Shown: positions 1 to 64,000 of the stretch, piece by piece | How the letters are laid out: each line of letters begins with the position of its first letter | Position numbering within the stretch: position 1 is the stretch's first letter | DNA from: a virus | DNA: 64,000 nt | Reading direction: 5' to 3' (one strand) | IMG/VR virus record: IMGVR_UViG_3300031576_000024 | Coordinates: 18,992-82,991 of that record | The notes under the pieces: model-generated | What the model was told of the DNA's origin: nothing | The model's input: the letters and a program-made list of their open reading frames with translations, nothing else | Database searches by the model: none | Made by a program: the position numbers and the translations under genes

Positions 1-527
1 AAGGTCTAAAGGCTACTCGGCGTTATTTGTTTAACGCTCTAGTATGGTTTGCACCTCCGGGCGTTGAGTTTACCCGCGGAGAGGTAGTCGTATTGAAGGC
101 TCCTGTCACTGTCAAGCGTCACCTTCTGGAAATGGATCGTGACGTACAAGGTGGCTGGGCTGACATTACGAACCCGGCCTCTGGAGTAAACATCAAGATT
201 AGCCGCACGGGTAAGGGCCTTAACACTGAGTACAGTGTTGCCCCTCTACCTAAGCGTTCTGACCTAGCAACGGACTTAGCAGCAGTGCAGGTTGACGTTA
301 ACTTGTTGAACCTGTTTAATCTGGACGAGCTATACCAGCCGCTTTCTTACGATGACCTTAAGCGGGTTGCTTCTAAGATTGGTAACGTTGTAGTACCGGG
401 GGCAGCCGTACCGGCTGTGCTTCCTGTACAAGTAGTAGCTCCTGTAGCCCCTGTGACAACTACGGTTTCACCTGAAGCCTACATTCCGGGAATGGACATT
501 CCCCCGCCTCCTCCGGCCATTCGCTAA
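1..527 (+). CDS. ssDNA-binding protein, gp32-like (5' end outside window)
   Basis: C-terminal part of a gene that begins before the window: the frame is open to the first bases, so the TTG at 27 is not a real start. The visible part shows KATRRYLFNALVW and then IKISRTGKGLNTEYSV, which recall the core of T4 gp32-type phage ssDNA-binding proteins. An Ala/Pro/Val-rich linker and a proline-rich tip (GMDIPPPPP) follow. In the family such proteins coat single strands at the fork and recruit partners through the C-tail; here the tail is proline-rich and not clearly acidic. The stop overlaps the next start (TAATG), so it is translationally coupled to the HTH gene and, after it, the RecA-like gene. 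The family call is from memory of motifs. Confidence 0.6.
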   Translation, partial: GLKATRRYLFNALVWFAPPGVEFTRGEVVVLKAPVTVKRHLLEMDRDVQGGWADITNPASGVNIKISRTGKGLNTEYSVAPLPKRSDLATDLAAVQVDVNLLNLFNLDELYQPLSYDDLKRVASKIGNVVVPGAAVPAVLPVQVVAPVAPVTTTVSPEAYIPGMDIPPPPPAIR

Positions 528-808
528 TGGCAAATCATCCTAAGTTGAATTCGGATCAGATATCCGAAATGAAACGACTGTATGAAGAGGGCGATAAACA
601 AGCCGACCTAGCTAAGCGTTACGAGGTATCCATTACCACGATTCGTAACAAGCTAGGACTTGGTAAGCCCAAAGAGGAACCTGTCGGCATAGGGACTTTC
701 AGTCCCGAAGTCGAACCTCTAATGGAGACGGTATATCCTAGCGACATGTTCGTTGAGGATAAAAAAAAAGACAAGCCGAAGAGACGAATAGTAGGAGTGA
801 ACGTATAA
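527..808 (+). CDS. small helix-turn-helix protein
   Basis: 93 aa. Residues about 8-42 (LNSDQISEMKRLYEEGD, then QADLAKRYEVSITTIRNKL) form a homeodomain/resolvase-like helix-turn-helix; the second helix pair carries the typical A..Y.VS..TI pattern. The rest is a charged, probably disordered tail rich in Lys and Pro. It probably binds DNA, but its target is unknown. It is coupled to both neighbours by TAATG overlaps, between the ssDNA-binding protein and the RecA-like recombinase, so it could assist recombination or act as a regulator. Only the HTH is recognisable. Confidence 0.7.
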   Translation: MANHPKLNSDQISEMKRLYEEGDKQADLAKRYEVSITTIRNKLGLGKPKEEPVGIGTFSPEVEPLMETVYPSDMFVEDKKKDKPKRRIVGVNV

Positions 809-1881
809 TGTCACAACTTGAAGAAATAGTGAAGCTGACCAGAGCGGGATTGAAGAGTGAGAAGAATGACTATGTAGCGGTTCACATGGCGGGAGACGTA
901 GGCATCTACAGTTACGTTCCGTTCCCGTTCCCGACAGGGTTAGCAGAGCTAGATTTTCATTTAGGTGCTAAGGGTGGTTTGCCTGCTGGTAAGATCGTGG
1001 AATACTACGGTTTACCTGCAACTGGAAAGACCACTCTTAGCTACCACACTATTGCTGAGTGTCAGAAGATGGGTGGTATGGCCTTCTTCATTGACACTGA
1101 GCATTCGTGGGACGAAGACCGCGCTGAGGAAATTGGCGTGGACATTAGCAACATAGCGGTAGCTAGCGCACGTAGTATAGAGGCCATCTTTAATACACTG
1201 GAGAATTTCCTTGAGTCTTGTCAGAAGACTAAGTTCAATGGACCTATCATAGTGGTAGTAGACTCTGTTACAGGTGTACCTACGCAGTCGGATCTGGAAG
1301 GACAGATGACTACTGAGATTAGAGTAGGTCAAGAAGCTCGGCAAATTAGACGTGGTGTACGAAGACTTCAAGGTATTCTGAGCACCACTAAGGCTCTGGT
1401 AATCTTCATCAACCATGCCGTATCCAAGATGGCGACCGTGCCTTATGCCAAGCAAACACAGGCTGCCGGTGGACACGGAATCAAGTACATGGAATTCATC
1501 CGTGTAGAATTGAAGAACGTGGGTCACATTAAGAAGGGCACAGGAGAAGATGCTGTACGTATAGGACAGAAGATCGGATTTGAGATTGAGAAGTTGAAGA
1601 ACGCAGCCTTACCTTATCCGAAGATAAAAGAAATCGCATTGCTTAATCATGGCTTCGATAAGATTGGCAGCTTGCTAGAAGCTTGTATCAAGACTGAGTA
1701 TGTTGACAAGAAAGAGACTGGCGAAATCTGCACTATGTTCAAAGGTACAGATGTAGTACGTCAGTTCAAGGTTGACGAATGGCCGCAGGTAATGGCAGAG
1801 CTAGGCGGATACGATAAGGTGTACAAGGCTTGGGTAGAGCACGGTAAGCAAACAGGAGCATTAAGTCCTTGGGGAAGCTAA
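808..1881 (+). CDS. RecA/UvsX-like recombinase
   Basis: 357 aa RecA-fold ATPase. Walker A is GLPATGKTT (residues 68-76); IDTEHSWDEDRAEEIGVD follows the usual RecA pattern after strand 2; Walker B is IIVVVDSV (Asp152). It forms a nucleoprotein filament on ssDNA and drives strand exchange for recombination-dependent replication and repair. Length fits phage UvsX/RecA. Neighbours fit: ssDNA-binding protein just upstream, Mre11/Rad50-like nuclease just downstream. Start overlaps the HTH stop (TAATG). Confidence 0.92.
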   Translation: MSQLEEIVKLTRAGLKSEKNDYVAVHMAGDVGIYSYVPFPFPTGLAELDFHLGAKGGLPAGKIVEYYGLPATGKTTLSYHTIAECQKMGGMAFFIDTEHSWDEDRAEEIGVDISNIAVASARSIEAIFNTLENFLESCQKTKFNGPIIVVVDSVTGVPTQSDLEGQMTTEIRVGQEARQIRRGVRRLQGILSTTKALVIFINHAVSKMATVPYAKQTQAAGGHGIKYMEFIRVELKNVGHIKKGTGEDAVRIGQKIGFEIEKLKNAALPYPKIKEIALLNHGFDKIGSLLEACIKTEYVDKKETGEICTMFKGTDVVRQFKVDEWPQVMAELGGYDKVYKAWVEHGKQTGALSPWGS

Positions 1882-1882
1882 C

Positions 1883-2074
1883 ATGTATATAGCAACTTAT
1901 GAAACTAGTCAAGGTAATGGGTTCGTAAAGAAGTTTACATCTAGAGTTAAAGCTAATAAATGGTTAAAACAGATGCATTTCGCCTATACCGCTTTGAATG
2001 CTGATGAATTTGAAAAAGACTTTAAAGAGTGGAAATCATATGGAACATTCACAGCTAAGGTATGGAAAGTATAG
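1883..2074 (+). CDS. small hypothetical protein
   Basis: 63 aa, begins one base after the RecA-like stop and overlaps the Mre11-like start by 13 bases. The sequence is charged and aromatic, with a KFTSRVKANKWLKQMHF stretch. No family is recognised. Its tight packing inside the recombination operon supports it being real. Confidence 0.6.
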   Translation: MYIATYETSQGNGFVKKFTSRVKANKWLKQMHFAYTALNADEFEKDFKEWKSYGTFTAKVWKV

Positions 2075-3096
2075 TGTCCAAAGCACTAGTCGTTAGCGAC
2101 GTTCACTTCCACAGGTGGCAGTATGGCTCAACAATCGTTGACGGCTATAACTCTAGGCTTCTGGGGCAATTAAAATACTTCTTCTTGCTCAGAGACATCT
2201 GTGTAGATCGAGGGATTAAGCACGTCATATGCCTAGGCGATCTTTTCCATACGAACCAAACGGTCCATGCTGAAGTCTTAAGTGCTGCGTCGCAAGCTAT
2301 AAGATGCCTTGCCAATGCTGGAATACAGTTCCATTGTCTAGTCGGTAATCACGACATGGCAAGTAAAGACGGTAAGATACACTCATTAGATTGGCTTCGG
2401 TCGTATGGTCAACTAGTAGATCGACCGCAAGTGCTTACCATTGAAGGTCGCCATATTGCAGCTTGTCCATATACGGAGAGTGTAGAGCAGTTGACAGACT
2501 TCTTAACCAAACCTAGACTTAAGGCAGAGTTGGTACTGTTACATCAAGGAGTTAACTTACATGAAAGCAGAGGGTCGGCCTGGGTTCTCAATGAAATCTT
2601 TACTAAGGAAATGGTACCGGAATACGTTAAGCGTGTACTCACAGGTCACTACCACAAGCCAATTGACGACGGTAAGATTAGTATTGTTGGTTCTCCAATG
2701 CAGCATAATTGGAGTGATTACGATGATGCCGCTCGCGGGTGTATGATCCTGGACCTTGATACGCTTGAAACTGAGCGCATACCTAACACGTTCAGTCCTA
2801 CTTTCTTGAAGGTTGATTATGAGAATATACACGCTGATATTGCCAACAAGTTTGTAAGGATGATAGGCTGTCCAACTGACGAGGTGGAGACGATCAGAGA
2901 GATCGTTCTCAAACTAGGTGCTGTAAGCGTAGAGTTTGACGTATCATCAGTAAATAAGAACTCTAATGAGGAAGTGCAGTCTACATTTACTACGCTGGAC
3001 GAGATCCTGCATGAGTATGATGAAACAGTTGACGGCAGACGCCGAGAAGTTGGTAAGTTAATTAGAGAGAGTGCATATGAGACTCCTAAGTTTTAA
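2062..3096 (+). CDS. Mre11/SbcD-like nuclease subunit (T4 gp47 type)
   Basis: 344 aa calcineurin-like metallophosphoesterase. The signature order is complete: DVHFH (Asp13, His15), CLGDLFH (Asp60), LVGNHDMA (Asn96-His97), LLHQG near 160 and TGHYHKP near 196. With the Rad50-like ATPase it would form an Mre11/Rad50 nuclease that resects DNA ends and, in T4, feeds UvsX. It is separated from its partner gene only by an HNH gene (3077-3505). Start overlaps the preceding small gene. Confidence 0.92.
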   Translation: MESIVSKALVVSDVHFHRWQYGSTIVDGYNSRLLGQLKYFFLLRDICVDRGIKHVICLGDLFHTNQTVHAEVLSAASQAIRCLANAGIQFHCLVGNHDMASKDGKIHSLDWLRSYGQLVDRPQVLTIEGRHIAACPYTESVEQLTDFLTKPRLKAELVLLHQGVNLHESRGSAWVLNEIFTKEMVPEYVKRVLTGHYHKPIDDGKISIVGSPMQHNWSDYDDAARGCMILDLDTLETERIPNTFSPTFLKVDYENIHADIANKFVRMIGCPTDEVETIREIVLKLGAVSVEFDVSSVNKNSNEEVQSTFTTLDEILHEYDETVDGRRREVGKLIRESAYETPKF

Positions 3097-3505
3097 GACT
3101 AGTCGTAGAAGACACGGACATAGTAAAACTGCATTCTATCATGCTTGGGAAAACATGAGAGCTAGATGCTATAGGGTTAAGCATCCTGCATATAAATGGT
3201 ATGGCGGTAGAGGTATAATTGTTTGTGATAGATGGGTGGAATTTAAAAATTTCCATAAAGACATGTTTTCTACATGGAAAGCTGGTTTACAATTAGACCG
3301 TAAAGATAACAGTGGTAACTACGAACCTAGTAATTGCAGATGGGTTACTAGATCACAAAATTGTAAGAATAGAAGATCAAGTAATAGAGAGCATCAAAGT
3401 ACAGTTGATAACGTACACTATGACTCAGGTAAATGGGTTGTAAAGATACGTTTTAATTCAAAAGAAGAAGCAGAAAGATTCGCCAGTGAAACTTTTAAAA
3501 CTTGA
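3077..3505 (+). CDS. YGGRG-type HNH homing endonuclease-like, copy A
   Basis: About 142 aa. Core motifs: YKWYGGRGIIVCDRW, then LDRKDNSGNYEPSNCRW and QNCKNRR, which match an HNH_3-like nuclease in which the usual DHID histidine is Arg (LDR). The C-terminal module KWVVKIRFNSKEEAERFA looks like two strands plus a helix, possibly a shortened AP2-like DNA-binding unit. ATG 3077 is chosen because copies elsewhere start just before the same W..M..RC segment; a GTG at 3071 is also possible. It overlaps the Mre11-like stop and the Rad50-like start, splitting that pair. Its AT-rich codons differ from the flanking genes, which fits insertion. Confidence 0.8.
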   Translation: MRLLSFKTSRRRHGHSKTAFYHAWENMRARCYRVKHPAYKWYGGRGIIVCDRWVEFKNFHKDMFSTWKAGLQLDRKDNSGNYEPSNCRWVTRSQNCKNRRSSNREHQSTVDNVHYDSGKWVVKIRFNSKEEAERFASETFKT

Positions 3506-5366
3506 AGCCAGCAACATATTCAGTCTGGGACATGTGGAAGTAAACCTTAAAGACAGAGGTTTAATTCTTGTTACAGGGCATTCTTTAGATGAAGGATCAA
3601 GTAACGGTTCTGGTAAGTCAAGTATCGCTAACAAAGCAATACTGTGGTGTTTGTATGGGTACACAGCAGGTGGATTGAAAGCGGACGACATTCTCAATCG
3701 ACACGGCGACACGAAGACTGGTTGGGGCAAGATCGACTTTGAAGGATCTGATGGAAGCCTGTATGCTGTCCACAGGGCGCGACCTGCCAAATTGGACTTC
3801 TATAAGGATGGCGTCTGCTACAGCATGAAGAAGGCCGCGGAGACGCAGGCGCTCATTGACCACGCTCTAGGGCTGGATTTCAAGTCCTTCTTACATACAT
3901 ATATGTTTGGTCAGGGTCGTTTGTTTTCCTACGCATCACTGCCTCCGGCAGACCAAAAGGCGATCTTAGAGCAGATACTTCCTGTTGAGCAATTGGCTGT
4001 ATGGGTTGACTACGCTAAGACCTGTGTGTCAGATTTGCACACTGCTGAGGCAGCTCTAGCTTCTAAAGGTGCGATTTTACAAAGTGAAATCAATACCCAG
4101 AAGAATAACTGGCAGCAGGTTCAAGACAAGGCTATTCATTGGAATACGTTGCGTGAAAATAAGCTCAAAGACTCTCTTAACGACATTGCCGTACATAAGG
4201 AAGTGCTAGCAGAACGCGACTCCAGGCTGGTTGTCTTAAAAGACAGACTTGCTAAACTGCCTGATATTGCTCAGGAAATCCGAAACATCGACACTAAACT
4301 TGAGTCTCTTAACTCAGAGATCAATGATTGCCAATCCAAGATGCATCTTCTGGAAGAACGTAAGAGTCAATGGGACGGTGTGCGTTTATCGTCAAGTGCT
4401 AAGATGCACAAGATAGTCGATAGTAACTGTCCTACTTGCCATCGCGCCATTACTGACGAAGCTGTGAAGAACAAGCTGCTGGCCGATAACGTCATGCACT
4501 CCGAGAAGATGGCGGAGGCCGCCGTGAACATGGCTACATGCGCGACCATGTATCATACGGTTTCAGGTGAGCGCGGAGATAAAATTGATAAGTCACAAGA
4601 GCTATTCAGAGCCAAGATGGAACTAGAGGTTGTACGAAAAGAAGATACGCACTTTAGAGTGCAGATCGCAGAGTTGACAGCCCTGGAGAACAACGAAGAG
4701 AAGTACACGAAGCGGGCTGAGCAAATCGCCTCCGAGCGTAATCCATTCTTCGATCTAGTAGCGTCGTTCGATAAGGGCATATCTGAACTGCTAGTGAAGC
4801 AGGCTCCGCTTGAAGAACATAGATATAAGGTCAGCCGTGAGATTGAACATATCAATCACTGGCTCAAGGTCTTCGGTCATGATATAAGAATCAAACTGTT
4901 CGAGTCCGTGTGCAACTATCTGGACACACAGACCAACGAATATCTTAAGCAATTAAAGAACCCGTGGCTGAGGGTTCAGTTCAGTACGATTAAGAAGCTC
5001 GCCTCTGGGGAGGTGAAAGAAGACTTTAACGTTCGAGTATTCTCGGAGAAGGGCGGTGAAGGCTTTGAGACATTATCTGGAGGCGAGCAACAGATTGTAT
5101 CCTTTGCTATTGGGAAAGCATTAGGTGATCTTTCCAAAGCACAGACAAAGGGTAGCTCTGAGTTAACCATTTTGGATGAACCCTTTACAATGCTGGATTC
5201 TAGAAACTGTGAAGCTTTAGTTGAATTTCTTACAAAAGAAAAAGGTACTATCCTACTAATCAGTAACGATGAAAACCTAGCCAACTTAATTCCTGATAGA
5301 ATTCATGTGATTAAAGAAAACGGAGTTACAAGAATTTCAAATGCCGTCTATCAGACTTTTAACTAA
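3486..5366 (+). CDS. Rad50/SbcC-like ATPase subunit (T4 gp46 type)
   Basis: 626 aa SMC-like protein: Walker A SSNGSGKSS (about 38-46), long coiled coils, a central zinc hook CPTCHR near residue 315, the ABC signature LSGGEQQIVSF and Walker B LTILDEPF followed by D-loop MLD. It is short for Rad50 but typical for phage gp46. It acts with the Mre11-like nuclease at DNA ends. The GTG start at 3486 lies inside the HNH gene (20-base overlap), so the insertion seems to have kept or rebuilt its start region. Confidence 0.93.
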   Translation: MKLLKLEASNIFSLGHVEVNLKDRGLILVTGHSLDEGSSNGSGKSSIANKAILWCLYGYTAGGLKADDILNRHGDTKTGWGKIDFEGSDGSLYAVHRARPAKLDFYKDGVCYSMKKAAETQALIDHALGLDFKSFLHTYMFGQGRLFSYASLPPADQKAILEQILPVEQLAVWVDYAKTCVSDLHTAEAALASKGAILQSEINTQKNNWQQVQDKAIHWNTLRENKLKDSLNDIAVHKEVLAERDSRLVVLKDRLAKLPDIAQEIRNIDTKLESLNSEINDCQSKMHLLEERKSQWDGVRLSSSAKMHKIVDSNCPTCHRAITDEAVKNKLLADNVMHSEKMAEAAVNMATCATMYHTVSGERGDKIDKSQELFRAKMELEVVRKEDTHFRVQIAELTALENNEEKYTKRAEQIASERNPFFDLVASFDKGISELLVKQAPLEEHRYKVSREIEHINHWLKVFGHDIRIKLFESVCNYLDTQTNEYLKQLKNPWLRVQFSTIKKLASGEVKEDFNVRVFSEKGGEGFETLSGGEQQIVSFAIGKALGDLSKAQTKGSSELTILDEPFTMLDSRNCEALVEFLTKEKGTILLISNDENLANLIPDRIHVIKENGVTRISNAVYQTFN

Positions 5367-5391
5367 AGCTCTCGCCTACTTAGAAAGTTAT

Positions 5392-5401
5392 GGTATAATT
5401 G
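5392..5401 (+). promoter_or_regulatory. probable promoter motif GGTATAATTG
   Basis: TATGGTATAATTGAT contains an extended -10-like TGGTATAAT just after the Rad50-like stop. It is the only plus-strand copy in the first 21 kb of a motif seen eight more times in the window. No good -35 box is visible. It would drive the small gene at 5420 and the ClpP-like gene. Confidence 0.45.
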
Positions 5402-5419
5402 ATACCGAGGTGGCGTTCG

Positions 5420-5581
5420 GTGGGTAATAGAAAGTGCTTATACGGTCATATGCCGTGTAAAAAAAGACCTATAAGTGGTAGTCTTGCTAATAAGTTAACA
5501 CAGCATAAGTACCAATTCAAAATAGTTCATGCGTGTATTAAGCATTTTAAAAAAGAAATGAGATTAGTCAATGGCGGCTGA
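5420..5581 (+). CDS. small basic protein
   Basis: 53 aa if started at GTG 5420, which follows GAGGTGG by six bases; a TTG start at 5399 would run through the -10-like motif. The N-terminus has CLYGHMPC, a possible Cys/His metal site, and the rest is Lys-rich. Overlaps the ClpP-like start by 11 bases. No family recognised. Confidence 0.5.
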   Translation: MGNRKCLYGHMPCKKRPISGSLANKLTQHKYQFKIVHACIKHFKKEMRLVNGG

Positions 5582-6269
5582 AGATAAGCTACTGAAGAAG
5601 TACGAAGCCTTAGACTACACTCACGACTCTGACATTGATCCTGAGCATTATCAGATATACCTCTTCGGCAGGGAAGATGCAAAGGAGGACATGGAGTTCG
5701 GTGAGCCGGGCGTTGAGTACAAGATGGCTAATAGGTTCATTAAGAACCTGCACTATCTGTCAGGCAGAGATCAGAAAAGACCCATTCTTATTCACATGAA
5801 GACATGTGGCGGGCATGTTGAAGAGGGTATGGCTATCTACGATACATTGCTCTCTATTCCTAATCCTACTACTATCATAAACTACACGCACGCACGCAGC
5901 ATGTCAAGTATAATCTTCCAGGCTGCTAATAAGCGCATAATGATGCCTAACAGTTACTTCATGTTCCATGAGGGAGAACAGGCTGTATCGGGTACATTCA
6001 AACAGGTAAACAGTATCATAGACTTCGGTAAACAGTTCAGCGATACCATGACAACCATATACGCTGAGCGAATGAAGCATACTCCCAAGGGTGCCCACAG
6101 GACTTGGACTATGGCTAGGATAAAAGACTGGCTCGTGCATGAAATGGACCGTAAAGAAGATGTACACCTTACCGCTATTGAGACTGTAAACATAGGACTG
6201 GCTGACGAAATATTCGTAGACTACGAAAGTGTATTTGCTTACACTAAGCAGCAGTTGAGTATAAAGTAA
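5571..6269 (+). CDS. ClpP-like serine protease
   Basis: 232 aa with ClpP/crotonase-fold features: ILIHMKTCGGHVEEGMAIYD with the oxyanion-type GG at 80-81, HARSMSSI with a candidate nucleophile Ser110, FMFHEG with candidate base His133, and a C-terminal ETVNIGLADEI like the ClpP EA..YGL.D segment. The Ser context is less canonical than AASMG. Cellular ClpP degrades proteins with an AAA+ partner; phage versions are also used as capsid-maturation proteases, but this one lies 35 kb from the capsid gene, on the other strand, which favours a takeover or regulatory role. No Clp ATPase is seen. Confidence 0.8.
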   Translation: MAAEDKLLKKYEALDYTHDSDIDPEHYQIYLFGREDAKEDMEFGEPGVEYKMANRFIKNLHYLSGRDQKRPILIHMKTCGGHVEEGMAIYDTLLSIPNPTTIINYTHARSMSSIIFQAANKRIMMPNSYFMFHEGEQAVSGTFKQVNSIIDFGKQFSDTMTTIYAERMKHTPKGAHRTWTMARIKDWLVHEMDRKEDVHLTAIETVNIGLADEIFVDYESVFAYTKQQLSIK

Positions 6270-6430
6270 TGAAGTGTGTAACCAAAAATTGTAATCGTAA
6301 GACAATAAGTCTTAGAGAAGCCCATGTTATTGAAGCCATGCACTTAAAGGGTACAGTCGAATATAGTACACAGATGATATATGTTTGTAAAAAACACTAC
6401 ACTGAGTACATAAAGATGATGGGATATTAA
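6269..6430 (+). CDS. small zinc-finger-like protein
   Basis: 53 aa read by hand from the gap: starts MKCVTKNCNRK and has a second pair in VCKKHYTEY, giving a C-x4-C ... C-x2-H arrangement typical of tiny phage zinc proteins. Its ATG overlaps the ClpP-like stop (TAATG) and its stop abuts the next ATG. Function unknown. Confidence 0.7.
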   Translation: MKCVTKNCNRKTISLREAHVIEAMHLKGTVEYSTQMIYVCKKHYTEYIKMMGY

Positions 6431-6964
6431 ATGACCGCTAAGCGTACTAGAAAAGCTGGTAAGAGAAAGTGCAGAAGATGTAAAGTAGTCTTTGATACGC
6501 CGGATAAGTACGTGCAAATTTGTCCTAGATGTATGAATCATTGTGTAAGATGTGACAAAGAGTTAACTAAAGAGAATACAACTATAGGTAAAGGTAATCA
6601 TAAGACTTCATGTAAATTTTGTCACGCCGAATTACAAAATACCGATAAACGGAAGGATGCACGTTTAGTAAAGACATATGGTATTACTTTAAATGAATAT
6701 GAGAAAATTCTTCAATTACAAAGTGGAGCGTGTTACATCTGTGGAAAATCACCGTCAGAAACCGCCTACGCTCTATCTGTAGATCACAAACATGTAAAGA
6801 AAGATAAACAACAAAATCCACGGGAGACTAGAACGCGAGTTAGGGGACTACTGTGCTGGGTCTGTAATAAAGCGATTGCTAAGTTCAGAGACGACCCTGC
6901 TAGATTGAGAAAGGCTGCCGAATATTTAGAACGATGGCCTGCTCAAGAAATCCTGAAAGGATAA
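6431..6964 (+). CDS. endonuclease VII-like HNH nuclease with N-terminal zinc fingers
   Basis: 177 aa. The N-terminal half has paired cysteines (CRRC, CPRC, CVRC, CKFC). The C-terminal half is a recombination-endonuclease-VII domain: YGITLNEYEKIL, CYICGKSP, LSVDHKH, VRGLLCWVCN and FRDDPARLRKAAEYL. Such nucleases resolve branched DNA in T4 or act as homing enzymes. AT-rich codons and placement between the zinc-finger gene and the exonuclease suggest a mobile copy. Confidence 0.85.
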   Translation: MTAKRTRKAGKRKCRRCKVVFDTPDKYVQICPRCMNHCVRCDKELTKENTTIGKGNHKTSCKFCHAELQNTDKRKDARLVKTYGITLNEYEKILQLQSGACYICGKSPSETAYALSVDHKHVKKDKQQNPRETRTRVRGLLCWVCNKAIAKFRDDPARLRKAAEYLERWPAQEILKG

Positions 6965-6968
6965 TACA

Positions 6969-7727
6969 ATGAGTGCTATGCGTATACTTCACCTAGATAT
7001 TGAGACGACACCAAACAAAGTCTACGCCTGGGGTCTTTTCCAACAAGACATTTATATAGATCAGATCGTAGAAGCCGGTAAAACACTATGTTGGGCGGCG
7101 AAGTGGCACGGTACCAAAGGTATGATGTTCAATTCCTTACACAAGGAAAAGACAAAGGGTGCTATGATTAAAGAGATCCATGCTCTGCTGGAAGAGGCAG
7201 ACGCCGTTGTTCATTATAACGGCAAGAAGTTTGACATCCCGGTGCTCAACAAGGAGTTCATTCTAGCTAATATAACTCCTCCTTCTGGCTTCAAAGAGAT
7301 TGACCTTCTGCACGTAGCCAAGCAACGCTTCCGCTTCACTAGCAATAAGCTAGACTATGTAGCTCAGACGCTAGGCATTGGTTCCAAGTTGCACCATAAG
7401 GGTATGGAGCTTTGGAAGGGTTGTATGGAGAACGACGCTAAGTCGTGGCAGACAATGGAAAAGTACAATAAGCAAGATGTTAACCTACTGGAGAAGCTGT
7501 ACGTAAAGGTATTACCGTGGATTAAACAGCATCCTAACCACGGTCTATATGTAGACGAGAATCGTCCGGTTTGTAAGAACTGCGGTAGCCCTAAGGTTAC
7601 TAAGAAGGGGGTTGAGTTTACCCAGGTTGGTAAGTACCAGAGATATCGGTGCAGCAGTTGTGGTACGCCTTTGCGCGGTTCAATCTTGCTTAACCCGATT
7701 GAAGAACGCAGACGATTGCTGAAGTAA
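6969..7727 (+). CDS. DEDD-type 3'-5' exonuclease / RNase H-like protein with zinc ribbon
   Basis: 252 aa. ILHLDIETT gives the D-x-E of an exonuclease I motif, VVHYNGKKFDIPVL the second aspartate motif, and YNKQDVNLLEKLY a YxxxD-type third motif (DEDDy). The C-terminal 50 residues contain CKNCG and CSSCG, a zinc ribbon. Could act as a proofreading-type or RNA/DNA-processing exonuclease. No polymerase domain is attached. Confidence 0.8.
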   Translation: MSAMRILHLDIETTPNKVYAWGLFQQDIYIDQIVEAGKTLCWAAKWHGTKGMMFNSLHKEKTKGAMIKEIHALLEEADAVVHYNGKKFDIPVLNKEFILANITPPSGFKEIDLLHVAKQRFRFTSNKLDYVAQTLGIGSKLHHKGMELWKGCMENDAKSWQTMEKYNKQDVNLLEKLYVKVLPWIKQHPNHGLYVDENRPVCKNCGSPKVTKKGVEFTQVGKYQRYRCSSCGTPLRGSILLNPIEERRRLLK

Positions 7728-7736
7728 GGAGGCCAT

Positions 7737-8180
7737 ATGGCTAAACGAGCGATATACTTGGCAGGAGCAATGGGTGGTCTATCTGTAGCTGACGCTAACA
7801 GTTGGCGGCAAGAATGCGAGATCGAGCTTAAGGGATGCTACGCTGTACTGAATCCTATCTCAGTACAGTTTGAGAAAGACCCGAAGTTCATATTCTCCAG
7901 CATAGAGCCTAACCTAACGGCACAGCAGGTGACAGTAAAGGATCGGTTCTACATTGACCAGTCTGATTTCATTCTAGCTAATCTGTCCGACCCGAAGGCG
8001 GTGTCTATTGGCACAATTTGGGAAATGGGCTATGCTTATGGGAAGGGCAAGAACATCGTGACCGTGTGTCCGACTGGCACGAAGTTTTACGACGGCCATC
8101 CGTTCGTGATGTGCTTCTCACACGTAGTCTTTCAAACCCTAGCGGAAGCTATTGACTTCCTTAATGACATAGCCGTGTAA
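7737..8180 (+). CDS. nucleoside 2-deoxyribosyltransferase-like protein
   Basis: 147 aa, preceded by a strong AAGGAGG ribosome site. IYLAGAMGGLS, SDFILANLSD and SIGTIWEMGYAYGKGK are the hallmarks of the nucleoside 2-deoxyribosyltransferase fold, the Glu of GTIWEMG being the likely nucleophile position. The family moves deoxyribose between bases or hydrolyses (d)NMPs. It begins a run of nucleotide-pool genes that includes ribonucleotide reductase and ThyX. Confidence 0.8.
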   Translation: MAKRAIYLAGAMGGLSVADANSWRQECEIELKGCYAVLNPISVQFEKDPKFIFSSIEPNLTAQQVTVKDRFYIDQSDFILANLSDPKAVSIGTIWEMGYAYGKGKNIVTVCPTGTKFYDGHPFVMCFSHVVFQTLAEAIDFLNDIAV

Positions 8181-8182
8181 TC

Positions 8183-8443
8183 GTGTGGGAATTTTCGGCT
8201 GAAGAAATCCAGGCGTGGGTAGCTGCTAGTAATGTTGTTACCGCGCCTGTTCTCATTAAGGGTATAACATACCGCTGTGATAGCTGTAAGCGGTTCATGT
8301 CGGCCCTTGAAATGAGAGTAGAGTACAGCACGTTCTACTCCCATTTGACAAAAGAGTGTCTGACTAAGTTCGCTAACAAACACATGAAGAACTTAGACTT
8401 ATCTAAAGCACCGCAACAAATTCAAGTAACAGGAGACGTTTAA
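8183..8443 (+). CDS. small Cys-containing protein
   Basis: 86 aa from a GTG start two bases after the previous stop; its stop overlaps the reductase start. CDSC (about 32-35) plus HLTKEC could bind a metal. Otherwise unrecognised. Confidence 0.6.
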   Translation: MWEFSAEEIQAWVAASNVVTAPVLIKGITYRCDSCKRFMSALEMRVEYSTFYSHLTKECLTKFANKHMKNLDLSKAPQQIQVTGDV

Positions 8444-10038
8444 TGTCTAAATTAGGTCGATTCGCGGAAACTATTTTTGTTCGTACATACGCCGCAACGC
8501 ATGACGAAACTTGGGATGGTTGCGCAAGACGGGTAGCTGATTACGTAGCAGGCGACGATTACAAACATTTGGCAGATGACTTTTACAAGGCTATCTCTGA
8601 GCGTAAGTTCATGCCTGGAGGGCGATATCTAGCCCAAGCTGGTAAGGATATCCCCCAGCTAACCAATTGTTTCCTTTTGAGCGCAGAGGATTCCAGAGAA
8701 GGGTGGGCTCAACTGCTTAGGAAGCACATGATGGCATTATCTACCGGAGGCGGGGTCGGCACATGGTACGGAGACGTAAGACCGTCTGGACAGCCGATTA
8801 AGCGGTTTGGCGGGGTATCCAGTGGCCCTCTCGCCCTCATGTTCATGGTAAACGAGGTTGCACGTCACGTACTCTCGGGCGGGAAGCGTCGTAGCGCCTT
8901 ATGGGCTGGACTACCTTGGAACCACGGCGATATCGAAAAGTTCATTGTATCTAAGAACTGGTCTACAGCTATTCGGTCAATGAAGGAAAGTGACTTTAAC
9001 TTCCCGGCTACGTTGGACATGACAAACATCAGCGTGGCTCTAAATGATGAATTCTTCCAGAAGGTGAACAAAGATGATAAGGTATGGGACATCTACTATC
9101 GGGTCTGCAAAAACATGTGCAAAACAGGAGAACCGGGCTTTAGCATTGACACAGGAGTTAACGCTAAAGATGTTCTTCGGAATCCTTGTACGGAAGTTGT
9201 GTCGGCTACTGATTCTGACTGCTGTAATCTTGGTTCTATCAATCTAGCGAGGGTCAATGATATTGACGAACTAAAGAAGCTTACAAGACTTGCTGTAAAG
9301 TTTCTGTACCTGGGGACATTTCGTAGCTGGATGCCGGACGAATCGTTTGCTAAGATCCGCGAGAGGGATCGCCGGATCGGCCTGGGTATCATGGGTCTGC
9401 ACGAGTGGTGCATAAGACATGGAGAAAGATATGAGCCTAACGGCGAACTCGGCAAGTGGCTTGCTGCTTGGGCGAATATTAGCGACGATGAGGCCGTTAA
9501 ATTCAGTAAGGGAAAGGGAGCAAAGCCCGTTGCAGTTAGAGCAATCGCCCCAACGGGCACTATCGGAATTATAGCAGAAACAACGACAGGAATAGAACCT
9601 GTATTTTGCGTAGCCTATAAGAGACGCTGGCTTGGCACTGACGGACAGTGGGCCTCAGAATACGTTGTAGATCCTACAGTGAAGCGCCTACTAGATGAGG
9701 GTATCATTCAAGATCCCAATGACATTGAGGATTCAATCAAGCTAGCTCGGCATGTTGAACGTCGCATTCGGATGCAAGCCTTCGTTCAATCCTTCGTGGA
9801 TCAGGGTATCTCCAGTACGATTAACCTTCCTGAATACGGAGAGGCTGGTAATAACAATGTCAAGCAATTTGCTGAAACCCTTTTGGAATATTTGCCGAAG
9901 CTTAGAGGAATCACTGTTTATCCTGATGGTGCCCGCCCTGGTCAACCTATTACTAGCGTAAAGTGGGAGACAGCTATTAAGCACGCTAAAGTCGAAGAAC
10001 CAGAAGACAAGTGCTCCCAAGGCGCGTGCGGCATCTGA
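8443..10038 (+). CDS. class II (B12-dependent) ribonucleotide reductase
   Basis: 531 aa. Makes deoxynucleotides from ribonucleotides. Visible: NCFLLS (Cys76), radical-site NPCTE (Asn247, Cys249, Glu251), DCCNLGSINLA (Cys260/261), APTGTIGIIAETT, YPDGARPGQ and a C-terminal redox pair CSQGAC (Cys524, Cys529). There is no ATP-cone and no NrdB gene nearby, which together with sequence style points to a class II, adenosylcobalamin-dependent enzyme. It would supply precursors alongside ThyX, MazG-like and deoxyribosyltransferase-like neighbours. Confidence 0.88.
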   Translation: MSKLGRFAETIFVRTYAATHDETWDGCARRVADYVAGDDYKHLADDFYKAISERKFMPGGRYLAQAGKDIPQLTNCFLLSAEDSREGWAQLLRKHMMALSTGGGVGTWYGDVRPSGQPIKRFGGVSSGPLALMFMVNEVARHVLSGGKRRSALWAGLPWNHGDIEKFIVSKNWSTAIRSMKESDFNFPATLDMTNISVALNDEFFQKVNKDDKVWDIYYRVCKNMCKTGEPGFSIDTGVNAKDVLRNPCTEVVSATDSDCCNLGSINLARVNDIDELKKLTRLAVKFLYLGTFRSWMPDESFAKIRERDRRIGLGIMGLHEWCIRHGERYEPNGELGKWLAAWANISDDEAVKFSKGKGAKPVAVRAIAPTGTIGIIAETTTGIEPVFCVAYKRRWLGTDGQWASEYVVDPTVKRLLDEGIIQDPNDIEDSIKLARHVERRIRMQAFVQSFVDQGISSTINLPEYGEAGNNNVKQFAETLLEYLPKLRGITVYPDGARPGQPITSVKWETAIKHAKVEEPEDKCSQGACGI

Positions 10039-10118
10039 GATAAACGTCTGCATAGAACATGAGTGGCATAGTTATATGGGTGAACGTTGGTGTAGTAAGT
10101 GTAACAAAGGATGATAAC

Positions 10119-10364
10119 ATGAATAGAATCAAAAGATGGCTTCAATTGTACAGGCTGTATCGCTTAACTCGTATGCACACTTTAGACTTGTACGAGGAAA
10201 AGCTACGGATAGAAGATAGACTGCTTGAGGTACAAATCATTATTCAAGGAAGATCGACTATCTATGATGCCCCGATCGAAGTTAAAGAAGCAGCACTGTG
10301 GCGTGACCACGATAACCACGATCTACCTCCGGTAGATTCATTTCAGACAGTGGGAAAGATATGA
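10119..10364 (+). CDS. small hypothetical protein
   Basis: 81 aa from ATG 10119, which has AAAGGATG upstream; an ATG at 10059 would add an unlikely hydrophobic leader. Starts MNRIKRWLQLYRLYRL, an amphipathic basic helix, then an acidic tail. Overlaps the MazG-like start by four bases. Function unknown. Confidence 0.55.
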   Translation: MNRIKRWLQLYRLYRLTRMHTLDLYEEKLRIEDRLLEVQIIIQGRSTIYDAPIEVKEAALWRDHDNHDLPPVDSFQTVGKI

Positions 10365-10747
10365 AGAAAGAACATGACGGAATGTACTCAACCCTAGCAC
10401 CTGTTGAATCTAAAAAGCGTGAACCTAGTTTGCTAGATACGTGGTTGGCTAATACCGATAAAACCGCAGTTTATCCTGATTCCTTTAACAAGGAACTCAC
10501 TGGTGCTGTATATCTCACCCTGGGGTTGAATGGAGAGGCCGGCGAGGTAGCCGATGAAATAAAGAAGATCATACGCAATGATAATGGTATTATTACACCC
10601 GAGAGGAAGAAGAAGCTGTACCTTGAGATGGGCGACGTGATGTGGTACTGGCTCCGGCTGACCAAAGAGCTTGATCTAGATATCGAAGATATCATGGCAG
10701 AGAACCTGAAGAAACTGAGTCAGAGGTATGAACATGAAGTCAAGTAA
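10361..10747 (+). CDS. MazG-like nucleotide pyrophosphohydrolase
   Basis: 128 aa. LGLNGEAGEVADEIKKII and LEMGDVMWYWL carry the EExxE/ExxD metal-binding pattern of all-alpha NTP pyrophosphohydrolases. Likely hydrolyses (d)NTPs to NMPs. In phages such proteins tune nucleotide pools or host ppGpp-linked signalling. Sits between reductase and thyX genes. Confidence 0.85.
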   Translation: MKKEHDGMYSTLAPVESKKREPSLLDTWLANTDKTAVYPDSFNKELTGAVYLTLGLNGEAGEVADEIKKIIRNDNGIITPERKKKLYLEMGDVMWYWLRLTKELDLDIEDIMAENLKKLSQRYEHEVK

Positions 10748-10967
10748 TTTATTCTGGGGTATTTTTAATCTGTTTCTAGGTGCGCTTATAGCTTCAACTA
10801 TATTATGGCACAGCGGCTACTGGCACAGGAAAGTAGTGGAGAATTGGAAGGAACAAGGATATGAGTGCTTTAGAGTCTACAAAGAACATGAAGAGGAACA
10901 AGGATATGAGTGCTTTAGAGTCTACAAAGAACGTGAAGCTGGTATCCGTTACGAAATCGCATGTTGA
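10728..10967 (+). CDS. small membrane protein with a duplicated C-terminal segment
   Basis: 79 aa. One membrane helix at about 8-28 (FWGIFNLFLGALIASTILW). The C-terminus contains two copies of EQGYECFRVYKE, produced by the 45-bp tandem duplication at 10851-10940. Its last ~100 bases overlap the thyX start in another frame. Function unknown. Confidence 0.55.
   Translation: MNMKSSNLFWGIFNLFLGALIASTILWHSGYWHRKVVENWKEQGYECFRVYKEHEEEQGYECFRVYKEREAGIRYEIAC
10851..10940 (+). repeat. 45-bp tandem duplication over the thyX start
   Basis: A unit beginning GAACAAGGATATGAGTGC is present twice with a period of exactly 45 bp (10851 and 10896); the clear difference is one A/G substitution. Each unit carries the ribosome-site-like AAGGAT and the ATG of thyX. 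Confidence 0.95.
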
Positions 10968-11583
10968 TGGTATCCCGACAGCGGAAGGTCTGATTTGCTA
11001 TGTTGCTCGTGTTAGCAACCCTGCTAACCAGATGAACGAGCAATCGGCTCCTAAGCTTCTAAAGTATCTTATAAAGAACAAACACTGGAGTCCGTTCGAG
11101 TTAGTCCATATGACGGTAGAGATCAAGACGAGTAGAGCTATCGCTCAGCAGATCCTTCGGCATCGTAGTTTTAGCTTCCAAGAGTTTAGCCAGCGGTACT
11201 CTACAGCTACGTCAATGGTATACTACAGAGCTAGACGGCAGGATGTTAAGAACCGTCAGAACAGTATTGATGATCTATCTGTTGAAGTGAAAGAACAGTT
11301 TGAGGAACTTCAACTTGACGTTAACCAGCTTTGTGCAAACCATTACTCAAGAGCTTTAGAGTTGGGCATTGCCAAAGAACAGGCTCGGTTTCTCCTCCCT
11401 TTAAGTACAGCAACCACACTTTATATGTCCGGGTCCATGCGATCTTGGATTCATTATATGCAACTGCGTATGGACCCTTCAACGCAGTTAGAGCACAGAG
11501 AAATTGCAAACGAAATATACAGCATCTTTGCTCATAACTTTCCTAACATAGCGGCGGCACTACATGACAACCAAAGAGACTAA
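10861..11583 (+). CDS. thyX: flavin-dependent thymidylate synthase ThyX
   Basis: 240 aa from ATG 10861, or 225 aa from the duplicated ATG 10906; both have the same AAGGAT leader. The ThyX signature RHRSFSFQEFSQRY lies at 100-113, and STATTLYMSGSMRSW near the C-terminus is typical. It methylates dUMP to dTMP using FAD and folate. Because the repeat length is a multiple of 3, the longer product merely carries an N-terminal repeat of MSALESTKN. Part of the dNTP block. Confidence 0.93.
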   Translation: MSALESTKNMKRNKDMSALESTKNVKLVSVTKSHVDGIPTAEGLICYVARVSNPANQMNEQSAPKLLKYLIKNKHWSPFELVHMTVEIKTSRAIAQQILRHRSFSFQEFSQRYSTATSMVYYRARRQDVKNRQNSIDDLSVEVKEQFEELQLDVNQLCANHYSRALELGIAKEQARFLLPLSTATTLYMSGSMRSWIHYMQLRMDPSTQLEHREIANEIYSIFAHNFPNIAAALHDNQRD

Positions 11584-11992
11584 CCCTAAAGATGCTGTAG
11601 GAACAGGTAAATATCCGTCTTCTACTGTTCCTGCTCCTGTTATTGGTGAAGTAGGCTTAGCCATGTTGGAAGGGGCACGTAAATATGGTCGTCATAATTA
11701 CCGGGTAGCAGGGGTGCGAGCTAGCGTGTACTACGATGCCTGTAAAAGACACCTTGATGACTTTTGGGAAGGCGTTGACATTGATAAAGACTCCGGCCTA
11801 CCGCATGTTGTTAAAGCTATAGCTTGTTTAGTTGTATTGCGTGATTCACAGATGCAAGGCAATTGGGTTGACGACAGACCGCCGCCAAGTCCTAAAGACT
11901 GGCAAGATGTGCTTAATAAAAAAGCTAAAGAAATAATTGCAAAGTACCCTAACTCTAAAGATGCATACTTGGCATCGGATACAAAACTATGA
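11564..11992 (+). CDS. dATP/dGTP diphosphohydrolase N-domain (DUF5664-like) protein
   Basis: 142 aa. NPKDAVGTGKYP at the N-terminus, LEGARKYGRHNYR, GVRASVYYDACKRHLDDFW and SGLPHVVKAIACL match from memory the family dGTP_diPhyd_N/DUF5664, an all-alpha NTP pyrophosphatase-like fold. Some relatives (MazZ) act in 2-aminoadenine phages, but no PurZ is seen here. Likely acts on nucleotides; substrate not inferable. Confidence 0.75.
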   Translation: MTTKETNPKDAVGTGKYPSSTVPAPVIGEVGLAMLEGARKYGRHNYRVAGVRASVYYDACKRHLDDFWEGVDIDKDSGLPHVVKAIACLVVLRDSQMQGNWVDDRPPPSPKDWQDVLNKKAKEIIAKYPNSKDAYLASDTKL

Positions 11993-12378
11993 AGAAGCAG
12001 AAATACTTTGATGGATTCGGCAACCTAGAGGATGTTATTAGAGACTTTGAGATCGACACCGATCTTAATGACCGTAACATTCTATTTGCTTCTTATGCTA
12101 CAGAGGCTTATGAAGGAAGTGCGTTCGTCCTATTTAAGAGAGACAAGAAGCTCTATGAAGTCAATGGTTCACACTGCTCGTGCTACGGCCTAGAGGGTCA
12201 GTGGGAGCCGGAAGAGACTTCATGGGATGCGCTGGCAATGCGAATAAAGGTTGATGCTACCTTAAAGGGTAGTAACATGAATAAAATAAGAGTAAATATT
12301 TATGGTGTTGCTCCTGAAGGCGTACCGTATCTAGTTGAGCTAATCAAGAAGAACGTGAAGGTAAAAGATGCCGTTTGA
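11989..12378 (+). CDS. conserved-looking phage hypothetical protein
   Basis: 129 aa. The middle shows KLYEVNGSHCSCYGLEGQW and a following ETSWDAL, a combination I associate with small phage proteins of unknown role. Overlaps both neighbours. No catalytic motif recognised. Confidence 0.65.
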   Translation: MKKQKYFDGFGNLEDVIRDFEIDTDLNDRNILFASYATEAYEGSAFVLFKRDKKLYEVNGSHCSCYGLEGQWEPEETSWDALAMRIKVDATLKGSNMNKIRVNIYGVAPEGVPYLVELIKKNVKVKDAV

Positions 12379-15300
12379 TAGAACGGGTAAATGGACGGAG
12401 CCTGGATCGGAAACCGAATCCGAGTTCGTAAATGCTATTACGGCTCAGTCAAGTGACGGGCAGGAAGTTGCACTTACTCCCGACGTGGTGGCTAAGATCG
12501 AGGCTGCCATCCGTTCCAACGTTGGTGACAACAAAAACGTTGGCCGGCTCAACACACTTTCCTACTCCACCTTAGCTAGTGTAGTTAATAGTCCTGGGCA
12601 TGTAAGCGTTGTCATCCCTATCTACGGCGCTCTCAATCTAGTTAAGAAGGCCATTGAGTCTGTATTCAAACATACCTATTGGCCCTTTGAGCTTATCCTA
12701 GTTGACGACTGTTCTCCTGATCCTGCTGTCCGTGACTACCTTAAGACGCTGGAAGGTCAGAACAAGTCTGACAAGTGCATAGGATTGAAGGTTATCTGCA
12801 ACAAGAAGAACAAGGGCTTCGCTGCCACCTGTAACATCGGCATGAACGTCGGCACGGGTAAGTATTTCTGCGTTCTCAATTCGGACGTTCTAGTTACTCC
12901 CTACTGGTTAACCAAAATGGTTACTGCCGTAGAGGCTGATAAGTCACATGTCATTGTTAATCCGGTAACCAATAATACGGCCCTGATTAACGTGCAGATG
13001 GAACCTGGTAGATCGTATCTGGATATGAACCGTGCGCTCGAACGTAAATCACCTAAGAACTATCCTGAGATTATGCCTACCGGCTTCTGCTTGTTCTTCA
13101 AGCGTAGTCTCTTAGAAAGGATAGGAGGGTTCGATGAAGCCTACGTTTCCTACGGGGAGGATACGCACTTCTGGTTCCAATCTCTTAAGCTCACCTCTGA
13201 TAGCGGTGAGTACCTTGGCAACAAAGCTGTCATGGCTGACGATTGTTACATCTTCCATGAACGTAGCAGCAGCTTCAATCAAGTAAGTTCAGATGAACAT
13301 ATGGGCCTTCGGCGTTCTGGCTCGGAGCGTTTCCACAAGCTAAATCCTTCTTATGCAGACTGGAAGAATGGCTACAATGTTAACAAGGTCATGTCAGAGA
13401 TCCGCTCCAAGACACCCGACTCACTGTTTGACCACGATTACAAGTACAATTGCGTTTGGGTTGTAAAATCAGCCGACTTCTGCGGTGGTATGAAGTACAT
13501 AGCAGACATTGTAAATGAGCTAATTGAGCAGAATGTCAACGCTAAGGTTTGTGTTATCAAGAACACTCCTGACGCTCCTGAGAATGTCCTCAATGATCTA
13601 CATACTGCGCCTATCTTCTTTAAGGATGCAGAAGACTTTGTAACTAACTTCTCCACGCGCTGCTTTACCAACGGTGTCGTAATTGCCGCTGTATCTGAAC
13701 TTGTGTCGCCCGTAGGCATCCTTTGTCAGCGCATACAAAGTCTTACTCCTATTCATCACATTCAGTCATACGATCCTGAGCTTACTGCCATTCCTGAGTT
13801 AGCCGCAGAGCAAGCTCAAGCATATGGAAAGCTACGTTATTCCATATCGTCAAGTAACTGGATCACTGAACATCTACAGAAGGAAGGCGTTAAAAACATC
13901 ATCTTCACTACTCAACCGGGCGTTGATACGGACCTATTCCATCATGGCGACCGAAGCCGTGGCGACGATAGGTTTACCGTGATGATAGCTTTGAACGCTC
14001 AATATCCTTTCAAGGGTGCTGAGCGCGGCATTGAGGTTGCCAAAGAGATTATCAAGCGGGACAAAAATATCCGCGTCCTAGGATTGGGTATGGACTTCAT
14101 TCCCGATTGTCCGGCCATTGTAGGACTCGGTAAATTGTCACAAGGACGCTTGGCGCACCTCCTACGCACTGAGGTAGATGTGTTTATAGATCCAAGCTAC
14201 ATTCACAGTTACGGCATGCCTAGTTTGGAAGCTCTTGCTTGTGGCGTTGAAGTTGTCTGCTGGAATAACCGAGGCATTGGTGAGTACGCGAGCAATAAGT
14301 TTAACGGCGTTCATATCTTCATGCAGAACGTGATACCCGAAGAACTAGCCGATAGGTGTCTAAAGATTAAGGAGAATAAGTCCGCAGTCACTCTAGTTCC
14401 CTTATCAAGAGAAGACAGTGTTAATAGCTTCACTAATCACTTTGAAATAAACTTAGGTCTGGTACCATTCAAGAAACGGATTACTGTAGTCACCCCTCAC
14501 GCACGCAAACACGGTGGCCCGACTACGATCATTAATTTCGCTAACGTCTTGGGTTACTTGGGACACGATGCGCGCCTAGTATCAATCTATGACGATTTCA
14601 ACAATGAAGTAATAAGCTTCAAGCAAGTTCCGCTATTCATAGGCGTTGATTACATTAAAGAGTCTGACATGGTTGTTATCAACTCTGATAATCCGTTCAT
14701 TGAGCAGATTGTCAATCAGCCTTCACTTAAACATGCCAAGAAGGTACTTCTAAAGCTCAGCCACAATCCTCGCTTTAAGGCCATAGAAGAAGCTAGCTTG
14801 CGCATGCCCATATGGGATAAGATACTTTGTTCCACAGAGCATCTACGTGAGAAGTGTATCAATCCTATGCCTGATTGGCGTCACATTGCGTGGAGCCCCG
14901 ATAAGGTTCAAACTATCGGCTGGTATCATTACACGTTCCCTGTGTTCAACGCTCCCCCGGAGACGAGACAGTACGGGGTCATTGACAAGCAGATGCGTAT
15001 TGGGTATCTTATGCACGACCATCCCACAAAGGGGACGACGTTCGCCAATGCCATCGTCAAGGCTCTTAAGAACAAGTATGGCGCTAACGTAGACATCGTG
15101 ACCGTTGGTGAGGTAGCGCTTAAGTATAAGCCGCCGTGGATGACTTACGTGTTCAAACCTAACCGCCCTGAAATGGCACAGGTAATGAAGCAGTGCGATA
15201 TCTGGTTGGGAAGCTCCTTCAACGAAGGACTAGGACGTATGACACTGGAAGCTATGGCAGCGGGTTGCGCTATCGTAACTACCGACACTGGTGCAGAATT

Positions 15301-15502
15301 CCTTAAAGACCAAGAGAACTGTTTACTATACCCTCCCGGTGAGGCACAACAAGGCGGTGAAGCTGTAGATAAGCTACTATCAGATCCTAAGCTCTTCCAG
15401 AAACTAATCAATAACGGCTACCAAACAGCAGGTAAGGCAGCAGACCCGCACCAGTATGTACATACATTGAGGCAACTAGTACATGAACTATGCAAAACCT
15501 AG
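12368..15502 (+). CDS. large multidomain glycosyltransferase (GT2 + two GT-B domains)
   Basis: 1044 aa. Residues about 75-320 form a GT2/GT-A domain: VSVVIPIYGALNLVKKAIES, LILVDDCSPDP, and a DXD-like VLNSDV. Around 540-650 a GT4-like GT-B half shows PFKGAERGIEVAKE and YGMPSLEALACGVEVVCWN. The C-terminal 300 residues contain another GT-B half: DHPTKGTTFANAIVKAL and SSFNEGLGRMTLEAMAAGCA. It probably builds a multi-sugar structure on host envelope, virion or DNA. It begins a sugar-related island. Confidence 0.88.
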   Translation: MPFDRTGKWTEPGSETESEFVNAITAQSSDGQEVALTPDVVAKIEAAIRSNVGDNKNVGRLNTLSYSTLASVVNSPGHVSVVIPIYGALNLVKKAIESVFKHTYWPFELILVDDCSPDPAVRDYLKTLEGQNKSDKCIGLKVICNKKNKGFAATCNIGMNVGTGKYFCVLNSDVLVTPYWLTKMVTAVEADKSHVIVNPVTNNTALINVQMEPGRSYLDMNRALERKSPKNYPEIMPTGFCLFFKRSLLERIGGFDEAYVSYGEDTHFWFQSLKLTSDSGEYLGNKAVMADDCYIFHERSSSFNQVSSDEHMGLRRSGSERFHKLNPSYADWKNGYNVNKVMSEIRSKTPDSLFDHDYKYNCVWVVKSADFCGGMKYIADIVNELIEQNVNAKVCVIKNTPDAPENVLNDLHTAPIFFKDAEDFVTNFSTRCFTNGVVIAAVSELVSPVGILCQRIQSLTPIHHIQSYDPELTAIPELAAEQAQAYGKLRYSISSSNWITEHLQKEGVKNIIFTTQPGVDTDLFHHGDRSRGDDRFTVMIALNAQYPFKGAERGIEVAKEIIKRDKNIRVLGLGMDFIPDCPAIVGLGKLSQGRLAHLLRTEVDVFIDPSYIHSYGMPSLEALACGVEVVCWNNRGIGEYASNKFNGVHIFMQNVIPEELADRCLKIKENKSAVTLVPLSREDSVNSFTNHFEINLGLVPFKKRITVVTPHARKHGGPTTIINFANVLGYLGHDARLVSIYDDFNNEVISFKQVPLFIGVDYIKESDMVVINSDNPFIEQIVNQPSLKHAKKVLLKLSHNPRFKAIEEASLRMPIWDKILCSTEHLREKCINPMPDWRHIAWSPDKVQTIGWYHYTFPVFNAPPETRQYGVIDKQMRIGYLMHDHPTKGTTFANAIVKALKNKYGANVDIVTVGEVALKYKPPWMTYVFKPNRPEMAQVMKQCDIWLGSSFNEGLGRMTLEAMAAGCAIVTTDTGAEFLKDQENCLLYPPGEAQQGGEAVDKLLSDPKLFQKLINNGYQTAGKAADPHQYVHTLRQLVHELCKT

Positions 15503-15845
15503 AACTAAAGCTTTTAGCGTCACTATTAAAGACTGCGAGGTTGAGACGTTTCGGTGCGGCGGGCCGGGCGGACAGAATGTCAACAAAGTCGAAAGTGGTG
15601 TCCGCGTGCGCCATGTTCCTTCTAGTGCTGTGTCTGAAAGTCGGGAGTTTAGAGAGCAACATCGGAACAAGGTTAATGCCTTTATCAAAATGGCTAATTC
15701 GCCAGAGTTTCAAAAGTGGATACGAGTCGAAGCTGCTAGACGAGCGGGACAGCCATCAGCAGAAGAAATAGTGGAGAAGATGATGGGCTCTAAGAACATT
15801 CGAGTACAGTATAAGGTGGAGGGTAAATGGACGACAGTAGAATAA
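15483..15845 (+). CDS. GGQ release-factor-like (ArfB/RF1-domain) peptidyl-tRNA hydrolase
   Basis: 120 aa. CGGPGGQNVNKVESGVRVRH (25-44) is the class I release-factor domain with the catalytic GGQ at 29-31, followed by an alpha helix with Arg/Lys. There is no codon-recognition domain, as in ArfB/YaeJ or PrfH-type rescue factors. Known role: hydrolyse peptidyl-tRNA on stalled ribosomes. Overlaps two glycosyltransferase genes. Could release ribosomes on damaged mRNA during infection. Confidence 0.88.
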   Translation: MNYAKPRTKAFSVTIKDCEVETFRCGGPGGQNVNKVESGVRVRHVPSSAVSESREFREQHRNKVNAFIKMANSPEFQKWIRVEAARRAGQPSAEEIVEKMMGSKNIRVQYKVEGKWTTVE

Positions 15846-16567
15846 GGCGCGGGGTTGGAATTTGCCACTATAACCGGCAGAAGTACCTTAACGAGATTAT
15901 CTTCGCTGTACAGAATACAGTACCGAAAGGTACTCGCGTTGTGGTGTGCGACGACGGCTCCAACCCTCTAAACATTCTTGAAGATATTACACTGGTTCAA
16001 GGTAAGAATCTTGGTGTAGCAGCGAACAAGAACCGTGCCTTGTGGGCGCTTCAGGACTGTCACTACATTTGCATCCTAGAAGACGACCTTAAGCCTATCT
16101 CTAAGGGTTGGTTTGAAACCTATGAGAAGGCTGCCAACCTGTCCAACATTCACCACTTCTGCCGTGTTCAAGACAAGCACGTCCAAGAAACGTCTCCTGA
16201 GTTTGCTCAGTATATGAAGACGCATGGATTCACGCCGATTTACGGTCCCACTCCGCGTGGAGACTTAACGTTTATAACACACAAGGTTGTGGAGCGCATT
16301 GGTGCTTTCAACCCTCTCTTCATAGGCGCTGGTCACGCGCACGGGGAGTGGAGCCATAGAGTATGGAAAGCGGGGCTGATCGGCCACAACAATAAGTGGG
16401 TTGACATCATGGAAGCCCGTAATATGTTTGAACAACTTGGCGATACCGAAGGCGGACGCTGGGTTCTAGATCCTAAGGATTTACGTAAGCAACTTATCAG
16501 AAACGAGAAAGTGTACAAGGATCTTCAGAAGACAGCCTACAGCCACCTTCCTTTGAGCCTGGAGTAA
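15827..16567 (+). CDS. GT2-type glycosyltransferase
   Basis: 246 aa GT-A fold: VGICHYNRQKYLNEIIFAV, VVVCDDGSNP, NLGVAANKNRALW and the DXD-like ICILEDDLKP. Later HAHGEWSHRVWKAG resembles the acceptor-side ExxW region. Uses a nucleotide sugar; acceptor unknown. Confidence 0.82.
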   Translation: MDDSRIRRGVGICHYNRQKYLNEIIFAVQNTVPKGTRVVVCDDGSNPLNILEDITLVQGKNLGVAANKNRALWALQDCHYICILEDDLKPISKGWFETYEKAANLSNIHHFCRVQDKHVQETSPEFAQYMKTHGFTPIYGPTPRGDLTFITHKVVERIGAFNPLFIGAGHAHGEWSHRVWKAGLIGHNNKWVDIMEARNMFEQLGDTEGGRWVLDPKDLRKQLIRNEKVYKDLQKTAYSHLPLSLE

Positions 16568-16569
16568 CA

Positions 16570-17313
16570 ATGGAACAGTATACAACAAAGTGCGGTGTGG
16601 AGCTTCCTCAAGTAGACCCTGAGAAAAACTACGACATTCTGCTATACAAGATAGGGAATGATTGGGAAGAGTTCCTTCGCTGCGATACTATGCACAAAGT
16701 CACTGACCCTGCTGACGAAGACTTCCGTAAGAAGATCGCACAGGCAGCTTGCACAATGTATACCACTCGCGGTATTGGTATTGCCGCTAATCAATTGGGC
16801 TTCAAAGAGCATTGGTGTATCGTAGATACACAATGGCCTCAAACTGGTATAAAGGTTCCGCGCGTAATCCTCAATCCCAATACAAGAGACAGCGTACTAG
16901 TCGAGACTCAGAAGGCCAGCCACGAAGGCTGTCTAAGTGTGCCTATGGGGTTCAAGGGAACTGTGGCTAGACATTCGGCAGTAGACCTTTACTATACTGA
17001 CCTTATGGGCAATGACGTATCGTGGCAAGCATTCGACCTTGATGCTGCCGCCGTCTTACACGAGCTAGACCACCTAAGAGGGCGATTGTTCATTGACAAC
17101 ATTTCCAATCTTCGCTTAAGCTTCCTAGAAGGTAAGCTTCGGAAGGTACAGAAGATGGTCAGGAATCGCATTAAGAACAACAACCGCAGCGTAATTGCCC
17201 AGGTTAAACGCATGAACATCATCTACTCATGGAGCGCACAGAAGAGACTTGATCTCGCTGCTAAGGAAGCAGAGAAGCTTGTGGTTGAACAACCTGAGGT
17301 AGTAGATGAATAA
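16570..17313 (+). CDS. def: peptide deformylase
   Basis: 247 aa. All three motifs are present: GIGIAANQ (68-75), EGCLS (119-123; Cys metal ligand) and HELDH (164-168). Removes formyl from nascent proteins. About 60 residues longer than phage minimal deformylases, with a basic C-terminal extension rich in K/R/N. Lies next to the GGQ protein, so two ribosome-exit functions are encoded together. Confidence 0.93.
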   Translation: MEQYTTKCGVELPQVDPEKNYDILLYKIGNDWEEFLRCDTMHKVTDPADEDFRKKIAQAACTMYTTRGIGIAANQLGFKEHWCIVDTQWPQTGIKVPRVILNPNTRDSVLVETQKASHEGCLSVPMGFKGTVARHSAVDLYYTDLMGNDVSWQAFDLDAAAVLHELDHLRGRLFIDNISNLRLSFLEGKLRKVQKMVRNRIKNNNRSVIAQVKRMNIIYSWSAQKRLDLAAKEAEKLVVEQPEVVDE

Positions 17314-17575
17314 ATACCTTATGAGCGAGGGTAGCGTACAACTCGGCATGGTCTTTATAGAGAGACACGGCGGGTTTGTTACTGGATCTCATAACGCACC
17401 GCTAATCGGGTACTTCTGTAAAGTATACGATGAAGATTCCGATGCTTGGAATGCACAGGGACACGGACTTACATATGATCTAGCAATGGTTTCTTTGTAC
17501 CTTCTGCGTACCAAAGGTGAGCTACCTAAGCCACCTGAATACTTCTCTAAGACTAACTTCTATCTGGAAAACTAA
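17306..17575 (+). CDS. hypothetical protein
   Basis: 89 aa, overlaps the deformylase stop and the next start. Mixed alpha/beta composition with no recognised motif (GSVQLGMVFIERHGGFVTGS near the N-terminus). Kept because of tight operon spacing. Confidence 0.55.
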   Translation: MNKYLMSEGSVQLGMVFIERHGGFVTGSHNAPLIGYFCKVYDEDSDAWNAQGHGLTYDLAMVSLYLLRTKGELPKPPEYFSKTNFYLEN

Positions 17576-18480
17576 TGAAGATACTACTTGCTAAACATCT
17601 ATGGGACTACGAAGGTACGCCTATCGCTACCTACGCTACATCCCTGTCCAGAGCTTTCACACAGGCTGGACACGAAGTCACAGAGATAGATAAGCAGATC
17701 ATCCTAGATGATAGCGTTTACAGGGCACACGATCTTCTGTTCGATATTGACTGCGGTAAGGATATGAAGGGGGATCAGAAGTTTCACCTTTGCCATCCTA
17801 AGATCCAGTCCCTAATTAAGACTGTCTTCTTTGCAATAGACTCGCACGGAAATGCTGATATGCACCAACGACTGTCACGCTCCGCAGACTATGTATTCTT
17901 TGCTATATGGGATAAGCGCGACCTGTTCGCCGACCATCCTTCAGCTACTTGGACTCCAAGTTTCACGGATCTTGCTTACTTCGACGGTGAAACGTTTACC
18001 TCGGAGAAGACAAAGGACTTCTGCTTCCTAGGCTCCCTTGGCGGGCTTGATAGAGCAGATCCTATGGTGAAAGCGTGCAAAGACAATAACTGGACTTTCG
18101 ACGTGGATGAAGTAGGCCGTAAGGGAAAGCACACATGGCCCAGGACCGCTGAGCGCATGGGTGCTTGCAGGTTCGGGTTCAACCACGGACAGAAGCACGA
18201 CGGACCTAACCTGCGTACTATAGAGACGATGGCTATGAAGTTGCCGCTTATCTGCGACCAAGACACGCGAGACGGCAAAGGTTTCCTCTTCGAGCCTTGG
18301 CAGCACTACATTCCCTACAAGGCGTATTCGTATGAGGGACTGCTGGAGCGCATGCAGTGGTGCATGACAAACCCCGATAAGGCTGCTAAGATTGCCAAGC
18401 AAGCATATGATGAAGTGTGCCTAAACCACCTGGCCTCGCACCGCGTACAGACTATACTGGAGGTAGTATGCAAATCCTGA
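17575..18480 (+). CDS. GT-B glycosyltransferase, CgeB-like
   Basis: 301 aa. MKILLAKHLWDYEGTPIATY starts an N-terminal Rossmann half; the C-terminal half has GPNLRTIETMAMKLPLICD and DQDTRDG with FEPWQHYIPY, matching the CgeB-type or GT4 sugar-nucleotide site. Substrate unknown. Stop overlaps the next gene. Confidence 0.75.
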   Translation: MKILLAKHLWDYEGTPIATYATSLSRAFTQAGHEVTEIDKQIILDDSVYRAHDLLFDIDCGKDMKGDQKFHLCHPKIQSLIKTVFFAIDSHGNADMHQRLSRSADYVFFAIWDKRDLFADHPSATWTPSFTDLAYFDGETFTSEKTKDFCFLGSLGGLDRADPMVKACKDNNWTFDVDEVGRKGKHTWPRTAERMGACRFGFNHGQKHDGPNLRTIETMAMKLPLICDQDTRDGKGFLFEPWQHYIPYKAYSYEGLLERMQWCMTNPDKAAKIAKQAYDEVCLNHLASHRVQTILEVVCKS

Positions 18481-19220
18481 TGTTCACACCTGCCCACAAG
18501 GATGAGTTCATAGCCAAGGCCAAGACCATGAAGAAGCGTTACCCTGAAGTAACTATTGTCTATGATCTAGAAGACGGTGTGCCCGCGACAGAGAAGAAGC
18601 GGGCCTTTGAGAACGTGAAGAAGCACGCCCGTACAAAGGATTGGGTTCGCATTGACGACAACATGACATATGAGTTATACGACCTACCTACCGTACAAGC
18701 CATAGTCATTCCTAAAGTCACGCCTTACGTACTTGACCGTTACGTCGATATGGACGGTCGAAACAGCTTTGGCTGTGATAGAGTAATCGCTCTCATTGAA
18801 ACTGCTGCTGGCGTTGACGCTGCTAGTTACATTGCCGAGAAGGCTGGCGGTGTCATATTTGGGCAATATGATTTCATATTATCAATGAATTCCGAACTAC
18901 ACACTGACTACGCTAGATCACGGATCTTGAATGCATGCAAGGCTGCTGGCATTCCTGTGTATGACAGCCCTGACTACTCCCTGGACTTAAACACGATCAT
19001 GCATAACGCTAGGCAGGCGTACTGCCTAGGCTTTGACGGCATGGCAGTTCTACATCCTGACCATATCAAGATCGTGAAGGAAAACTTTAGAGCGCCTTAC
19101 AACCAGAGAGTATGGGCGAAGGGTATCTTGAAGAACGCTGGAGACGGACTGACTGTCTTCCAGAACACAATCATCGGCCCGCCCATAGTTAAGCGTGCCA
19201 AGCAAATACTACAGAAATGA
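18468..19220 (+). CDS. HpcH/HpaI aldolase / CitE-like lyase
   Basis: 250 aa from ATG 18468 (GGAGG four bases upstream). MFTPAHKDEFIAKA, VYDLEDGVPATEKK, VIPKVTPY, ALIETAAGV and GQYDF follow the TIM-barrel CitE/HpcH pattern, including the acidic metal ligands (DLEDG and IET). Family members cleave or form C-C bonds in acyl-CoA or 2-oxo acids. Rare in phage genomes; here inside a glycosyltransferase island next to a sugar dehydrogenase, so it may make or trim an unusual sugar or acyl group. Confidence 0.82.
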   Translation: MQILMFTPAHKDEFIAKAKTMKKRYPEVTIVYDLEDGVPATEKKRAFENVKKHARTKDWVRIDDNMTYELYDLPTVQAIVIPKVTPYVLDRYVDMDGRNSFGCDRVIALIETAAGVDAASYIAEKAGGVIFGQYDFILSMNSELHTDYARSRILNACKAAGIPVYDSPDYSLDLNTIMHNARQAYCLGFDGMAVLHPDHIKIVKENFRAPYNQRVWAKGILKNAGDGLTVFQNTIIGPPIVKRAKQILQK

Positions 19221-19270
19221 GAGTGGTTGCTATCCTCATAGCAGTTATCTTGGTTCTCACTATTCCGTGA
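19217..19270 (+). CDS. 17-aa hydrophobic micropeptide
   Basis: Read by hand: MRVVAILIAVILVLTIP followed by TGA. The ATG overlaps the CitE-like stop (ATGA). The peptide is one continuous membrane-spanning segment. It could be a real membrane micropeptide or only a coupling ORF leading to the dehydrogenase gene 10 bases on. Confidence 0.45.
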   Translation: MRVVAILIAVILVLTIP

Positions 19271-19280
19271 AAGGGCATTC

Positions 19281-20123
19281 ATGTATAATGTAGGCATCAT
19301 AGGATTAGGCTTCGTAGGTGGTGCAACGTCACGCGCGTTCGCACAATACGCAAACGTTAGGGTTTACGACAAGTACAAGAACATCGGCACTATCAAAGAG
19401 GTAGCTGAGCAGGCTGTTGTGTTCGTATGCGTGCCTACGCCCATGCGCGCGGACGGCTCCTGTGACACCTCAATCGTTGAGAGCGTTGTAGCCGACCTTA
19501 GTACGTTCCCTAACGCTGATAGAGAAGTGGTAATCAAGTCTACCTGCCCGCCTGCATTCTTCTCTAAGCTACAGGCTACATATCCGCTTGCCGGGACTAT
19601 CATCTTTAACCCTGAGTTCCTAACAGAACGCACAGCGGACCTAGACTTCATTCAGAGTACGCGGTTCATCTTTGGAGTCGAGCTACCTAATGCTGCTGCA
19701 AAGTTTATCGTATTGAAGCTACATGAGGAGCGGTTCCCTGGCACACGTCTTGCAGTGATGCATTGGGAAGAAGCCGCTATGGTTAAGTACGGCTGCAACG
19801 TGTTCTTCACAGTCAAGCTAAGCTTCTTCAATGAGTTAGCTCGTGTCTGTGAGAAGCTAAATGGTTTCACGAGTTTTCCCACTGTTATCAATGAAATCCT
19901 ACAGGACGGGCGTATTGGGAGGTCACACTTTCAGGTACCCGGCCACGATGGCGATAAGGGATGGGGTGGAGTCTGCTTCCCTAAAGATAACAGAGCATTC
20001 TCTATATTTGCAAAAGAGTTGTGTGTGAACAGCCATATGGCAGATGCCGCTTGGCAAGTTAACCAAGAGGTACGATCAGATCGTAATTGGGAGAAGGAAA
20101 AGGGCAGAGCAGTAAGTGAATAG
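19281..20123 (+). CDS. short UDP-glucose/GDP-mannose dehydrogenase-like protein
   Basis: 280 aa. GIIGLGFVGGAT is the NAD-binding glycine motif (about 5-16), VVFVCVPTPM, FNPEFLTERTA and GGVCFPKDN follow, the last with the catalytic Cys. Oxidises a UDP/GDP-sugar to the uronate. Family members are about 400-440 aa; the C-terminal sugar-nucleotide-binding domain appears missing or reduced, so dimer or substrate mode may differ. Confidence 0.85.
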   Translation: MYNVGIIGLGFVGGATSRAFAQYANVRVYDKYKNIGTIKEVAEQAVVFVCVPTPMRADGSCDTSIVESVVADLSTFPNADREVVIKSTCPPAFFSKLQATYPLAGTIIFNPEFLTERTADLDFIQSTRFIFGVELPNAAAKFIVLKLHEERFPGTRLAVMHWEEAAMVKYGCNVFFTVKLSFFNELARVCEKLNGFTSFPTVINEILQDGRIGRSHFQVPGHDGDKGWGGVCFPKDNRAFSIFAKELCVNSHMADAAWQVNQEVRSDRNWEKEKGRAVSE

Positions 20124-20313
20124 TAAATACAAATGCTACAGATGTCGAAAGTACATTAAGCCTAAGCGTGTTCCACATGCTGTGACGTGCTTTGACAAGA
20201 ATCTTCCTAGATTTATACCACAAAAAGGCAGAACATACTGTGAGAAATGCTGGCCTGTAATACTTAGAATTTGGAAACAAAATGAACAACGTAACACCCG
20301 TAGTATTAGTTAA
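20116..20313 (+). CDS. small zinc-ribbon protein
   Basis: 65 aa from GTG 20116, overlapping the dehydrogenase end by 8 bases. CYRCRKY and CEKCW form a C-x2-C ... C-x2-C ribbon. Function unknown. Confidence 0.65.
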   Translation: MNSKYKCYRCRKYIKPKRVPHAVTCFDKNLPRFIPQKGRTYCEKCWPVILRIWKQNEQRNTRSIS

Positions 20314-21013
20314 GAACGATGCCTTCTGGCTCCCATATGCGTTAGAGTCTATCTCCGGTCACTTTGAACATATGGTCATCTACGATGTGGGAAGTACTGA
20401 CAATACAAGAGATGTTATAGATTGGTTTGTTTCCAAAGAATTATACACCCACTTCATAGTAAGAAAGCTTCCGCACTGTCCGCCTGAAGTACAGCTCTGT
20501 TTCCGCAACTCAATGATTGCTGAAGCCGGAACAGGAACATATCTCATCCTTGACGGCGATGAAGTCTACAACAGAGAAGACCTAGAGAAGATTGACAAAA
20601 TCGGCGATATCTTACTAGAACATCATGGTGAAAACAGTCGTGTGCGCTACACAACGTTCCGTCGGGTAGAAGTGAGTCCCGACCTGTTGCAGCGCTATTC
20701 GGAAGAAAGAACCCATCACAGGCTATATCATCGGTCAGCGATATGGAACGGAACGCACCCGGGGGAAGTACCCTTCTTTGAGCAGAACAGTAAGTCCGAA
20801 TTGGACTTTACTTCAGATATGCGAGTTCTGCATTTGCACAATACGGTACGCTCGCCCAAAGAGGACGAAGCGTTAAGTCGTATTAAACGAAAAAGCCAGC
20901 GCTCCTATCACCCAGGAACACTGGCTAAGTTTAACGTATTAGAGGAATTTCCTTTGCTTAAGCAAAGGTTGCCTTTTCCCGTATGCCCGGCCCTGGAGGC
21001 GTTATGGGGATAG
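20282..21013 (+). CDS. GT2-like glycosyltransferase
   Basis: 243 aa. MVIYDVGSTDNTRDVID and YLILDGDEVYNREDL give the nucleotide-sugar Asp and DXD motifs of a short GT-A enzyme; HLHNTVRSPKEDEA follows. Starts in a 32-base overlap with the zinc-ribbon gene. Completes the sugar island. Confidence 0.78.
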   Translation: MNNVTPVVLVKNDAFWLPYALESISGHFEHMVIYDVGSTDNTRDVIDWFVSKELYTHFIVRKLPHCPPEVQLCFRNSMIAEAGTGTYLILDGDEVYNREDLEKIDKIGDILLEHHGENSRVRYTTFRRVEVSPDLLQRYSEERTHHRLYHRSAIWNGTHPGEVPFFEQNSKSELDFTSDMRVLHLHNTVRSPKEDEALSRIKRKSQRSYHPGTLAKFNVLEEFPLLKQRLPFPVCPALEALWG

Positions 21014-21168
21014 CGAAATGTGTATGTGGTAGGAACACTGACTTCGGAATACTCTGCGTATTCTGTAGTCGGGATAAGCTCCTAGACCGCTCTTACGATG
21101 ACGAAGAGGCTACGCCTACTGAGAAGGATACTCCTGAGCTTTCTGAAGAAGAGGAAGAGAATCCTTAA
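21004..21168 (+). CDS. small zinc-binding acidic protein
   Basis: 54 aa from ATG 21004, with GGAGG just upstream. CVCGRNTDFGILCVFC is a compact Cys cluster; the tail is strongly acidic (EEEEE). Overlaps the glycosyltransferase stop. Last gene before convergent late transcription; the 65-base gap to 21234 holds no clear terminator hairpin. Confidence 0.65.
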   Translation: MGIAKCVCGRNTDFGILCVFCSRDKLLDRSYDDEEATPTEKDTPELSEEEEENP

Positions 21169-21233
21169 ACTTACCTAAGCCTGTATTGCAATCTGCACAA
21201 AGTAACGTACTTTATTGTACTCAGGAGTTGCCA

Positions 21234-21509
21234 TTATGCCGCCTTGCACTTTCTAGTTCGCGCTTCCAAAAGATCAGGATGAACGCTCAAAGTAAACTGT
21301 CTTACTTCAGCCCAGAACATCTTAGCAGCAGGTGACTTTGACGAGTTAAGTCTCTCACCGGCTACTTGATGCAGTGCCCCGGCTTCAGTGTAAACTTCTA
21401 GCGCGTCTATACATGTCCACTTTTCCATGTACGACGGTAGCGGTTTGTTTGGGTCAGCAGGTGCCATCAAAACTAGTGACAGTAAGAATATAACTGCTAG
21501 TCGCTTCAT
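21234..21509 (-). CDS. secreted or membrane-anchored small protein
   Basis: 91 aa. MKRLAVIFLLSLVLMAPA is a typical signal peptide or N-terminal anchor; two later Cys (WTCIDAL, RKCKAA) may form a disulphide. No lipobox, so not an obvious outer spanin. As the last gene of the late operon, a lysis-related or periplasmic role is possible but unproven. Confidence 0.6.
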   Translation of the reverse strand: MKRLAVIFLLSLVLMAPADPNKPLPSYMEKWTCIDALEVYTEAGALHQVAGERLNSSKSPAAKMFWAEVRQFTLSVHPDLLEARTRKCKAA

Positions 21510-24500
21510 TAGAACAGCCCCGAAGATCCGAACCCTTCTGAGCCTAGGTCAAAGTCAAAATCCATATCGAATCCTATTGCGTCTCCGCTTTGGTGCTTGC
21601 TAAATTGACGTGCAATGATTTCTCTGCGCAGTTCTTCAACGCGCTGATCGCTAAACTCGCCACGGTGCTTAATAGCAAACGCGGTAGCTTCCTTTAGACG
21701 AGCCTTTAGCTCTTCCTCACTGAACCTCTTGTACTGAGGGTTCCTACGAAGTTGAGGAATTAAGTCTTCAATGCTGGCAGAGAACTTTGCCTGTGCTTTG
21801 CGCGGATCATCGTACTGTTGTGAGTAGGTGATGAAATAGTCCTGCATTAGACTCGCAAAGCTTTCCTCGTCACCGTTGATAGCAGCGTTCGTCATCTTAC
21901 GCTTTATTGACGAGCGGAACGTCTTTAGGTTATCGTCACGCATCTTGTCATTGAAAGCCTTTGTTCCAGGGTCAGCCTTCCAAGACTTACCAAGGCCGGC
22001 TACGCTAGTAAGAAGCACATCGTAAATAGGGTTCCCGCGCTCACCTGTCTTTGAGTTAACGCGCATACCAATGTCTTCTTCAAAGCGGCTTGTGTCAATC
22101 TGACTACCTAGAGCAAGACCGGCAGTAGCGCCTGCGGCTATACCAGGGATACCTAGCTTTCTGCCAGCGATAGCTCCTGCGGCACCCGATAGTGTCATAG
22201 TTGAAAGCTGATCCAAACCAAAGGCACCCTTAGTAGGAGAGCCTACTCTAAGCCCGTACTTCTGAATCCACGGAGGGGAGATCATACCGAATGTCTGTAC
22301 CAGAGCCTTACCCATGTAGTCCGACTTACTGTCAGCTACAATCTCCTGACCGTACTCGTCTTCACCCATTATTAGGCGTAGAAGAGGCATCATAACGGAT
22401 AGCGGTTCAACGGGGCTTACCTTCAGCAGTTCCTTTGCCATGTTTGAGCCAGGGTCCATGTGAACATCGTAGGTCTGAGGCAGGATGGCACTATGAGGTA
22501 GGAAGTCTAGAGTCCAGGCTCTTAGTGAGTCTTCACCCTTAGATCCAAAGTAACCCAGTCCTGCACCTGTTATAGCACCGACTGAAGAACCTACAGCGAA
22601 GCCAAGTGGCCCGGCCTTTAAGGCTCCAGCCATACCAACGGCAGCGGCACCTGTGAAAGCACCAGCCGCAACGCCTTGTCCTTCTGAGGTACCAATAACA
22701 GTCGTAGGCTTGTTTGCCCAGAACGGTGCAGATTCTTTAGCTTCGTTAATCTGCTCAGGTGATGTAGGAGCAAGTCCTAGTCCTGACATAACTGATTGAT
22801 GCGTGCCCGCAGCTTGGAACCACATAGCAGAGGCTAGTGGTCTGTCTACCATGTTGTTACGCATGATACGGGTTACTTCAGCAGGGAACGTAGCCCAAGG
22901 AAACGCCCATCTGCGAGCGCCCTGGATAGTCTTACCAACAGTCTTGTACTGAGGGAACTTACGCGATACCTGCATTACTGATTGCTCAATACTCAGGCCG
23001 CGCTTTCTAAACTGCATATACGTTGCCAGCTTAGGCGTCATATCTTCTGCTAGATAAGCAGCGGACATTCTCTTTAGAAGAGGTGTCTTGATTGTCTTCT
23101 CTAGTATCTTGTCTGTACCTTCAATCGCCTTAACGTACATCTTAGCAAGGCCAGCAGTGGCATTGTCAACGTAAGCAAGCTTACCAGCATTGTTCTTTTC
23201 AAGATGCTCATAGAACTTGTGGATAGCTGAGAAACCTTCAGCGTTATCGAATGACTGATCTTCAATCATTTGACGTACACGCGGGTCCATGATCTCATCT
23301 ACAAGGTCTAGCCTAGTTCCAGCGTTTGTAATGATTTCGGTATTAGCACCGGCCTTTCTGACGATTTCCAGTAACGAAGCACGGTCTGACATGATCGACG
23401 TAGCGTTACCCTTCTTAGCGGCAATTTCCTTAGCCACGCCCCATACAAGGCTGTTGGCATTCTTCATGTCCGTAATGACAGAACCCTTGAACGGGTTAAC
23501 TCCAGCCATAGGCATGAAGTACAGAAGGTTACTTACTACGTTCTGGAAGTGCGACGGAAGGTTGAAAACTGTCTTTGCGGGCTTGTGCATCGCCGTTAGC
23601 ATCGAGATAGCATTGGCAGCATTGTGCCCAGCATTCAGAGCACCACCATCAGGGTCGAAAAACTCGTCTATGACGTTCTGGTGAACGTAAGGCATGCGGT
23701 CAATTTCTTCCGCTGTCTTGCTAGTTGACTTGGCTACCATTCTCTTTAGGCGATCAGATACGCCCCTCCCAGGTAGATCATCAAGGCTGACCCATGCGGC
23801 TTTAGCCATACCACTTAGCTTGTCGTAGGACTCAGGGTTGATGGCGATTCTGTTTGTTGAAGAGTCGCCTGCCTTAAGAGCAATGTCACGCATGAACTTA
23901 TAGCCTACGTGCAGTAACTCGTCCTTAACAATGCTTGTTCTGTGTACATCGTTGATGTTAGTGATAAGCTCACCATTGGAAGCAGCGTCGATAACCTCGT
24001 CTAGCGTCTTCTTACGCTCTGTTAGCGTAGGAGAGAAAAGCTTAGGGTAGGTACGAACCTTACCAGTGCCTTCAAGGATCTTGGCTCCACCTGTTACATC
24101 GGCTACGGTACTAAGGTCTGTATTCTTGTAGATAGCCGCAACGTGGGCCTTACCTACGCGCGCTACTGTCTCAGGAGACATGAACCCTGATTCTACGGCT
24201 GCCTCTTGGTGTTGCCAATAGCGGTTACGTGTCCTCTCGAAATAGCGTTGCTTGGTTGGAGATAGCTTAGCAAAGTCAGCAACATCATGCCTATCATTAA
24301 GGAACTTGTAATAGAGAAGATTGTCAGCAGGCTCAAGATCATGGATGAATAGTTCGTCAAGTTTGGCGTTATCCCAAAAGTCATTCATGTTCCTAACATA
24401 TGCCTTGTTAACCTTATTCCCAATGTTGAAATAAGAGTTGGCAAACTTCTTTTGCATCATGTACTGAGCTTGCTGCTTAAGAGATCCACCACCTGATTCT

Positions 24501-25300
24501 ACAAGTTCTGCTAGTTCCTTCATGCGTCCGCGTTTATCTGACTCAAGAAGAATCTCTTGCAGACGCTTACGGCCACCCAACATTTCAAGGCGCTTACGGG
24601 GATCGGTTTCTGTCTTTACTACAGCAGCGAATTCGTCATCGAAATACTTAAGGGTCTGAGACTTGGCACCAAGGGCTACCGCATCTTCGTCCACTACGTT
24701 TAGTAGTTCGTCACCTAGAGCGCTCCAGTCATCTCCGTGCTTCAGAAGACTCTCAGGTAGAATACCTACTTTACGTGCAGCTCCAGCGACCATACCAAGC
24801 TCGGCACCAGGGGCAATCATCGTAGCTAATTTACCTACTTTGGCACTCTTTCTTAAAGCACCCACGAAAGGGAACGCAACTCCGGCTAGAGCTACAGAGG
24901 ACATGATCGGGTGATCCGACCACATTTCTTCGGCCGTCTCAGCCTTCCACGTTAAGCCATCTTGATCCCATTTAACACCCATGATCGCCATTTCATCACC
25001 GAACAGGAAGTTAGCGGTGGAGCGAATAAATGCCGGTTCTTCAGCCGGGTCATTAGGGTCAGGGTTGTTCGCGCGGGTACGTAACGTGAGGGAATTAATA
25101 TCACCCATCGGGTATTCGTCAACTTCCCTATCTTCTTCTTGCTCAATCGGAAAGGGATTCCACCTATCTGCGTCTTCAGCAATAGGGGCAGCAGCGCGCA
25201 TAGCTTGGCTAGTAAATCTACCAGCACCACGCGGAGTCGGTTCAGTTGTTTCTTCAACAACCTCTTCCTCTGTATCTATATCTATAGGACCGAATGACAT
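21509..25300 (-). CDS. very large internal virion / DNA-ejection protein candidate
   Basis: 1263 aa, the largest protein in the window. N-terminus is acidic; the middle is helical; residues about 860-960 hold Gly/Ala-rich segments (GAITGAGLGYFG, AAAVGMAGAL) and again near 1060 (GIAAGATAGLALGSQI) like membrane-inserting glycine zippers. Position after nozzle and two other Ala-rich virion genes parallels T7 gp14-gp15-gp16. I see no clear lytic transglycosylase motif. Call is by size, composition and synteny. Confidence 0.65.
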   Translation of the reverse strand: MSFGPIDIDTEEEVVEETTEPTPRGAGRFTSQAMRAAAPIAEDADRWNPFPIEQEEDREVDEYPMGDINSLTLRTRANNPDPNDPAEEPAFIRSTANFLFGDEMAIMGVKWDQDGLTWKAETAEEMWSDHPIMSSVALAGVAFPFVGALRKSAKVGKLATMIAPGAELGMVAGAARKVGILPESLLKHGDDWSALGDELLNVVDEDAVALGAKSQTLKYFDDEFAAVVKTETDPRKRLEMLGGRKRLQEILLESDKRGRMKELAELVESGGGSLKQQAQYMMQKKFANSYFNIGNKVNKAYVRNMNDFWDNAKLDELFIHDLEPADNLLYYKFLNDRHDVADFAKLSPTKQRYFERTRNRYWQHQEAAVESGFMSPETVARVGKAHVAAIYKNTDLSTVADVTGGAKILEGTGKVRTYPKLFSPTLTERKKTLDEVIDAASNGELITNINDVHRTSIVKDELLHVGYKFMRDIALKAGDSSTNRIAINPESYDKLSGMAKAAWVSLDDLPGRGVSDRLKRMVAKSTSKTAEEIDRMPYVHQNVIDEFFDPDGGALNAGHNAANAISMLTAMHKPAKTVFNLPSHFQNVVSNLLYFMPMAGVNPFKGSVITDMKNANSLVWGVAKEIAAKKGNATSIMSDRASLLEIVRKAGANTEIITNAGTRLDLVDEIMDPRVRQMIEDQSFDNAEGFSAIHKFYEHLEKNNAGKLAYVDNATAGLAKMYVKAIEGTDKILEKTIKTPLLKRMSAAYLAEDMTPKLATYMQFRKRGLSIEQSVMQVSRKFPQYKTVGKTIQGARRWAFPWATFPAEVTRIMRNNMVDRPLASAMWFQAAGTHQSVMSGLGLAPTSPEQINEAKESAPFWANKPTTVIGTSEGQGVAAGAFTGAAAVGMAGALKAGPLGFAVGSSVGAITGAGLGYFGSKGEDSLRAWTLDFLPHSAILPQTYDVHMDPGSNMAKELLKVSPVEPLSVMMPLLRLIMGEDEYGQEIVADSKSDYMGKALVQTFGMISPPWIQKYGLRVGSPTKGAFGLDQLSTMTLSGAAGAIAGRKLGIPGIAAGATAGLALGSQIDTSRFEEDIGMRVNSKTGERGNPIYDVLLTSVAGLGKSWKADPGTKAFNDKMRDDNLKTFRSSIKRKMTNAAINGDEESFASLMQDYFITYSQQYDDPRKAQAKFSASIEDLIPQLRRNPQYKRFSEEELKARLKEATAFAIKHRGEFSDQRVEELRREIIARQFSKHQSGDAIGFDMDFDFDLGSEGFGSSGLF

Positions 25301-25749
25301 GCTAGATACTCAGCGGCATTTTGTACTATATCGAGATTATCTTGCAACATGCCGATTCCTGTATTACATTTTCTACAAAGTAAGCCGCGAACTTTTCCAG
25401 TTTCATGACAGTGATCTATGCATATTGTTTTCATTTCTGTTTTACAAATTTTGCAACTACCATGTTGACTCTCTAACATTTGAGCATATTCATCTTTTGT
25501 AATTTGATACTTGCTCTTTCTACGAATACCTTGTCTACTTACTCTATGAGTCCGCTCCCATTCTTGTCCGTACTCTGGATTCTTTGACTTCCAGTCACTA
25601 TTTCTGGCTGCGTGTTGAGTTCTATTATTAGCGTAATATGAATTACGAGCTAACCTTCTGCATTGCTTGCAGACTCTAAATCCATCACGAGGAGTTACGT
25701 AAGTATTTTCTTCCGTAAACTCATGGTTTCGTTTACAATGAGTTATCAT
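25282..25749 (-). CDS. endonuclease VII-like HNH nuclease
   Basis: 155 aa. CKRNHEF and CKQCRRLARNSYY at the N-terminus, then YQITKDEYAQML, CKICKTEMKTICIDHCHETG, KVRGLLCRKCNTGIGML and NAAEYLACH. Full-length relative of the gene at 6431 and of the remnant at 46329. Overlaps the 1263-aa gene start by 19 bases and abuts the 673-aa gene stop, so it sits between two virion genes as a mobile endonuclease. Confidence 0.85.
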   Translation of the reverse strand: MITHCKRNHEFTEENTYVTPRDGFRVCKQCRRLARNSYYANNRTQHAARNSDWKSKNPEYGQEWERTHRVSRQGIRRKSKYQITKDEYAQMLESQHGSCKICKTEMKTICIDHCHETGKVRGLLCRKCNTGIGMLQDNLDIVQNAAEYLACHSVL

Positions 25750-27770
25750 TAGAGGATTCCGGTCTTAAGTGTCTTATCCAGTGTACTCATGCGTTTTTGT
25801 TTCTCTTCTGGGCTAGCCATCCAGTACGGTACAGAGGCATCAATAGCCGGACCTAGAAGTGTCTTCCCTCCGCGTCTTGCTTGTTCCTTAGGTACAAGTA
25901 TTCCCGGCGGTCTTTGTCCACCAAGAGGCACAAGTCCATAGCTAGGATCGTCAAGGTTAACCATACCTTCTTCAACTTCACTCATCATTAGTTTAATCAT
26001 CTTCTTAGCGTTCTGAAGCGCCGGTCCAACACCGAAGTCAGGCGTGAAAGCAAAGGGAGCATCAGGGTCAGCAAGAAGCTTCTCAAAATTAGCGTAAACA
26101 GTCTTCATCTCAGCTAACTTTGAAAGATACTCTTGCTCAGGCAACCCTTGTCCGTAAATAGACTGGCGCTGTCTGAGATTATCCATTTGAGTATCAATGT
26201 CCTTCATAGCGCGCTTAGCATTGCTGATCTTAACAGCCCTAGGTGTCTTCGGATTAGCAGCAATGTACCCAAGCCAGTCAGTGTAATTTTCTAACTGCAT
26301 GATTTCACGCTGTTGCGTATCTGGGTTTAGCGGAGAATCCTCAGGAATGTCTTGATCTCCAAACGGATCTTCCGGGTCGCCTGAGTAGTATTCAGACGGC
26401 TCTTCAGAAGGTACTTCTACCTCTGAAGTTACTTCCTCTTCAAACTCTTCAGGTAGTAGTTCCCGCACCATGGCTTCAGGACTCTCGAATAGTCTAATCT
26501 GTCTTGATACGCCACTGGAAGGGTCAGGTAGTTCAACGCCCTTATTTCCCTTACCGACACCGAAGGAAGCTCCAAGTTGTCCAGTATTAATTAGATACTC
26601 CGTAGCATTCCTTACAGCATTCTTCATAATGCCTTCACGAACGTCAGGATTCAAGTTAAGAACCTCAGCACGGATAGCCTTTTGAAGCTTAGGATCTTCA
26701 ATCTCAGCAAAGGTCTTGTAGCCCTTAGATATAGCTAAATCTTCCAATGCCTGTATCGTAGCCGGATCGGCACCTAAGGCTTTCTTTTCTTCTTCTTCCT
26801 TGAAGCTTGTTATGATAGCAGTACCGGGAGCACTGTATCTTAACCAGTCGCCGACGTTAGTTAGGTCGATTCCAGGCGGCACTGTGGCACGACCTGACTT
26901 CTTAGCCAATTCAACTTGCTTTATTTGGTCAGCTATGTCGATCTGGTGCTTGTAGTATCTCTCCAAGTTATCGTTGTCGTCCAGGGCTTCAATATCAAAG
27001 CCATCTGCGGCGTTTAGTTCTCTACCGCGGGCGACCATAGCACGAGTCTTAGTCATCTCTTCTTCTTGATTGAAGAGTTCTGCATCTAACTTACCCATTT
27101 CAACTTGACGCTTCTTGGGGAACAATTCCGCAGCTAACTTAGCCTTACGGTCACGTTCTTGCATTTCCATCATCTGATTCTGCTGATCCATCTGCTCACC
27201 CGCTATCTTAGCGGCTGTAAGCTGACCCTCGAACGAAGATTGAATATGATTCATTAGCTGCTTAGCTTTTTGCTCAACGAGAGGGTTATTAGGATATTCG
27301 CCAGCAGCATCCATGAAGTCCATACTAATATGTTGTAGACCGCCTATCATATCAGAAGCAGCAGTGTTAAGATGTGTGTTTACTGCCATAAAGTCATCAG
27401 CCGGTATAAAACTGGTAGTGATCGGAGCACCATCAAGATCATACTCGGAATAATAACCTTTTCTAAGCTCTGCCGGATCTTGTCCCTCAACGCCTACCTC
27501 TGTGGTCATCTTCGTGCGGTTCTTATAAGAACCCATGTTTTCGTTAATACGTCCCTGAGTTTCCTTACCAGTAGTGGCCTGGAAAGTATTAGCTTCTTGT
27601 CTCCACCATTCTTGACGCAGATATTCCCCTACAGCTTTACCTGCTCCGGGTGAACCCATTTGAGACAAGCCTTCTTCAAGCAAGGCTGCGCCAACCGCGG
27701 ACATGCCACGCTTGGAATCTAAGTCTTCCTTAGTACGGTATTCTTGTTCTGCGCGATCTCTAAGTGCCAC
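25749..27770 (-). CDS. internal virion protein candidate
   Basis: 673 aa, helical and acidic, with coiled-coil stretches rich in Q/M/E (QQNQMMEMQERDRKAK) and a long disordered acidic middle (about 430-490). No enzymatic motif. Between two other Ala/Gly-rich virion proteins, as T7 gp15 lies between gp14 and gp16; assigned by synteny only. Confidence 0.55.
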   Translation of the reverse strand: MALRDRAEQEYRTKEDLDSKRGMSAVGAALLEEGLSQMGSPGAGKAVGEYLRQEWWRQEANTFQATTGKETQGRINENMGSYKNRTKMTTEVGVEGQDPAELRKGYYSEYDLDGAPITTSFIPADDFMAVNTHLNTAASDMIGGLQHISMDFMDAAGEYPNNPLVEQKAKQLMNHIQSSFEGQLTAAKIAGEQMDQQNQMMEMQERDRKAKLAAELFPKKRQVEMGKLDAELFNQEEEMTKTRAMVARGRELNAADGFDIEALDDNDNLERYYKHQIDIADQIKQVELAKKSGRATVPPGIDLTNVGDWLRYSAPGTAIITSFKEEEEKKALGADPATIQALEDLAISKGYKTFAEIEDPKLQKAIRAEVLNLNPDVREGIMKNAVRNATEYLINTGQLGASFGVGKGNKGVELPDPSSGVSRQIRLFESPEAMVRELLPEEFEEEVTSEVEVPSEEPSEYYSGDPEDPFGDQDIPEDSPLNPDTQQREIMQLENYTDWLGYIAANPKTPRAVKISNAKRAMKDIDTQMDNLRQRQSIYGQGLPEQEYLSKLAEMKTVYANFEKLLADPDAPFAFTPDFGVGPALQNAKKMIKLMMSEVEEGMVNLDDPSYGLVPLGGQRPPGILVPKEQARRGGKTLLGPAIDASVPYWMASPEEKQKRMSTLDKTLKTGIL

Positions 27771-28957
27771 TATGCGACTCCAGATACATCAAGGTAACTT
27801 TGTCCGCTCATGGTGGCGTTCGCCGCGGGCGTCGCGCCAGAGTTTGCGTATGCTGTCATTATGCCTCCACCGATTGCCTTGATAGCCCCTGATACTAGAT
27901 TGCCCATTGATTCATCACGGCTAGCTTGTGCGGCAGCCAAATCTGCCAGAGTGTTAGAGTTGTCTCTAGCCATACCAGCGGTATTACCAGAAGCACCTAC
28001 AACAGAGGGTAGAATCTGAGCACCGTAGAATTGCTGTGCGTTCTGCATCATGCCTGTGAAGTTATCACGAATACCATTTAGGTTCGATACCCAGCTTTGG
28101 TTGAAGGCAGTTTGCAATCTAGCATTGTCCTGAGTCCACTGTTTGATGGCAAGACTTGATGTCCATAGCGCCGTAGTACGGTCACGAAGGATCTCATTAT
28201 TTGCCTGAATCTTGTTAGCCACAGCAACCGCTCTATTTCTAGAAGTACCGCCACGAGCGGCGTCTCTAGCTAGAGACTCCTGTAGTTCGCGGGCAGCTAC
28301 GGCTGACGACTGTATAATAGGATTCGTTACAGACTGCTTTAGCTTTTCCCACAGAGGGCCTTGTTGACGGGAAAGCTGATCGGCTTCCGCTGTCATACGG
28401 CTCATCATGCGGAACTGGCGAGACTGCGATACGTTCTTAATGTATGCGTCAGGATCAATAATCCACGCCTTACCTTCAGACGTGGTACGTTCAGGATCTA
28501 CTTCGGCACCGACAAGACCAAATGTCGTCTTGTAGTTACTAGCAGCCTTCAACTCTTCCTTAGTGTAGATTCCCTTGCCCTTACCAGGGAGAGCTTCTAC
28601 AGGGAGCTTAAGAGGTTCACGTACCTGAACAAGATTGAACTGTCCAGTAGGTGCGCCTACGCCTGTACCGCCGCCAGCATTAACAAAGTCTTCATATGAC
28701 TCTTCATATGTACCGGGCGTGCCCAACAGGTCAAAGATACCTTGACGGGCACGTTCGGTTTGAACCATAGATTCCTTGCCAAGCTGATTCTCAAGATCAG
28801 ACGTTCCAGTGGCAACCTCTTGATTGATAATGGCACGACTCTGCATCGCCTTGCTTGAACCGGGGACTCCACCGGCAGAACCGCCCTTGGCGGACATAGC
28901 AGCACCGCCTACGGCTGCTGCTGCGCCGATGCCTGCTACCGCTATGGATGTTGCCAC
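27770..28957 (-). CDS. internal virion protein candidate with hydrophobic N-terminus
   Basis: 395 aa. The N-terminus (IAVAGIGAAAAVGGAAMSAK) is a Gly/Ala-rich membrane-active segment, as in T7 gp14-like ejection proteins; a second Gly-rich segment lies near 360. The body is helical and Gln-rich. Function by position and composition. Confidence 0.58.
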   Translation of the reverse strand: MATSIAVAGIGAAAAVGGAAMSAKGGSAGGVPGSSKAMQSRAIINQEVATGTSDLENQLGKESMVQTERARQGIFDLLGTPGTYEESYEDFVNAGGGTGVGAPTGQFNLVQVREPLKLPVEALPGKGKGIYTKEELKAASNYKTTFGLVGAEVDPERTTSEGKAWIIDPDAYIKNVSQSRQFRMMSRMTAEADQLSRQQGPLWEKLKQSVTNPIIQSSAVAARELQESLARDAARGGTSRNRAVAVANKIQANNEILRDRTTALWTSSLAIKQWTQDNARLQTAFNQSWVSNLNGIRDNFTGMMQNAQQFYGAQILPSVVGASGNTAGMARDNSNTLADLAAAQASRDESMGNLVSGAIKAIGGGIMTAYANSGATPAANATMSGQSYLDVSGVA

Positions 28958-29380
28958 TTAACTATTTTCCTTGAAGGACTTAGCATGCATTTCAGCATCT
29001 TCCTTAGTGTTAAATCTACGAATTACTAACCAAGCTGACTTATATTTATCGTAACATACATAATCTATATCGCTTTGGTATATTGATTTCATACGTCTAT
29101 TCTTAGAATTCTGAGAAGGCGTAGACCATACGCAATTGTCAGGTGAATAATGCCCATCATTATCTTTACGGTCTAGTTGTAACCCTTTTACCCATGTAGG
29201 AAACATATCATCATAGAAATTCTTAAAATCTAACCAACGGTCACAGACTCTAATACCACGAGCACCGTAGTCTTTATATCCTGTGTTTTTAGGATTTAAA
29301 CATCTCTGTTTAAAACTAACCCATGTCGCATAAATAGCGTGCCTGTTTTTTCGGCCGCACATTCCATGTTTAAGACTCAT
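28958..29380 (-). CDS. YGGRG-type HNH homing endonuclease-like, copy B
   Basis: 140 aa from ATG 29380, matching the starts of sister copies (MSLKHGM..); an upstream start at 29461 would extend into the GNAT gene. Core YKDYGARGIRVCDRW has GARG in place of GGRG; LDRKDNDGHYSPDNCVW and SKNRR follow, and the C-terminal module is AWLVIRRFNTKEDAEMHA. Overlaps the GNAT stop by 11 bases; its own stop abuts the 395-aa virion gene start. AT-rich. Confidence 0.82.
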   Translation of the reverse strand: MSLKHGMCGRKNRHAIYATWVSFKQRCLNPKNTGYKDYGARGIRVCDRWLDFKNFYDDMFPTWVKGLQLDRKDNDGHYSPDNCVWSTPSQNSKNRRMKSIYQSDIDYVCYDKYKSAWLVIRRFNTKEDAEMHAKSFKENS

Positions 29381-29879
29381 TTGCTTCTTCCAATTTAAGT
29401 TGCCATAAAGTTGCGTAAGGGACGCCGCCAGCTTTCTCGGCAGATGCGACCCTCTTATCAAAGTCCGTACCGCCGTGCTTTATTTCACCGACTACACTGT
29501 CAAATTTCATATCTTTAAGCTGCTTCTTGCCTTCTGCCCGAATCAGCATCGAATAACCTCTACGTCTAGCTTCTGGCTTTACGTATGTGCCGAAGCCCAC
29601 TGCTCTCTTAGAGTCCATATGGAACGGATCGTTGTCTCCAAACCCGCCCCACATAAGGACTGCCGAATCGCCTATAAATAGCACAATGCCTGGAAGCTGT
29701 CCACTGACAAAGAAGTCAAAGAACATAGAGTAACGGTCGAGGTTAAAGTCGTCCGGTTGGATCTCTGAGTCCTTGCTATTATAAGCCTCCGTAAGATAGT
29801 CTTTCCAAAGTTTTCTAAAGAGGTTACGATCACCTTCCTTAGCATTCCTAACGCGAGGCCCCTTGTTCTTCTTAGCCAT
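29370..29879 (-). CDS. GNAT-family acetyltransferase-like protein
   Basis: 169 aa. GFGTYVKPEARRRGYSMLIR matches GNAT motif A (R/Q-x-x-G-x-G/A region, here RRRGYS), and VVGEIKHGG and YATLWQL fit the later strands. Such proteins lie near internal virion genes in some phages; target unknown. Strong GGGAGGA ribosome site precedes the ATG. Confidence 0.75.
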   Translation of the reverse strand: MAKKNKGPRVRNAKEGDRNLFRKLWKDYLTEAYNSKDSEIQPDDFNLDRYSMFFDFFVSGQLPGIVLFIGDSAVLMWGGFGDNDPFHMDSKRAVGFGTYVKPEARRRGYSMLIRAEGKKQLKDMKFDSVVGEIKHGGTDFDKRVASAEKAGGVPYATLWQLKLEEANES

Positions 29880-29898
29880 AAATCCTCCCGATACTACC

Positions 29899-29908
29899 TA
29901 ATTATACC
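29899..29908 (-). promoter_or_regulatory. probable promoter motif GGTATAATTA
   Basis: Minus strand reads TTTAAGGTATAATTAGG, 20 bases before the GNAT start and just after the upstream HNH stop. One of nine similar sites; no clear -35 box. Confidence 0.5.
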
Positions 29909-30337
29909 TTAAACATTCGTACTTAAAGCAAACTGTTCCGCTTCTTCCTGTGTATCAAACCTGTAAATAACTTCCCACTTATTACGTCTAGCATCAAACG
30001 TAACGTTATCTACTGGACTCTGTTTTATAGCTTTACGTCTTGTATTTTTGTTATTTTGTGAGCTAGTAACCCATCTACAGTTACTAGGTTCATAGTTACC
30101 ATTAACATCAATACGATCTAACTGCAATCCTTGTTGCCATGTAGGAAACATATCATCTCTAAAGTTTTCAAAAGATTTTAACCAGCGTGTACAGACCTTA
30201 ATCCCTCTGCCGCCATAGTTGTAATAATATTTATCTTTGATATAATGACAACGTTGTCTCATACCAATCCATGAATTATATACAGGGTGTGTTTTCCCTC
30301 CTGAGGTAAATCCATGTTTTAAATGATTACTAGGCAT
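29909..30337 (-). CDS. YGGRG-type HNH homing endonuclease-like, copy C
   Basis: 142 aa. [41 protein letters not shown] and C-terminal KWEVIYRFDTQEEAEQFA. A clean copy with its own GGTATAATTA motif and AGGAGA ribosome site upstream. Between the nozzle-like gene and the GNAT gene. Confidence 0.83.
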   Translation of the reverse strand: MPSNHLKHGFTSGGKTHPVYNSWIGMRQRCHYIKDKYYYNYGGRGIKVCTRWLKSFENFRDDMFPTWQQGLQLDRIDVNGNYEPSNCRWVTSSQNNKNTRRKAIKQSPVDNVTFDARRNKWEVIYRFDTQEEAEQFALSTNV

Positions 30338-30351
30338 AATTATCTCCTAAG

Positions 30352-30361
30352 TAATTATACC
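30352..30361 (-). promoter_or_regulatory. probable promoter motif GGTATAATTA
   Basis: Minus strand AAAGATTAAGGTATAATTA, 14 bases from the HNH start. The same 19 bases recur at 57800-57818 on the plus strand, also before an HNH gene. Confidence 0.55.
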
Positions 30362-30366
30362 TTAAT

Positions 30367-30390
30367 CTTTATTCAATCAGTTAAATAAAG
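30367..30390 (-). terminator. AT-rich hairpin after the nozzle-like gene
   Basis: Perfect 10-bp stem (one G-T pair) CTTTATTTAA / TTGAATAAAG with a CTGA loop, directly after the 995-aa gene stop and before the next promoter motif. It lacks a clean T-run, so it could be a weak terminator or RNA-processing site. Confidence 0.4.
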
Positions 30391-30395
30391 TTCAA

Positions 30396-33383
30396 CTACC
30401 CCTGTCCAGCCACATTTGCACCCACTACGATGCCGGGCGCAGGGTGTACATTTAGGTACACTCTCAGACCTTGGAATACAGCGTTCTTACCTAGCTCACT
30501 ATGGGTGATAGTAAACCTAATGTATTCGCCTCCGCTTAGTCCCTGTGGGCGGTATCTCTGAATGCTACTTCCGGCCGGGAAGGCGAAAGTAAACGTTTGG
30601 GAATCCCGTACTGTTTGAGATAGGGCCGATCCGTCAGCCGTCTCTACCAGCACTGTCCAGTTGTGTGCCTCTCCATCCTCTTCCCTGGCCCGTAGCTCGA
30701 CGTAAGAGGGTGATACCCGTCCTGTGACACCCTCGAATTCTGCGCCTAGGCTACCGGCTCTGATCCAGCCCGTTTGCATTTGCATTGTGACCGCCGAGGC
30801 CGCACCAGCGGCATTCGTGTAGTTGTCAGAATCTTGGTTGAAAAACTCGTACAACATCCCGTCGTTCCCGCCGACAAAGAGGTGATAGTCCCCGTTCGCA
30901 TCTTCCATTTCTTCTGCACAGAGTAACTCCACTCCACTAGGCGGACTAAAGGTCCACCACCAACCATTACGAATATCATCATTTCCACCGTACTGATATA
31001 CTAGATACGTTGTGTACACGTTATCGTCATCCGGTATGGCAAATAACATTACGCTACGCCCTAGACTATGTACGGACCATATATGCTCAAGGTTTGTACG
31101 CTCGAAGTCATCAAACTTGTCCCGGATTATGTCCGTGATCTTATTCGTGTCTCTAAGGTCGAATAGTCTTACGCCGTCGCGGTCAGTCGCCCACCCATGC
31201 AGACGCGATTCCCCGCACGCGCGGAAGCCAAGGTTTCCCATACCCTTGCGTACCTTATCCACAAAGTAGTCAGGGTTATCACCCATGACACGCCAATAGT
31301 CTGTGCCTGTTGTAACGATAAGGCCAAGGCTGGTTTCATAGATACCAGTAATAGGAGTATCTAACTCGAATCCGTTGATTACCGGATACGACTCAGGCTC
31401 GTCATCGCTACTGTAGTATAGAACGTTAGGATTAAGCGGATCACCAGCCATGAACACTGTGCGCTTCCAAACCTTCATCATAGCGGCGAAGGGAGGTGGA
31501 CTATTATCGTTGAACTGTCCAAGTTCAGGCGGTGTCGAAACACCTAACTCTGTGTCTGCAATAGTGTCATTGAATGTCGTAGTAACGTTGTCATTAATTG
31601 TACCTACGAACAGGTATTCTGAACCGCCGGCTACCGTTCTGTAAATCTTACGAGCTACAACGGCAGGATCTACAGAAACAGGAATGCTTGATAAAGCAAT
31701 CGTTGAATACTTGCTCTCATCGACAATACGAAGATTGTCTATTCTTATATTAGCCGCTGTAACTAAAGTATCAATAAATGTAAACGTGTACTTAATGAAG
31801 TTGAGATTAGTTATAGACGGATCACCTACTTCATTATCAGGAGTATCAAGATCCATAGTAAGAGTAGTGAACCCATTTTCTTCAAGTTCATCTCTATCAA
31901 AGAAGTATTCAAATGCGTTACTAAATGAAGCGTCGTCGCCTATTTGAATCTTAAGGGCATTAGGGTCAAGATTAACCCGAGTACCAGTAGGAATTGAAAT
32001 GTCAACAAATACTTGACCACTTTTAGCTTCTGTGAAATTTGCTTGAGAGAAAGCAGACGCGGCTGCATTTACAAGGGTTGTTGTGAGTGTACCGGCAGTG
32101 TGAGTTATAACTACCGAGTGAGTACCTTGAGTTCTTGTTGTGCTGAATGCTACAGCAGCTCCACCTGCTTGAGTATAAGTAGTGCCGTCATCGTCATAGT
32201 TGTCAATGACGATTGTTACCTGTTCAGCTATTAGTGTTAAGTCAGCATCTATTGACGCGGGGCCGCTATTACTTTCCGTCCCGTACTCGTTTACGAACGT
32301 GATTTTGTAATTCCAAATCGACGTTTCCGAAGGTACGAATGTAGTACCTGCCGTTGAGAATGCGGGCGTAAGTGTGCCTCTGTCCAGAGACACAAGATGA
32401 TCCCAATAGAGATCAACCTCGGCCGCTGTACCAGTGGCATTAAATAACGCCTCAAAGCGGTAAGAAATTACAGCGCTTTCAACTAAATTCCCGCCTGATG
32501 TACCAGTATTACCAGTAGGAACAGCCGAGAAGTCGAATACTAATGTGTTCCACCCAGGACCGACTTCACCGACTCGGAAATCGTACCTGTGGAAGTTGTT
32601 ACCTAGCGTAGCATCAGACCCAAAATAGACCGAGATTGCACGGCCTGATGTTGCCAGATTACGAAACTCATCCTGAGGAATGTAAATACGGAGTTCGCCG
32701 CGGTCTTCAATTGTAGTATCAAAAGCTGAAGCCGACGTATTAAGTAGCTCAAAATAGCAAGAGGCTTGCCCAGCAGTCTTAAGCATCTTGATTGAATTAT
32801 CTTTGTAGGCAATAATTTCTTCAAGTGAAATCGTACAACCAGAGATACCAAAGCTACCTGTGCCTTCAAATCCTTGGACGATCGTTTCTTGACTACCTGG
32901 AGCAATGACGCCCCAATTTGACGTGCGATAGCCGTCATATTTGAAAAATGTGCCACGGCGGCCTCCTTTGAAGGGGTCTTGTGCAGTTACTAACATAAGA
33001 CGGTCGAAGTTACCATGAGAGCGGAAAAGCTTATTAGGCTGACCCGTAAGCATCGAAGTTGTCGTGCCGTCCGTATTAATCTTACGGACTGTCGTACCTA
33101 GCTGTGCTATTACGCTGCGGAGAATCTGTCCTGAGAAGTCTTGGCTCTTGTAAAACCCGATCCAAGACGTAGGCTTAGCCGCACCGCTTTCTGTGTAGAT
33201 GGCAGCTAACTTTCGACTGTTACCACGCATCTTCTGTAGTGAGCCGAATTCATAATAGAAATCGACATTCTGACATACAACTAGTTGATTGTGTTCCAAC
33301 AGGTCTGGATTCAACTTGGTGGCTAAACCCTGGAAATTCAACATGTCTATCGTCGGCTTTGTATTACGATCAGGCGAGGCCAT
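30396..33383 (-). CDS. tail nozzle-like protein (T7 gp12 / tail tubular B analogue)
   Basis: 995 aa, beta-rich. The N-terminus (NQLVVCQNVDFYYEFGSL then KMRGNSRK) matches the opening seen in nozzle or tail-tubular-B proteins, where genes list N.D....G.L..RPG. Blades with YRTVAGGSEYLFVGTI and Asp-rich loops follow. Two inserted jelly-roll-like segments (about 170-320 and 400-560) resemble carbohydrate-binding domains. Immediately downstream of the adaptor, as in T7. Confidence 0.72.
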   Translation of the reverse strand: MASPDRNTKPTIDMLNFQGLATKLNPDLLEHNQLVVCQNVDFYYEFGSLQKMRGNSRKLAAIYTESGAAKPTSWIGFYKSQDFSGQILRSVIAQLGTTVRKINTDGTTTSMLTGQPNKLFRSHGNFDRLMLVTAQDPFKGGRRGTFFKYDGYRTSNWGVIAPGSQETIVQGFEGTGSFGISGCTISLEEIIAYKDNSIKMLKTAGQASCYFELLNTSASAFDTTIEDRGELRIYIPQDEFRNLATSGRAISVYFGSDATLGNNFHRYDFRVGEVGPGWNTLVFDFSAVPTGNTGTSGGNLVESAVISYRFEALFNATGTAAEVDLYWDHLVSLDRGTLTPAFSTAGTTFVPSETSIWNYKITFVNEYGTESNSGPASIDADLTLIAEQVTIVIDNYDDDGTTYTQAGGAAVAFSTTRTQGTHSVVITHTAGTLTTTLVNAAASAFSQANFTEAKSGQVFVDISIPTGTRVNLDPNALKIQIGDDASFSNAFEYFFDRDELEENGFTTLTMDLDTPDNEVGDPSITNLNFIKYTFTFIDTLVTAANIRIDNLRIVDESKYSTIALSSIPVSVDPAVVARKIYRTVAGGSEYLFVGTINDNVTTTFNDTIADTELGVSTPPELGQFNDNSPPPFAAMMKVWKRTVFMAGDPLNPNVLYYSSDDEPESYPVINGFELDTPITGIYETSLGLIVTTGTDYWRVMGDNPDYFVDKVRKGMGNLGFRACGESRLHGWATDRDGVRLFDLRDTNKITDIIRDKFDDFERTNLEHIWSVHSLGRSVMLFAIPDDDNVYTTYLVYQYGGNDDIRNGWWWTFSPPSGVELLCAEEMEDANGDYHLFVGGNDGMLYEFFNQDSDNYTNAAGAASAVTMQMQTGWIRAGSLGAEFEGVTGRVSPSYVELRAREEDGEAHNWTVLVETADGSALSQTVRDSQTFTFAFPAGSSIQRYRPQGLSGGEYIRFTITHSELGKNAVFQGLRVYLNVHPAPGIVVGANVAGQG

Positions 33384-34072
33384 TATGCGTCTCCGTAATT
33401 ACCACAGAAAGGTACTACTGCGCTCTGACTGGTTATGCGCCCATCCACGTACCTCTCCCACTTGATCTCAAACTCTGATCTAAGTCTGAGAATTGTTTTG
33501 ACTACCCCGTTCTCCTGCATCAACTCTGTATCGAGCCCGGCAACAACCGTGTCGTAAACCAGAAGTGAGGCGAACGTTAGCGGGAAGTCAGCATGGAGAG
33601 TATCACCACCGGCTGTCAACCTAGCAGGCAACCCGTAATACTCAATCCGTAGGGCATCTATATCGTCATCATTAGGAGCAGGCTCTAGTACAAAGCCTGA
33701 TCCGATAGGACGATAGTTAGGTAGGTAGTTGTCCCCGCTTGCGCTGGGGGTTGGATTAACACCTTCATGCCGTTCATATCTCTGAATAGGAAACGTAGAG
33801 CCATCATCCCTAACCATCTCTAGCTTGATTAGTCTTTCAAACCCAGGCGGCCAAGGATATCTTGATTGGCTTGCTACAAGGTCTGTGACAGCTACGTCGG
33901 TGAAATAGCCTTCGTGCGCGATAACTAGTTCGTTACAACGCATGCGGTACTGGTCGTTAAACAACTCCTTCAGCAAGTCATCTGTGTGATAACTCGCCGA
34001 AGCAGTTACTTCGTGGAGCATGCGGCGGACACGTTGTATGTAGCCCGAAAATGTTTCACTTGATTGGGCCAT
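33383..34072 (-). CDS. tail adaptor protein (T7 gp11 / tail tubular A analogue)
   Basis: 229 aa. Helical N-terminus (YIQRVRRMLHEVTASASYHT), a beta middle with YPWPPGFERLIKLEMV, and FPLTFASLLVYDTVVAGLDT near the C-terminus. Length and position between capsid and nozzle genes fit the portal-to-nozzle adaptor ring. Confidence 0.7.
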   Translation of the reverse strand: MAQSSETFSGYIQRVRRMLHEVTASASYHTDDLLKELFNDQYRMRCNELVIAHEGYFTDVAVTDLVASQSRYPWPPGFERLIKLEMVRDDGSTFPIQRYERHEGVNPTPSASGDNYLPNYRPIGSGFVLEPAPNDDDIDALRIEYYGLPARLTAGGDTLHADFPLTFASLLVYDTVVAGLDTELMQENGVVKTILRLRSEFEIKWERYVDGRITSQSAVVPFCGNYGDA

Positions 34073-34338
34073 TAGTTAACCTTTAGTAACGGTACATACT
34101 TCTTTACCTTACCGCGAACCTTAGAGCTAGCTAGCTTAGCTAGTCGTCCTTCACTTACCTTAACATCGTGTAGAATAGAAGGACGTATTCTATTCATGCC
34201 AAGTTCCTTGGCATAGTGCGCGCGTGTACGCCCGCGCATGATAGAGCCTTGCAGCCAATCACCATACTCATTCTTAGTATACATCTTATCGGCCGGCTGA
34301 CCATATACAAGATTTCTCAGTCTACGTTCTTCAGGCAT
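34072..34338 (-). CDS. small basic hypothetical protein
   Basis: 88 aa, pI clearly basic (ends KVRGKVKKYVPLL). No family recognised. TAATG-type overlaps on both sides. Confidence 0.55.
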   Translation of the reverse strand: MPEERRLRNLVYGQPADKMYTKNEYGDWLQGSIMRGRTRAHYAKELGMNRIRPSILHDVKVSEGRLAKLASSKVRGKVKKYVPLLKVN

Positions 34339-34598
34339 TACTTACCGATCCACGTAGAGCCAATAGCTATAACTGTTGACACAATTACGCCAGCGATTGA
34401 ACCCCATACGCCAGCCTTTGACTTAAGAGACGTTACGTCCAATGAAATCTTAGTAACACCACTAGTAATCAAATCACGTAGTTCTTTAAAGTTTTCAGTA
34501 TCCGATTCCGTATGCTTTTCTACAGTGTCGTTCAATCTGTCTAACTCTGCTAATACGTGATTCTTCCATCGATCCCAACCGTTATCTTGGCCTTCCAT
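34338..34598 (-). CDS. holin-like / XhlA-like membrane protein
   Basis: 86 aa. Helical N-terminus (RWKNHVLAELDRLNDTVEKH) forming a coiled coil, then one C-terminal membrane helix (VWGSIAGVIVSTVIAIGSTW). This matches the topology of XhlA/haemolysin-type or class III-like phage holins. No endolysin is adjacent, so lysis role is tentative. Confidence 0.6.
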   Translation of the reverse strand: MEGQDNGWDRWKNHVLAELDRLNDTVEKHTESDTENFKELRDLITSGVTKISLDVTSLKSKAGVWGSIAGVIVSTVIAIGSTWIGK

Positions 34599-34625
34599 AT
34601 TTAACCATTTCTATTAGTCGTACTA

Positions 34626-34793
34626 TTACCTGACGCCTAATGACTTTCCAAATGCACGTCTACGCAATCTGCCAGGGCTTAGTTTCTGTAAAGACTGCGC
34701 TGTGCGTGCTCTTGAATAAGCCGCAGGGCTACCAGTAGCGCTGCCTCGCATTGTTCCAATACCTTGTCTTATTCCCGATGATCCTGCTAACAT
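34626..34793 (-). CDS. 55-aa basic protein
   Basis: Read by hand from the gap: begins MLAGSSGIRQGIGTMRGS and ends LGVR; rich in Arg, Ser, Gly. ATG overlaps the stop of the 175-aa gene (TAATG). Resembles in style the other small basic proteins of this block. Confidence 0.65.
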   Translation of the reverse strand: MLAGSSGIRQGIGTMRGSATGSPAAYSRARTAQSLQKLSPGRLRRRAFGKSLGVR

Positions 34794-35320
34794 TATAGGC
34801 TCCTCAAAATTGTTCTAACTTGTCCCTTAGGCGGCGGATTCTCGATCTTCTCTTGGTACGCCGCCCGACGTGCTACCAAATCTGCGAATGTCTTAGGACC
34901 AGCTATTCCGTGTTTCTGATCCATTTCCTGAGCTAGCTTGAGCGATGCAGCTTCCGCTTTATCAGCCTTCTTTGTATACTTAGCCGACTTATTTACATGG
35001 AACCCTGCCGCAGTAGCTTTCTCACGAAGCCTGCCGGCTTTACCGTAGTAGTAATTAAGAAAGTCAGACTTGCTAGGTTGGTCCTCACTTCCAAATAAAC
35101 CACCAAAAATACCACCAGGATCTAAGATACGATTAGCCTCGCCTTGCCAACCTGAACCACCGCTACCAGGCACAAGTCCAGATGCCACTTGCTTAGGGCT
35201 TAGTGACTTTATAAATGTACTAGGCCGTTTAAATGAAGAGTAGGCCCTGTCCATATTTATAGTGTCAGTTGCACCAAACACAGGCTTACGTTTAGGAGTA
35301 TGAATAGGAGTGTATACCAT
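34793..35320 (-). CDS. basic hypothetical virion-block protein
   Basis: 175 aa. Gly-rich centre (GGIFGGLFGSED), then a Lys/Ala-rich helix with YYGKAGRLREKATAAG. The GRLREKA segment recurs as GRLRERA in the next upstream gene (35320-35622), suggesting related helices. Function unknown. Confidence 0.58.
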   Translation of the reverse strand: MVYTPIHTPKRKPVFGATDTINMDRAYSSFKRPSTFIKSLSPKQVASGLVPGSGGSGWQGEANRILDPGGIFGGLFGSEDQPSKSDFLNYYYGKAGRLREKATAAGFHVNKSAKYTKKADKAEAASLKLAQEMDQKHGIAGPKTFADLVARRAAYQEKIENPPPKGQVRTILRSL

Positions 35321-35622
35321 TACTTACTTGCTCCTTCAGTCTGCTCGACTTTCTTTCTTAATAATACCTTGCGCGGAGCGCGGCCAAGCGCGGTAGAAGG
35401 CTTAGGACTGCGCTTTTCTACCCTTGCATTAAGCCTTGCAGCCTTCTTAATCTTACCGGCTTCCGTCGCGGCCATCGCTCGTTCGCGCAAACGCCCTGTT
35501 TTCTCTGCACGCTTATCCGTCTTAGGTGCTAAAAGACCACCACCTGTCTTCGGCTTCCTATAATACTTACCATGTGCCTTAGAGGCTGCCTGTGCCGCTG
35601 ATGCTACTGATGATACTAACAT
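35320..35622 (-). CDS. Lys/Arg-rich small protein
   Basis: 100 aa, about a third basic residues (KTDKRAEKTGRLRERAMAA, KIKKAARLNARVEKR). Likely binds nucleic acid or is a head-internal protein. Shares the GRLRE(K/R)A motif with its downstream neighbour. Confidence 0.58.
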   Translation of the reverse strand: MLVSSVASAAQAASKAHGKYYRKPKTGGGLLAPKTDKRAEKTGRLRERAMAATEAGKIKKAARLNARVEKRSPKPSTALGRAPRKVLLRKKVEQTEGASK

Positions 35623-35638
35623 AATGGTCTCCTTTAAA

Positions 35639-35711
35639 TGGTAGCGGCGGCGGGAGTTGCGCCCGCGGAGGCTGGCTTATGAGGCCGGCTTGAATGCTCA
35701 TTCTCACCGCA
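35639..35711 (-). tRNA. tRNA-like element, anticodon CAT, reduced D-arm
   Basis: On the minus strand a 73-base tRNA-like fold ends in encoded CCA. T-arm GCGGG-CGCAACT-CCCGC is a perfect 5-bp stem with 7-base loop; the anticodon loop is CTCATAA (CAT) with 4 of 5 stem pairs; the acceptor TGCGGTG / CGCCGCT pairs at 2-7 but 1-72 is T-T, as in initiator-like mismatch. The D-arm is only GAAT-GAGC-ATTC, without GG, and the T-loop has CG where TT is usual. May be a degenerate or unusual Met/Ile2 tRNA, or a tRNA-like structure. Confidence 0.5.
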
Positions 35712-35716
35712 ACAAA

Positions 35717-35953
35717 CTATCTCATGCTTGTTCCGCGTTTGTACTTCTTTGAGAAGTGCGCGGCTTCTGCTTCTGTCTTAAACTCAATATACTCGCCCTT
35801 CTCTACAGCACTCTTTAACGCGCCAGTAGCAGGCCAATTTAACTTCTTTGTCGGTCGATCATACGTAATGTTGGGGAACGCTATGTGCTTACCTTTTAGC
35901 GGGCCGCTTTCCATCGACTTATAACTCATTTGATGACTAGCACCTTCATTCAC
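35717..35953 (-). CDS. small virion-block protein
   Basis: 78 aa from GTG 35953. KGKHIAFPNITYDRPTKKL and the C-terminal YIEFKTEAEAAHFSKKYK form a motif pair I associate with phage structural or polyvalent proteins (EF.TEAEA..FSK.YK). Function unknown. Confidence 0.6.
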   Translation of the reverse strand: MNEGASHQMSYKSMESGPLKGKHIAFPNITYDRPTKKLNWPATGALKSAVEKGEYIEFKTEAEAAHFSKKYKRGTSMR

Positions 35954-35997
35954 TGTAACTCATCACTGGCCCATGCTTTATCTTCTAACTTACCCAT
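35950..35997 (-). CDS. 15-aa coupled micro-ORF
   Basis: MGKLEDKAWASDELQ, read by hand. It starts in the TAATG of the FN3 protein stop and stops in the GTGA of the next gene, the same coupling used by its neighbours. May be a true microprotein or a translational bridge. Confidence 0.4.
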   Translation of the reverse strand: MGKLEDKAWASDELQ

Positions 35998-36941
35998 TAT
36001 CTTCTAACCTCTAATATCGACAGAACAAGATTCTGTGTAGTAAGAAAGCAGTCATTTCCATTGGATGCCGTTGTATCGCGTTCTTGCTCTATCCTATACT
36101 TCAACTTATGTATCCCGGCTTCCAATACTTGTGGAGGGCCGACAAGTGTTACAGTGTCTTGCCATCTATCCCATTTAGTTATAGCTGCATCTTTAAATCT
36201 TTTATTAAATGTAAACAGTGCTTCTTGACCGTCTAAATATAGTCTAAATCTAATACTGTCCGATCTTTGTATACCTTCGGAGCCAGCAGGCGTACCTTGC
36301 TCACCCCAAAGATATTGATGCATTACAGTAAAAAGACAAGTAGCTGAAGTTGGCAGGTTAAACTGCGGAATATCTAAAATCTGCTGGTCATAATCTGTAA
36401 CTCCGGGAGCTGATGTAACAAGCAACACATCGAAAGCTGTAGCACTGAATTCATACTTGATTACGTTACCAGCAGCACCTTCCACAAGGTTAGTGAAGGT
36501 AGCCTGTCCAGGTTCGATCTCAAACGCTACCGACCAATCACCTTCATCGTGGAAGCCACGCTTCACGCGCGTACCTACCGCACGCACGCGCATACGATAG
36601 GTGCGAGCTGGGTCTAATGTAGCAGGGAGTACGAAGGACGGTACGTTTACTTTGAATCTTGTAGCACTGGTAAAGGCTGCGTTATCAGCGAACTCTACTT
36701 CATATCTATTTATATTAGCATCTACCGCGTCCCAATTTACAGAGATGGCACCTGTAATACTGTCGTCTAGTTCCAACCCTACCACTCTAGGTAGTGGAGA
36801 ACGATTACGACGTGTAGCATTTGAAGAGACTTGATAGTTAGCAGCCTGACGCTTCTCTAGCTCAAGCTCCATCTTACGTAACCTTGATTCAAGCTCCTCG
36901 TCGTCTGTCGTTACGCCTAAGCGTTTGCTGCTAGTTGCCAT
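35997..36941 (-). CDS. virion protein with fibronectin type III-like domain
   Basis: 314 aa. N-terminal coiled coil (EELESRLRKMELELEKRQ) then an FN3-like domain, residues about 50-150: ISVNWDAVDANINRYEVEFA, YRMRVRAVG and GDWSVAFEIE. C-terminal half is a beta-rich receptor-like domain. Probably a tail or capsid appendage. Confidence 0.65.
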   Translation of the reverse strand: MATSSKRLGVTTDDEELESRLRKMELELEKRQAANYQVSSNATRRNRSPLPRVVGLELDDSITGAISVNWDAVDANINRYEVEFADNAAFTSATRFKVNVPSFVLPATLDPARTYRMRVRAVGTRVKRGFHDEGDWSVAFEIEPGQATFTNLVEGAAGNVIKYEFSATAFDVLLVTSAPGVTDYDQQILDIPQFNLPTSATCLFTVMHQYLWGEQGTPAGSEGIQRSDSIRFRLYLDGQEALFTFNKRFKDAAITKWDRWQDTVTLVGPPQVLEAGIHKLKYRIEQERDTTASNGNDCFLTTQNLVLSILEVRR

Positions 36942-37644
36942 CGGGTGTCCACAGACCCGCTTCCTTATCAGTCAAAGGTCTTACTATCTTCTTATTGGAA
37001 AGGTTAGTGATGATTTCCTTCTGAGGATTAGTAGGTCGAGTTACACCGCTGGCAAAGTTAGCTGCGGCCTTCTTCATAAACCACGCATTCTCTGTCTGAA
37101 AGGCAGTCATCATACTGGAACGTTCCATCATCATCTGCTCACGTTCCTTTTCTTTCATAGTCTCTAGTAGCCTATTGTATGACTTTGCGCCGTAGCGGTC
37201 ACTCCAGCGCGCCTGTGCATTCAGTCTAGCAGCGACTAGCGACAGATAGTCACCTTCAACCGACTCAAGGCGGAGAATGTGCGCCCAAGCACCAGCAGGC
37301 TTACAGCAACGCCAAACATGCCAAGCGCCGTAGTTATTAGGATGCCATTCCTTATCATATTGACCCTGTTCAAGTAACGGTTCTCCGTGCCTATTAACTA
37401 GGACATGTCCGAAGTTAAGCTGACCATAATCAATGTTGATAGTATATCTAGGATCTTCCAAGCTCCCCGGATCTTGATTGATGAAATTATCCCATAGGAC
37501 TTGGTATTGGTGCCATACTAGATATAGGTTCTCGTCAATACCCTTAATGTTGTCGAAGAATATGGAAGGTACATCTAATCCGAGCATGCACCTGCGGTAT
37601 CCAAAATACTGCGGTCTAAATAGCTTAGGTAGTTCTGTTATCAT
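36931..37644 (-). CDS. hypothetical virion-block protein
   Basis: 237 aa. Aromatic N-terminal half (WHPNNYGAWHVWRCCKPAG) and helical Met-rich C-terminal half (ETMKEKEREQMMMERSSMM). Overlaps the FN3 gene by 11 bases. Not recognised; synteny suggests a structural role. Confidence 0.55.
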   Translation of the reverse strand: MITELPKLFRPQYFGYRRCMLGLDVPSIFFDNIKGIDENLYLVWHQYQVLWDNFINQDPGSLEDPRYTINIDYGQLNFGHVLVNRHGEPLLEQGQYDKEWHPNNYGAWHVWRCCKPAGAWAHILRLESVEGDYLSLVAARLNAQARWSDRYGAKSYNRLLETMKEKEREQMMMERSSMMTAFQTENAWFMKKAAANFASGVTRPTNPQKEIITNLSNKKIVRPLTDKEAGLWTPDGN

Positions 37645-38050
37645 GCTTCTCCCAGCATACGACTGTATGCAGCAATGGCTTCTTCTTTGGTATTAAATCT
37701 TTTAGATATAATCCAACGATCTTTCGATTTATCATATATTACGTAATCAACATCACTTTGTTTGGGAGCTTTAGTTCTGCGATTTTTTTGATTCTGTTAA
37801 GATGTTACCCAGCGACAATTACCAGGTTCGTAATTGCCGTCATTATTGATACGGTCTAGCTGTAAACCCTCTTCCCAAGTAGGTAACATATCTTTTGCAA
37901 AGTTCTCAAAAGACGTTAACCATCTTTCACATACCTTAATGCCACGGCCGCCGTAGTACACTTATACGTTGATAACTTTTTATTATAACAACGTTGTTTT
38001 ATACTTCGCCAACAATTATAAGGAGGGTAATTTCTTAATTTACTAGGCAT
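37641..38050 (-). pseudogene. YGGRG-type HNH endonuclease pseudogene, copy D
   Basis: Reading the minus strand: MPSKLRNYPPYNCWRSIKQR.. breaks by a frameshift before [13 protein letters not shown], continues through [20 protein letters not shown], then an in-frame TAA where sister copies have Ser (SQN; TCA to TAA), then QNQKNRR and the C-terminal RWIISKRFNTKEEA. The final TGA overlaps the next gene's ATG (ATGA). At least two disabling changes; otherwise full length. Confidence 0.9.
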
Positions 38051-38059
38051 CTTAATAGA

Positions 38060-38096
38060 AAAGGCAAAGCATCTCCCTAAGAAACACCTTGCCCTT
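38060..38096 (-). terminator. probable intrinsic terminator
   Basis: Minus strand AAGGGCAAGG ... CTTTGCCTTTTCT: 10-bp stem with two G-T pairs followed by T-rich bases, 34 bases after the 85-aa gene stop. Confidence 0.55.
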
Positions 38097-38129
38097 TATC
38101 TCCCTTAATATTTGAAACCAGTTCCTTAC

Positions 38130-38387
38130 TTAGAAACCGTAGATTACCAGTACGCCTGTTTCTGCTACAAGGCCAGCGTTTGTAAGCGTGATTGTGCGCC
38201 CGCTGATCTCTACTAATGTTCCAACATCGTTTGCGGCTACTGTCGCTGATGTGGGTACGAAATAAGCAAATACCGGACGTTGAAGGTTCGATGTAACCGT
38301 ATCGGCAGAGTTTACCGCTGATAGGTTAATTACTTCCTTCTTCATCGGTCCTTCTACCGCTGTGAATCTTTGAGATACTGTTGCCAT
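38130..38387 (-). CDS. small beta-rich protein, possible decoration protein
   Basis: 85 aa, no Cys, Val/Thr-rich (SAVNSADTVTSNLQRPVFAY, TLTNAGLVAETGVLVIYGF). Followed by its own terminator and separated from upstream genes by another, so it may be made in quantity; a capsid decoration role is possible. Confidence 0.55.
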   Translation of the reverse strand: MATVSQRFTAVEGPMKKEVINLSAVNSADTVTSNLQRPVFAYFVPTSATVAANDVGTLVEISGRTITLTNAGLVAETGVLVIYGF

Positions 38388-38396
38388 TACTGTCTC

Positions 38397-38579
38397 CTAT
38401 TTGAGAATTTCTATTTCTCTCTTCTTGAGTGTTCGAGCACGTCTATCATTGGACACCTTTGCGGCCCAATTTACTCGCATGCTTTTCTTACAATCGGAGC
38501 AGTAGTCCCTAGAGATAGCACCTTCCTTTAAGAAGATAACATCTTTGCATCGAGTACAAATTGCTTCGGTTGTGTTCAT
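38397..38579 (-). CDS. small zinc-ribbon protein
   Basis: 60 aa. CTRCKDVIF and CSDCKKSM give a C-x2-C ... C-x2-C zinc ribbon, then a basic tail. Located directly after a strong terminator hairpin. Confidence 0.65.
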   Translation of the reverse strand: MNTTEAICTRCKDVIFLKEGAISRDYCSDCKKSMRVNWAAKVSNDRRARTLKKREIEILK

Positions 38580-38587
38580 AAAGGGTC

Positions 38588-38625
38588 AAAAAAATGGGGG
38601 CGCATGGGTTACATACACCCCCATT
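38588..38625 (-). terminator. strong intrinsic terminator
   Basis: Minus strand stem AATGGGGG / CCCCCATT followed by a run of T (TTTTTTT), between the 125-aa gene and the zinc-ribbon gene. A second small perfect inverted repeat (CTATAAGCTA) overlaps the 125-aa stop codon. Confidence 0.8.
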
Positions 38626-38655
38626 CCTTATTTCTGTGCTATAAGCTATGTTAGC

Positions 38656-39033
38656 TTATAGAAGTTCGACATCCATTACAGAGTCGCCTTCAGCTACGAA
38701 CGATAGTTCGCTTGTAGAGCTAGCGTCTTGGAATACACCGCTTGTTGTTAGCACTTCAAACACATAGAATTGCTGTGCTGAAGCTGAGTAAACGGCTGTT
38801 CTAACAACAGTGTTGCCGTGTTCCTCTACTACCTTCAGAGAAATATGGTCGATAGTCGATAGTCCTACGTCAGCGGGCGTCAGGCGTTCACCTTCGCCCG
38901 GGCTTCCGCCGGCCGCTGCTGTTAAGGTGATACGACCTACTGTTCTCGTCTTTCCCTGTACCGGAACACCACCTGCGGTGCGCCCTGCGCCGGGAATCCA
39001 TTGCTTAAATGTCGGTTTAACTGTTCTTGCCAT
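38656..39033 (-). CDS. small beta-rich virion-block protein
   Basis: 125 aa. MARTVKPTFKQWIPGAGRTA start, then strand-rich sequence (GRITLTAAAGG, HISLKVVEEHGNTVV, QQFYVFEVLTT). Downstream of the capsid gene together with two similar-sized proteins of like composition. Decoration or tail-joining role possible. Confidence 0.58.
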   Translation of the reverse strand: MARTVKPTFKQWIPGAGRTAGGVPVQGKTRTVGRITLTAAAGGSPGEGERLTPADVGLSTIDHISLKVVEEHGNTVVRTAVYSASAQQFYVFEVLTTSGVFQDASSTSELSFVAEGDSVMDVELL

Positions 39034-39138
39034 TGTCTTTTCCTTTTTCTCAAAGTTATCCTTTCCTCATGGGAATAGCCTTACTTCAAATTTGATTGTG
39101 AACGAGCGTTCCTCACACCCTTTGTATGAAACTATACG

Positions 39139-39462
39139 CTATACGTCTTCGTCTTCGTTAAAGTTCTGCGCGCCTTGGTGTACAGAGACAATGAGTACAT
39201 CATCGCCTACTGCTCCTGCGAGCGTTACTGTTCTGAAAACGCCATCTGAGTCTGCATCTGATGCAGTTACCGTTACAGTAGGATCGCCGCTTCTTTCAAG
39301 CTGCTTTACTGAAGCTGTTGAACTTGCAGGTTCAGCTAGAGTCGGGATTCTAAATGTGTCCGATGCTGATACTAGCTTAAAACCATGAACGCCAACTACG
39401 ACGCCACGAGTCTTATCACGTAGATCAAACCATTGCTGCGATTTAGGAGTAATTAATGCCAT
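39139..39462 (-). CDS. small beta-rich virion-block protein
   Basis: 107 aa, Val/Thr/Ser-rich. It shares with the next gene the idea GDPTVTVTASDADSDGVFRT vs PTVTLGSSDSDFQKNVTVSG, so the two look paralogous. The 105-base gap upstream holds a GTGAGGAACG/CGTTC hairpin but no gene. Confidence 0.55.
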   Translation of the reverse strand: MALITPKSQQWFDLRDKTRGVVVGVHGFKLVSASDTFRIPTLAEPASSTASVKQLERSGDPTVTVTASDADSDGVFRTVTLAGAVGDDVLIVSVHQGAQNFNEDEDV

Positions 39463-39472
39463 CTAAAGCTCC

Positions 39473-39757
39473 TTATCCCTTTGAACCGGCTACTGCTGTT
39501 TGGTGATATGTAATCACGTCTACTAGACCTGACCCACCACCTGAAACAGTAACGTTCTTTTGGAAGTCTGAATCGCTCGAACCCAGAGTAACAGTAGGTG
39601 CAGTTTGTCCATCAGTAGGTACCGCACGAACGATATCTGCTGACTGATCTACGCTAACTGTGTTTGATCCGCCGTCGTGTCGAACCTGGGTAATGACGTA
39701 TTGGCGTCTACCTAGTCCTTCAACTTGTTTCTGTCCTAAAATGCCTAGTGAAGCCAT
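39473..39757 (-). CDS. small beta-rich virion-block protein, paralogue-like
   Basis: 94 aa. Starts MASLGILGQKQVEGLGRRQY, then a TV-rich stretch with PTVTLGSSDSDFQKNVTV related to the downstream neighbour. Likely structural. Confidence 0.58.
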   Translation of the reverse strand: MASLGILGQKQVEGLGRRQYVITQVRHDGGSNTVSVDQSADIVRAVPTDGQTAPTVTLGSSDSDFQKNVTVSGGGSGLVDVITYHQTAVAGSKG

Positions 39758-39760
39758 TGC

Positions 39761-40366
39761 TTACTCCTTTATTGAAAAGCCTGTTTTACCATGTTTTATC
39801 TTAGAAACATGTGTTTGGTGTACACCAAATCTTTTTGCTATATCAGTAACTCTGTCACCGTTAGACAAAGCCTGTTTTATATCTAATAACCTTTGTTTGA
39901 TTTCTAGCGGAACATCTCTCCTTTGACAAGTTGACATATTCTGTCTCGCTACACCTGATATCTTTCTACCAAGCTGTGCTTGACTTTGCTTTAATTTAGC
40001 CTCTAAAGATCGCTTCTTACCTTTATTAGCTTTAGAAATCTTCTGTCTAACTAACTCAGGCATACTATCATGAGATAGGTTACCTTTACTTAGTATATTA
40101 TATCCAAATGGACTTAATGAATTAAATCGCTTAATCAATTCTTCCTCCATAGCATTTGCTGTGTCAGAGGAACAATGTGATGTGTAAATTACTACTAATT
40201 TATCAAGACCATGTTTATTAATAGCATTAGTCAATAAATAACCTCTGCCACAATTAGCATTATACACATGTCTTGAAATACGATCTAACGGGTATTTTGT
40301 AGTTTGACCTACATAATGTTTACCGTTCATCGTATTCTTTATAACGTATAGTGAACGATCCGTCAT
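39761..40366 (-). CDS. GIY-YIG homing endonuclease with NUMOD3/HTH C-terminus
   Basis: 201 aa. GIY-YIG core LYVIKNTMNGKHYVGQTTK (GIY replaced by LYV), EEELIKRFN with the catalytic-type Glu; then LVRQKISKANKGKKRS and KLKQSQAQLGRK as NUMOD3-like DNA-binding repeats and a C-terminal HTH (DRVTDIAKRFGVHQTHVSKI). I-TevI-like. AT-rich and inserted between two late genes with short overlaps. Confidence 0.88.
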   Translation of the reverse strand: MTDRSLYVIKNTMNGKHYVGQTTKYPLDRISRHVYNANCGRGYLLTNAINKHGLDKLVVIYTSHCSSDTANAMEEELIKRFNSLSPFGYNILSKGNLSHDSMPELVRQKISKANKGKKRSLEAKLKQSQAQLGRKISGVARQNMSTCQRRDVPLEIKQRLLDIKQALSNGDRVTDIAKRFGVHQTHVSKIKHGKTGFSIKE

Positions 40367-40557
40367 CGGTTAGCATGCACGCTTATTAGGCATTCCACAA
40401 GACCAAGGGCTACAGAAACAGTGAAGCCGTCGTCAGTTTTATTCTGCCACGGCGTTAATCTTACATGAACACCTAACGCTATACCAGCATTAGCTCGTAC
40501 CGTTAGTTTCCAAAATTCAAAAAACTCTAACGAGCCAATTGCTGACAAGAAGTTCAT
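40363..40557 (-). CDS. small hypothetical protein
   Basis: 64 aa, aromatic and hydrophobic (FWKLTVRANAGIALGVHVRL). Four-base overlaps with the GIY-YIG gene and its upstream neighbour make it likely real. Function unknown. Confidence 0.5.
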   Translation of the reverse strand: MNFLSAIGSLEFFEFWKLTVRANAGIALGVHVRLTPWQNKTDDGFTVSVALGLVECLISVHANR

Positions 40558-40835
40558 TTGTTCAAACGATCCTCAATCTTCTTTAGTTCGTGATCCTTAA
40601 CTGTCTTTCTGACCTTATCAAGCCACGCCATCTTCTTAGGATCTTCGCAGTCTGCCAGCCCAAGAGCATCATCTAGCTCCTTAGCCTTGGCTACTAGTTC
40701 CTCAAAGATATCTAACGGTGTCTTTGGTTTAACAGCATCATATGTGAGCTTAACCGTGTTGTCCCATACTTGAGGCACCCACTTATAAGGTTGGATCGGA
40801 TAATACTGTTCAAATATCATACTCACGACGCACAT
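40554..40835 (-). CDS. small hypothetical protein after the capsid terminator
   Basis: 93 aa from ATG 40835, which has AGGAG upstream; a start at 40916 would lie inside the terminator. MCVVSMIFEQYYPIQPYKWV start and a Lys/Asp/Glu-rich C-terminus. First gene after a terminator and GGTATAATTA motif. Confidence 0.6.
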   Translation of the reverse strand: MCVVSMIFEQYYPIQPYKWVPQVWDNTVKLTYDAVKPKTPLDIFEELVAKAKELDDALGLADCEDPKKMAWLDKVRKTVKDHELKKIEDRLNK

Positions 40836-40855
40836 GTTAATCTCCTGTTCATGCT

Positions 40856-40865
40856 TAATTATACC
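40856..40865 (-). promoter_or_regulatory. probable promoter motif GGTATAATTA
   Basis: Minus strand TTTATGGTATAATTAAG, directly after the capsid terminator and 20 bases before a start codon with AGGAG. Strongest context for promoter function. Confidence 0.6.
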
Positions 40866-40870
40866 ATAAA

Positions 40871-40913
40871 CAAAAACCCCGGGAGAAAGAATGTTTAGTT
40901 CTCTCTCCCGGGG
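40871..40913 (-). terminator. strong intrinsic terminator after the capsid gene
   Basis: 14-bp stem CCCCGGGAGAGAGA / TCTTTCTCCCGGGG (one G-T pair), 9-base loop, followed by TTTTTG on the minus strand, 30 bases after the capsid stop. Confidence 0.92.
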
Positions 40914-40942
40914 CACGTTTTTAGACTAACTGATTACTCAGA

Positions 40943-42154
40943 TTAGTACGTTGGGAGTGTTAGGTTCGTGATTTTAGCACTCTGGTTAAGATAGCGCCCG
41001 ACTGTTTCCTTATATGCTTTCATAAGGACAGTAAAGGCATCCTGCCCAGGTATCCAGGTCATGTTAACCCGTTCGTCAATTGATAGCGGGCGAATTACGC
41101 CTCTTTCAATCGCATCTAGGTTAAGGAAGAACACTTGATCCGGTAGTGCTGCCCAGGTTACAAGCCAAGGACGACCCTCGAAAGTAGTCAATTCTTGACG
41201 TGCGCCAAGTTCAAGCGTCATGTCATTGAAGCGCCGGAACGGTAGGGCAATTTCAGTATAGCGGTCGTACTGATCGTGGTTTGAAATCATAGCGAACCCG
41301 CTTAGGCTCTCTACGGCTGTTTCGATCATCAGACGCTTACGTAGTCTACGTAGCATGCTTTCGTCAAGCGCTGTTGATGCAGCATTGATTACTTGGCTTT
41401 GTAGAATCGGGAAGGTTGTTCTCGAAACGTTGTAGATTGATCCTGTTGCTGATACTAGAGCAGGAAGCCCTAGCATTGTTACGTCAACAGGCGGTGCTGT
41501 ACCACTTTGTTCGTTAGCAATGTAAACGCCGTCATTGTCTGACAGAGTTACTGCTGCGGACACAGTGATTGTGCTGTTTGCTACGCTTCTGCTCTGTACT
41601 TGAACCGGACCAGCTTGGGTAATACCCGTGCTGTTGTTCAAGAACACTACAACTTGTCCTGAGCGGAAAGTTCTAGCGTCGTCTACAGTGATTACTGTAG
41701 CTGCTACGTGAGCACCGTTAACGTTAGTTAGGCGGCCTGTTCCATCTGAACGAAGGAACGTAGTTTCAAAGTTTGCACCAGCGCGCTTTACGGCTTGGCT
41801 GATTGCGTCGGTAATACCGGCAGCGAATGCGTCTTCACCACCTCTGCGGCTAACAGCTTCGGCTAGTCCTGAGAAGGTTACTACGTGGTAGTATTTCTTA
41901 GGAGTTACACGAGCCTGCTTGACACGTTCATTACCTGCTGAGGGTAGAGTATTGTCTTCTGCCGCGCGCCATCCACCGCCGCTTTCATTTCCGTCAATTC
42001 TGACTGCGAAGAACGCACCTTCACCCGATGGGGTGAATCTGTTGTTTTCCTTCAGCCGTGAATAGACAGGAGCAGAAAGTTGCTGCATTTGGCCGATAAA
42101 ATCGACCACATAGCGACGTAGAAGTAAGTCACCTAATGTACTAACTGTTTCCAT
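40943..42154 (-). CDS. major capsid protein (HK97-fold)
   Basis: 403 aa. Order and size fit an HK97-like coat protein: scaffold gene upstream, terminator downstream. RIDGNESGGGWRAAEDNTLP near the N-terminus, a long A-domain with beta insertion around 150-215 (Ig-like Thr/Val stretch STITVSAAVTLSDNDGVY), and DESMLRRLRKRLMIETAVES. Likely forms the icosahedral shell. Confidence 0.85.
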   Translation of the reverse strand: METVSTLGDLLLRRYVVDFIGQMQQLSAPVYSRLKENNRFTPSGEGAFFAVRIDGNESGGGWRAAEDNTLPSAGNERVKQARVTPKKYYHVVTFSGLAEAVSRRGGEDAFAAGITDAISQAVKRAGANFETTFLRSDGTGRLTNVNGAHVAATVITVDDARTFRSGQVVVFLNNSTGITQAGPVQVQSRSVANSTITVSAAVTLSDNDGVYIANEQSGTAPPVDVTMLGLPALVSATGSIYNVSRTTFPILQSQVINAASTALDESMLRRLRKRLMIETAVESLSGFAMISNHDQYDRYTEIALPFRRFNDMTLELGARQELTTFEGRPWLVTWAALPDQVFFLNLDAIERGVIRPLSIDERVNMTWIPGQDAFTVLMKAYKETVGRYLNQSAKITNLTLPTY

Positions 42155-42210
42155 TTGTTTACTTAATTTCCATCTTTAACTCAACAGTAGAGTCATACTA
42201 ACCTTTAGTC

Positions 42211-43131
42211 TTAACGACGACCCATTTTCATGACTCTAGCAAGAGCGTTGCGGAAATCTTCGTCCGAGTGTTCGGCTCCGATAACCTTACCTTCTGCTGT
42301 AGTCTTGACTTTGCCCCAATCCTTATCAAGAATGCCTTTTAGTTCATCCTCAGGTTTGACGGCAAGAGTCGTTGTTTCTGCGCCTTGTTGAGCTTTCTGT
42401 TCAAACTGACTAATCTTTAACTTCAATGCCCCGCGCGGTTCGCCATAGGTTTCTACAACGTTCTTCAAAGAAGCTAGCAGCTCTTGTCTTAGACTATCGG
42501 GGTTCTCCTCGATACTGTCCCAATCCGTTGCCGGAGTCCAGAGCTTAGCAATAGCTTCCTTATCTTGTACGTCGTACTCATCGCCTAGAGCGTCGAGCAT
42601 TTGCTCACTAACGGTCTGTACTTGCTGCCAAAGCATGTCTGCTCTAGCTTGTGCAAGTGCATCCTCTAGTTGCACTTTATGGTCGTCAAGGAGTCTCTTG
42701 GTAGCTACTTCGCCTTGCTTTTCAGTCTTATCGCCTGTCTCAACTTCTTCATGGATGCCCTTCAGAGCCCTATCCAAAGTTTCAACAAGAGGCTTGTAGC
42801 GATCATCTTGAGCGAGCCCGCGTAGACGTTCGATAACATCATTCGCGCTTTCAAGTTGCACCAGCTTTACGCTAAGCTCCTTGTCTCTCTCTGTCAATAC
42901 ATCAAGCTTGGCCGTAGCCTTCTCTAATGCGTCAACCTTTTCCTTGAACCGATCATACGGTACCGACTGACTTTTTTCCTGTGCCTTCTGGCCGGGTTTA
43001 GTAGTCTGTTCCGCGCTAGCTTTAGTTTCTGAGCCTGCCGGCTTGTCTAAAGCTTCCTTAACACTACCGGCCGCGGTAGCATCGTCATCGTTAACGGCCT
43101 GATTTAACTTGTCCATTATTTCGTTAGACAT
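42211..43131 (-). CDS. capsid scaffolding protein
   Basis: 306 aa, acidic, Glu/Lys/Gln/Ala-rich coiled coil (RFKEKVDALEKATAKLDVL), disordered N-terminus and a basic tip (ARVMKMGRR) typical of the coat-binding end. Immediately upstream of the capsid gene. Confidence 0.8.
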   Translation of the reverse strand: MSNEIMDKLNQAVNDDDATAAGSVKEALDKPAGSETKASAEQTTKPGQKAQEKSQSVPYDRFKEKVDALEKATAKLDVLTERDKELSVKLVQLESANDVIERLRGLAQDDRYKPLVETLDRALKGIHEEVETGDKTEKQGEVATKRLLDDHKVQLEDALAQARADMLWQQVQTVSEQMLDALGDEYDVQDKEAIAKLWTPATDWDSIEENPDSLRQELLASLKNVVETYGEPRGALKLKISQFEQKAQQGAETTTLAVKPEDELKGILDKDWGKVKTTAEGKVIGAEHSDEDFRNALARVMKMGRR

Positions 43132-43264
43132 TCGATTATCTCCAATTAACGCCCTGGGAGAAGGATGGGCGAAGGTTTACTTTTACGCGCGAGAGGGCAA
43201 CCCAAAATTGGGATAGTATTTACTACTCGCTAATGGTTAAAAGTCCTCAGACTTCATACCTACT

Positions 43265-43274
43265 TAATTATACC
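43265..43274 (-). promoter_or_regulatory. probable promoter motif GGTATAATTA
   Basis: Minus strand AAAGATAAAGGTATAATTA, 134 bases before the scaffold start and after two hairpins. The ~250-base stretch 43132-43383 holds this motif, the hairpins, and otherwise no gene; it would give scaffold and capsid their own promoter. Confidence 0.55.
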
Positions 43275-43309
43275 TTTATCTTTGCAAGATACACCAGTTA
43301 TTTAGAATA

Positions 43310-43370
43310 CCCCAGCACAGCGGGGGAGGTACACTGTGCTGGGGCTAGGCTGCACCGGGAGAAGTGCAGC
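43310..43370 (-). terminator. pair of GC-rich hairpins
   Basis: Two perfect stems, CCCCAGCACAG / CTGTGCTGGGG (43310-43344) and GCTGCAC / GTGCAGC (43349-43370), between the 78-aa gene stop and the scaffold promoter. Poor T-run (TATTCT), so terminator activity is likely but not certain. Confidence 0.6.
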
Positions 43371-43383
43371 GCTTAACGTTTAC

Positions 43384-43620
43384 TTACCTATAGCCGCGTC
43401 CCTTAAAGACACGCATTACATCTTCGGCTTCCTCAAATGCCCCACGCTGCGCGCCTATTGTACTTTTAACCTTTGGAGTCAGCTTTGGAGTTATCTTCGG
43501 TCCCATCTTAAAAGTAGATTTTGGATTTGTATACTTAGGCAAAGGCATCAAAGTTGCCGGTAACTCATACTTATACCTATGAGGTTTCGTAGCCAATTGT
43601 TTTAATCTACCAGTAGCCAT
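43384..43620 (-). CDS. Lys-rich small protein
   Basis: 78 aa, basic and proline-rich (MPLPKYTNPKSTFKMGPKIT, LTPKVKSTIG). Part of the basic small-protein cluster between portal and scaffold. Function unknown. Confidence 0.58.
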   Translation of the reverse strand: MATGRLKQLATKPHRYKYELPATLMPLPKYTNPKSTFKMGPKITPKLTPKVKSTIGAQRGAFEEAEDVMRVFKGRGYR

Positions 43621-43628
43621 TGTTTCTC

Positions 43629-43940
43629 CTAACCATAAAGTCCGCCCAGGCCACCTTGAGACGGCTTCAAACCTTGAACGCTAGTGCCGGGCATTGAATT
43701 TTGCATCCCAATCATAGGAGATTGCAGTGCCTTGTCCTTAAGTTTTCTTTTTCTTGATGCTGGTAGGTTAACCAATCCGTCTTGATCTTGACGTAATCTT
43801 TCTTCCTGAGCCATATTAGTCAATTGTGGCTGTTGTTGATAGAAAGCCATATTCTGACTATTAGCTCGTGCGAGCGCTCCCGATAGCGGGCGCTGAAGCA
43901 TGCTATTGCCAAGGGCTTGTACGTTACTTAGGATGGGCAT
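43629..43940 (-). CDS. Gln/Arg-rich small protein
   Basis: 103 aa, low complexity: Gln-rich middle (YQQQPQLTNMAQEERLRQ), KRKLKDK, Gly-rich end. Virion-block protein of unknown role. Stop-start overlap with next gene. Confidence 0.55.
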   Translation of the reverse strand: MPILSNVQALGNSMLQRPLSGALARANSQNMAFYQQQPQLTNMAQEERLRQDQDGLVNLPASRKRKLKDKALQSPMIGMQNSMPGTSVQGLKPSQGGLGGLYG

Positions 43941-44170
43941 TATTTCTTCTTTCGAGCCTCAAAGACTTTCTTTTGCATATCGCGTGCGCGTCGTTCAGCT
44001 TTTACATATGAACTTTCTTCTAGGAACTCACCCCAAGGCTGTCCTTCTCTAGTTTCCCTCTTCCACGTTCCTGCTGTCTTAACTTTACCGCCATCGAATA
44101 CAGATACATATTTAGTACCAGATGCAGCAGCTTTCGTAGCCTTTTCTTTGAGATAACCTATAGTTGCCAT
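43940..44170 (-). CDS. Lys-rich small protein
   Basis: 76 aa; helical basic C-terminus (AERRARDMQKKVFEARKKK). Its ATG overlaps the stop of a 29-aa gene (TAATG). Confidence 0.58.
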   Translation of the reverse strand: MATIGYLKEKATKAAASGTKYVSVFDGGKVKTAGTWKRETREGQPWGEFLEESSYVKAERRARDMQKKVFEARKKK

Positions 44171-44259
44171 TATTCAAACTTCTCCGGTCTGGTCTTGATT
44201 CCAGGCTTATGACTTCTCATCTGTCTAACATCACGTTGTATGCTCTTTAACACAGGCAT
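44170..44259 (-). CDS. 29-aa protein related to a neighbour's C-terminus
   Basis: Read by hand: starts MPVLKSIQRDVRQMRSHKPG and ends PEKFE. The segment QRDVRQMRSHKPG aligns with QRDVRQLRSSPG at the end of the 117-aa gene 44777-45130, one gene upstream; both end in K-x-R-x-E-x-F. Probably a duplicated short module that is its own gene. Confidence 0.7.
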   Translation of the reverse strand: MPVLKSIQRDVRQMRSHKPGIKTRPEKFE

Positions 44260-44261
44260 CC

Positions 44262-44777
44262 CTAATCCATCTTCAATACTTTGGTTTTACGACGTTGTTT
44301 CATAGCATCTTTAATCATACGTGTACCTAGTTTAGCATCTTGTTCTTGCTTCTTTAAACTATGAAGTTTAAGAACACCGTAACCTAATTCTGCTGCTGTT
44401 CCAATTAAACCTGCTCCGACGGGGAAACGATGGCGGCCTACCATACCAGTGCCAGCATTTTTTGTCATGTTAACTAGTCCGCGTGTTACTGCCTTATTTC
44501 TTAGATACTTACCTGCATTAGCTCGCCCGATAGGATTTCTAGTAGTAAGTCTAGTAATGTCTGACTTTAGTTTCTTAGGAGTATCGTAGGCTCTCATATC
44601 GGGATTGGCGTCATACGTTACATCTGCAAGACGCCTTCTCTCAAGAGTCGAGAAACTTCTAGGGCCACTACGTTCGATAACTCTAGGGCCACTACGTCCG
44701 ATAACTCTAGTTATAGTGTCACCTGTGCGCCGAGTGCCGCTCGTAGGGCGTGTATTTGTTCTGCGTTCTTCAGACAT
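44262..44777 (-). CDS. basic protein with C-terminal hydrophobic/AKLGT module, paralogue 1
   Basis: 171 aa. Repeat IGRSGPRVIERSGPR at about 26-40 comes from a 24-bp direct repeat. Basic N-terminal half, hydrophobic GAGLIGTAAELGYGVLKLHS, then EQDAKLGTRMIKDAMKQRR. The last part matches EREAKLGTKMLKSGMKYAK of the 191-aa gene at 46454. Function unknown. Confidence 0.6.
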   Translation of the reverse strand: MSEERRTNTRPTSGTRRTGDTITRVIGRSGPRVIERSGPRSFSTLERRRLADVTYDANPDMRAYDTPKKLKSDITRLTTRNPIGRANAGKYLRNKAVTRGLVNMTKNAGTGMVGRHRFPVGAGLIGTAAELGYGVLKLHSLKKQEQDAKLGTRMIKDAMKQRRKTKVLKMD

Positions 44778-45130
44778 TACTTGAATTCCTCTGCACGTTG
44801 TTTCTTACCAGGACTTGATCTTAATTGTCTAACATCACGTTGACCCATAGCAGGTACTCCAGGGTATTCTCCTGACTCGCCACGTCTCATTAGCTTCTGA
44901 ACTTCGTATACAGTACGTCCGTATTGGGCTTCTGCTTTTCTGCGAAGACGACCAACAAACTCATTCTTAGTATCCATGTGCTGTAGAATGCCAAAGGTTG
45001 CCCCAGACGACCTTATGTCCTTGCGAACACGATTGTCAATCTTCTCAATGGCAAGCTCCTGCCCTGCTAAGCTACCCTTAGTCGGGTGTTGCTCATCAAG
45101 AGCAGGAATGTCCTTAAATGATTTCTTCAC
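44777..45130 (-). CDS. small basic protein with QRDVRQLRS tail
   Basis: 117 aa, helical; C-terminal QRDVRQLRSSPGKKQRAEEF repeats the core of the 29-aa gene downstream. Function unknown. Confidence 0.6.
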   Translation of the reverse strand: MKKSFKDIPALDEQHPTKGSLAGQELAIEKIDNRVRKDIRSSGATFGILQHMDTKNEFVGRLRRKAEAQYGRTVYEVQKLMRRGESGEYPGVPAMGQRDVRQLRSSPGKKQRAEEFK

Positions 45131-45396
45131 TACATTGTTCCTATCGGAGCTGCTTTATCTTCTAAATCCTTCTCAACAGGAAAAGCATGTTTCATGTGCT
45201 TAGTCAGAAGCTTAGTTTTCTCATCCATCATAGATTCCATCATCTCATGACTGTCAGGGTGATCTTTCTTAAACCGACCCTTTCCCTTCATTCGATCGTA
45301 GTCCTCAGCGTGGTAGCGCATACTAGAAATACGTGAACCAAGTTCATTAGACTTCTTGTCTGCGCCTTCTTTCTTACAGTCATCACAATAATGCAT
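45130..45396 (-). CDS. small Cys/His protein
   Basis: 88 aa. Starts MHYCDDCKKEGADKK, a possible zinc site, then a helical segment rich in Met, His, Lys. Abuts both neighbours with overlaps. Confidence 0.58.
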   Translation of the reverse strand: MHYCDDCKKEGADKKSNELGSRISSMRYHAEDYDRMKGKGRFKKDHPDSHEMMESMMDEKTKLLTKHMKHAFPVEKDLEDKAAPIGTM

Positions 45397-45791
45397 TAGA
45401 GTTTCCCTAAACCGAAAGGTTCATATTTTGAGTTGTAACCAGCATGTGTCAGCCGCTCAGACATTCTGGGACCGGCATATGAGTTGTATGAATGAACAAT
45501 GAATAGGCAACCCTCAAACGTTGCTGATTCAATATTTTCTAGATACCTGACTACTTCCATGCCTGAATTCTCATTCCCACTGTGCATAGGGATCTCTTCA
45601 GATTCACCACCTAAGTCATGGTCAAGATATACTTTCTTCAATCTCCCGGCGTAGTCCTTGAGTACACTGATGCACTCTGCGGCTGTTTTACACCAAATCG
45701 TATGATTCGCGTCTTCCGGTATCATGCGCTGGTAGGCCAGTGCCGCCCGTTCCGGTGAATCATCTAAAAATAGGATTGCGTCTCTCCCCAT
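45396..45791 (-). CDS. cyclic-phosphate-type receiver (cREC-like) domain protein
   Basis: 131 aa. ILFLDDSPERAALAYQR and VYLDHDLGGESEEIP fit a receiver-like fold with the acidic pair FLDD and the LDHDLGG motif seen in the cREC family tied to RNA 2',3'-cyclic phosphate processing. Odd among late virion genes; RNA-end role is inferred from family only. Confidence 0.7.
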   Translation of the reverse strand: MGRDAILFLDDSPERAALAYQRMIPEDANHTIWCKTAAECISVLKDYAGRLKKVYLDHDLGGESEEIPMHSGNENSGMEVVRYLENIESATFEGCLFIVHSYNSYAGPRMSERLTHAGYNSKYEPFGLGKL

Positions 45792-45804
45792 CTTACTTTC
45801 CCTA

Positions 45805-46197
45805 TTACCAGCCTCGTCTTTTAAGTTGAGAGTTTAATCTCTCTTGAACATACATTCTTTGTGCAGTTGTAACTCTACCTGCACTAGGATCTCCTGAAGC
45901 TATACGTGCTGCTATAGTTTCTTTAACATCTCGTTTTAAAGAACTATACCTTTTAAATGCATTCTTTTGTTCTTTAGTTAATGCAAATATAGGATGACTC
46001 ATAGCTTTTCTCATAAGAAGTCTAGAACGTTCATTTTTAACTACTGCATTCTTTTGCAGCAAGGTTAAACCAGAAAAAGGATTTAAAATGACCTTATCAT
46101 CAGAAGTAGCCATGCCGGCGACCTTAGGATTTTTCCTAAAATACTTTGACTCAGATTTATACGGCTGACGTGTACTTCCAATGGTATCATCGGCCAT
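45805..46197 (-). CDS. basic hypothetical protein
   Basis: 130 aa, Lys/Arg-rich helical (KEQKNAFKRYSSLKRDVKET, RMYVQERLNSQLKRRGW). AT-rich. Overlaps the DUF6496-like gene by 11 bases. No family recognised. Confidence 0.58.
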   Translation of the reverse strand: MADDTIGSTRQPYKSESKYFRKNPKVAGMATSDDKVILNPFSGLTLLQKNAVVKNERSRLLMRKAMSHPIFALTKEQKNAFKRYSSLKRDVKETIAARIASGDPSAGRVTTAQRMYVQERLNSQLKRRGW

Positions 46198-46336
46198 GTC
46201 TACGGGCCTCGCTAAGTGAAATCGCGATGGCCTGCTTGCGATTTGTTACAATAGGTCCACTCTTAGAACCACTGTGCAACTTCCCTGCCTTCCATTCATG
46301 CATCACTTTTTCTGCCTTACTGCGTAACTTACTCAC
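46187..46336 (-). CDS. DUF6496-like 49-aa protein
   Basis: Read by hand from GTG 46336. KVMHEWKAGKLHSGSKSGP, then VTNRKQAIAISLSEARR: the near-invariant pattern I recall for DUF6496 (VMHEF..GKL.SGSK.G, RKQAIAI.LSEA). Function of the family is unknown. Its start overlaps the end of an endonuclease remnant (46329-46331 stop). Confidence 0.82.
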   Translation of the reverse strand: MSKLRSKAEKVMHEWKAGKLHSGSKSGPIVTNRKQAIAISLSEARRHGR

Positions 46337-46454
46337 GAATCTTCTCCAAATATTCAATAGCTCGTTCTAAAAGTTTTACTGAATCTTTAAATCGTCCCAA
46401 TCCATTATTACAACTACCACACAATGGGCCACGAACTTTACCTGTTTCAGCCAC
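46329..46454 (-). pseudogene. 3' remnant of an endonuclease VII-like HNH gene
   Basis: Frame reads VAETGKVRGPLCGSCNNGLG, then FKDSVKLLERAIEYLEKIRE and stop. It matches the C-terminal third of the endonuclease VII copies at 25282 and 6431 (ETGKVRGLLC..CN..., A.EYL). The N-terminal zinc fingers and the DH-motif region are absent; the remnant starts inside the stop of the 191-aa gene. Confidence 0.85.
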
Positions 46455-47029
46455 TAGTTCACCTTAATATTACCAGGGAAGCCTTCACGTCCAGGCTCGC
46501 TTAATGCTTTCTTCAGCTTAGCATATTTCATACCACTCTTAAGCATCTTTGTACCAAGTTTAGCTTCTCGTTCTTCATGCTTAGCTTTAGCAATAGAAAT
46601 AACACCATGTCCTAACATACCGGCAGTTGAAACTAAAATATTAGGAACTGCCTCTATATTAGAAAGTAGCTTACCGCCAACTTTAGCAGCAGTACCTATA
46701 GTTCCCATAGCTCCCTTAGTAGCTTTCTTAGCTAGATAGGATTCAGCAGACGCCGTACTACGCTGTAGTAAGCCGATGCGTGTTCCCTGAGCACCGCCTT
46801 GTCCATACGTTCTAACTCTGGGCAATTCTTGTGTAATAGGAACTTTAGGTATTTTAGACTTCTCATGATACTCTATAGCTTTGACTGCTCTATCATGAGG
46901 ATTAAGAGAAAGCTTCTTTGTGCGCCTATTAGAACCACGCATGGTTCCACTAATTCTGCGCTCAGAAGTGCCTGTACGCTTCTCACTAAATATATGTTCT
47001 AAAGTTTTCTTTGTAAGATCATCTGACAT
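46454..47029 (-). CDS. basic protein with C-terminal AKLGT module, paralogue 2
   Basis: 191 aa. Basic N-terminus, Gly/Ala-rich hydrophobic segment (KGAMGTIGTAAKVGGKLLSN), then HEEREAKLGTKMLKSGMK, related to the 171-aa gene at 44262. Probably a virion or membrane-associated protein. Confidence 0.6.
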   Translation of the reverse strand: MSDDLTKKTLEHIFSEKRTGTSERRISGTMRGSNRRTKKLSLNPHDRAVKAIEYHEKSKIPKVPITQELPRVRTYGQGGAQGTRIGLLQRSTASAESYLAKKATKGAMGTIGTAAKVGGKLLSNIEAVPNILVSTAGMLGHGVISIAKAKHEEREAKLGTKMLKSGMKYAKLKKALSEPGREGFPGNIKVN

Positions 47030-47030
47030 A

Positions 47031-47540
47031 CTATAATTTCCATACCATTAATTCTGTGTAAATTTCATTTATACCTGTTATACCAGCAGCATTGCCTGCT
47101 GAATCCGCAGCAACGTTATCTGGAAAATGCTGTAATTCTATAGCACCTTCTGCACCAAATACTATAATACCACTAACAGGTAGTAAAATCGTCACATTAG
47201 CTACGCCATACATAGGCGGCCCTGTCAATAAGACAGGGTTGTTAGGACCAACTCCCAATGTCACATCTACTATTCTAGCCTTTGCAAAACTAGTTTGTCC
47301 ATAATGTGAAGTCCAACCGTCTACATAATATCTACCTGCTGGTAGAATAAGCTGACTAGTGAACACTCGTGAGGCACCAACAATAGTGTTACTTATAGTT
47401 GTATTTAAAGTTCTAGAATTCCAAGCATCAGCAGTTAGTGTATTATCCGTAGAATCAACACCGGACGCTTGTTGCTCTACAAAGTGTCCTATTTTTATTG
47501 CTATAGAACCTTTAACATCTAAATTGCCGCGGATTTTCAT
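47031..47540 (-). CDS. tail/appendage protein with C1q-like jelly-roll domain
   Basis: 169 aa. MKIRGNLDVKGSIAIKIGHF start, like the start of the 201-aa fibre protein at 52724 (MKHIGHLDIAGNLKLRG). Then a ten-strand-like beta domain (TLNTTISNTIVG, LILPAGRYYVDGW, ASRVFTS) as in C1q/TNF-type receptor-binding heads. Likely host-recognition. Confidence 0.65.
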   Translation of the reverse strand: MKIRGNLDVKGSIAIKIGHFVEQQASGVDSTDNTLTADAWNSRTLNTTISNTIVGASRVFTSQLILPAGRYYVDGWTSHYGQTSFAKARIVDVTLGVGPNNPVLLTGPPMYGVANVTILLPVSGIIVFGAEGAIELQHFPDNVAADSAGNAAGITGINEIYTELMVWKL

Positions 47541-47728
47541 TACATTCCCTTAATACGGACTCTGGCTTTACCAACCAGTACAGTCTTTTTACGGGCCTGA
47601 GGCTCTTGGTGCTTAATAGCCTCATTATTTGCAGGAGAAGCTTCAATCTCACCAGCGTTAGGAGCATAAAATCCCATTCTGGCGAAGTGGTTATTCATGG
47701 CTTTTCTCTTAAGAAGATTGTCAGCCAT
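47540..47728 (-). CDS. small hypothetical protein
   Basis: 62 aa, mixed charge, MADNLLKRKAMNNHFARMGF start; between the C1q-like gene and an HNH gene with overlaps. Unknown. Confidence 0.5.
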   Translation of the reverse strand: MADNLLKRKAMNNHFARMGFYAPNAGEIEASPANNEAIKHQEPQARKKTVLVGKARVRIKGM

Positions 47729-48141
47729 TACTGGAAACTTCTAGTCAGGATAGCAAATTTTTCAGCTTCTTCTTTGGTATTAAATCTACGTAATACGACC
47801 CACTTATCGTCTTGTTTATTGAAATGTACATGATCTACTTCACTTTGAATATCTGAAGATACAGAACGATTTTTCATATTCTGTGATCTAGTTGCCCATC
47901 GACAGTTATCAGGTGAATAATCGCCGTCATTATCAATACGGTCTAGTTGTAGCCCACGTTGCCATGTAGAAAACATGTCTTCTATGAAGTTATTAATATC
48001 ATGCCAGCGGTCACAAACTTTAACACCTTTTGAAGTATAATATTTATCTTTGCTACATCTATAATGCATAGCATAATAATGTTTTGCAATTGGATGTGTA
48101 GACAACCCATGTTTTGTGGCATTAATATTATGATAATCCAT
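47728..48141 (-). CDS. YGGRG-type HNH homing endonuclease-like, copy E
   Basis: 137 aa. GVKVCDRWHDINNFIEDMF (the YGGRG turn is changed to YYTSKG), LDRIDNDGDYSPDNCRW, QNMKNR, C-terminal KWVVLRRFNTKEEAEKFA. AT-rich. Stop overlaps the 62-aa gene start; start overlaps the portal stop. Confidence 0.82.
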   Translation of the reverse strand: MDYHNINATKHGLSTHPIAKHYYAMHYRCSKDKYYTSKGVKVCDRWHDINNFIEDMFSTWQRGLQLDRIDNDGDYSPDNCRWATRSQNMKNRSVSSDIQSEVDHVHFNKQDDKWVVLRRFNTKEEAEKFAILTRSFQ

Positions 48142-50357
48142 TATTTACCTGCCGGTGATGGACGTGCTTGTTTAGTTTTAATTTCCATTTGTAGCATCTT
48201 TTCTTGCATCGCAAGAGCTTGACTTTCGCGTGCCTTTATTTGGTCAGCATATAACTTGATGAGTTGAAGTAACAACAGTTGTTGTTTCTGATCTAAATCC
48301 CAAAATGATTCAGATTGTTTCTCTTGCACTAGCATGGTATGAAAAATATAAGGATCGTCTTCGATGAAAGGTATAATCAGCTCAAACTTACTTTGCTTCA
48401 ATAGACTTACCATCTTCTTAACACGATCAATTTGCGGCCCCTGAGGAGTCAGCGCCTTAGCAAACCCTAGCTCTTCTACGATGGCTTGTCTTAGACCAAC
48501 ATCGGGAATTTGCATTAAAGCAGGAGCGTACTGTAGGAATTCAAGTACCTTGGCTTCTCTAGCTTCCTTGCTTACAAGGGCTAGAGAAACCGTATCAACA
48601 CGTACTTGTACGTTATCGCTAAGGTCTGTACCACTAAAGGTCTGAACCGTCATTCGACTTGTCTTCTCACGCGCGAGCACGCTCAGGCGCTCGGCATAGC
48701 GAGCATCGTTACGAACGTGTTTGATAGTTTCCATTAGAAGCGCTGAACCTTCATCTTGCAGTGATTCATCCCATGCTTGTAGAATAGGAGAACGACTCAT
48801 AAGGGCTTGCTTACGAAGTACGTCCAACATCATTGCGCTGTTGACGCCGACCGGCCGTTCACCATGAAGGATAGATTCTGTGCCTGCCATGCTCTCCATT
48901 TCAGCAATTTGCAGGGCACGTTCATCCATCGCTGCCGATGGGAACGGCGGAGGGTAAACCGGCTCGGGCTTAGCGTTGGCAGTACGGCGAGGATCGTATT
49001 GCCAAACGCCACCAGGTCTACCCGTCCACTGATCTTCAACGGGCGCTGTACCCTTCGGAACAATCCATGTTGCGATAGGTACTGTGCGCCGCCACATAAT
49101 CAGGGCGGTGTCAATAGCGTTAACTCTCTTTAGCTTCGGAAGAAGCTTAGATACTAGGGATCTACCAAAGATTGATCCAGGCTGACCTTCCCAGCGGAAT
49201 CTTGTATAGGGATGCCAGCGCTTAGGCCATCTGGGGTCAAATGCTCTAGCTCCGATTTCCTTAGGGCTGTCATAGATAACAGAGTCCCCAACAGAAATGA
49301 TAGTACGACCCTTAGGCCACTTTGCATTAGGCTTACGATCAAATACACGAACGATGGCGTAGCCATCCCATTGATCGGGAGAGCCTATGTAAATGTTCGG
49401 ACCAGGGCCTTCAACTAGCTCTGAGATACGTTCCCACCACCATAAAGGTAGGGAGTATGGATTCTCAGACTTAATGTCTTCAAGGTTATCTAAGTGCCAT
49501 CCTTTTGTCTTTGTCATCCCTGCCTTGTTACGCGGAGGTGTTAGGTACTTGTCCTTGATTGTGTCAATGTGAGCATATGTCTCACGCATAACCCAGCCCA
49601 TGCCAAATTCCTGATCGTGCCACCAGTGAGTGCTAGGCATGTGCATTTCAAACGGAGATATAATATTAGCTACTACATCACCGTAGTCAATACGGTCCTT
49701 AAGCTTCGGCCTACCTTGCTCATCAGTTATTGTAATTTGACGTTCGATGCGCTTAGGCTTAACGAACCCGCCTTGTATTTCACCTGCTATAGCACCTTCA
49801 GTCTTAGTTTCAGGCACTAACAGGTAACGAGGTTTGGTAGGATCATAAGCTACTTCCATCCAGCATGTGCCGCAGTACAGAAGAAGTCTTGCAATTTCCC
49901 GATGCTTCTCAGGCATCTCCAACATTTCCCACAGGAATTCTAGAGTCAACTCTGAGAGGTTGGCAGCCTGTATGTCTTCGTCCCTATCACTCTTAGGCGT
50001 CACACGCGGGCGTGGGCGGTTCTCAGTAAGTAGGGCTATGTTCGTTTCGATGTACCTGCCCAGCAAATCGTTCGTCGGCTTAGGAATGTTCCTAGCCGTG
50101 TCCTGTACTACAGATAGATCACCTGAGTTACTTTGAGCAATCCTGGAAATAAGTAGATCGTCGTGGTATTGCCTGCCTTGACCGAAAAAAATGTTCTCTA
50201 TGTATTTTACTGACCGCATCCAATGGAGACTTTGCCGTTGCCGGCTAATGCTGTCACTGTAAGTCTTTAGCGCTGACCCGAGTTCGGTAGCGCCATTAGG
50301 AACATCGTCGATCGCGTGCATCTGGCCCCTGAGCCAACTATTACGGTAATCAACCAT
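48141..50357 (-). CDS. portal protein
   Basis: 738 aa. Typical portal features: NIPKPTNDLLGRYIETNIAL, RPRVTPKSDRDEDIQAANL, LLYCGTCWMEVAYDPTK near the N-terminal third, GQPGSIFGRSLVSKLLPKLK in the middle and a C-terminal Gln-rich helix. Forms the dodecameric vertex through which DNA is packaged and ejected. Immediately flanked on both sides by homing endonucleases. Confidence 0.85.
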   Translation of the reverse strand: MVDYRNSWLRGQMHAIDDVPNGATELGSALKTYSDSISRQRQSLHWMRSVKYIENIFFGQGRQYHDDLLISRIAQSNSGDLSVVQDTARNIPKPTNDLLGRYIETNIALLTENRPRPRVTPKSDRDEDIQAANLSELTLEFLWEMLEMPEKHREIARLLLYCGTCWMEVAYDPTKPRYLLVPETKTEGAIAGEIQGGFVKPKRIERQITITDEQGRPKLKDRIDYGDVVANIISPFEMHMPSTHWWHDQEFGMGWVMRETYAHIDTIKDKYLTPPRNKAGMTKTKGWHLDNLEDIKSENPYSLPLWWWERISELVEGPGPNIYIGSPDQWDGYAIVRVFDRKPNAKWPKGRTIISVGDSVIYDSPKEIGARAFDPRWPKRWHPYTRFRWEGQPGSIFGRSLVSKLLPKLKRVNAIDTALIMWRRTVPIATWIVPKGTAPVEDQWTGRPGGVWQYDPRRTANAKPEPVYPPPFPSAAMDERALQIAEMESMAGTESILHGERPVGVNSAMMLDVLRKQALMSRSPILQAWDESLQDEGSALLMETIKHVRNDARYAERLSVLAREKTSRMTVQTFSGTDLSDNVQVRVDTVSLALVSKEAREAKVLEFLQYAPALMQIPDVGLRQAIVEELGFAKALTPQGPQIDRVKKMVSLLKQSKFELIIPFIEDDPYIFHTMLVQEKQSESFWDLDQKQQLLLLQLIKLYADQIKARESQALAMQEKMLQMEIKTKQARPSPAGK

Positions 50358-50776
50358 TAAATATCTCTAGTTAGAATCGCAAACTTTTCAGCCGCTTCTT
50401 TGGTCTTGAAGCTTCTCAAAACTTGCCACTTATCATATCGCTTCTCATAGTATACATGATCTACGTCACTTTGAACTTTAGAACTATTGCGTCTATTTTT
50501 ACTGTTCTTTGATTGAGTAGACCATTGACAATTAGAAAGTTCATAATCTTTGTCATTGTCTATTCTATCTAGACATAATCCTTCTTTATATGTACTATAC
50601 ATATCTTCCATGAAATTCTTAAACGTCAACCAGTGGTCACATACCTTAATACCGCGCGCTCCATAGTCTTTATAAAACATGTGCTTAGAGTTTGTACATC
50701 GCTGTATCATATTACTCCATACAGCATAAAACTTTGTCTTATACATACCATGCTTATACATTCCAATTTTTCGCAT
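50357..50776 (-). CDS. YGGRG-type HNH homing endonuclease-like, copy F
   Basis: 139 aa. YKDYGARGIKVCDHW, LDRIDNDKDYELSNCQW, SKNSKNRR, C-terminal KWQVLRSFKTKEAAEKFA. Closely related in its tail to copy E (AILTR end). Sits directly upstream of portal with a TAATG junction. Confidence 0.82.
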   Translation of the reverse strand: MRKIGMYKHGMYKTKFYAVWSNMIQRCTNSKHMFYKDYGARGIKVCDHWLTFKNFMEDMYSTYKEGLCLDRIDNDKDYELSNCQWSTQSKNSKNRRNSSKVQSDVDHVYYEKRYDKWQVLRSFKTKEAAEKFAILTRDI

Positions 50777-50778
50777 AA

Positions 50779-51138
50779 TTAACTCTCCCCATTGTCATGC
50801 GTTGATTTACTAGACATGAATTCATCAGCAGTAACGCCAGTGAGCATTCCAATCATATCGTCTGCGTCCACAAAGGTTGGAGCTTCCATCCTGTAAAGCA
50901 GCTCTGCATTTATGTTGGCTTGCTTCTTATGTCGCTTTACTTCTTCAGGGTCAACAGTAGAATCAGATTGATCTGCTCTACGGTCATTGTACGCAATTGG
51001 AGCTGTTGTAGCGGTTAGAGCGTCTTGAAGTCTATCTACTTGTGCAATAAGTCTTTCTATTTCTTTATCTTTACTGTTCAGTATAAGTTCCAAACTTTCT
51101 ATTTTCATTTCTAATTTTAGAAGTTTTATGTTACTCAT
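50779..51138 (-). CDS. coiled-coil protein
   Basis: 119 aa. N-terminal heptads ([20 protein letters not shown]) then acidic linker. Between two HNH genes; overlaps copy G. Perhaps a small structural or chaperone protein; not recognised. Confidence 0.55.
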
Positions 51139-51562
51139 AATTAGTCTCTATAAATCTAGCTAGTCTTTCAGCTTCCTCTTGTGTTTTAAAGTAAAAAGCT
51201 GCTGTCCATCTTTTATTTCTACTATGATAATGAACATTGTCTATAGAACTTTGTTTAATCGTTCTACACCGCCTATTCTTCATTTGTTCAGAACGTGTAG
51301 CCCATTTACAATTTTCAGGCGAATAATTACCATTATTATCTATACGGTCTAATGTTAAACCAGGCTTCCATCCAGGTAATATATCATTGAAAAAATTAGA
51401 ACTATTCAACCAGCGTTCACAGATTTTAATGCCTCTGCCGCCGTAATAATTATAATAAGTATTTTTAGGATTTAAACATCTGGCTTTGATGTTTAACCAT
51501 GTCTGATAAAGCGGATGTCTGTTATTCTTCCTAGCAAACCCATGTTTAATTTCATTCCTCAT
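51131..51562 (-). CDS. YGGRG-type HNH homing endonuclease-like, copy G
   Basis: 143 aa from ATG 51562 (MRNEIKHGF, as in sister copies); a TTG at 51592 would read through the GGAGG ribosome site. [42 protein letters not shown]-terminal [18 protein letters not shown]. Overlaps the 114-aa gene stop by 11 bases. Confidence 0.82.
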
Positions 51563-51896
51563 CGGTAAAACTGAACCTCCCTTTTTCTTCAAACCCCGTT
51601 ATCACTCCCTCATCAATTCTAACGTTAGGAATGCCCCTTTGAGCCGCTTCTACCATCTTACGCTCATTATCTGTAAGTTGACCATTTTCTGATCTTGATA
51701 CAGCTTGCCCGGCTTCCTTAGCTAATTGCTTGTTAGAATCCCTAAGAGCAGCCGCCAATCCCTTTGTCATGTTCTTTTCCAAGGCATCTGCACGCACTTT
51801 CGCCCGTTCTAACTTTTGAGACTCCCTTTTTATTAGGGCCTCATTAGCTGAATGATAGTCGTCGTTATATTTCTCATTATTCATATACTCTCCCAT
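51552..51896 (-). CDS. helical acidic/basic protein
   Basis: 114 aa, fully helical, Glu/Lys/Ala-rich ([20 protein letters not shown]). First gene behind the 11-bp tandem promoter-like array. Resembles small scaffold- or assembly-type proteins; not recognised. Confidence 0.55.
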
Positions 51897-51897
51897 T

Positions 51898-51941
51898 TAA
51901 TTATACCTTAATTATACTTTAATTATACATTATTTATACTT
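51898..51941 (-). promoter_or_regulatory. four tandem 11-bp TATAAT-like repeats
   Basis: Plus-strand units TAATTATACCT, TAATTATACTT, TAATTATACAT, TATTTATACTT begin at 51898, 51909, 51920 and 51931. On the minus strand each gives GTATAATTA (the last GTATAAATA). The first is the full GGTATAATTA motif. It precedes the 114-aa gene. Confidence 0.8.
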
Positions 51942-52714
51942 TAAATAGGAGCCCCTAGTACCAGATCATCGGCTGATGTAATACCAGTATTATCGTCCAT
52001 TAAATCTATATTCTCACTTTTAGCTCTACCGTAATCTTTACCCATATTATTTGGGTCAGCTTCATACAGCCACCAGTGTTGTAACTTTTTACCTGACCTA
52101 TATTTGCCTTTGTTTTTAAGTAAATTTAAATTAGCCACGCCATTATTATAAATAACAGGAACTTCATTAACATTTATGGCTTTATTCCATACAGCATATG
52201 AATAGTGACGCCGGCTTGAAGCGCCAATTCCAACTGTAATACTGTCTACAATAAAACTACTTTCATCCGCTAGTGCCTCATCTGCTATTTTTGTAGGTGT
52301 AATTAGAATACCGTCCAGGTAAATAAGAAGTTCCTCAGATGCTCCTCTGTTAACTATTAATATTAAATTACGCCAAGACGTACTAACAGGAAACGAGTTA
52401 ATTCTGTAATTTTTTTCTACTACAGCACCAGTTCTTCTTATAGTAATTCTAAAATCTGTAGCAGAAAGTGGATTTATTCTAACTCTAACTGTGGCGGCGG
52501 CAGCTATATCACTAAGAATTGCGCCCGATTCAGCTTCTTTTGTAAACCAAATACTAATAGTAAAATTATTTCTAAAGTGGCTGCACGATACAGAAGTTGA
52601 ATCTTCTAATTGCTCTCCGGCAATATCAAAAAATACAGACTTATTATTAGAATTAGGAATAATTGGTGCTTTTATTTGGTCATCAGTAATAGCAGTTAAT
52701 TTAATTAATCCCAT
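51941..52714 (-). CDS. tail appendage with LamG/ConA-like lectin domain
   Basis: 257 aa. NFTISIWFTKEAESGAILSD, VSTSWRNLILIVNRG, LLIYLDGILITPT and HYSYAVWNKAINVNEV follow the concanavalin A/LamG jellyroll pattern. Likely carbohydrate binding in host recognition. Confidence 0.72.
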   Translation of the reverse strand: MGLIKLTAITDDQIKAPIIPNSNNKSVFFDIAGEQLEDSTSVSCSHFRNNFTISIWFTKEAESGAILSDIAAAATVRVRINPLSATDFRITIRRTGAVVEKNYRINSFPVSTSWRNLILIVNRGASEELLIYLDGILITPTKIADEALADESSFIVDSITVGIGASSRRHYSYAVWNKAINVNEVPVIYNNGVANLNLLKNKGKYRSGKKLQHWWLYEADPNNMGKDYGRAKSENIDLMDDNTGITSADDLVLGAPI

Positions 52715-52723
52715 ATCAGTATC

Positions 52724-53329
52724 TTAATAGAACATATTATTTGCTGAAGTTGTGAATATTCTATTTGAACTAGGCGAGTAATGAAAGCTATAGATATCCA
52801 TAGCATTTGCTTCTAAAGTGGGAGGTACTTGATCTCCTCCTGAAAATATGAAATTTCGACCAAATGTAACATTGTAAAATCCAACAGAAGGTTGTTTAAT
52901 TACAAGATTTACTTGCTGAGCACCAGCAGTTTTATAATTCGTAGGCTGATGTAAGGTCGTATTTTTTTGAAGGGATAAGAAAAAGCTGTTACCTAAATTC
53001 CAATCCCAAAATATATTCTTAGAATCCCCACTAAGGACTATCTCTCTTTCTTTGAACCCTTCTCCTAAGTCCCAATTTACAACAGGATCGCCGCTACTAC
53101 TGTCTTTTGTTAAATAGAAATATGTAGTGTTAAAATTAAGTTGATCCGCAGCAGGATAGGAATTCGGCCCCTGAGCAACTTCTATAGTACCACCAGGCGT
53201 TATATCTGACTTATAAGCAGTTTCACCAAATTGTCTAGAATAAAATCCACCTTCAACAGAGAACTTGTCTACTGCTATTCCTCGTAACTTTAAGTTACCA
53301 GCTATGTCTAAATGGCCGATGTGTTTCAT
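52724..53329 (-). CDS. tail fibre-like protein with FYL-type repeat
   Basis: 201 aa. MKHIGHLDIAGNLKLRG start, then GGFYSRQFGET and LNFNTTYFYLTKDSSSG, one copy of the GFY...FYLT module that recurs in the 1142-aa fibre. C-terminal beta-rich. Probably part of the fibre complex. Confidence 0.65.
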   Translation of the reverse strand: MKHIGHLDIAGNLKLRGIAVDKFSVEGGFYSRQFGETAYKSDITPGGTIEVAQGPNSYPAADQLNFNTTYFYLTKDSSSGDPVVNWDLGEGFKEREIVLSGDSKNIFWDWNLGNSFFLSLQKNTTLHQPTNYKTAGAQQVNLVIKQPSVGFYNVTFGRNFIFSGGDQVPPTLEANAMDIYSFHYSPSSNRIFTTSANNMFY

Positions 53330-53330
53330 A

Positions 53331-53687
53331 TTAATTTTTAATAGTATTTATTACCGCCGTTAAATTATTTAAGGCGTCTTGTAAACTAATTAATTCTGCT
53401 GGTGTTATTCTAACAGATTGATCTTCTGAGAACTTATTTAATTCTTCTGCGAAGTTATTTGCTAGAACCATAGCTCGCTTTTTAGTTAAACTACTATCTG
53501 TGTCAACAATAACATTAGTATTTACAACTGTAGTAGTTAATGCTTGAATTTCAACTACTTTTAATACCGTAGCTGGTCTACTTATTTTAGCTAGTAGAGC
53601 ATCAGCTTCAGCCTGCGCTTGCGTATCTGAAATAACAGTAACATTTGTTTCTATTTGTTCTCGTATTCTAACTCTATAAAATGCCAT
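53331..53687 (-). CDS. small fibre-associated protein
   Basis: 118 aa. Starts MAFYRVRIREQIETNVTVIS, alternating strands and helices; C-terminus LQDALNNLTAVINTIKN. Between two fibre genes; a fibre chaperone or connector is possible. Confidence 0.55.
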   Translation of the reverse strand: MAFYRVRIREQIETNVTVISDTQAQAEADALLAKISRPATVLKVVEIQALTTTVVNTNVIVDTDSSLTKKRAMVLANNFAEELNKFSEDQSVRITPAELISLQDALNNLTAVINTIKN

Positions 53688-53693
53688 AATTAT

Positions 53694-56600
53694 TTACCAC
53701 AACCTTTCAATATTAATTTGACTAAATCCATTAGCCGCAGATGAAGTCAAAATTGTAGTAGAGTCAGCATTAATTTGTGTACTAAATCCAAATTTAGCAT
53801 CTGTGGGAGCATTAAATCTATGTGAGAATGTAAGCGTATTATTAAAATCAAAATCCACATTACAGAACCAAGTATTTCGTAATGTTTCTGATAAGATACC
53901 ATTTGCTCCAGTGTATAGTCTTATAGTAACCTGTCTTAATCCTGAAACACCGGCATGATCGTCAAAGTTAATAGTTCCGGTCAAAAGATAAGAAAGTAAT
54001 CCGTTTGTAGATCCTGGGAACAACAAACCTGTCCCACCAGTTATATTTGTTTCAGTAGTTGTAATTGAATCATTGCCAGGTAATATAATACTGTTAACAT
54101 TACTTTCAATATTAATTACAGAACCGCCGGTAGCCGTTGAACTTCTTGTTAGATAGAAATGGTCGTGATTTACAGATAGATTTTTGTAGTTAAGATGGGC
54201 ATTAGTGCCGTCACTTATTTGAATATTTCTATCTTCTAATCCGATATTAAAGAATATTCTACCAGTTGTAGCGTTTGATCTAAGAACTATACCTATTGCT
54301 TGTCTTAAATTCGGACCAACAGGCGGTGTAGTAGTCATAGCTCCTGGTGTTGTGGACACATACAATAGTGCCCCATATGCAAATGCTGAAGTATCTAGCC
54401 CTCCTACAATACCTCGCAGTAACATTGTTAGTGTACCAGATACCCCTGTGCCATTTAAAGCCACGCCGATCGCAGGTATGGCAGGTGCCGCACCAGTGCT
54501 AGAGGCGTCTGCCAGCGTGACACGAATGACAGAGGCGGCTGCTGCGCCGGCCGAAGAAAAAGGAGCTAATATTTGTCCTCTTGTTATTGATGCTCCAGAT
54601 AGATTTACACCGGAAGTAACACTATCTCTACTTAGATCATATGGCGGCGGTGTAGTTATAGTACCAGCAAGAGTTAGTCCGCCAGATTGAACCCATAATC
54701 TAGGAAGATTACTAGCAATCTCTCTAGCGGTGAATAAAGCTACAGTATTATTTTGAAGTTCTGGAATTTGAGCAATATTTGACGTTGACTCTGTTGTAAC
54801 AGGAGCATATTGTAAATATGCTCTATTTACCCACTTATTAGCTCGTCCTTCTTCTGTTGAATAGAACTGAAGAAAGTCATATATTTGCGGATTACTAATT
54901 TGTACGTCTTCAAGATTACTTAATTTACTATAAAATAAATCTATTCCGCTACCGATAGCAGCTATCGTAATATCGTTAGCACTAGGGGTTAACGTAATAT
55001 TAGAACCAGCAATTAAACTCTTAAACTGAAGATCAACATTGGACTTTTGAGCAAATACACCAGAACCAGAACCTAAATTAGAAGCGGTGTTAACTTCGCC
55101 TATACTTCTCAAGGATACTGTGGGCTTATTTACTGAATCTGAATGTAAATAAAACGCCTGACTATCAAATATTAAAGTATCATTACGGAAAGTAGGAGGA
55201 TTACCGTCCGATTCTCGGACAAAGATACCATAGAACCCCGGAGGTGTTTCTGTTCTAAGTAAGTATTGAGTATGGTCGTCATCACCAAGTCCTGTAAGAG
55301 CACCGTGGTCTGTAATTACAGGCGTTCTATCTCTTAAACTTACTAAAACTTCATCAGTATTAGGAACATTTTGAGTGATATAAAAGTCATTAACATCAAA
55401 TGCTACTACATTAATTCCGCTTAAACTTTCACTGTCATTTGAATGTTTAACTGTGATACCATAGAAATTCGCCGCATCAGCACTTGTTATATCAGTAGAC
55501 ATGACAACTGCTTTACCACTTACAGCAGAACTAAAGTAGAAAAAAGCAGTATTTGGACCGCTAGTATCAGCTTCGTCAAATCCTATAACTCTATCATCAT
55601 TATTAAATGCTTGAACAATTAAGTTTTTGTTATTTAAATTGTGATTTATAGTCCATTCAACAGCAGCAATTCCTTGAGTATGAACAAATGCTGCTGCATT
55701 TGTTGATGAAATAACAGTAGTAGTAGTCTGTGTTGTACTTTGATTTCGTAAACTTACAGTTGGCTTACCAGTCGAATCTGAATGTAAGTAGAAATCGGCA
55801 CTATCAAATATTAAAGTATCCTTCTTAAAGGTAGGAGGATTACCGTCCGATTCTCGGACAAAGATACCATAGAACCCCGGAGGTGTTTCTGTTCTAAGTA
55901 AGTATTGAGTATGGTCGTCATCACCAAGTCCTGTAAGAGCACCGTGGTCTGTAACTCCGCTCCCGCTACCTACTGAACCTCTAAAGTTAACTACAACTTC
56001 ATCTGTATTAGGTGAATTCTGAGTTACGTAGAAATCATTAGAATTAAAAGCAATTACATTAATGCCACGGAAACTTTGACTGTCATTACTGTGTTTAACT
56101 GTAATACCGTAGAATCCTGGATTCGCGGCAGCAGAAACTATAGAATCAACTATAGTTGAGAGGTTAGCAAACCTATCACCTAAACTTATAAAGACTTTAT
56201 TATCATCTTTATAGTTTACATAGAAATCTTCTGGATCAAGTAATAAATCAGCAAACGGTGTTAGTCTAGGTACATTGGCATTGTCTGTATGTCTGACAAG
56301 AAGATAAAATGGATCTAGCGGTAATAATTCAGCGGCCCCTAGAGCGCCTGTTGATACAATTACTCTACCATTAATACTTGAATCGAAGTAGAAGAATGCC
56401 GTATTAGGATCGCTTACATCTGCTTCACCAGGAATGATAACCCTGTCTTGGTCATCAAATACTTGTACCATAACAGGAGAGATGCCGAAGTTGTGGTTAA
56501 TAATCCACTCGCCGCCTGAAGCAGAGAAGATCCTAGATAAGCCAAATGAATTCTTAGCATTAACAACAGCAGTTCCTCTAAACGGATTCCCCTTTTTAGG

Positions 56601-57122
56601 AGTTAAATAGAAATCACTAGTGTTAAAGAAAAGAGCATCTGTAAAAGGAGGACTAAATGATGTAGCTGCTTCCGCACCAATCTCAGCAATTCTTTGCATC
56701 CTTTGATCGGGAAGGCCGTAGAACCCGCCTTCCGATCCGATACCCAATGCGCCAGCATCAAGACCGATAACCGTAACCATGCCTGTAACTTGGTCAATGC
56801 ACAGGTAATCAACCCATACAGGGACTAACTCTGTGCCTGTGTTACGCTGAATACAGAACTTATCTAAGGTTTTATCGTAGAAGAGCCTAAACTGATTCTT
56901 GAACGTTACCGTATTACTAGTCTGTTCACCGAACTCTAAGCCTGCTAGAACTCTGTCAGCGTTAACAAAATCATCACCTGTCTCAACGTCCTGTACCTGC
57001 GCACGCGCGACCGCTTTTAATACAGCAAAATCTTGACGAAAATTTCCCCACTGGAAATTCAAACGTTTACCGAATAGCGGTAACGGACTGTAGAATTCAG
57101 GGTTAGACTGAATCTCAGGCAT
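53694..57122 (-). CDS. large modular tail fibre protein
   Basis: 1142 aa. Seven copies of a GFYG(I/L)...FDS.DFYLT... module, two copies of [17 protein letters not shown] (a trimeric-fibre motif known in phage fibres), two copies of a [20 protein letters not shown] type module, and a C-terminal domain from about 780. Likely the trimeric receptor-binding fibre. Contains a 124-bp exact DNA repeat. First long gene of the late operon. Confidence 0.82.
55192..55315. repeat. 124-bp exact direct repeat, copy 1
   Basis: Identical to 55831-55954; starts GTAGGAGGATTACCGTCCG and ends GTGGTCTGTAA. Encodes [12 protein letters not shown] and [17 protein letters not shown] segments of the fibre. Confidence 0.95.
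55831..55954. repeat. 124-bp exact direct repeat, copy 2
   Basis: Offset of 639 bp (213 codons) from copy 1. Sequence identity extends weakly beyond (ACTATCAAATATTAAAGTAT shared upstream), so the whole ~213-residue block is a duplicated unit with a homogenised core. Confidence 0.95.
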
Positions 57123-57400
57123 TAAACTTCACCATCCCATACGTCTCTAACGTAGAATACTGATAGAGGTTGGTCGAATGTATACCAGTTAGGCGTGCTC
57201 AATGCACTTTCCTTTGTCCATACTGTTTCATGTTCTTGTATGCGCTCCGGTACAATATCAAAATCTTCGGGGTTTAGAAACAAGTCCTCAGGAGAACCAG
57301 TGTTTAAAAGATGTTCGTCATTGATCGGTAAAGACCATATTGAACTTTTAGCATCAGGTTCCCTGACACTTCTAAGACGTTTCCACTGTGTCGTAGCCAC
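57122..57400 (-). CDS. small virion-block protein
   Basis: 92 aa. [20 protein letters not shown], aromatic C-terminus with [10 protein letters not shown]. The LFLNPEDFD stretch echoes LLLDPEDFY of the fibre module. Likely fibre or tail related. Confidence 0.58.
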
Positions 57401-57401
57401 A

Positions 57402-57704
57402 TTAGACGCCTGGACGCCAGCTTATCGTTACAACTACACCAGACGCTAAAGCGGGTACACGGAAACCCTTATCAAATATCGCATGTGGGTTCCATTCAGT
57501 AGAATTGTCTGCGGGGACCGTAACATCACCTACACCTACCGTAATATCGCCTTTAACAGAGCCTTGTGTGAAAGCTATATCCACAGCACCGGCTGTAGAA
57601 TTCGCTACCAGTACGTTATGTACTGCTACTGAATCTCCACCGTTTAACTGCGTAACACCGCTTGTACTATCTAGTCGTGTTACCACGGTTCCATAATGAC
57701 TCAT
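57402..57704 (-). CDS. small beta-rich protein, first gene of the late operon
   Basis: 100 aa, Val/Thr/Gly-rich (VAVHNVLVANSTAGAVDIAF, ALASGVVVTISWRPG). Compact beta fold as in small virion or decoration proteins. GGAG ribosome site upstream. Confidence 0.6.
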   Translation of the reverse strand: MSHYGTVVTRLDSTSGVTQLNGGDSVAVHNVLVANSTAGAVDIAFTQGSVKGDITVGVGDVTVPADNSTEWNPHAIFDKGFRVPALASGVVVTISWRPGV

Positions 57705-57748
57705 TATCTGCTCCTTTAATCGTAGTCCGAACAGACTACTACTCTATG

Positions 57749-57758
57749 TAATTATACC
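57749..57758 (-). promoter_or_regulatory. probable late promoter GGTATAATTA (leftward)
   Basis: Minus strand GAATATGGTATAATTACA, 45 bases before the 100-aa gene. Back-to-back with the rightward copy at 57809, separated by 50 bases. Confidence 0.6.
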
Positions 57759-57808
57759 ATATTCAAATCACTTCAAGTAAACATATCACATGTCGGCCAA
57801 AGATTAAG

Positions 57809-57818
57809 GTATAATTAA
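57809..57818 (+). promoter_or_regulatory. probable promoter GGTATAATTA (rightward)
   Basis: AAAGATTAAGGTATAATTAAG, before GGGAGAGG and the HNH gene at 57856. Matches the site at 30352 over 19 bases. Confidence 0.6.
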
Positions 57819-57855
57819 GTGATAAAGGGAGAGGATCAAATAATCGAGGTATTAT

Positions 57856-58353
57856 ATGCACTACAAAGATATTTCAGGACAAAGATTTGGCAAATTAATT
57901 GCTGTATCATATGCGTACAATAAACGTTATGCTTACTGGCATTGTATGTGTGACTGTGGAAATACAGCCGTAATAAGAAGTGATACATTAAAGAATGGTA
58001 ATACTGAGTCATGCGGTTGCTTAGCTAAAGAGTGGACACAGACAGGTAAGATGAACCGTAAACATGGTATGCGTAAACATACTATTTACAAAGCCTGGAT
58101 TGCAATGAAACAGCGGTGTAATAATCCAAAGAATAAATCTTATAAAGATTACGGAGGACGCGGTATTAAAGTCTGTGACCGATGGTTAGAATCATTTGAT
58201 AACTTTAGAGATGACATGTTTCCTACGTGGCAAGAAAGTTTAACATTAGACCGAGTTAACAACGATGGCAACTATGAACCCGGTAATGTTAAGTGGTCAA
58301 CATGGAAGGAACAAGGCAATAACAGAAGGTCAAAGACATGCATGACTTCATAA
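57856..58353 (+). CDS. YGGRG-type HNH homing endonuclease-like, copy H, with N-terminal zinc finger
   Basis: 165 aa. N-terminal part GQRFGKLIAVSYAYNKRYAY and CMCDCGNTAVIR ... ESCGC is a four-Cys zinc unit absent from the other copies; then [32 protein letters not shown] and NNRR. No C-terminal AP2-like tail. Overlaps the integrase start by 16 bases. Confidence 0.82.
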   Translation: MHYKDISGQRFGKLIAVSYAYNKRYAYWHCMCDCGNTAVIRSDTLKNGNTESCGCLAKEWTQTGKMNRKHGMRKHTIYKAWIAMKQRCNNPKNKSYKDYGGRGIKVCDRWLESFDNFRDDMFPTWQESLTLDRVNNDGNYEPGNVKWSTWKEQGNNRRSKTCMTS

Positions 58354-59138
58354 AAAGCCTATATGGCCGTCCTAGTACCATTACTACCTATAATAGTCTG
58401 TTCAAAAATCACATAGAACCGTTTGTTATAACACCTGTAACTGAACAACACCTTACTTCTTTGGTAAAACACTGGACCAGAGAAGGGATGTCAGAGAAGA
58501 CTATTAAACAAATGGTCCAACTTACTAATCAATATGCTAGATGGACAGGCCAAGCTCCTCTGCACACAGCACCTATAATTAGGAAGATTCAAAAGAGTAA
58601 ACAAGAGACAAAGATAAAGTCACTTACAAGTAAAGAAGCTAAATTACTCTTAGACTATTTAAGTGCTAAACAGTTATCGACATTGTATATTATCTGCTTG
58701 TTCGGAATACATGCGGGACTGAGAAGAGGCGAAATCTTTGGTTTACAATACGGGGACATAGATCCTTTGCGTAATCGCATAACCGTGTCTAGGCAGTACG
58801 GAGGTGCGCCGACAAAGAACGGGAAGACTAGGCAGGTACCGTTGAGTGAAAGATTAGCCAAAGCACTAGAACAACGAGACTACTTGACAAAACCGTCTAG
58901 AGAGGCTATTTTCAACGTTTTCGATCCCAACCCTGATTTGAAGAAGGTGACTATATTATTAGGAATTCGTGATATTACAATACATGATTTAAGACACACA
59001 TTTGCAACCCTAGCCCTGGAATCAGGTGTCTCACCTAGAACGGTGCAGTCGTGGTTGGGGCATTCATCATTAACAACAACTCTAAATATCTATTGGAGTT
59101 CGTTGCCCACAGAACAAAGGATGGATTTTGCCCCGTAA
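58338..59138 (+). CDS. tyrosine recombinase (integrase family)
   Basis: 266 aa. N-terminal SAM-like core-binding domain, then catalytic domain: HAGLRRGEIFGL (Arg I), GKTRQVPLS (beta-hairpin Lys), HDLRHTFATLAL (His and Arg II), GHSS (His III) and NIYW (Tyr nucleophile). Full set present, so likely active. Could integrate the phage, resolve multimers or move a local element. No excisionase or repressor recognised nearby. Confidence 0.9.
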   Translation: MHDFIKSLYGRPSTITTYNSLFKNHIEPFVITPVTEQHLTSLVKHWTREGMSEKTIKQMVQLTNQYARWTGQAPLHTAPIIRKIQKSKQETKIKSLTSKEAKLLLDYLSAKQLSTLYIICLFGIHAGLRRGEIFGLQYGDIDPLRNRITVSRQYGGAPTKNGKTRQVPLSERLAKALEQRDYLTKPSREAIFNVFDPNPDLKKVTILLGIRDITIHDLRHTFATLALESGVSPRTVQSWLGHSSLTTTLNIYWSSLPTEQRMDFAP

Positions 59139-59186
59139 AGATCCTACAGTGGCTAATCAACTATTACGAGAAAGAAAGATCAAAAC

Positions 59187-59690
59187 ATGCGCATTACTAG
59201 AAGAATCATCAATCAGTGCTCTTTAGTTAAAGTGGAACACAAGCAGAGCACTTGGCAGTATGAGGACTATTATGACTTTTACTACTACCACAAGAAGGTC
59301 TGCTCTGCGTTCTTCAACTCAGAACACAACCAGACCATCACAGCAATATGTGAGCCCTGGTCTTCAGTGCGTAACGCTAAGAATGAGATGTTTCTAACTA
59401 GAATCAATAGGATAGAAGACGAAATTCACGGAGTAGACGTAATAGACGCAGAATACATCCAAGCTCTCTACATGGAGCATAAGGCCACAGAACAGGCTAG
59501 AGCTGCGCATTTATCTGATGAACATAAGCAAATGACAGATCCCAGGTTAAACCAGTTCACAGCTAATGAATTCGCTAAGATGTACCAACAGAACATCGAA
59601 GACCTAATGAATAAGTGGAAGATCATATCTCCTACTAAGATCAGTCCTAAGGTGTACTCCCAGAGTGTAAAGATCACAACAGTAAAATGA
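59187..59690 (+). CDS. hypothetical protein
   Basis: 167 aa, aromatic N-terminal region (WQYEDYYDFYYYHKKVC), then helical; KMYQQNIEDLMNKWKI near the end. No family recognised. Plus strand, downstream of the integrase. Confidence 0.6.
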   Translation: MRITRRIINQCSLVKVEHKQSTWQYEDYYDFYYYHKKVCSAFFNSEHNQTITAICEPWSSVRNAKNEMFLTRINRIEDEIHGVDVIDAEYIQALYMEHKATEQARAAHLSDEHKQMTDPRLNQFTANEFAKMYQQNIEDLMNKWKIISPTKISPKVYSQSVKITTVK

Positions 59691-59848
59691 CCAAAAGAAA
59701 CGATATCAAAGGCGTATCCATAGTTGTCTCCAATAAGGTTGACTATAAGAATTACGGCGAATTGAACATCGTTTACGAAAATAATTTAATCTTAGAGGAA
59801 TTATCTTTCTTTATTTATTACGATAACTTCGTGAAGGTGACACACTAA
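59687..59848 (+). CDS. 53-aa hypothetical protein
   Basis: Read by hand from the gap: MTKRNDIKGVSIVVSNKVD start, LSFFIYYDNFVKVTH end. ATGA overlap with the previous gene. Beta-rich and aromatic, similar in style to the three small genes that follow. Confidence 0.6.
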   Translation: MTKRNDIKGVSIVVSNKVDYKNYGELNIVYENNLILEELSFFIYYDNFVKVTH

Positions 59849-59865
59849 ACCCTACGTGGTCAAAT

Positions 59866-59938
59866 ACTTTGGCCTAGTGGTAGAGTGGATGGTAAACCAT
59901 CAGCTAGGCGAACACGCCCCTTTCATTCGTAAAGGTAC
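59866..59938 (+). ncRNA. structured hairpin-rich segment with tRNA D-arm-like sequence
   Basis: Nested stem CCTAG...GATGG-TAAA-CCATC...CTAGG, then GGCG-AACA-CGCC and CCTTT-CATTCGT-AAAGG. TAGTGGTAGAG resembles a tRNA D-arm, and TACTTTG / AAAGGTA could form an acceptor-like stem, but the anticodon and T-arms are not canonical. Role unknown. Confidence 0.35.
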
Positions 59939-59941
59939 ACT

Positions 59942-60214
59942 ATGTTCATAGACGATGATCTTTTCAACAACTACACAGTAATGATAACTAGCGGCAACGG
60001 CTATGACTACATATGTATCCTAGGCTGTGGTAAACAAGTCACCACGTTCCGTATAGAGAATATTATCTATAGTGACACCCTTAACTGCCCATCTTACATA
60101 TTGATTAAATACCATGCAGGTTGGGAAACCTATGCGCCCTTGATAGTAGAGTATTGCATCAATGATTTAAAGATCAACACTCTAGAGCTGATTGATGTAT
60201 ATGCCTGCAACTAG
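59942..60214 (+). CDS. small hypothetical protein
   Basis: 90 aa, beta-rich with aromatic and Cys residues (YDYICILGCGKQVTTFRI, LIVEYCINDLKINTLELIDV). Starts directly after the structured segment. Unrecognised. Confidence 0.55.
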   Translation: MFIDDDLFNNYTVMITSGNGYDYICILGCGKQVTTFRIENIIYSDTLNCPSYILIKYHAGWETYAPLIVEYCINDLKINTLELIDVYACN

Positions 60215-60443
60215 AGCACTATTCAGTAAATACCATGTAGAGGCATGGCCCGGTCACGGGGTTCATAAGACAACTAACATCAGGTTAAACTTTGTGGCCG
60301 ATAACGTTATAGTGTCCTGGGGCTCTATCTACGTATTTGACGGTAAGGACATAGAGCTTCACTGCTCTTATCGCTTCTTACCTCTGGCCGTTGAGTGGCT
60401 GGTGAACGAATATCCCTCTAGGAGCTTCTACCGTGTTACGTAG
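60201..60443 (+). CDS. small hypothetical protein
   Basis: 80 aa from ATG 60201 (MPATRALFSKYH); the frame is open to 60192. LNFVADNVIVSWGSIYVFDG and LPLAVEWLVNEYP; the PL.VE..VN pattern loosely repeats the previous gene (PLIVEYCIN). Overlaps the previous stop. Confidence 0.52.
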   Translation: MPATRALFSKYHVEAWPGHGVHKTTNIRLNFVADNVIVSWGSIYVFDGKDIELHCSYRFLPLAVEWLVNEYPSRSFYRVT

Positions 60444-60600
60444 AGACTATAATCGTTACAAACTATTCCCGTCACACAATAGGTCTTTTGTATACATTTT
60501 TTATGACTACAATCTTGGATACTTCATAGAGCATTTGAAAATTGACCTTCTTAACGTTATTAGCATCAATAAGGCATTCCTTGGTACCCGCACCTCTTAG
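60433..60600 (+). CDS. 55-aa hypothetical protein
   Basis: Read by hand from GTG 60433: MLRRDYNRYKLFPSHNRSF, ends in ALG-like LGTRTS and TAG. Overlaps the previous stop by 11 bases. Aromatic, like its neighbours. Last gene before the gene-free region. Confidence 0.5.
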   Translation: MLRRDYNRYKLFPSHNRSFVYIFYDYNLGYFIEHLKIDLLNVISINKAFLGTRTS

Positions 60601-61730
60601 AGTGGCACGTAAACCGCTTTCCAGCTAAACCTGCACCTAAGTTATCTCCACCAAATCGGCAAAATACCTGGGCACTCATGATAGACCCCGGGGGGCAATG
60701 CTCCCGCTGGGGGCCACCCCCCCTCGAACTTGCCTGTTAGTTGCCTATCCCTATCATTACAGTGCATCTAGGGTACAGTAACACGCAACTAGGTAGGCTA
60801 ACCCATTGATATTGCTAGACTTGCGCATTCCATGCGCATATGTTGCGTGTTTATTTAATCATGGGATTAAATAGTCAATATGTCCGCTCACTTAACCCAT
60901 CTTTTACCTATAAACATCACAATAACTGCACACTAATAGACCCATGTTGCCTGTTAGTTGCTCCGCAACAATCTGCACTACTGTACTCTACCCAACCTGT
61001 CCTGCACACCCCTGCCCACCGTATGCGCATCAAACGTGCAATTAACCAGCAACTAGGATAGTTGCTTATTGTCTGCCTGTTATCTGCTAGCTATTTGCAT
61101 ACGCAATTGATGTGCAACTAAACGGCAAGTATGATGATTGCGTATTAGTTGCCTATTATATGCTGGTTAATTGCATGTGCAATATGCGCTCTCTTGACCG
61201 TACACTGTGCAGAGTCGGAGTTGCCTATTCATGTACCCTAATTTGCTAGCATCTTCCTATTAGTTGCTAGCATTCTGCGCATTGTGATCCCGGCGGGGAA
61301 TCACACTCTGGATTCTTTAATGAATTCGCAGAGTTATAATGTTTGTTGCGCATTACTTGCGTGGTCATTGCGTGCTTACTTACCCTCTACTGCTTACAGA
61401 TTGCTAGCATGTTGCACTAGGTCATTGTGCAACTATCCTCCTAACCAGAGCGTATCCATTACGTTATTCGTCAGACTCACTGTAGCCTGCCCTGCTAACG
61501 TTATGCCTTGCCCCGCCCTGTACCAGCGCCTTGTAGCCGATCGTCGATCCTGGAGCATCCTAGAACGTGGCCGAATTTCGTCAATGATTCCGCATACTTA
61601 GCTCGTGTCATGCACACTCCTGAATAACTCAATGAATTCGCATAGTTGCGAGCTTAGTTGCCTACTTGTTAATGTTTGTCGCTCCCTATCTCTTATATAG
61701 GTTTTCGTCCCCGGGGGGGCGGCAATAATG
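60601..61730. repeat. 1.1-kb gene-free, short-repeat-rich region
   Basis: No convincing gene on either strand. Many variants of TTAGTTGCCTATT and TTGCTAGCA: TTGCCTGTTAGTTGC is exact at 60730 and 60947; TTAGTTGCCTA at 61145 and 61654; AGTTGCCTATT at 61147 and 61219; inverted forms such as GCAACTAGG at 60782 and 61050. AATGAATTCGCA occurs at 61319 and 61632. Flanked by CCCCGGGGGG (60686) and CCCCGGGGGGG (61709). Candidate replication origin, partition-like iteron array or genome-end region. Confidence 0.75.
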
Positions 61731-61817
61731 ACAATTTCGTCATGTTCAAAAAAAAGCGTCACCCTTTCCCCTGTTGGGTCACTCACCCTTGACGATACAC
61801 TTTCAACGGGAGCTAAA

Positions 61818-61967
61818 ATGTATACTCAGGTCCAATTCAGCTACCGCAAAGGGCGTAAGGTTACGTATCTTTGCACGTTCATGCGAGACGGTTCGGTAGA
61901 GTTTCTACCGATTTCCGCGAAGGTCGCTGCGCGCCTTATCAAGCGCGGCATGGGATCGGGGAGCTAA
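61818..61967 (+). CDS. small early protein
   Basis: 49 aa from ATG 61818 (GGGAGC upstream); a longer frame open from 61728 crosses promoter-like sequence. MYTQVQFSYRKGRKVTYLCT, basic. A candidate promoter TTGGGT-16-TACACT lies at 61774-61801. First gene of a GC-richer early-type module. Confidence 0.6.
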   Translation: MYTQVQFSYRKGRKVTYLCTFMRDGSVEFLPISAKVAARLIKRGMGSGS

Positions 61968-61968
61968 C

Positions 61969-62091
61969 GTGGACGACGTAACTTGGGAGCTACTGTGCGA
62001 AGCGGATCGACTAGCATCGGAAGTGCCGCTATGCGCGGAAACGATTGCGCTTGTCGATGCACTCGTTTCAGGAATCTGCGAGGATTTCTAG
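61969..62091 (+). CDS. 40-aa acidic early protein
   Basis: Read by hand from GTG 61969: starts VDDVTWELLCEADRLASEV, ends GICEDF. Acidic and helical, with three Cys. One base after the previous stop. Size and charge suit a host-factor inhibitor, but this is only a style argument. Confidence 0.5.
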   Translation: MDDVTWELLCEADRLASEVPLCAETIALVDALVSGICEDF

Positions 62092-62093
62092 CC

Positions 62094-62136
62094 TTGACGA
62101 ATAGGTTAGGGTTGCTAACCTTAGCCTATCGGTCAA
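62094..62136 (+). promoter_or_regulatory. long hairpin between early genes (1)
   Basis: TTGAC...GTCAA outer stem, then ATAGGTTAGGGTT / AACCTTAGCCTAT (13 bp with G-T pairs) and a GCT loop. No T-run; an RNA-processing site or operator fits better than a terminator. Confidence 0.65.
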
Positions 62137-62161
62137 CGTTAGCTTACCTAAAGGTAACATC

Positions 62162-62515
62162 ATGCGCGATTCTGTGACACTGGAAAAACTAGGCTTCTCT
62201 TTCGGGATGCTGAATGGGACCGCAGGCTATGTCAAGCTATATCCCCAGGGTTCGCTGGTAATCGTGCCGCGTACTCGCAAGGGATGGGACGCAATGTCCC
62301 CGAGACGTTCCAGGGTTCGCAAAGGCGTCCTAGTGTCGCTAGGTTGTCATAAGGGCGGAAAGGCTTTCCGAAAGTGGCTCCTATCCCTTGACGCAATCGC
62401 GCGGATTCCCGCATCTTGGATATGGAAGGATGATTCCACGGGATCGCTGAATTCCTCGCAAGGTGCGCGCATCGTAAAGCGCTTGCATTGGAAGGGTGGG
62501 CCGCATGCTCGCTAG
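62162..62515 (+). CDS. basic early protein
   Basis: 117 aa, Arg/Lys/Ser-rich (SPRRSRVRKGVLVSLG, GGKAFRKWLLSLDAIARI). No family recognised. Stop is followed by a TGTGAC/GTCACA inverted repeat and a good promoter. Confidence 0.6.
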   Translation: MRDSVTLEKLGFSFGMLNGTAGYVKLYPQGSLVIVPRTRKGWDAMSPRRSRVRKGVLVSLGCHKGGKAFRKWLLSLDAIARIPASWIWKDDSTGSLNSSQGARIVKRLHWKGGPHAR

Positions 62516-62562
62516 TGTGACCGAAACGTCACATTTGACACTTTCTTAGATTCTGGTACACT
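62516..62562 (+). promoter_or_regulatory. host sigma70-type promoter with operator-like repeat
   Basis: TTGACA (62535) - 16 bp - TACACT (62557), with TGG just before the -10. The perfect inverted repeat TGTGAC-CGAAAC-GTCACA (62516-62533) lies immediately upstream, resembling a regulator site. Confidence 0.75.
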
Positions 62563-62628
62563 CACTCAATAGACGCCGCTTGAATGTTTCAATCGGCACT
62601 AACTCAAGAAAAGGATAAGGTTAACATC

Positions 62629-62976
62629 ATGGCAAAGAATACGACTACGACGACTTCGACCGTCAAGCCTCGCGGCGGTAGGAGTGGCAAGGCTCGCGAG
62701 CGGCGTTCATTCTGGAGCCGCGCGCTTCAGGCTCCGAAGGTTCAGGAGGCTCTGACTTCGCTGAACGTGTCGGAGGCCGCTTTCGAGAAGGCTTACAACT
62801 CCACCCGAAAGATGCGCGAGCGAGGCGAGATTTCCGAGGCGCAAGTTGCGGCACTCAAGGGTTTTTCGGAGCATCGCAACCTTCGGAAGCTTGCCGAGGC
62901 AATCGGCAAGTCGGATATCACGGCGGCGAATCTGCTCGCGCGTGGTATCGAGTCGGGACTCGTGAAGCTTGCCTAA
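62629..62976 (+). CDS. early protein with helical C-terminal domain
   Basis: 115 aa from ATG 62629 (AAGGATAAGG upstream); a start at 62584 is less likely. Thr-rich basic N-terminus, then KVQEALTSLNVSEAAFEKAY and LRKLAEAIGKSDITAANLLA, an HTH-like bundle. Strong promoter upstream suggests high early expression. Confidence 0.65.
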   Translation: MAKNTTTTTSTVKPRGGRSGKARERRSFWSRALQAPKVQEALTSLNVSEAAFEKAYNSTRKMRERGEISEAQVAALKGFSEHRNLRKLAEAIGKSDITAANLLARGIESGLVKLA

Positions 62977-62987
62977 CTCTGGTTAGG

Positions 62988-63032
62988 TGAAACCGATTAG
63001 CCTAGGTTGTGAGCCTAGGCTAATACGTTTCA
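62988..63032 (+). promoter_or_regulatory. long hairpin between early genes (2)
   Basis: TGAAAC-CG-ATTAGCCTAGG / CCTAGGCTAAT-AC-GTTTCA around a 7-base loop (TTGTGAG): an 11-bp perfect inner stem plus 6 more pairs beyond a 2-base mismatch. Confidence 0.75.
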
Positions 63033-63053
63033 ATTAACTAGAAAGGTTTGACA

Positions 63054-63233
63054 ATGATTACGCTGCACGACGATGTTTCGGATGCGTACAGGGTCGCACA
63101 AAAGTACGCTCCTGCGCTTTTGAACGCGGTAGTCTATCAGAATGCGAGCGCATTCTTTTGGGCCGCGCTCTCGGATGGTAAGATGCGAGCGGCTGAGTTG
63201 TCACTCTCGCGACTCGCTGATATGGGCAGATAA
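63054..63233 (+). CDS. small early protein
   Basis: 59 aa from ATG 63054 (GAAAGG upstream). Helical, MITLHDDVSDAYRVAQKYAP. Placed between two long hairpins. Function unknown. Confidence 0.6.
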   Translation: MITLHDDVSDAYRVAQKYAPALLNAVVYQNASAFFWAALSDGKMRAAELSLSRLADMGR

Positions 63234-63245
63234 GAACCTTTGGAG

Positions 63246-63324
63246 TTAGCTAAGATTGAATAGGTTAGGTTCGTGCCCAATTGCACGGTAATATAACCTT
63301 CCTAATCTATTCAATCTTAGCTAA
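63246..63324 (+). promoter_or_regulatory. very long hairpin between early genes (3)
   Basis: Arms TTAGCTAAGATTGAATAG with TTAGG extension at 63246 and its complement ending at 63324: about 24 bp with one G-T pair, plus an apical CGTGC-CCAATT-GCACG stem. Resembles an RNase III target more than a terminator. Confidence 0.85.
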
Positions 63325-63338
63325 ACAAGGAATAGGTC

Positions 63339-63764
63339 ATGAAATCTATTAATATCAGAGCATTCAAGGCTTTTAAGTATAAGGCCCACGGTATTGATAG
63401 TGTGTTCTATACCTTGAAATGGAAAGGTAATAGAGTCGGGCTTAAGCTATTCCAGAGCCCGAGTGAGTGTAATAAAATCCGACGCTTTCAAGTTAAGGGA
63501 TTCAGGGGCGGTGTAGCTCCTGCTGTGTTGGGTGCTACGTTTAAGGTGATAGCTACGAATGGTAGCGCGTTCGGGTACGGATACCTAACTGAGATAGCGG
63601 ACGTAGATTCGCGTAGGATCTATAAGAAAGAAGTTTACGAACCCTTGTGTGAATTGTTTAACAAGGTATTTGGTTTCTACCATACTGACTTTCACGAAGG
63701 TAACGTAGGTTACGTTGAAGTAGGTAATCAGAAGCGTCTAGTATATGTAGACTTCGGGTTTTAA
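63339..63764 (+). CDS. minimal protein kinase-like protein
   Basis: 141 aa. VGLKLFQ gives a candidate ATP-binding Lys36, SPSEC a possible helix-C Glu43, HTDFHEGNVG the catalytic-loop H-x-D-x4-N (His115, Asp117, Asn122) and YVDFG the metal-binding DFG (138-140), one residue before the stop. The activation segment and C-lobe are missing, making it far shorter than T7 gp0.7-type kinases. AGGAAT ribosome site. May phosphorylate host proteins or be a degenerate regulator. Confidence 0.78.
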   Translation: MKSINIRAFKAFKYKAHGIDSVFYTLKWKGNRVGLKLFQSPSECNKIRRFQVKGFRGGVAPAVLGATFKVIATNGSAFGYGYLTEIADVDSRRIYKKEVYEPLCELFNKVFGFYHTDFHEGNVGYVEVGNQKRLVYVDFGF

Positions 63765-63811
63765 GTATGACTAAGAAAGACTTGATCCGTGTATAAGGTA
63801 AACGAACGACG

Positions 63812-64000
63812 ATGAATAAACTATATTCTGTATGGCTACAGCGTAATAAGCTACGTGCCGAGGGCAATAAGCTACATGCCGAAGGCTATAAGTTATATGC
63901 CGAAGGCTATAAGCTACGTGCCGAAGGCGAGAAGCTACATGCCGAAGGCTATAAGTTATATGCCGAGGGCGAGAAGTTATATGCCGATGGCGAGAAGCTA
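63812..64000 (+). CDS. heptapeptide-repeat protein (3' end outside window)
   Basis: Starts MNKLYSVWLQR, then seven tandem 7-residue units of the form xKLxAEG (NKLRAEG, NKLHAEG, YKLYAEG, YKLRAEG, EKLHAEG, YKLYAEG, EKLYADG) and the beginning of an eighth, encoded by 21-bp repeats with codon variation. Runs off the window. Likely an extended helical rod; similar repeats occur in phage early regions. Function unknown. Confidence 0.82.
   Translation, partial: MNKLYSVWLQRNKLRAEGNKLHAEGYKLYAEGYKLRAEGEKLHAEGYKLYAEGEKLYADGEKL

Follow-up and report, generated by a model that had tools for sequence, protein, structure and literature searches.

At the right end of a phage contig, small genes read in one direction are separated by long inverted repeats. 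The question raised by this locus is whether these repeats act as RNA, in the manner of the intergenic hairpins at which RNase III cuts the early mRNAs of T7, or whether they have some other role. The window analyzed here, a stretch of 64,000 nucleotides, represents bases 18,992-82,991 of an 82,991-bp IMG/VR contig; because its right end is also the end of the contig, the early module is truncated. Our preferred reading, to which we assign a probability of roughly 55%, is that the three hairpins of this module (HP1, HP2 and HP3) would be signals for the RNase III-type processing, or the protection, of the mRNA of an early operon, and functional analogs of the T7 sites.

The phage and its small-gene block

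The contig derives from an undescribed, integrase-carrying, tailed phage. It encodes a portal, a major head protein and a tyrosine integrase, as well as a DnaB-type helicase, a separate primase and a DNA polymerase A. The structural genes, between about 57.7 and 21.5 kb, are read leftward, and both the integrase block and the small-gene module with its hairpins are read rightward. A search for the T7-type single-subunit RNA polymerase (PF00940), in which T7 itself matched at about 1e-109, detected none in the contig, which may be incomplete, or in three relatives. An earlier note had described the locus as a T7-like early module, and as a statement about the kind of phage this label is not sustained. 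Judged by its integrase, its DnaB-type helicase with separate primase, the absence of a T7-type RNA polymerase and the possession of a separate GGTATAATTA motif that precedes other operons, the phage is not T7-like. Related prophages that would point to a host were sought and none was found, and the window gave no matches to Rfam families or tRNAs. HNH homing-endonuclease-like genes (44-68% identical) are present at 57856-58353 and in at least eight other places on the contig, many of them between structural genes. In the locus L005, a 708-aa ORF resembling a sugar-nucleotide epimerase (1973-4099) seems, from its translation only, to be split by an intein with a Cys start and an HN-C end.

The block itself consists of five small gene units on the + strand and the four gaps between them, three of which hold a hairpin and the fourth a promoter. 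Its first two ORFs, e1 (61818-61967, 49 aa) and e2 (61969-62091, 40 aa, GTG start), are small orphans with no family match, and e3 (62162-62515, 117 aa), e4 (62629-62976, 115 aa, predicted to be all-helical at pLDDT 63) and e5 (63054-63233, 59 aa) are likewise orphans; no relatives of e1-e5 appeared in any search run. Searches for e3, e4 and e6 in viral contigs, for e4 and e6 in phages and for e4 in plasmids and genomes found no relatives. The product of e6 (63339-63764, 141 aa) resembles a kinase C-lobe and matches Pfam ABC1 (PF03109) at 24.2 bits against a cut-off of 22.9 (E 2e-5). It carries the catalytic loop HTDFHEGN, of the kinase type HxDxxxxN, and the DFG motif as VDFGF, and is confined to the C-lobe. 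Structure models of e6 (pLDDT 36) and e4 were of too low quality for a fold search. The last ORF, e7 (63812-64000), encodes a coiled KLxAEG repeat protein that extends past the contig end; its 21-bp tandem unit, which encodes KLxAEG, occupies 63846-64000 and continues off the contig. The G+C content of the small-gene block (61701-63240) is 0.50-0.55 as against 0.44 for the contig, and relatives with 0.53 exist; the block may have been acquired from a relative of similar composition. The earlier note had proposed the orphans as host-takeover genes, which for small early orphans is a reasonable guess.

Three intergenic hairpins

All three hairpins lie on the + strand. HP1 (62088-62142) has a 13-bp apical stem with a 3-nt loop, followed by a 2x2 internal loop, 5 bp, a 1x1 mismatch and a further 5 bp. 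HP2 (62978-63042) repeats this arrangement with lower segments of 6 and 9 bp, and HP3 (63246-63324) is a 24-bp stem, including one G-U pair, that encloses a structured loop of 31 nt. Each is fitted closely between genes: the 5' edge of HP1 lies within the e2 stop codon and its 3' edge 19 nt upstream of the next start, and HP2 begins 2 nt past the preceding stop and finishes 11 nt short of the next start, the corresponding distances for HP3 being 13 and 14 nt. Neither the HP2 nor the HP3 stem takes in the Shine-Dalgarno sequence (SD) of the gene that follows (e5 and e6, respectively), and the SD downstream of HP1 falls in a separate weak hairpin rather than in the HP1 stem.

When the whole contig of 82,991 bp was scanned for gapless stem-loops, HP1, HP2 and HP3 came out as the top three, and three shuffled contigs together gave one match at threshold. 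When internal loops were allowed, GC-corrected sliding-window RNA folding of the + strand ranked HP3 first, HP2 second and HP1 ninth. Compared with dinucleotide shuffles the z values were -4.5 (HP1), -7.6 (HP2) and -7.7 (HP3), and all three beat 200 shuffles. These results bear out what the earlier note had reported of the repeats, namely that there are three, that all are intergenic, that they have TTAGG/TAGG cores in common and that no T-run follows them, which holds on either strand. The TAGG/TTAGG cores recur, and HP1 and HP3 contain identical copies of GAATAGGTTAGG. The quoted cores are real but understate the repeats, whose arms measure 24-31 nt; the spacing between arms is 3, 3 and 31 nt in HP1, HP2 and HP3, respectively.

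HP1 and HP2 build one architecture from differing sequences. None of their 13 apical pairs is broken, despite two-sided changes at four and one-sided changes at three, and their stem identity of 15/26 exceeds a null mean of 6.8 obtained with reshuffled pairs (P 0.008). In the MAFFT alignment of the hairpins, HP2 is shifted by one column relative to its base pairs. For each hairpin, the coding strand gives a more stable fold than the complementary one (HP1 -32.1 vs -22.7 kcal/mol, HP2 -35.9 vs -30.3, HP3 -39.9 vs -37.1), and a hand count of non-Watson-Crick positions across the hairpins gave seven G-U pairs against one A-C mismatch. Since the coding strand folds better and G-U pairs outnumber A-C mismatches, RNA made in the direction of the genes is favored, and this strand bias, although suggestive rather than decisive, points to the hairpins being transcribed in that direction. 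The hairpins are real, and from such features we consider that they are probably functional RNA punctuation.

Promoters in and near the block

The gap without a long hairpin contains a sigma70-type host promoter, TTGACA-16-TACACT (62535-62562, + strand), with an extended -10 (TGG) in which TG precedes the -10. Directly upstream of the -35 is an operator-like palindrome of 18 bp, TGTGAC-N6-GTCACA (TGTGACCGAAACGTCACA, 62516-62533), so that both elements proposed earlier for 62516-62562 are present. Just past the predicted transcription start, a small 5'-UTR hairpin (62575-62597, + strand) comprises 4 bp, a 1x1 mismatch, 5 bp and a 3-nt loop; the 85 nt around it reach a z of only -1.2. No promoter was found in the 5' arm of HP2 or HP3, and that of HP1 has a weak candidate with a poor -10.

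The GGTATAATTA motif occurs seven times, near gene starts; two of its copies, at 57.75/57.81 kb, form a divergent pair. The small-gene block contains none. The block therefore appears to use a different, host-type class of promoter, which supports its assignment as early. Early expression, as the earlier note had proposed, is thus plausible in view of the host-type promoter, the lack of GGTATAATTA in the block and the density of TTGACA promoters in the equivalent block of a relative, G008.

Divergent pairs of promoter-like motifs, GGTATAATTA here and ACGGTATTATCTAATAGAGG in relatives, form long inverted repeats that typically stand beside the integrase gene. They are located at 57749-57818 in the window and, in relatives, at 14708-14813 (G003), 4392-4497 (G007), 18416-18525 and 31962-32047 (G008), and 33921-34043 and 49930-50013 (G009). 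Single copies of either motif also occur elsewhere, near gene starts where checked. The long inverted repeats of G003, G007, G008 and G009 were considered as HP-like elements and rejected, since most are divergent pairs of a promoter motif that is present in single copies as well.

A related phage with a similar hairpin

A search with the portal recovered nine IMG/VR relatives of 56-69% identity. G008 (IMG/VR 3300031949_000061, 48 kb; portal about 57% identical) shares with the window an iteron-like non-coding region that precedes the module at 60601-61800 and has the repeats GCAACTA, GCTAGCA and ATGCGCA. The shared repeats lie around GTGCAACTATCCTCCTAACCCATTGATATTG, in G008 at 35.7-37.0 kb (L024 15700-17000), and look like replication iterons or a partition site. 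Next in G008 comes a block of tiny genes on the + strand, in which seven promoters with an exact TTGACA lie within 10 kb, compared with two on the same strand in the other 38 kb.

Within that block, a hairpin at 38642-38683 agrees with HP1 at 19 of the first 21 positions (P 0.001, with reshuffled stems as the null). On this sequence match it is homologous to HP1, while the flanking proteins are unrecognizable; no recognizable homologues of e1-e7 were found in G008. A second hairpin (40334-40462) has arms of 26 nt and ends at an SD, its 3' arm pairing with the SD GAAGGGAG. The inter-arm spacing is 6 and 77 nt, and in both G008 hairpins the 5' arm is itself a sigma70 promoter, so RNA started there would be without the duplex. 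The palindrome in G008 would accordingly have a role at the DNA level, or would fold in read-through RNA only.

The stretches examined of the other portal relatives contained no HP-like hairpins. An IMG/VR scan for CTTGACNAATAGGNTAGG gave 20 matches, of which only that of G008 has a long hairpin; the others lie outside long hairpins, are apparently unrelated and were rejected as HP1 homologues. A strong inverted repeat in G011 was also discarded, being inside a coding gene.

Alternative explanations

The G008 hairpins raise a rival account, that of read-through silencing of the T4 gene e or homing-endonuclease type, in which RNA arriving from upstream folds and hides or crowds the next ribosome-binding site (RBS), so that translation of the gene is confined to transcripts from a promoter of its own, located within or past the 5' arm. 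The hairpin at 40334-40462 in G008 has just this design, the HP1 5' arm is similar in sequence to that of G008, and T4 precedents are on record (PMC2988022). The hairpins of T4 gene e and soc, of homing-endonuclease genes and of Aeromonas phage 25 seg43(25) are, like those described here, very stable and just 5' of the RBS of a phage gene; the G008 hairpins are alike also in having the promoter inside. The reviewed seg43(25) hairpin abuts its RBS without hiding it (PMC2988022). The window differs in that the RBSs of e5 and e6 are not sequestered, HP2 and HP3 have no evident promoter and the -10 in HP1 is poor. An SD paired in the stem is found in G008 at 40334 and in none of HP1-HP3. We consider silencing a possible but unlikely explanation of the window hairpins.

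A more speculative proposal would connect the two phages: early promoters and long hairpins may evolve from one another within this lineage. The promoters of the window would have decayed and the hairpins been kept as pure RNA processing sites, and in relatives, where the promoter lies in the 5' arm, only read-through RNA would carry the duplex and be cut or silenced, with RNA from the local promoter being spared.

It is rather improbable that the repeats are DNA operators, that is, long palindromes, in or close to early promoters, to which a phage repressor binds. The recurrent TAGG/TTAGG cores, the overlap of the G008 palindromes with promoters and the operator-like palindrome at the window promoter are consistent with such a role; however, the inter-arm spacing is variable in both phages, the arms far exceed the length of a half-site, the wobble pairs favor one strand, and HP2 and HP3 have no evident promoter. 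Transcription terminators or attenuators that end early transcripts between genes would also place strong stems at gene ends, but this phage has classical T-run terminators elsewhere (two examples, both on the - strand, are near 38.6 and 40.9 kb) and HP1-HP3 are unlike these, which makes termination a doubtful candidate indeed. Least probable are mobile hairpin repeats (MITE- or REP-like) with no role in the operon, for although HP1, HP2 and HP3 are related in sequence, the contig holds no further copies, all three occupy early intergenic gaps, and compensatory changes preserve their pairing.

Proposed mechanism

The preferred reading, RNase III-type processing or protection, draws on features of the sequence: the hairpins and their intergenic placement, their RNA-like architecture, the class of promoter, and the fact that a relative has kept one of the hairpins. 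The early operon would be read rightward by host RNA polymerase, and transcription through the hairpins would allow all three to form in the polycistronic mRNA, where they would serve as punctuation. Host RNase III, a double-strand-specific RNase, would most likely cut in or near the long stems. Cleavage would give every small gene a separate 5' end and release its ribosome-binding site, and the remaining stem could shield the 3' end of the preceding gene. If this is true, an environmental phage lineage that carries an integrase and is unrelated to T7 independently evolved the T7 strategy of punctuation by RNase III hairpins, and such hairpins could be landmarks for early host-directed orphan genes that are invisible to sequence similarity.

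Comparison with T7 and RNase III sites

The product of T7 gene 0.7 is a kinase, and e6 is likewise kinase-type; this is a parallel and not homology. T7 itself is unrelated to the window phage, which lacks its RNA polymerase. E. coli RNase III requires a stem of only about 12 bp, and no strong consensus is seen among the sites it cuts (PMC8708148). The uninterrupted 13 bp of HP1 and HP2 and the 24 bp of HP3 reach this length, and because so little is needed, cleavage of HP1-HP3 is plausible.

The T7 early gaps were folded from V01146. R1.3 forms a 13-bp stem with a 3-nt loop and a short lower stem (-26 kcal/mol over 89 nt), as do HP1 and HP2, and the R0.5 and R1.1 folds resemble it. Like R0.5, R1, R1.1 and R1.3, the hairpins of the window are coding-strand structures that separate small co-directional early genes, lack a T-run and end shortly upstream of the next SD or start. 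The T7 core AAGGUC...GGCCUU is absent from HP1-HP3, which are more stable than the T7 sites (-28, -35 and -39 kcal/mol), HP3 being a 24-bp duplex. The internal loop of R1.1 is asymmetric (4/5; PMC6121014), whereas the 2x2 and 1x1 loops of HP1 and HP2 are symmetric and HP3 has none, so that cleavage of both strands is possible. The description of the hairpins as T7-like therefore fails at the level of sequence and of the asymmetric loop, and stands for punctuation-like hairpins, as shown by their RNA-type architecture, transcribed-strand wobble pairs, lack of T-runs and resemblance to R1.3. By this comparison HP1-HP3 appear to resemble the T7 early processing sites in their working while not being homologous to them in sequence.
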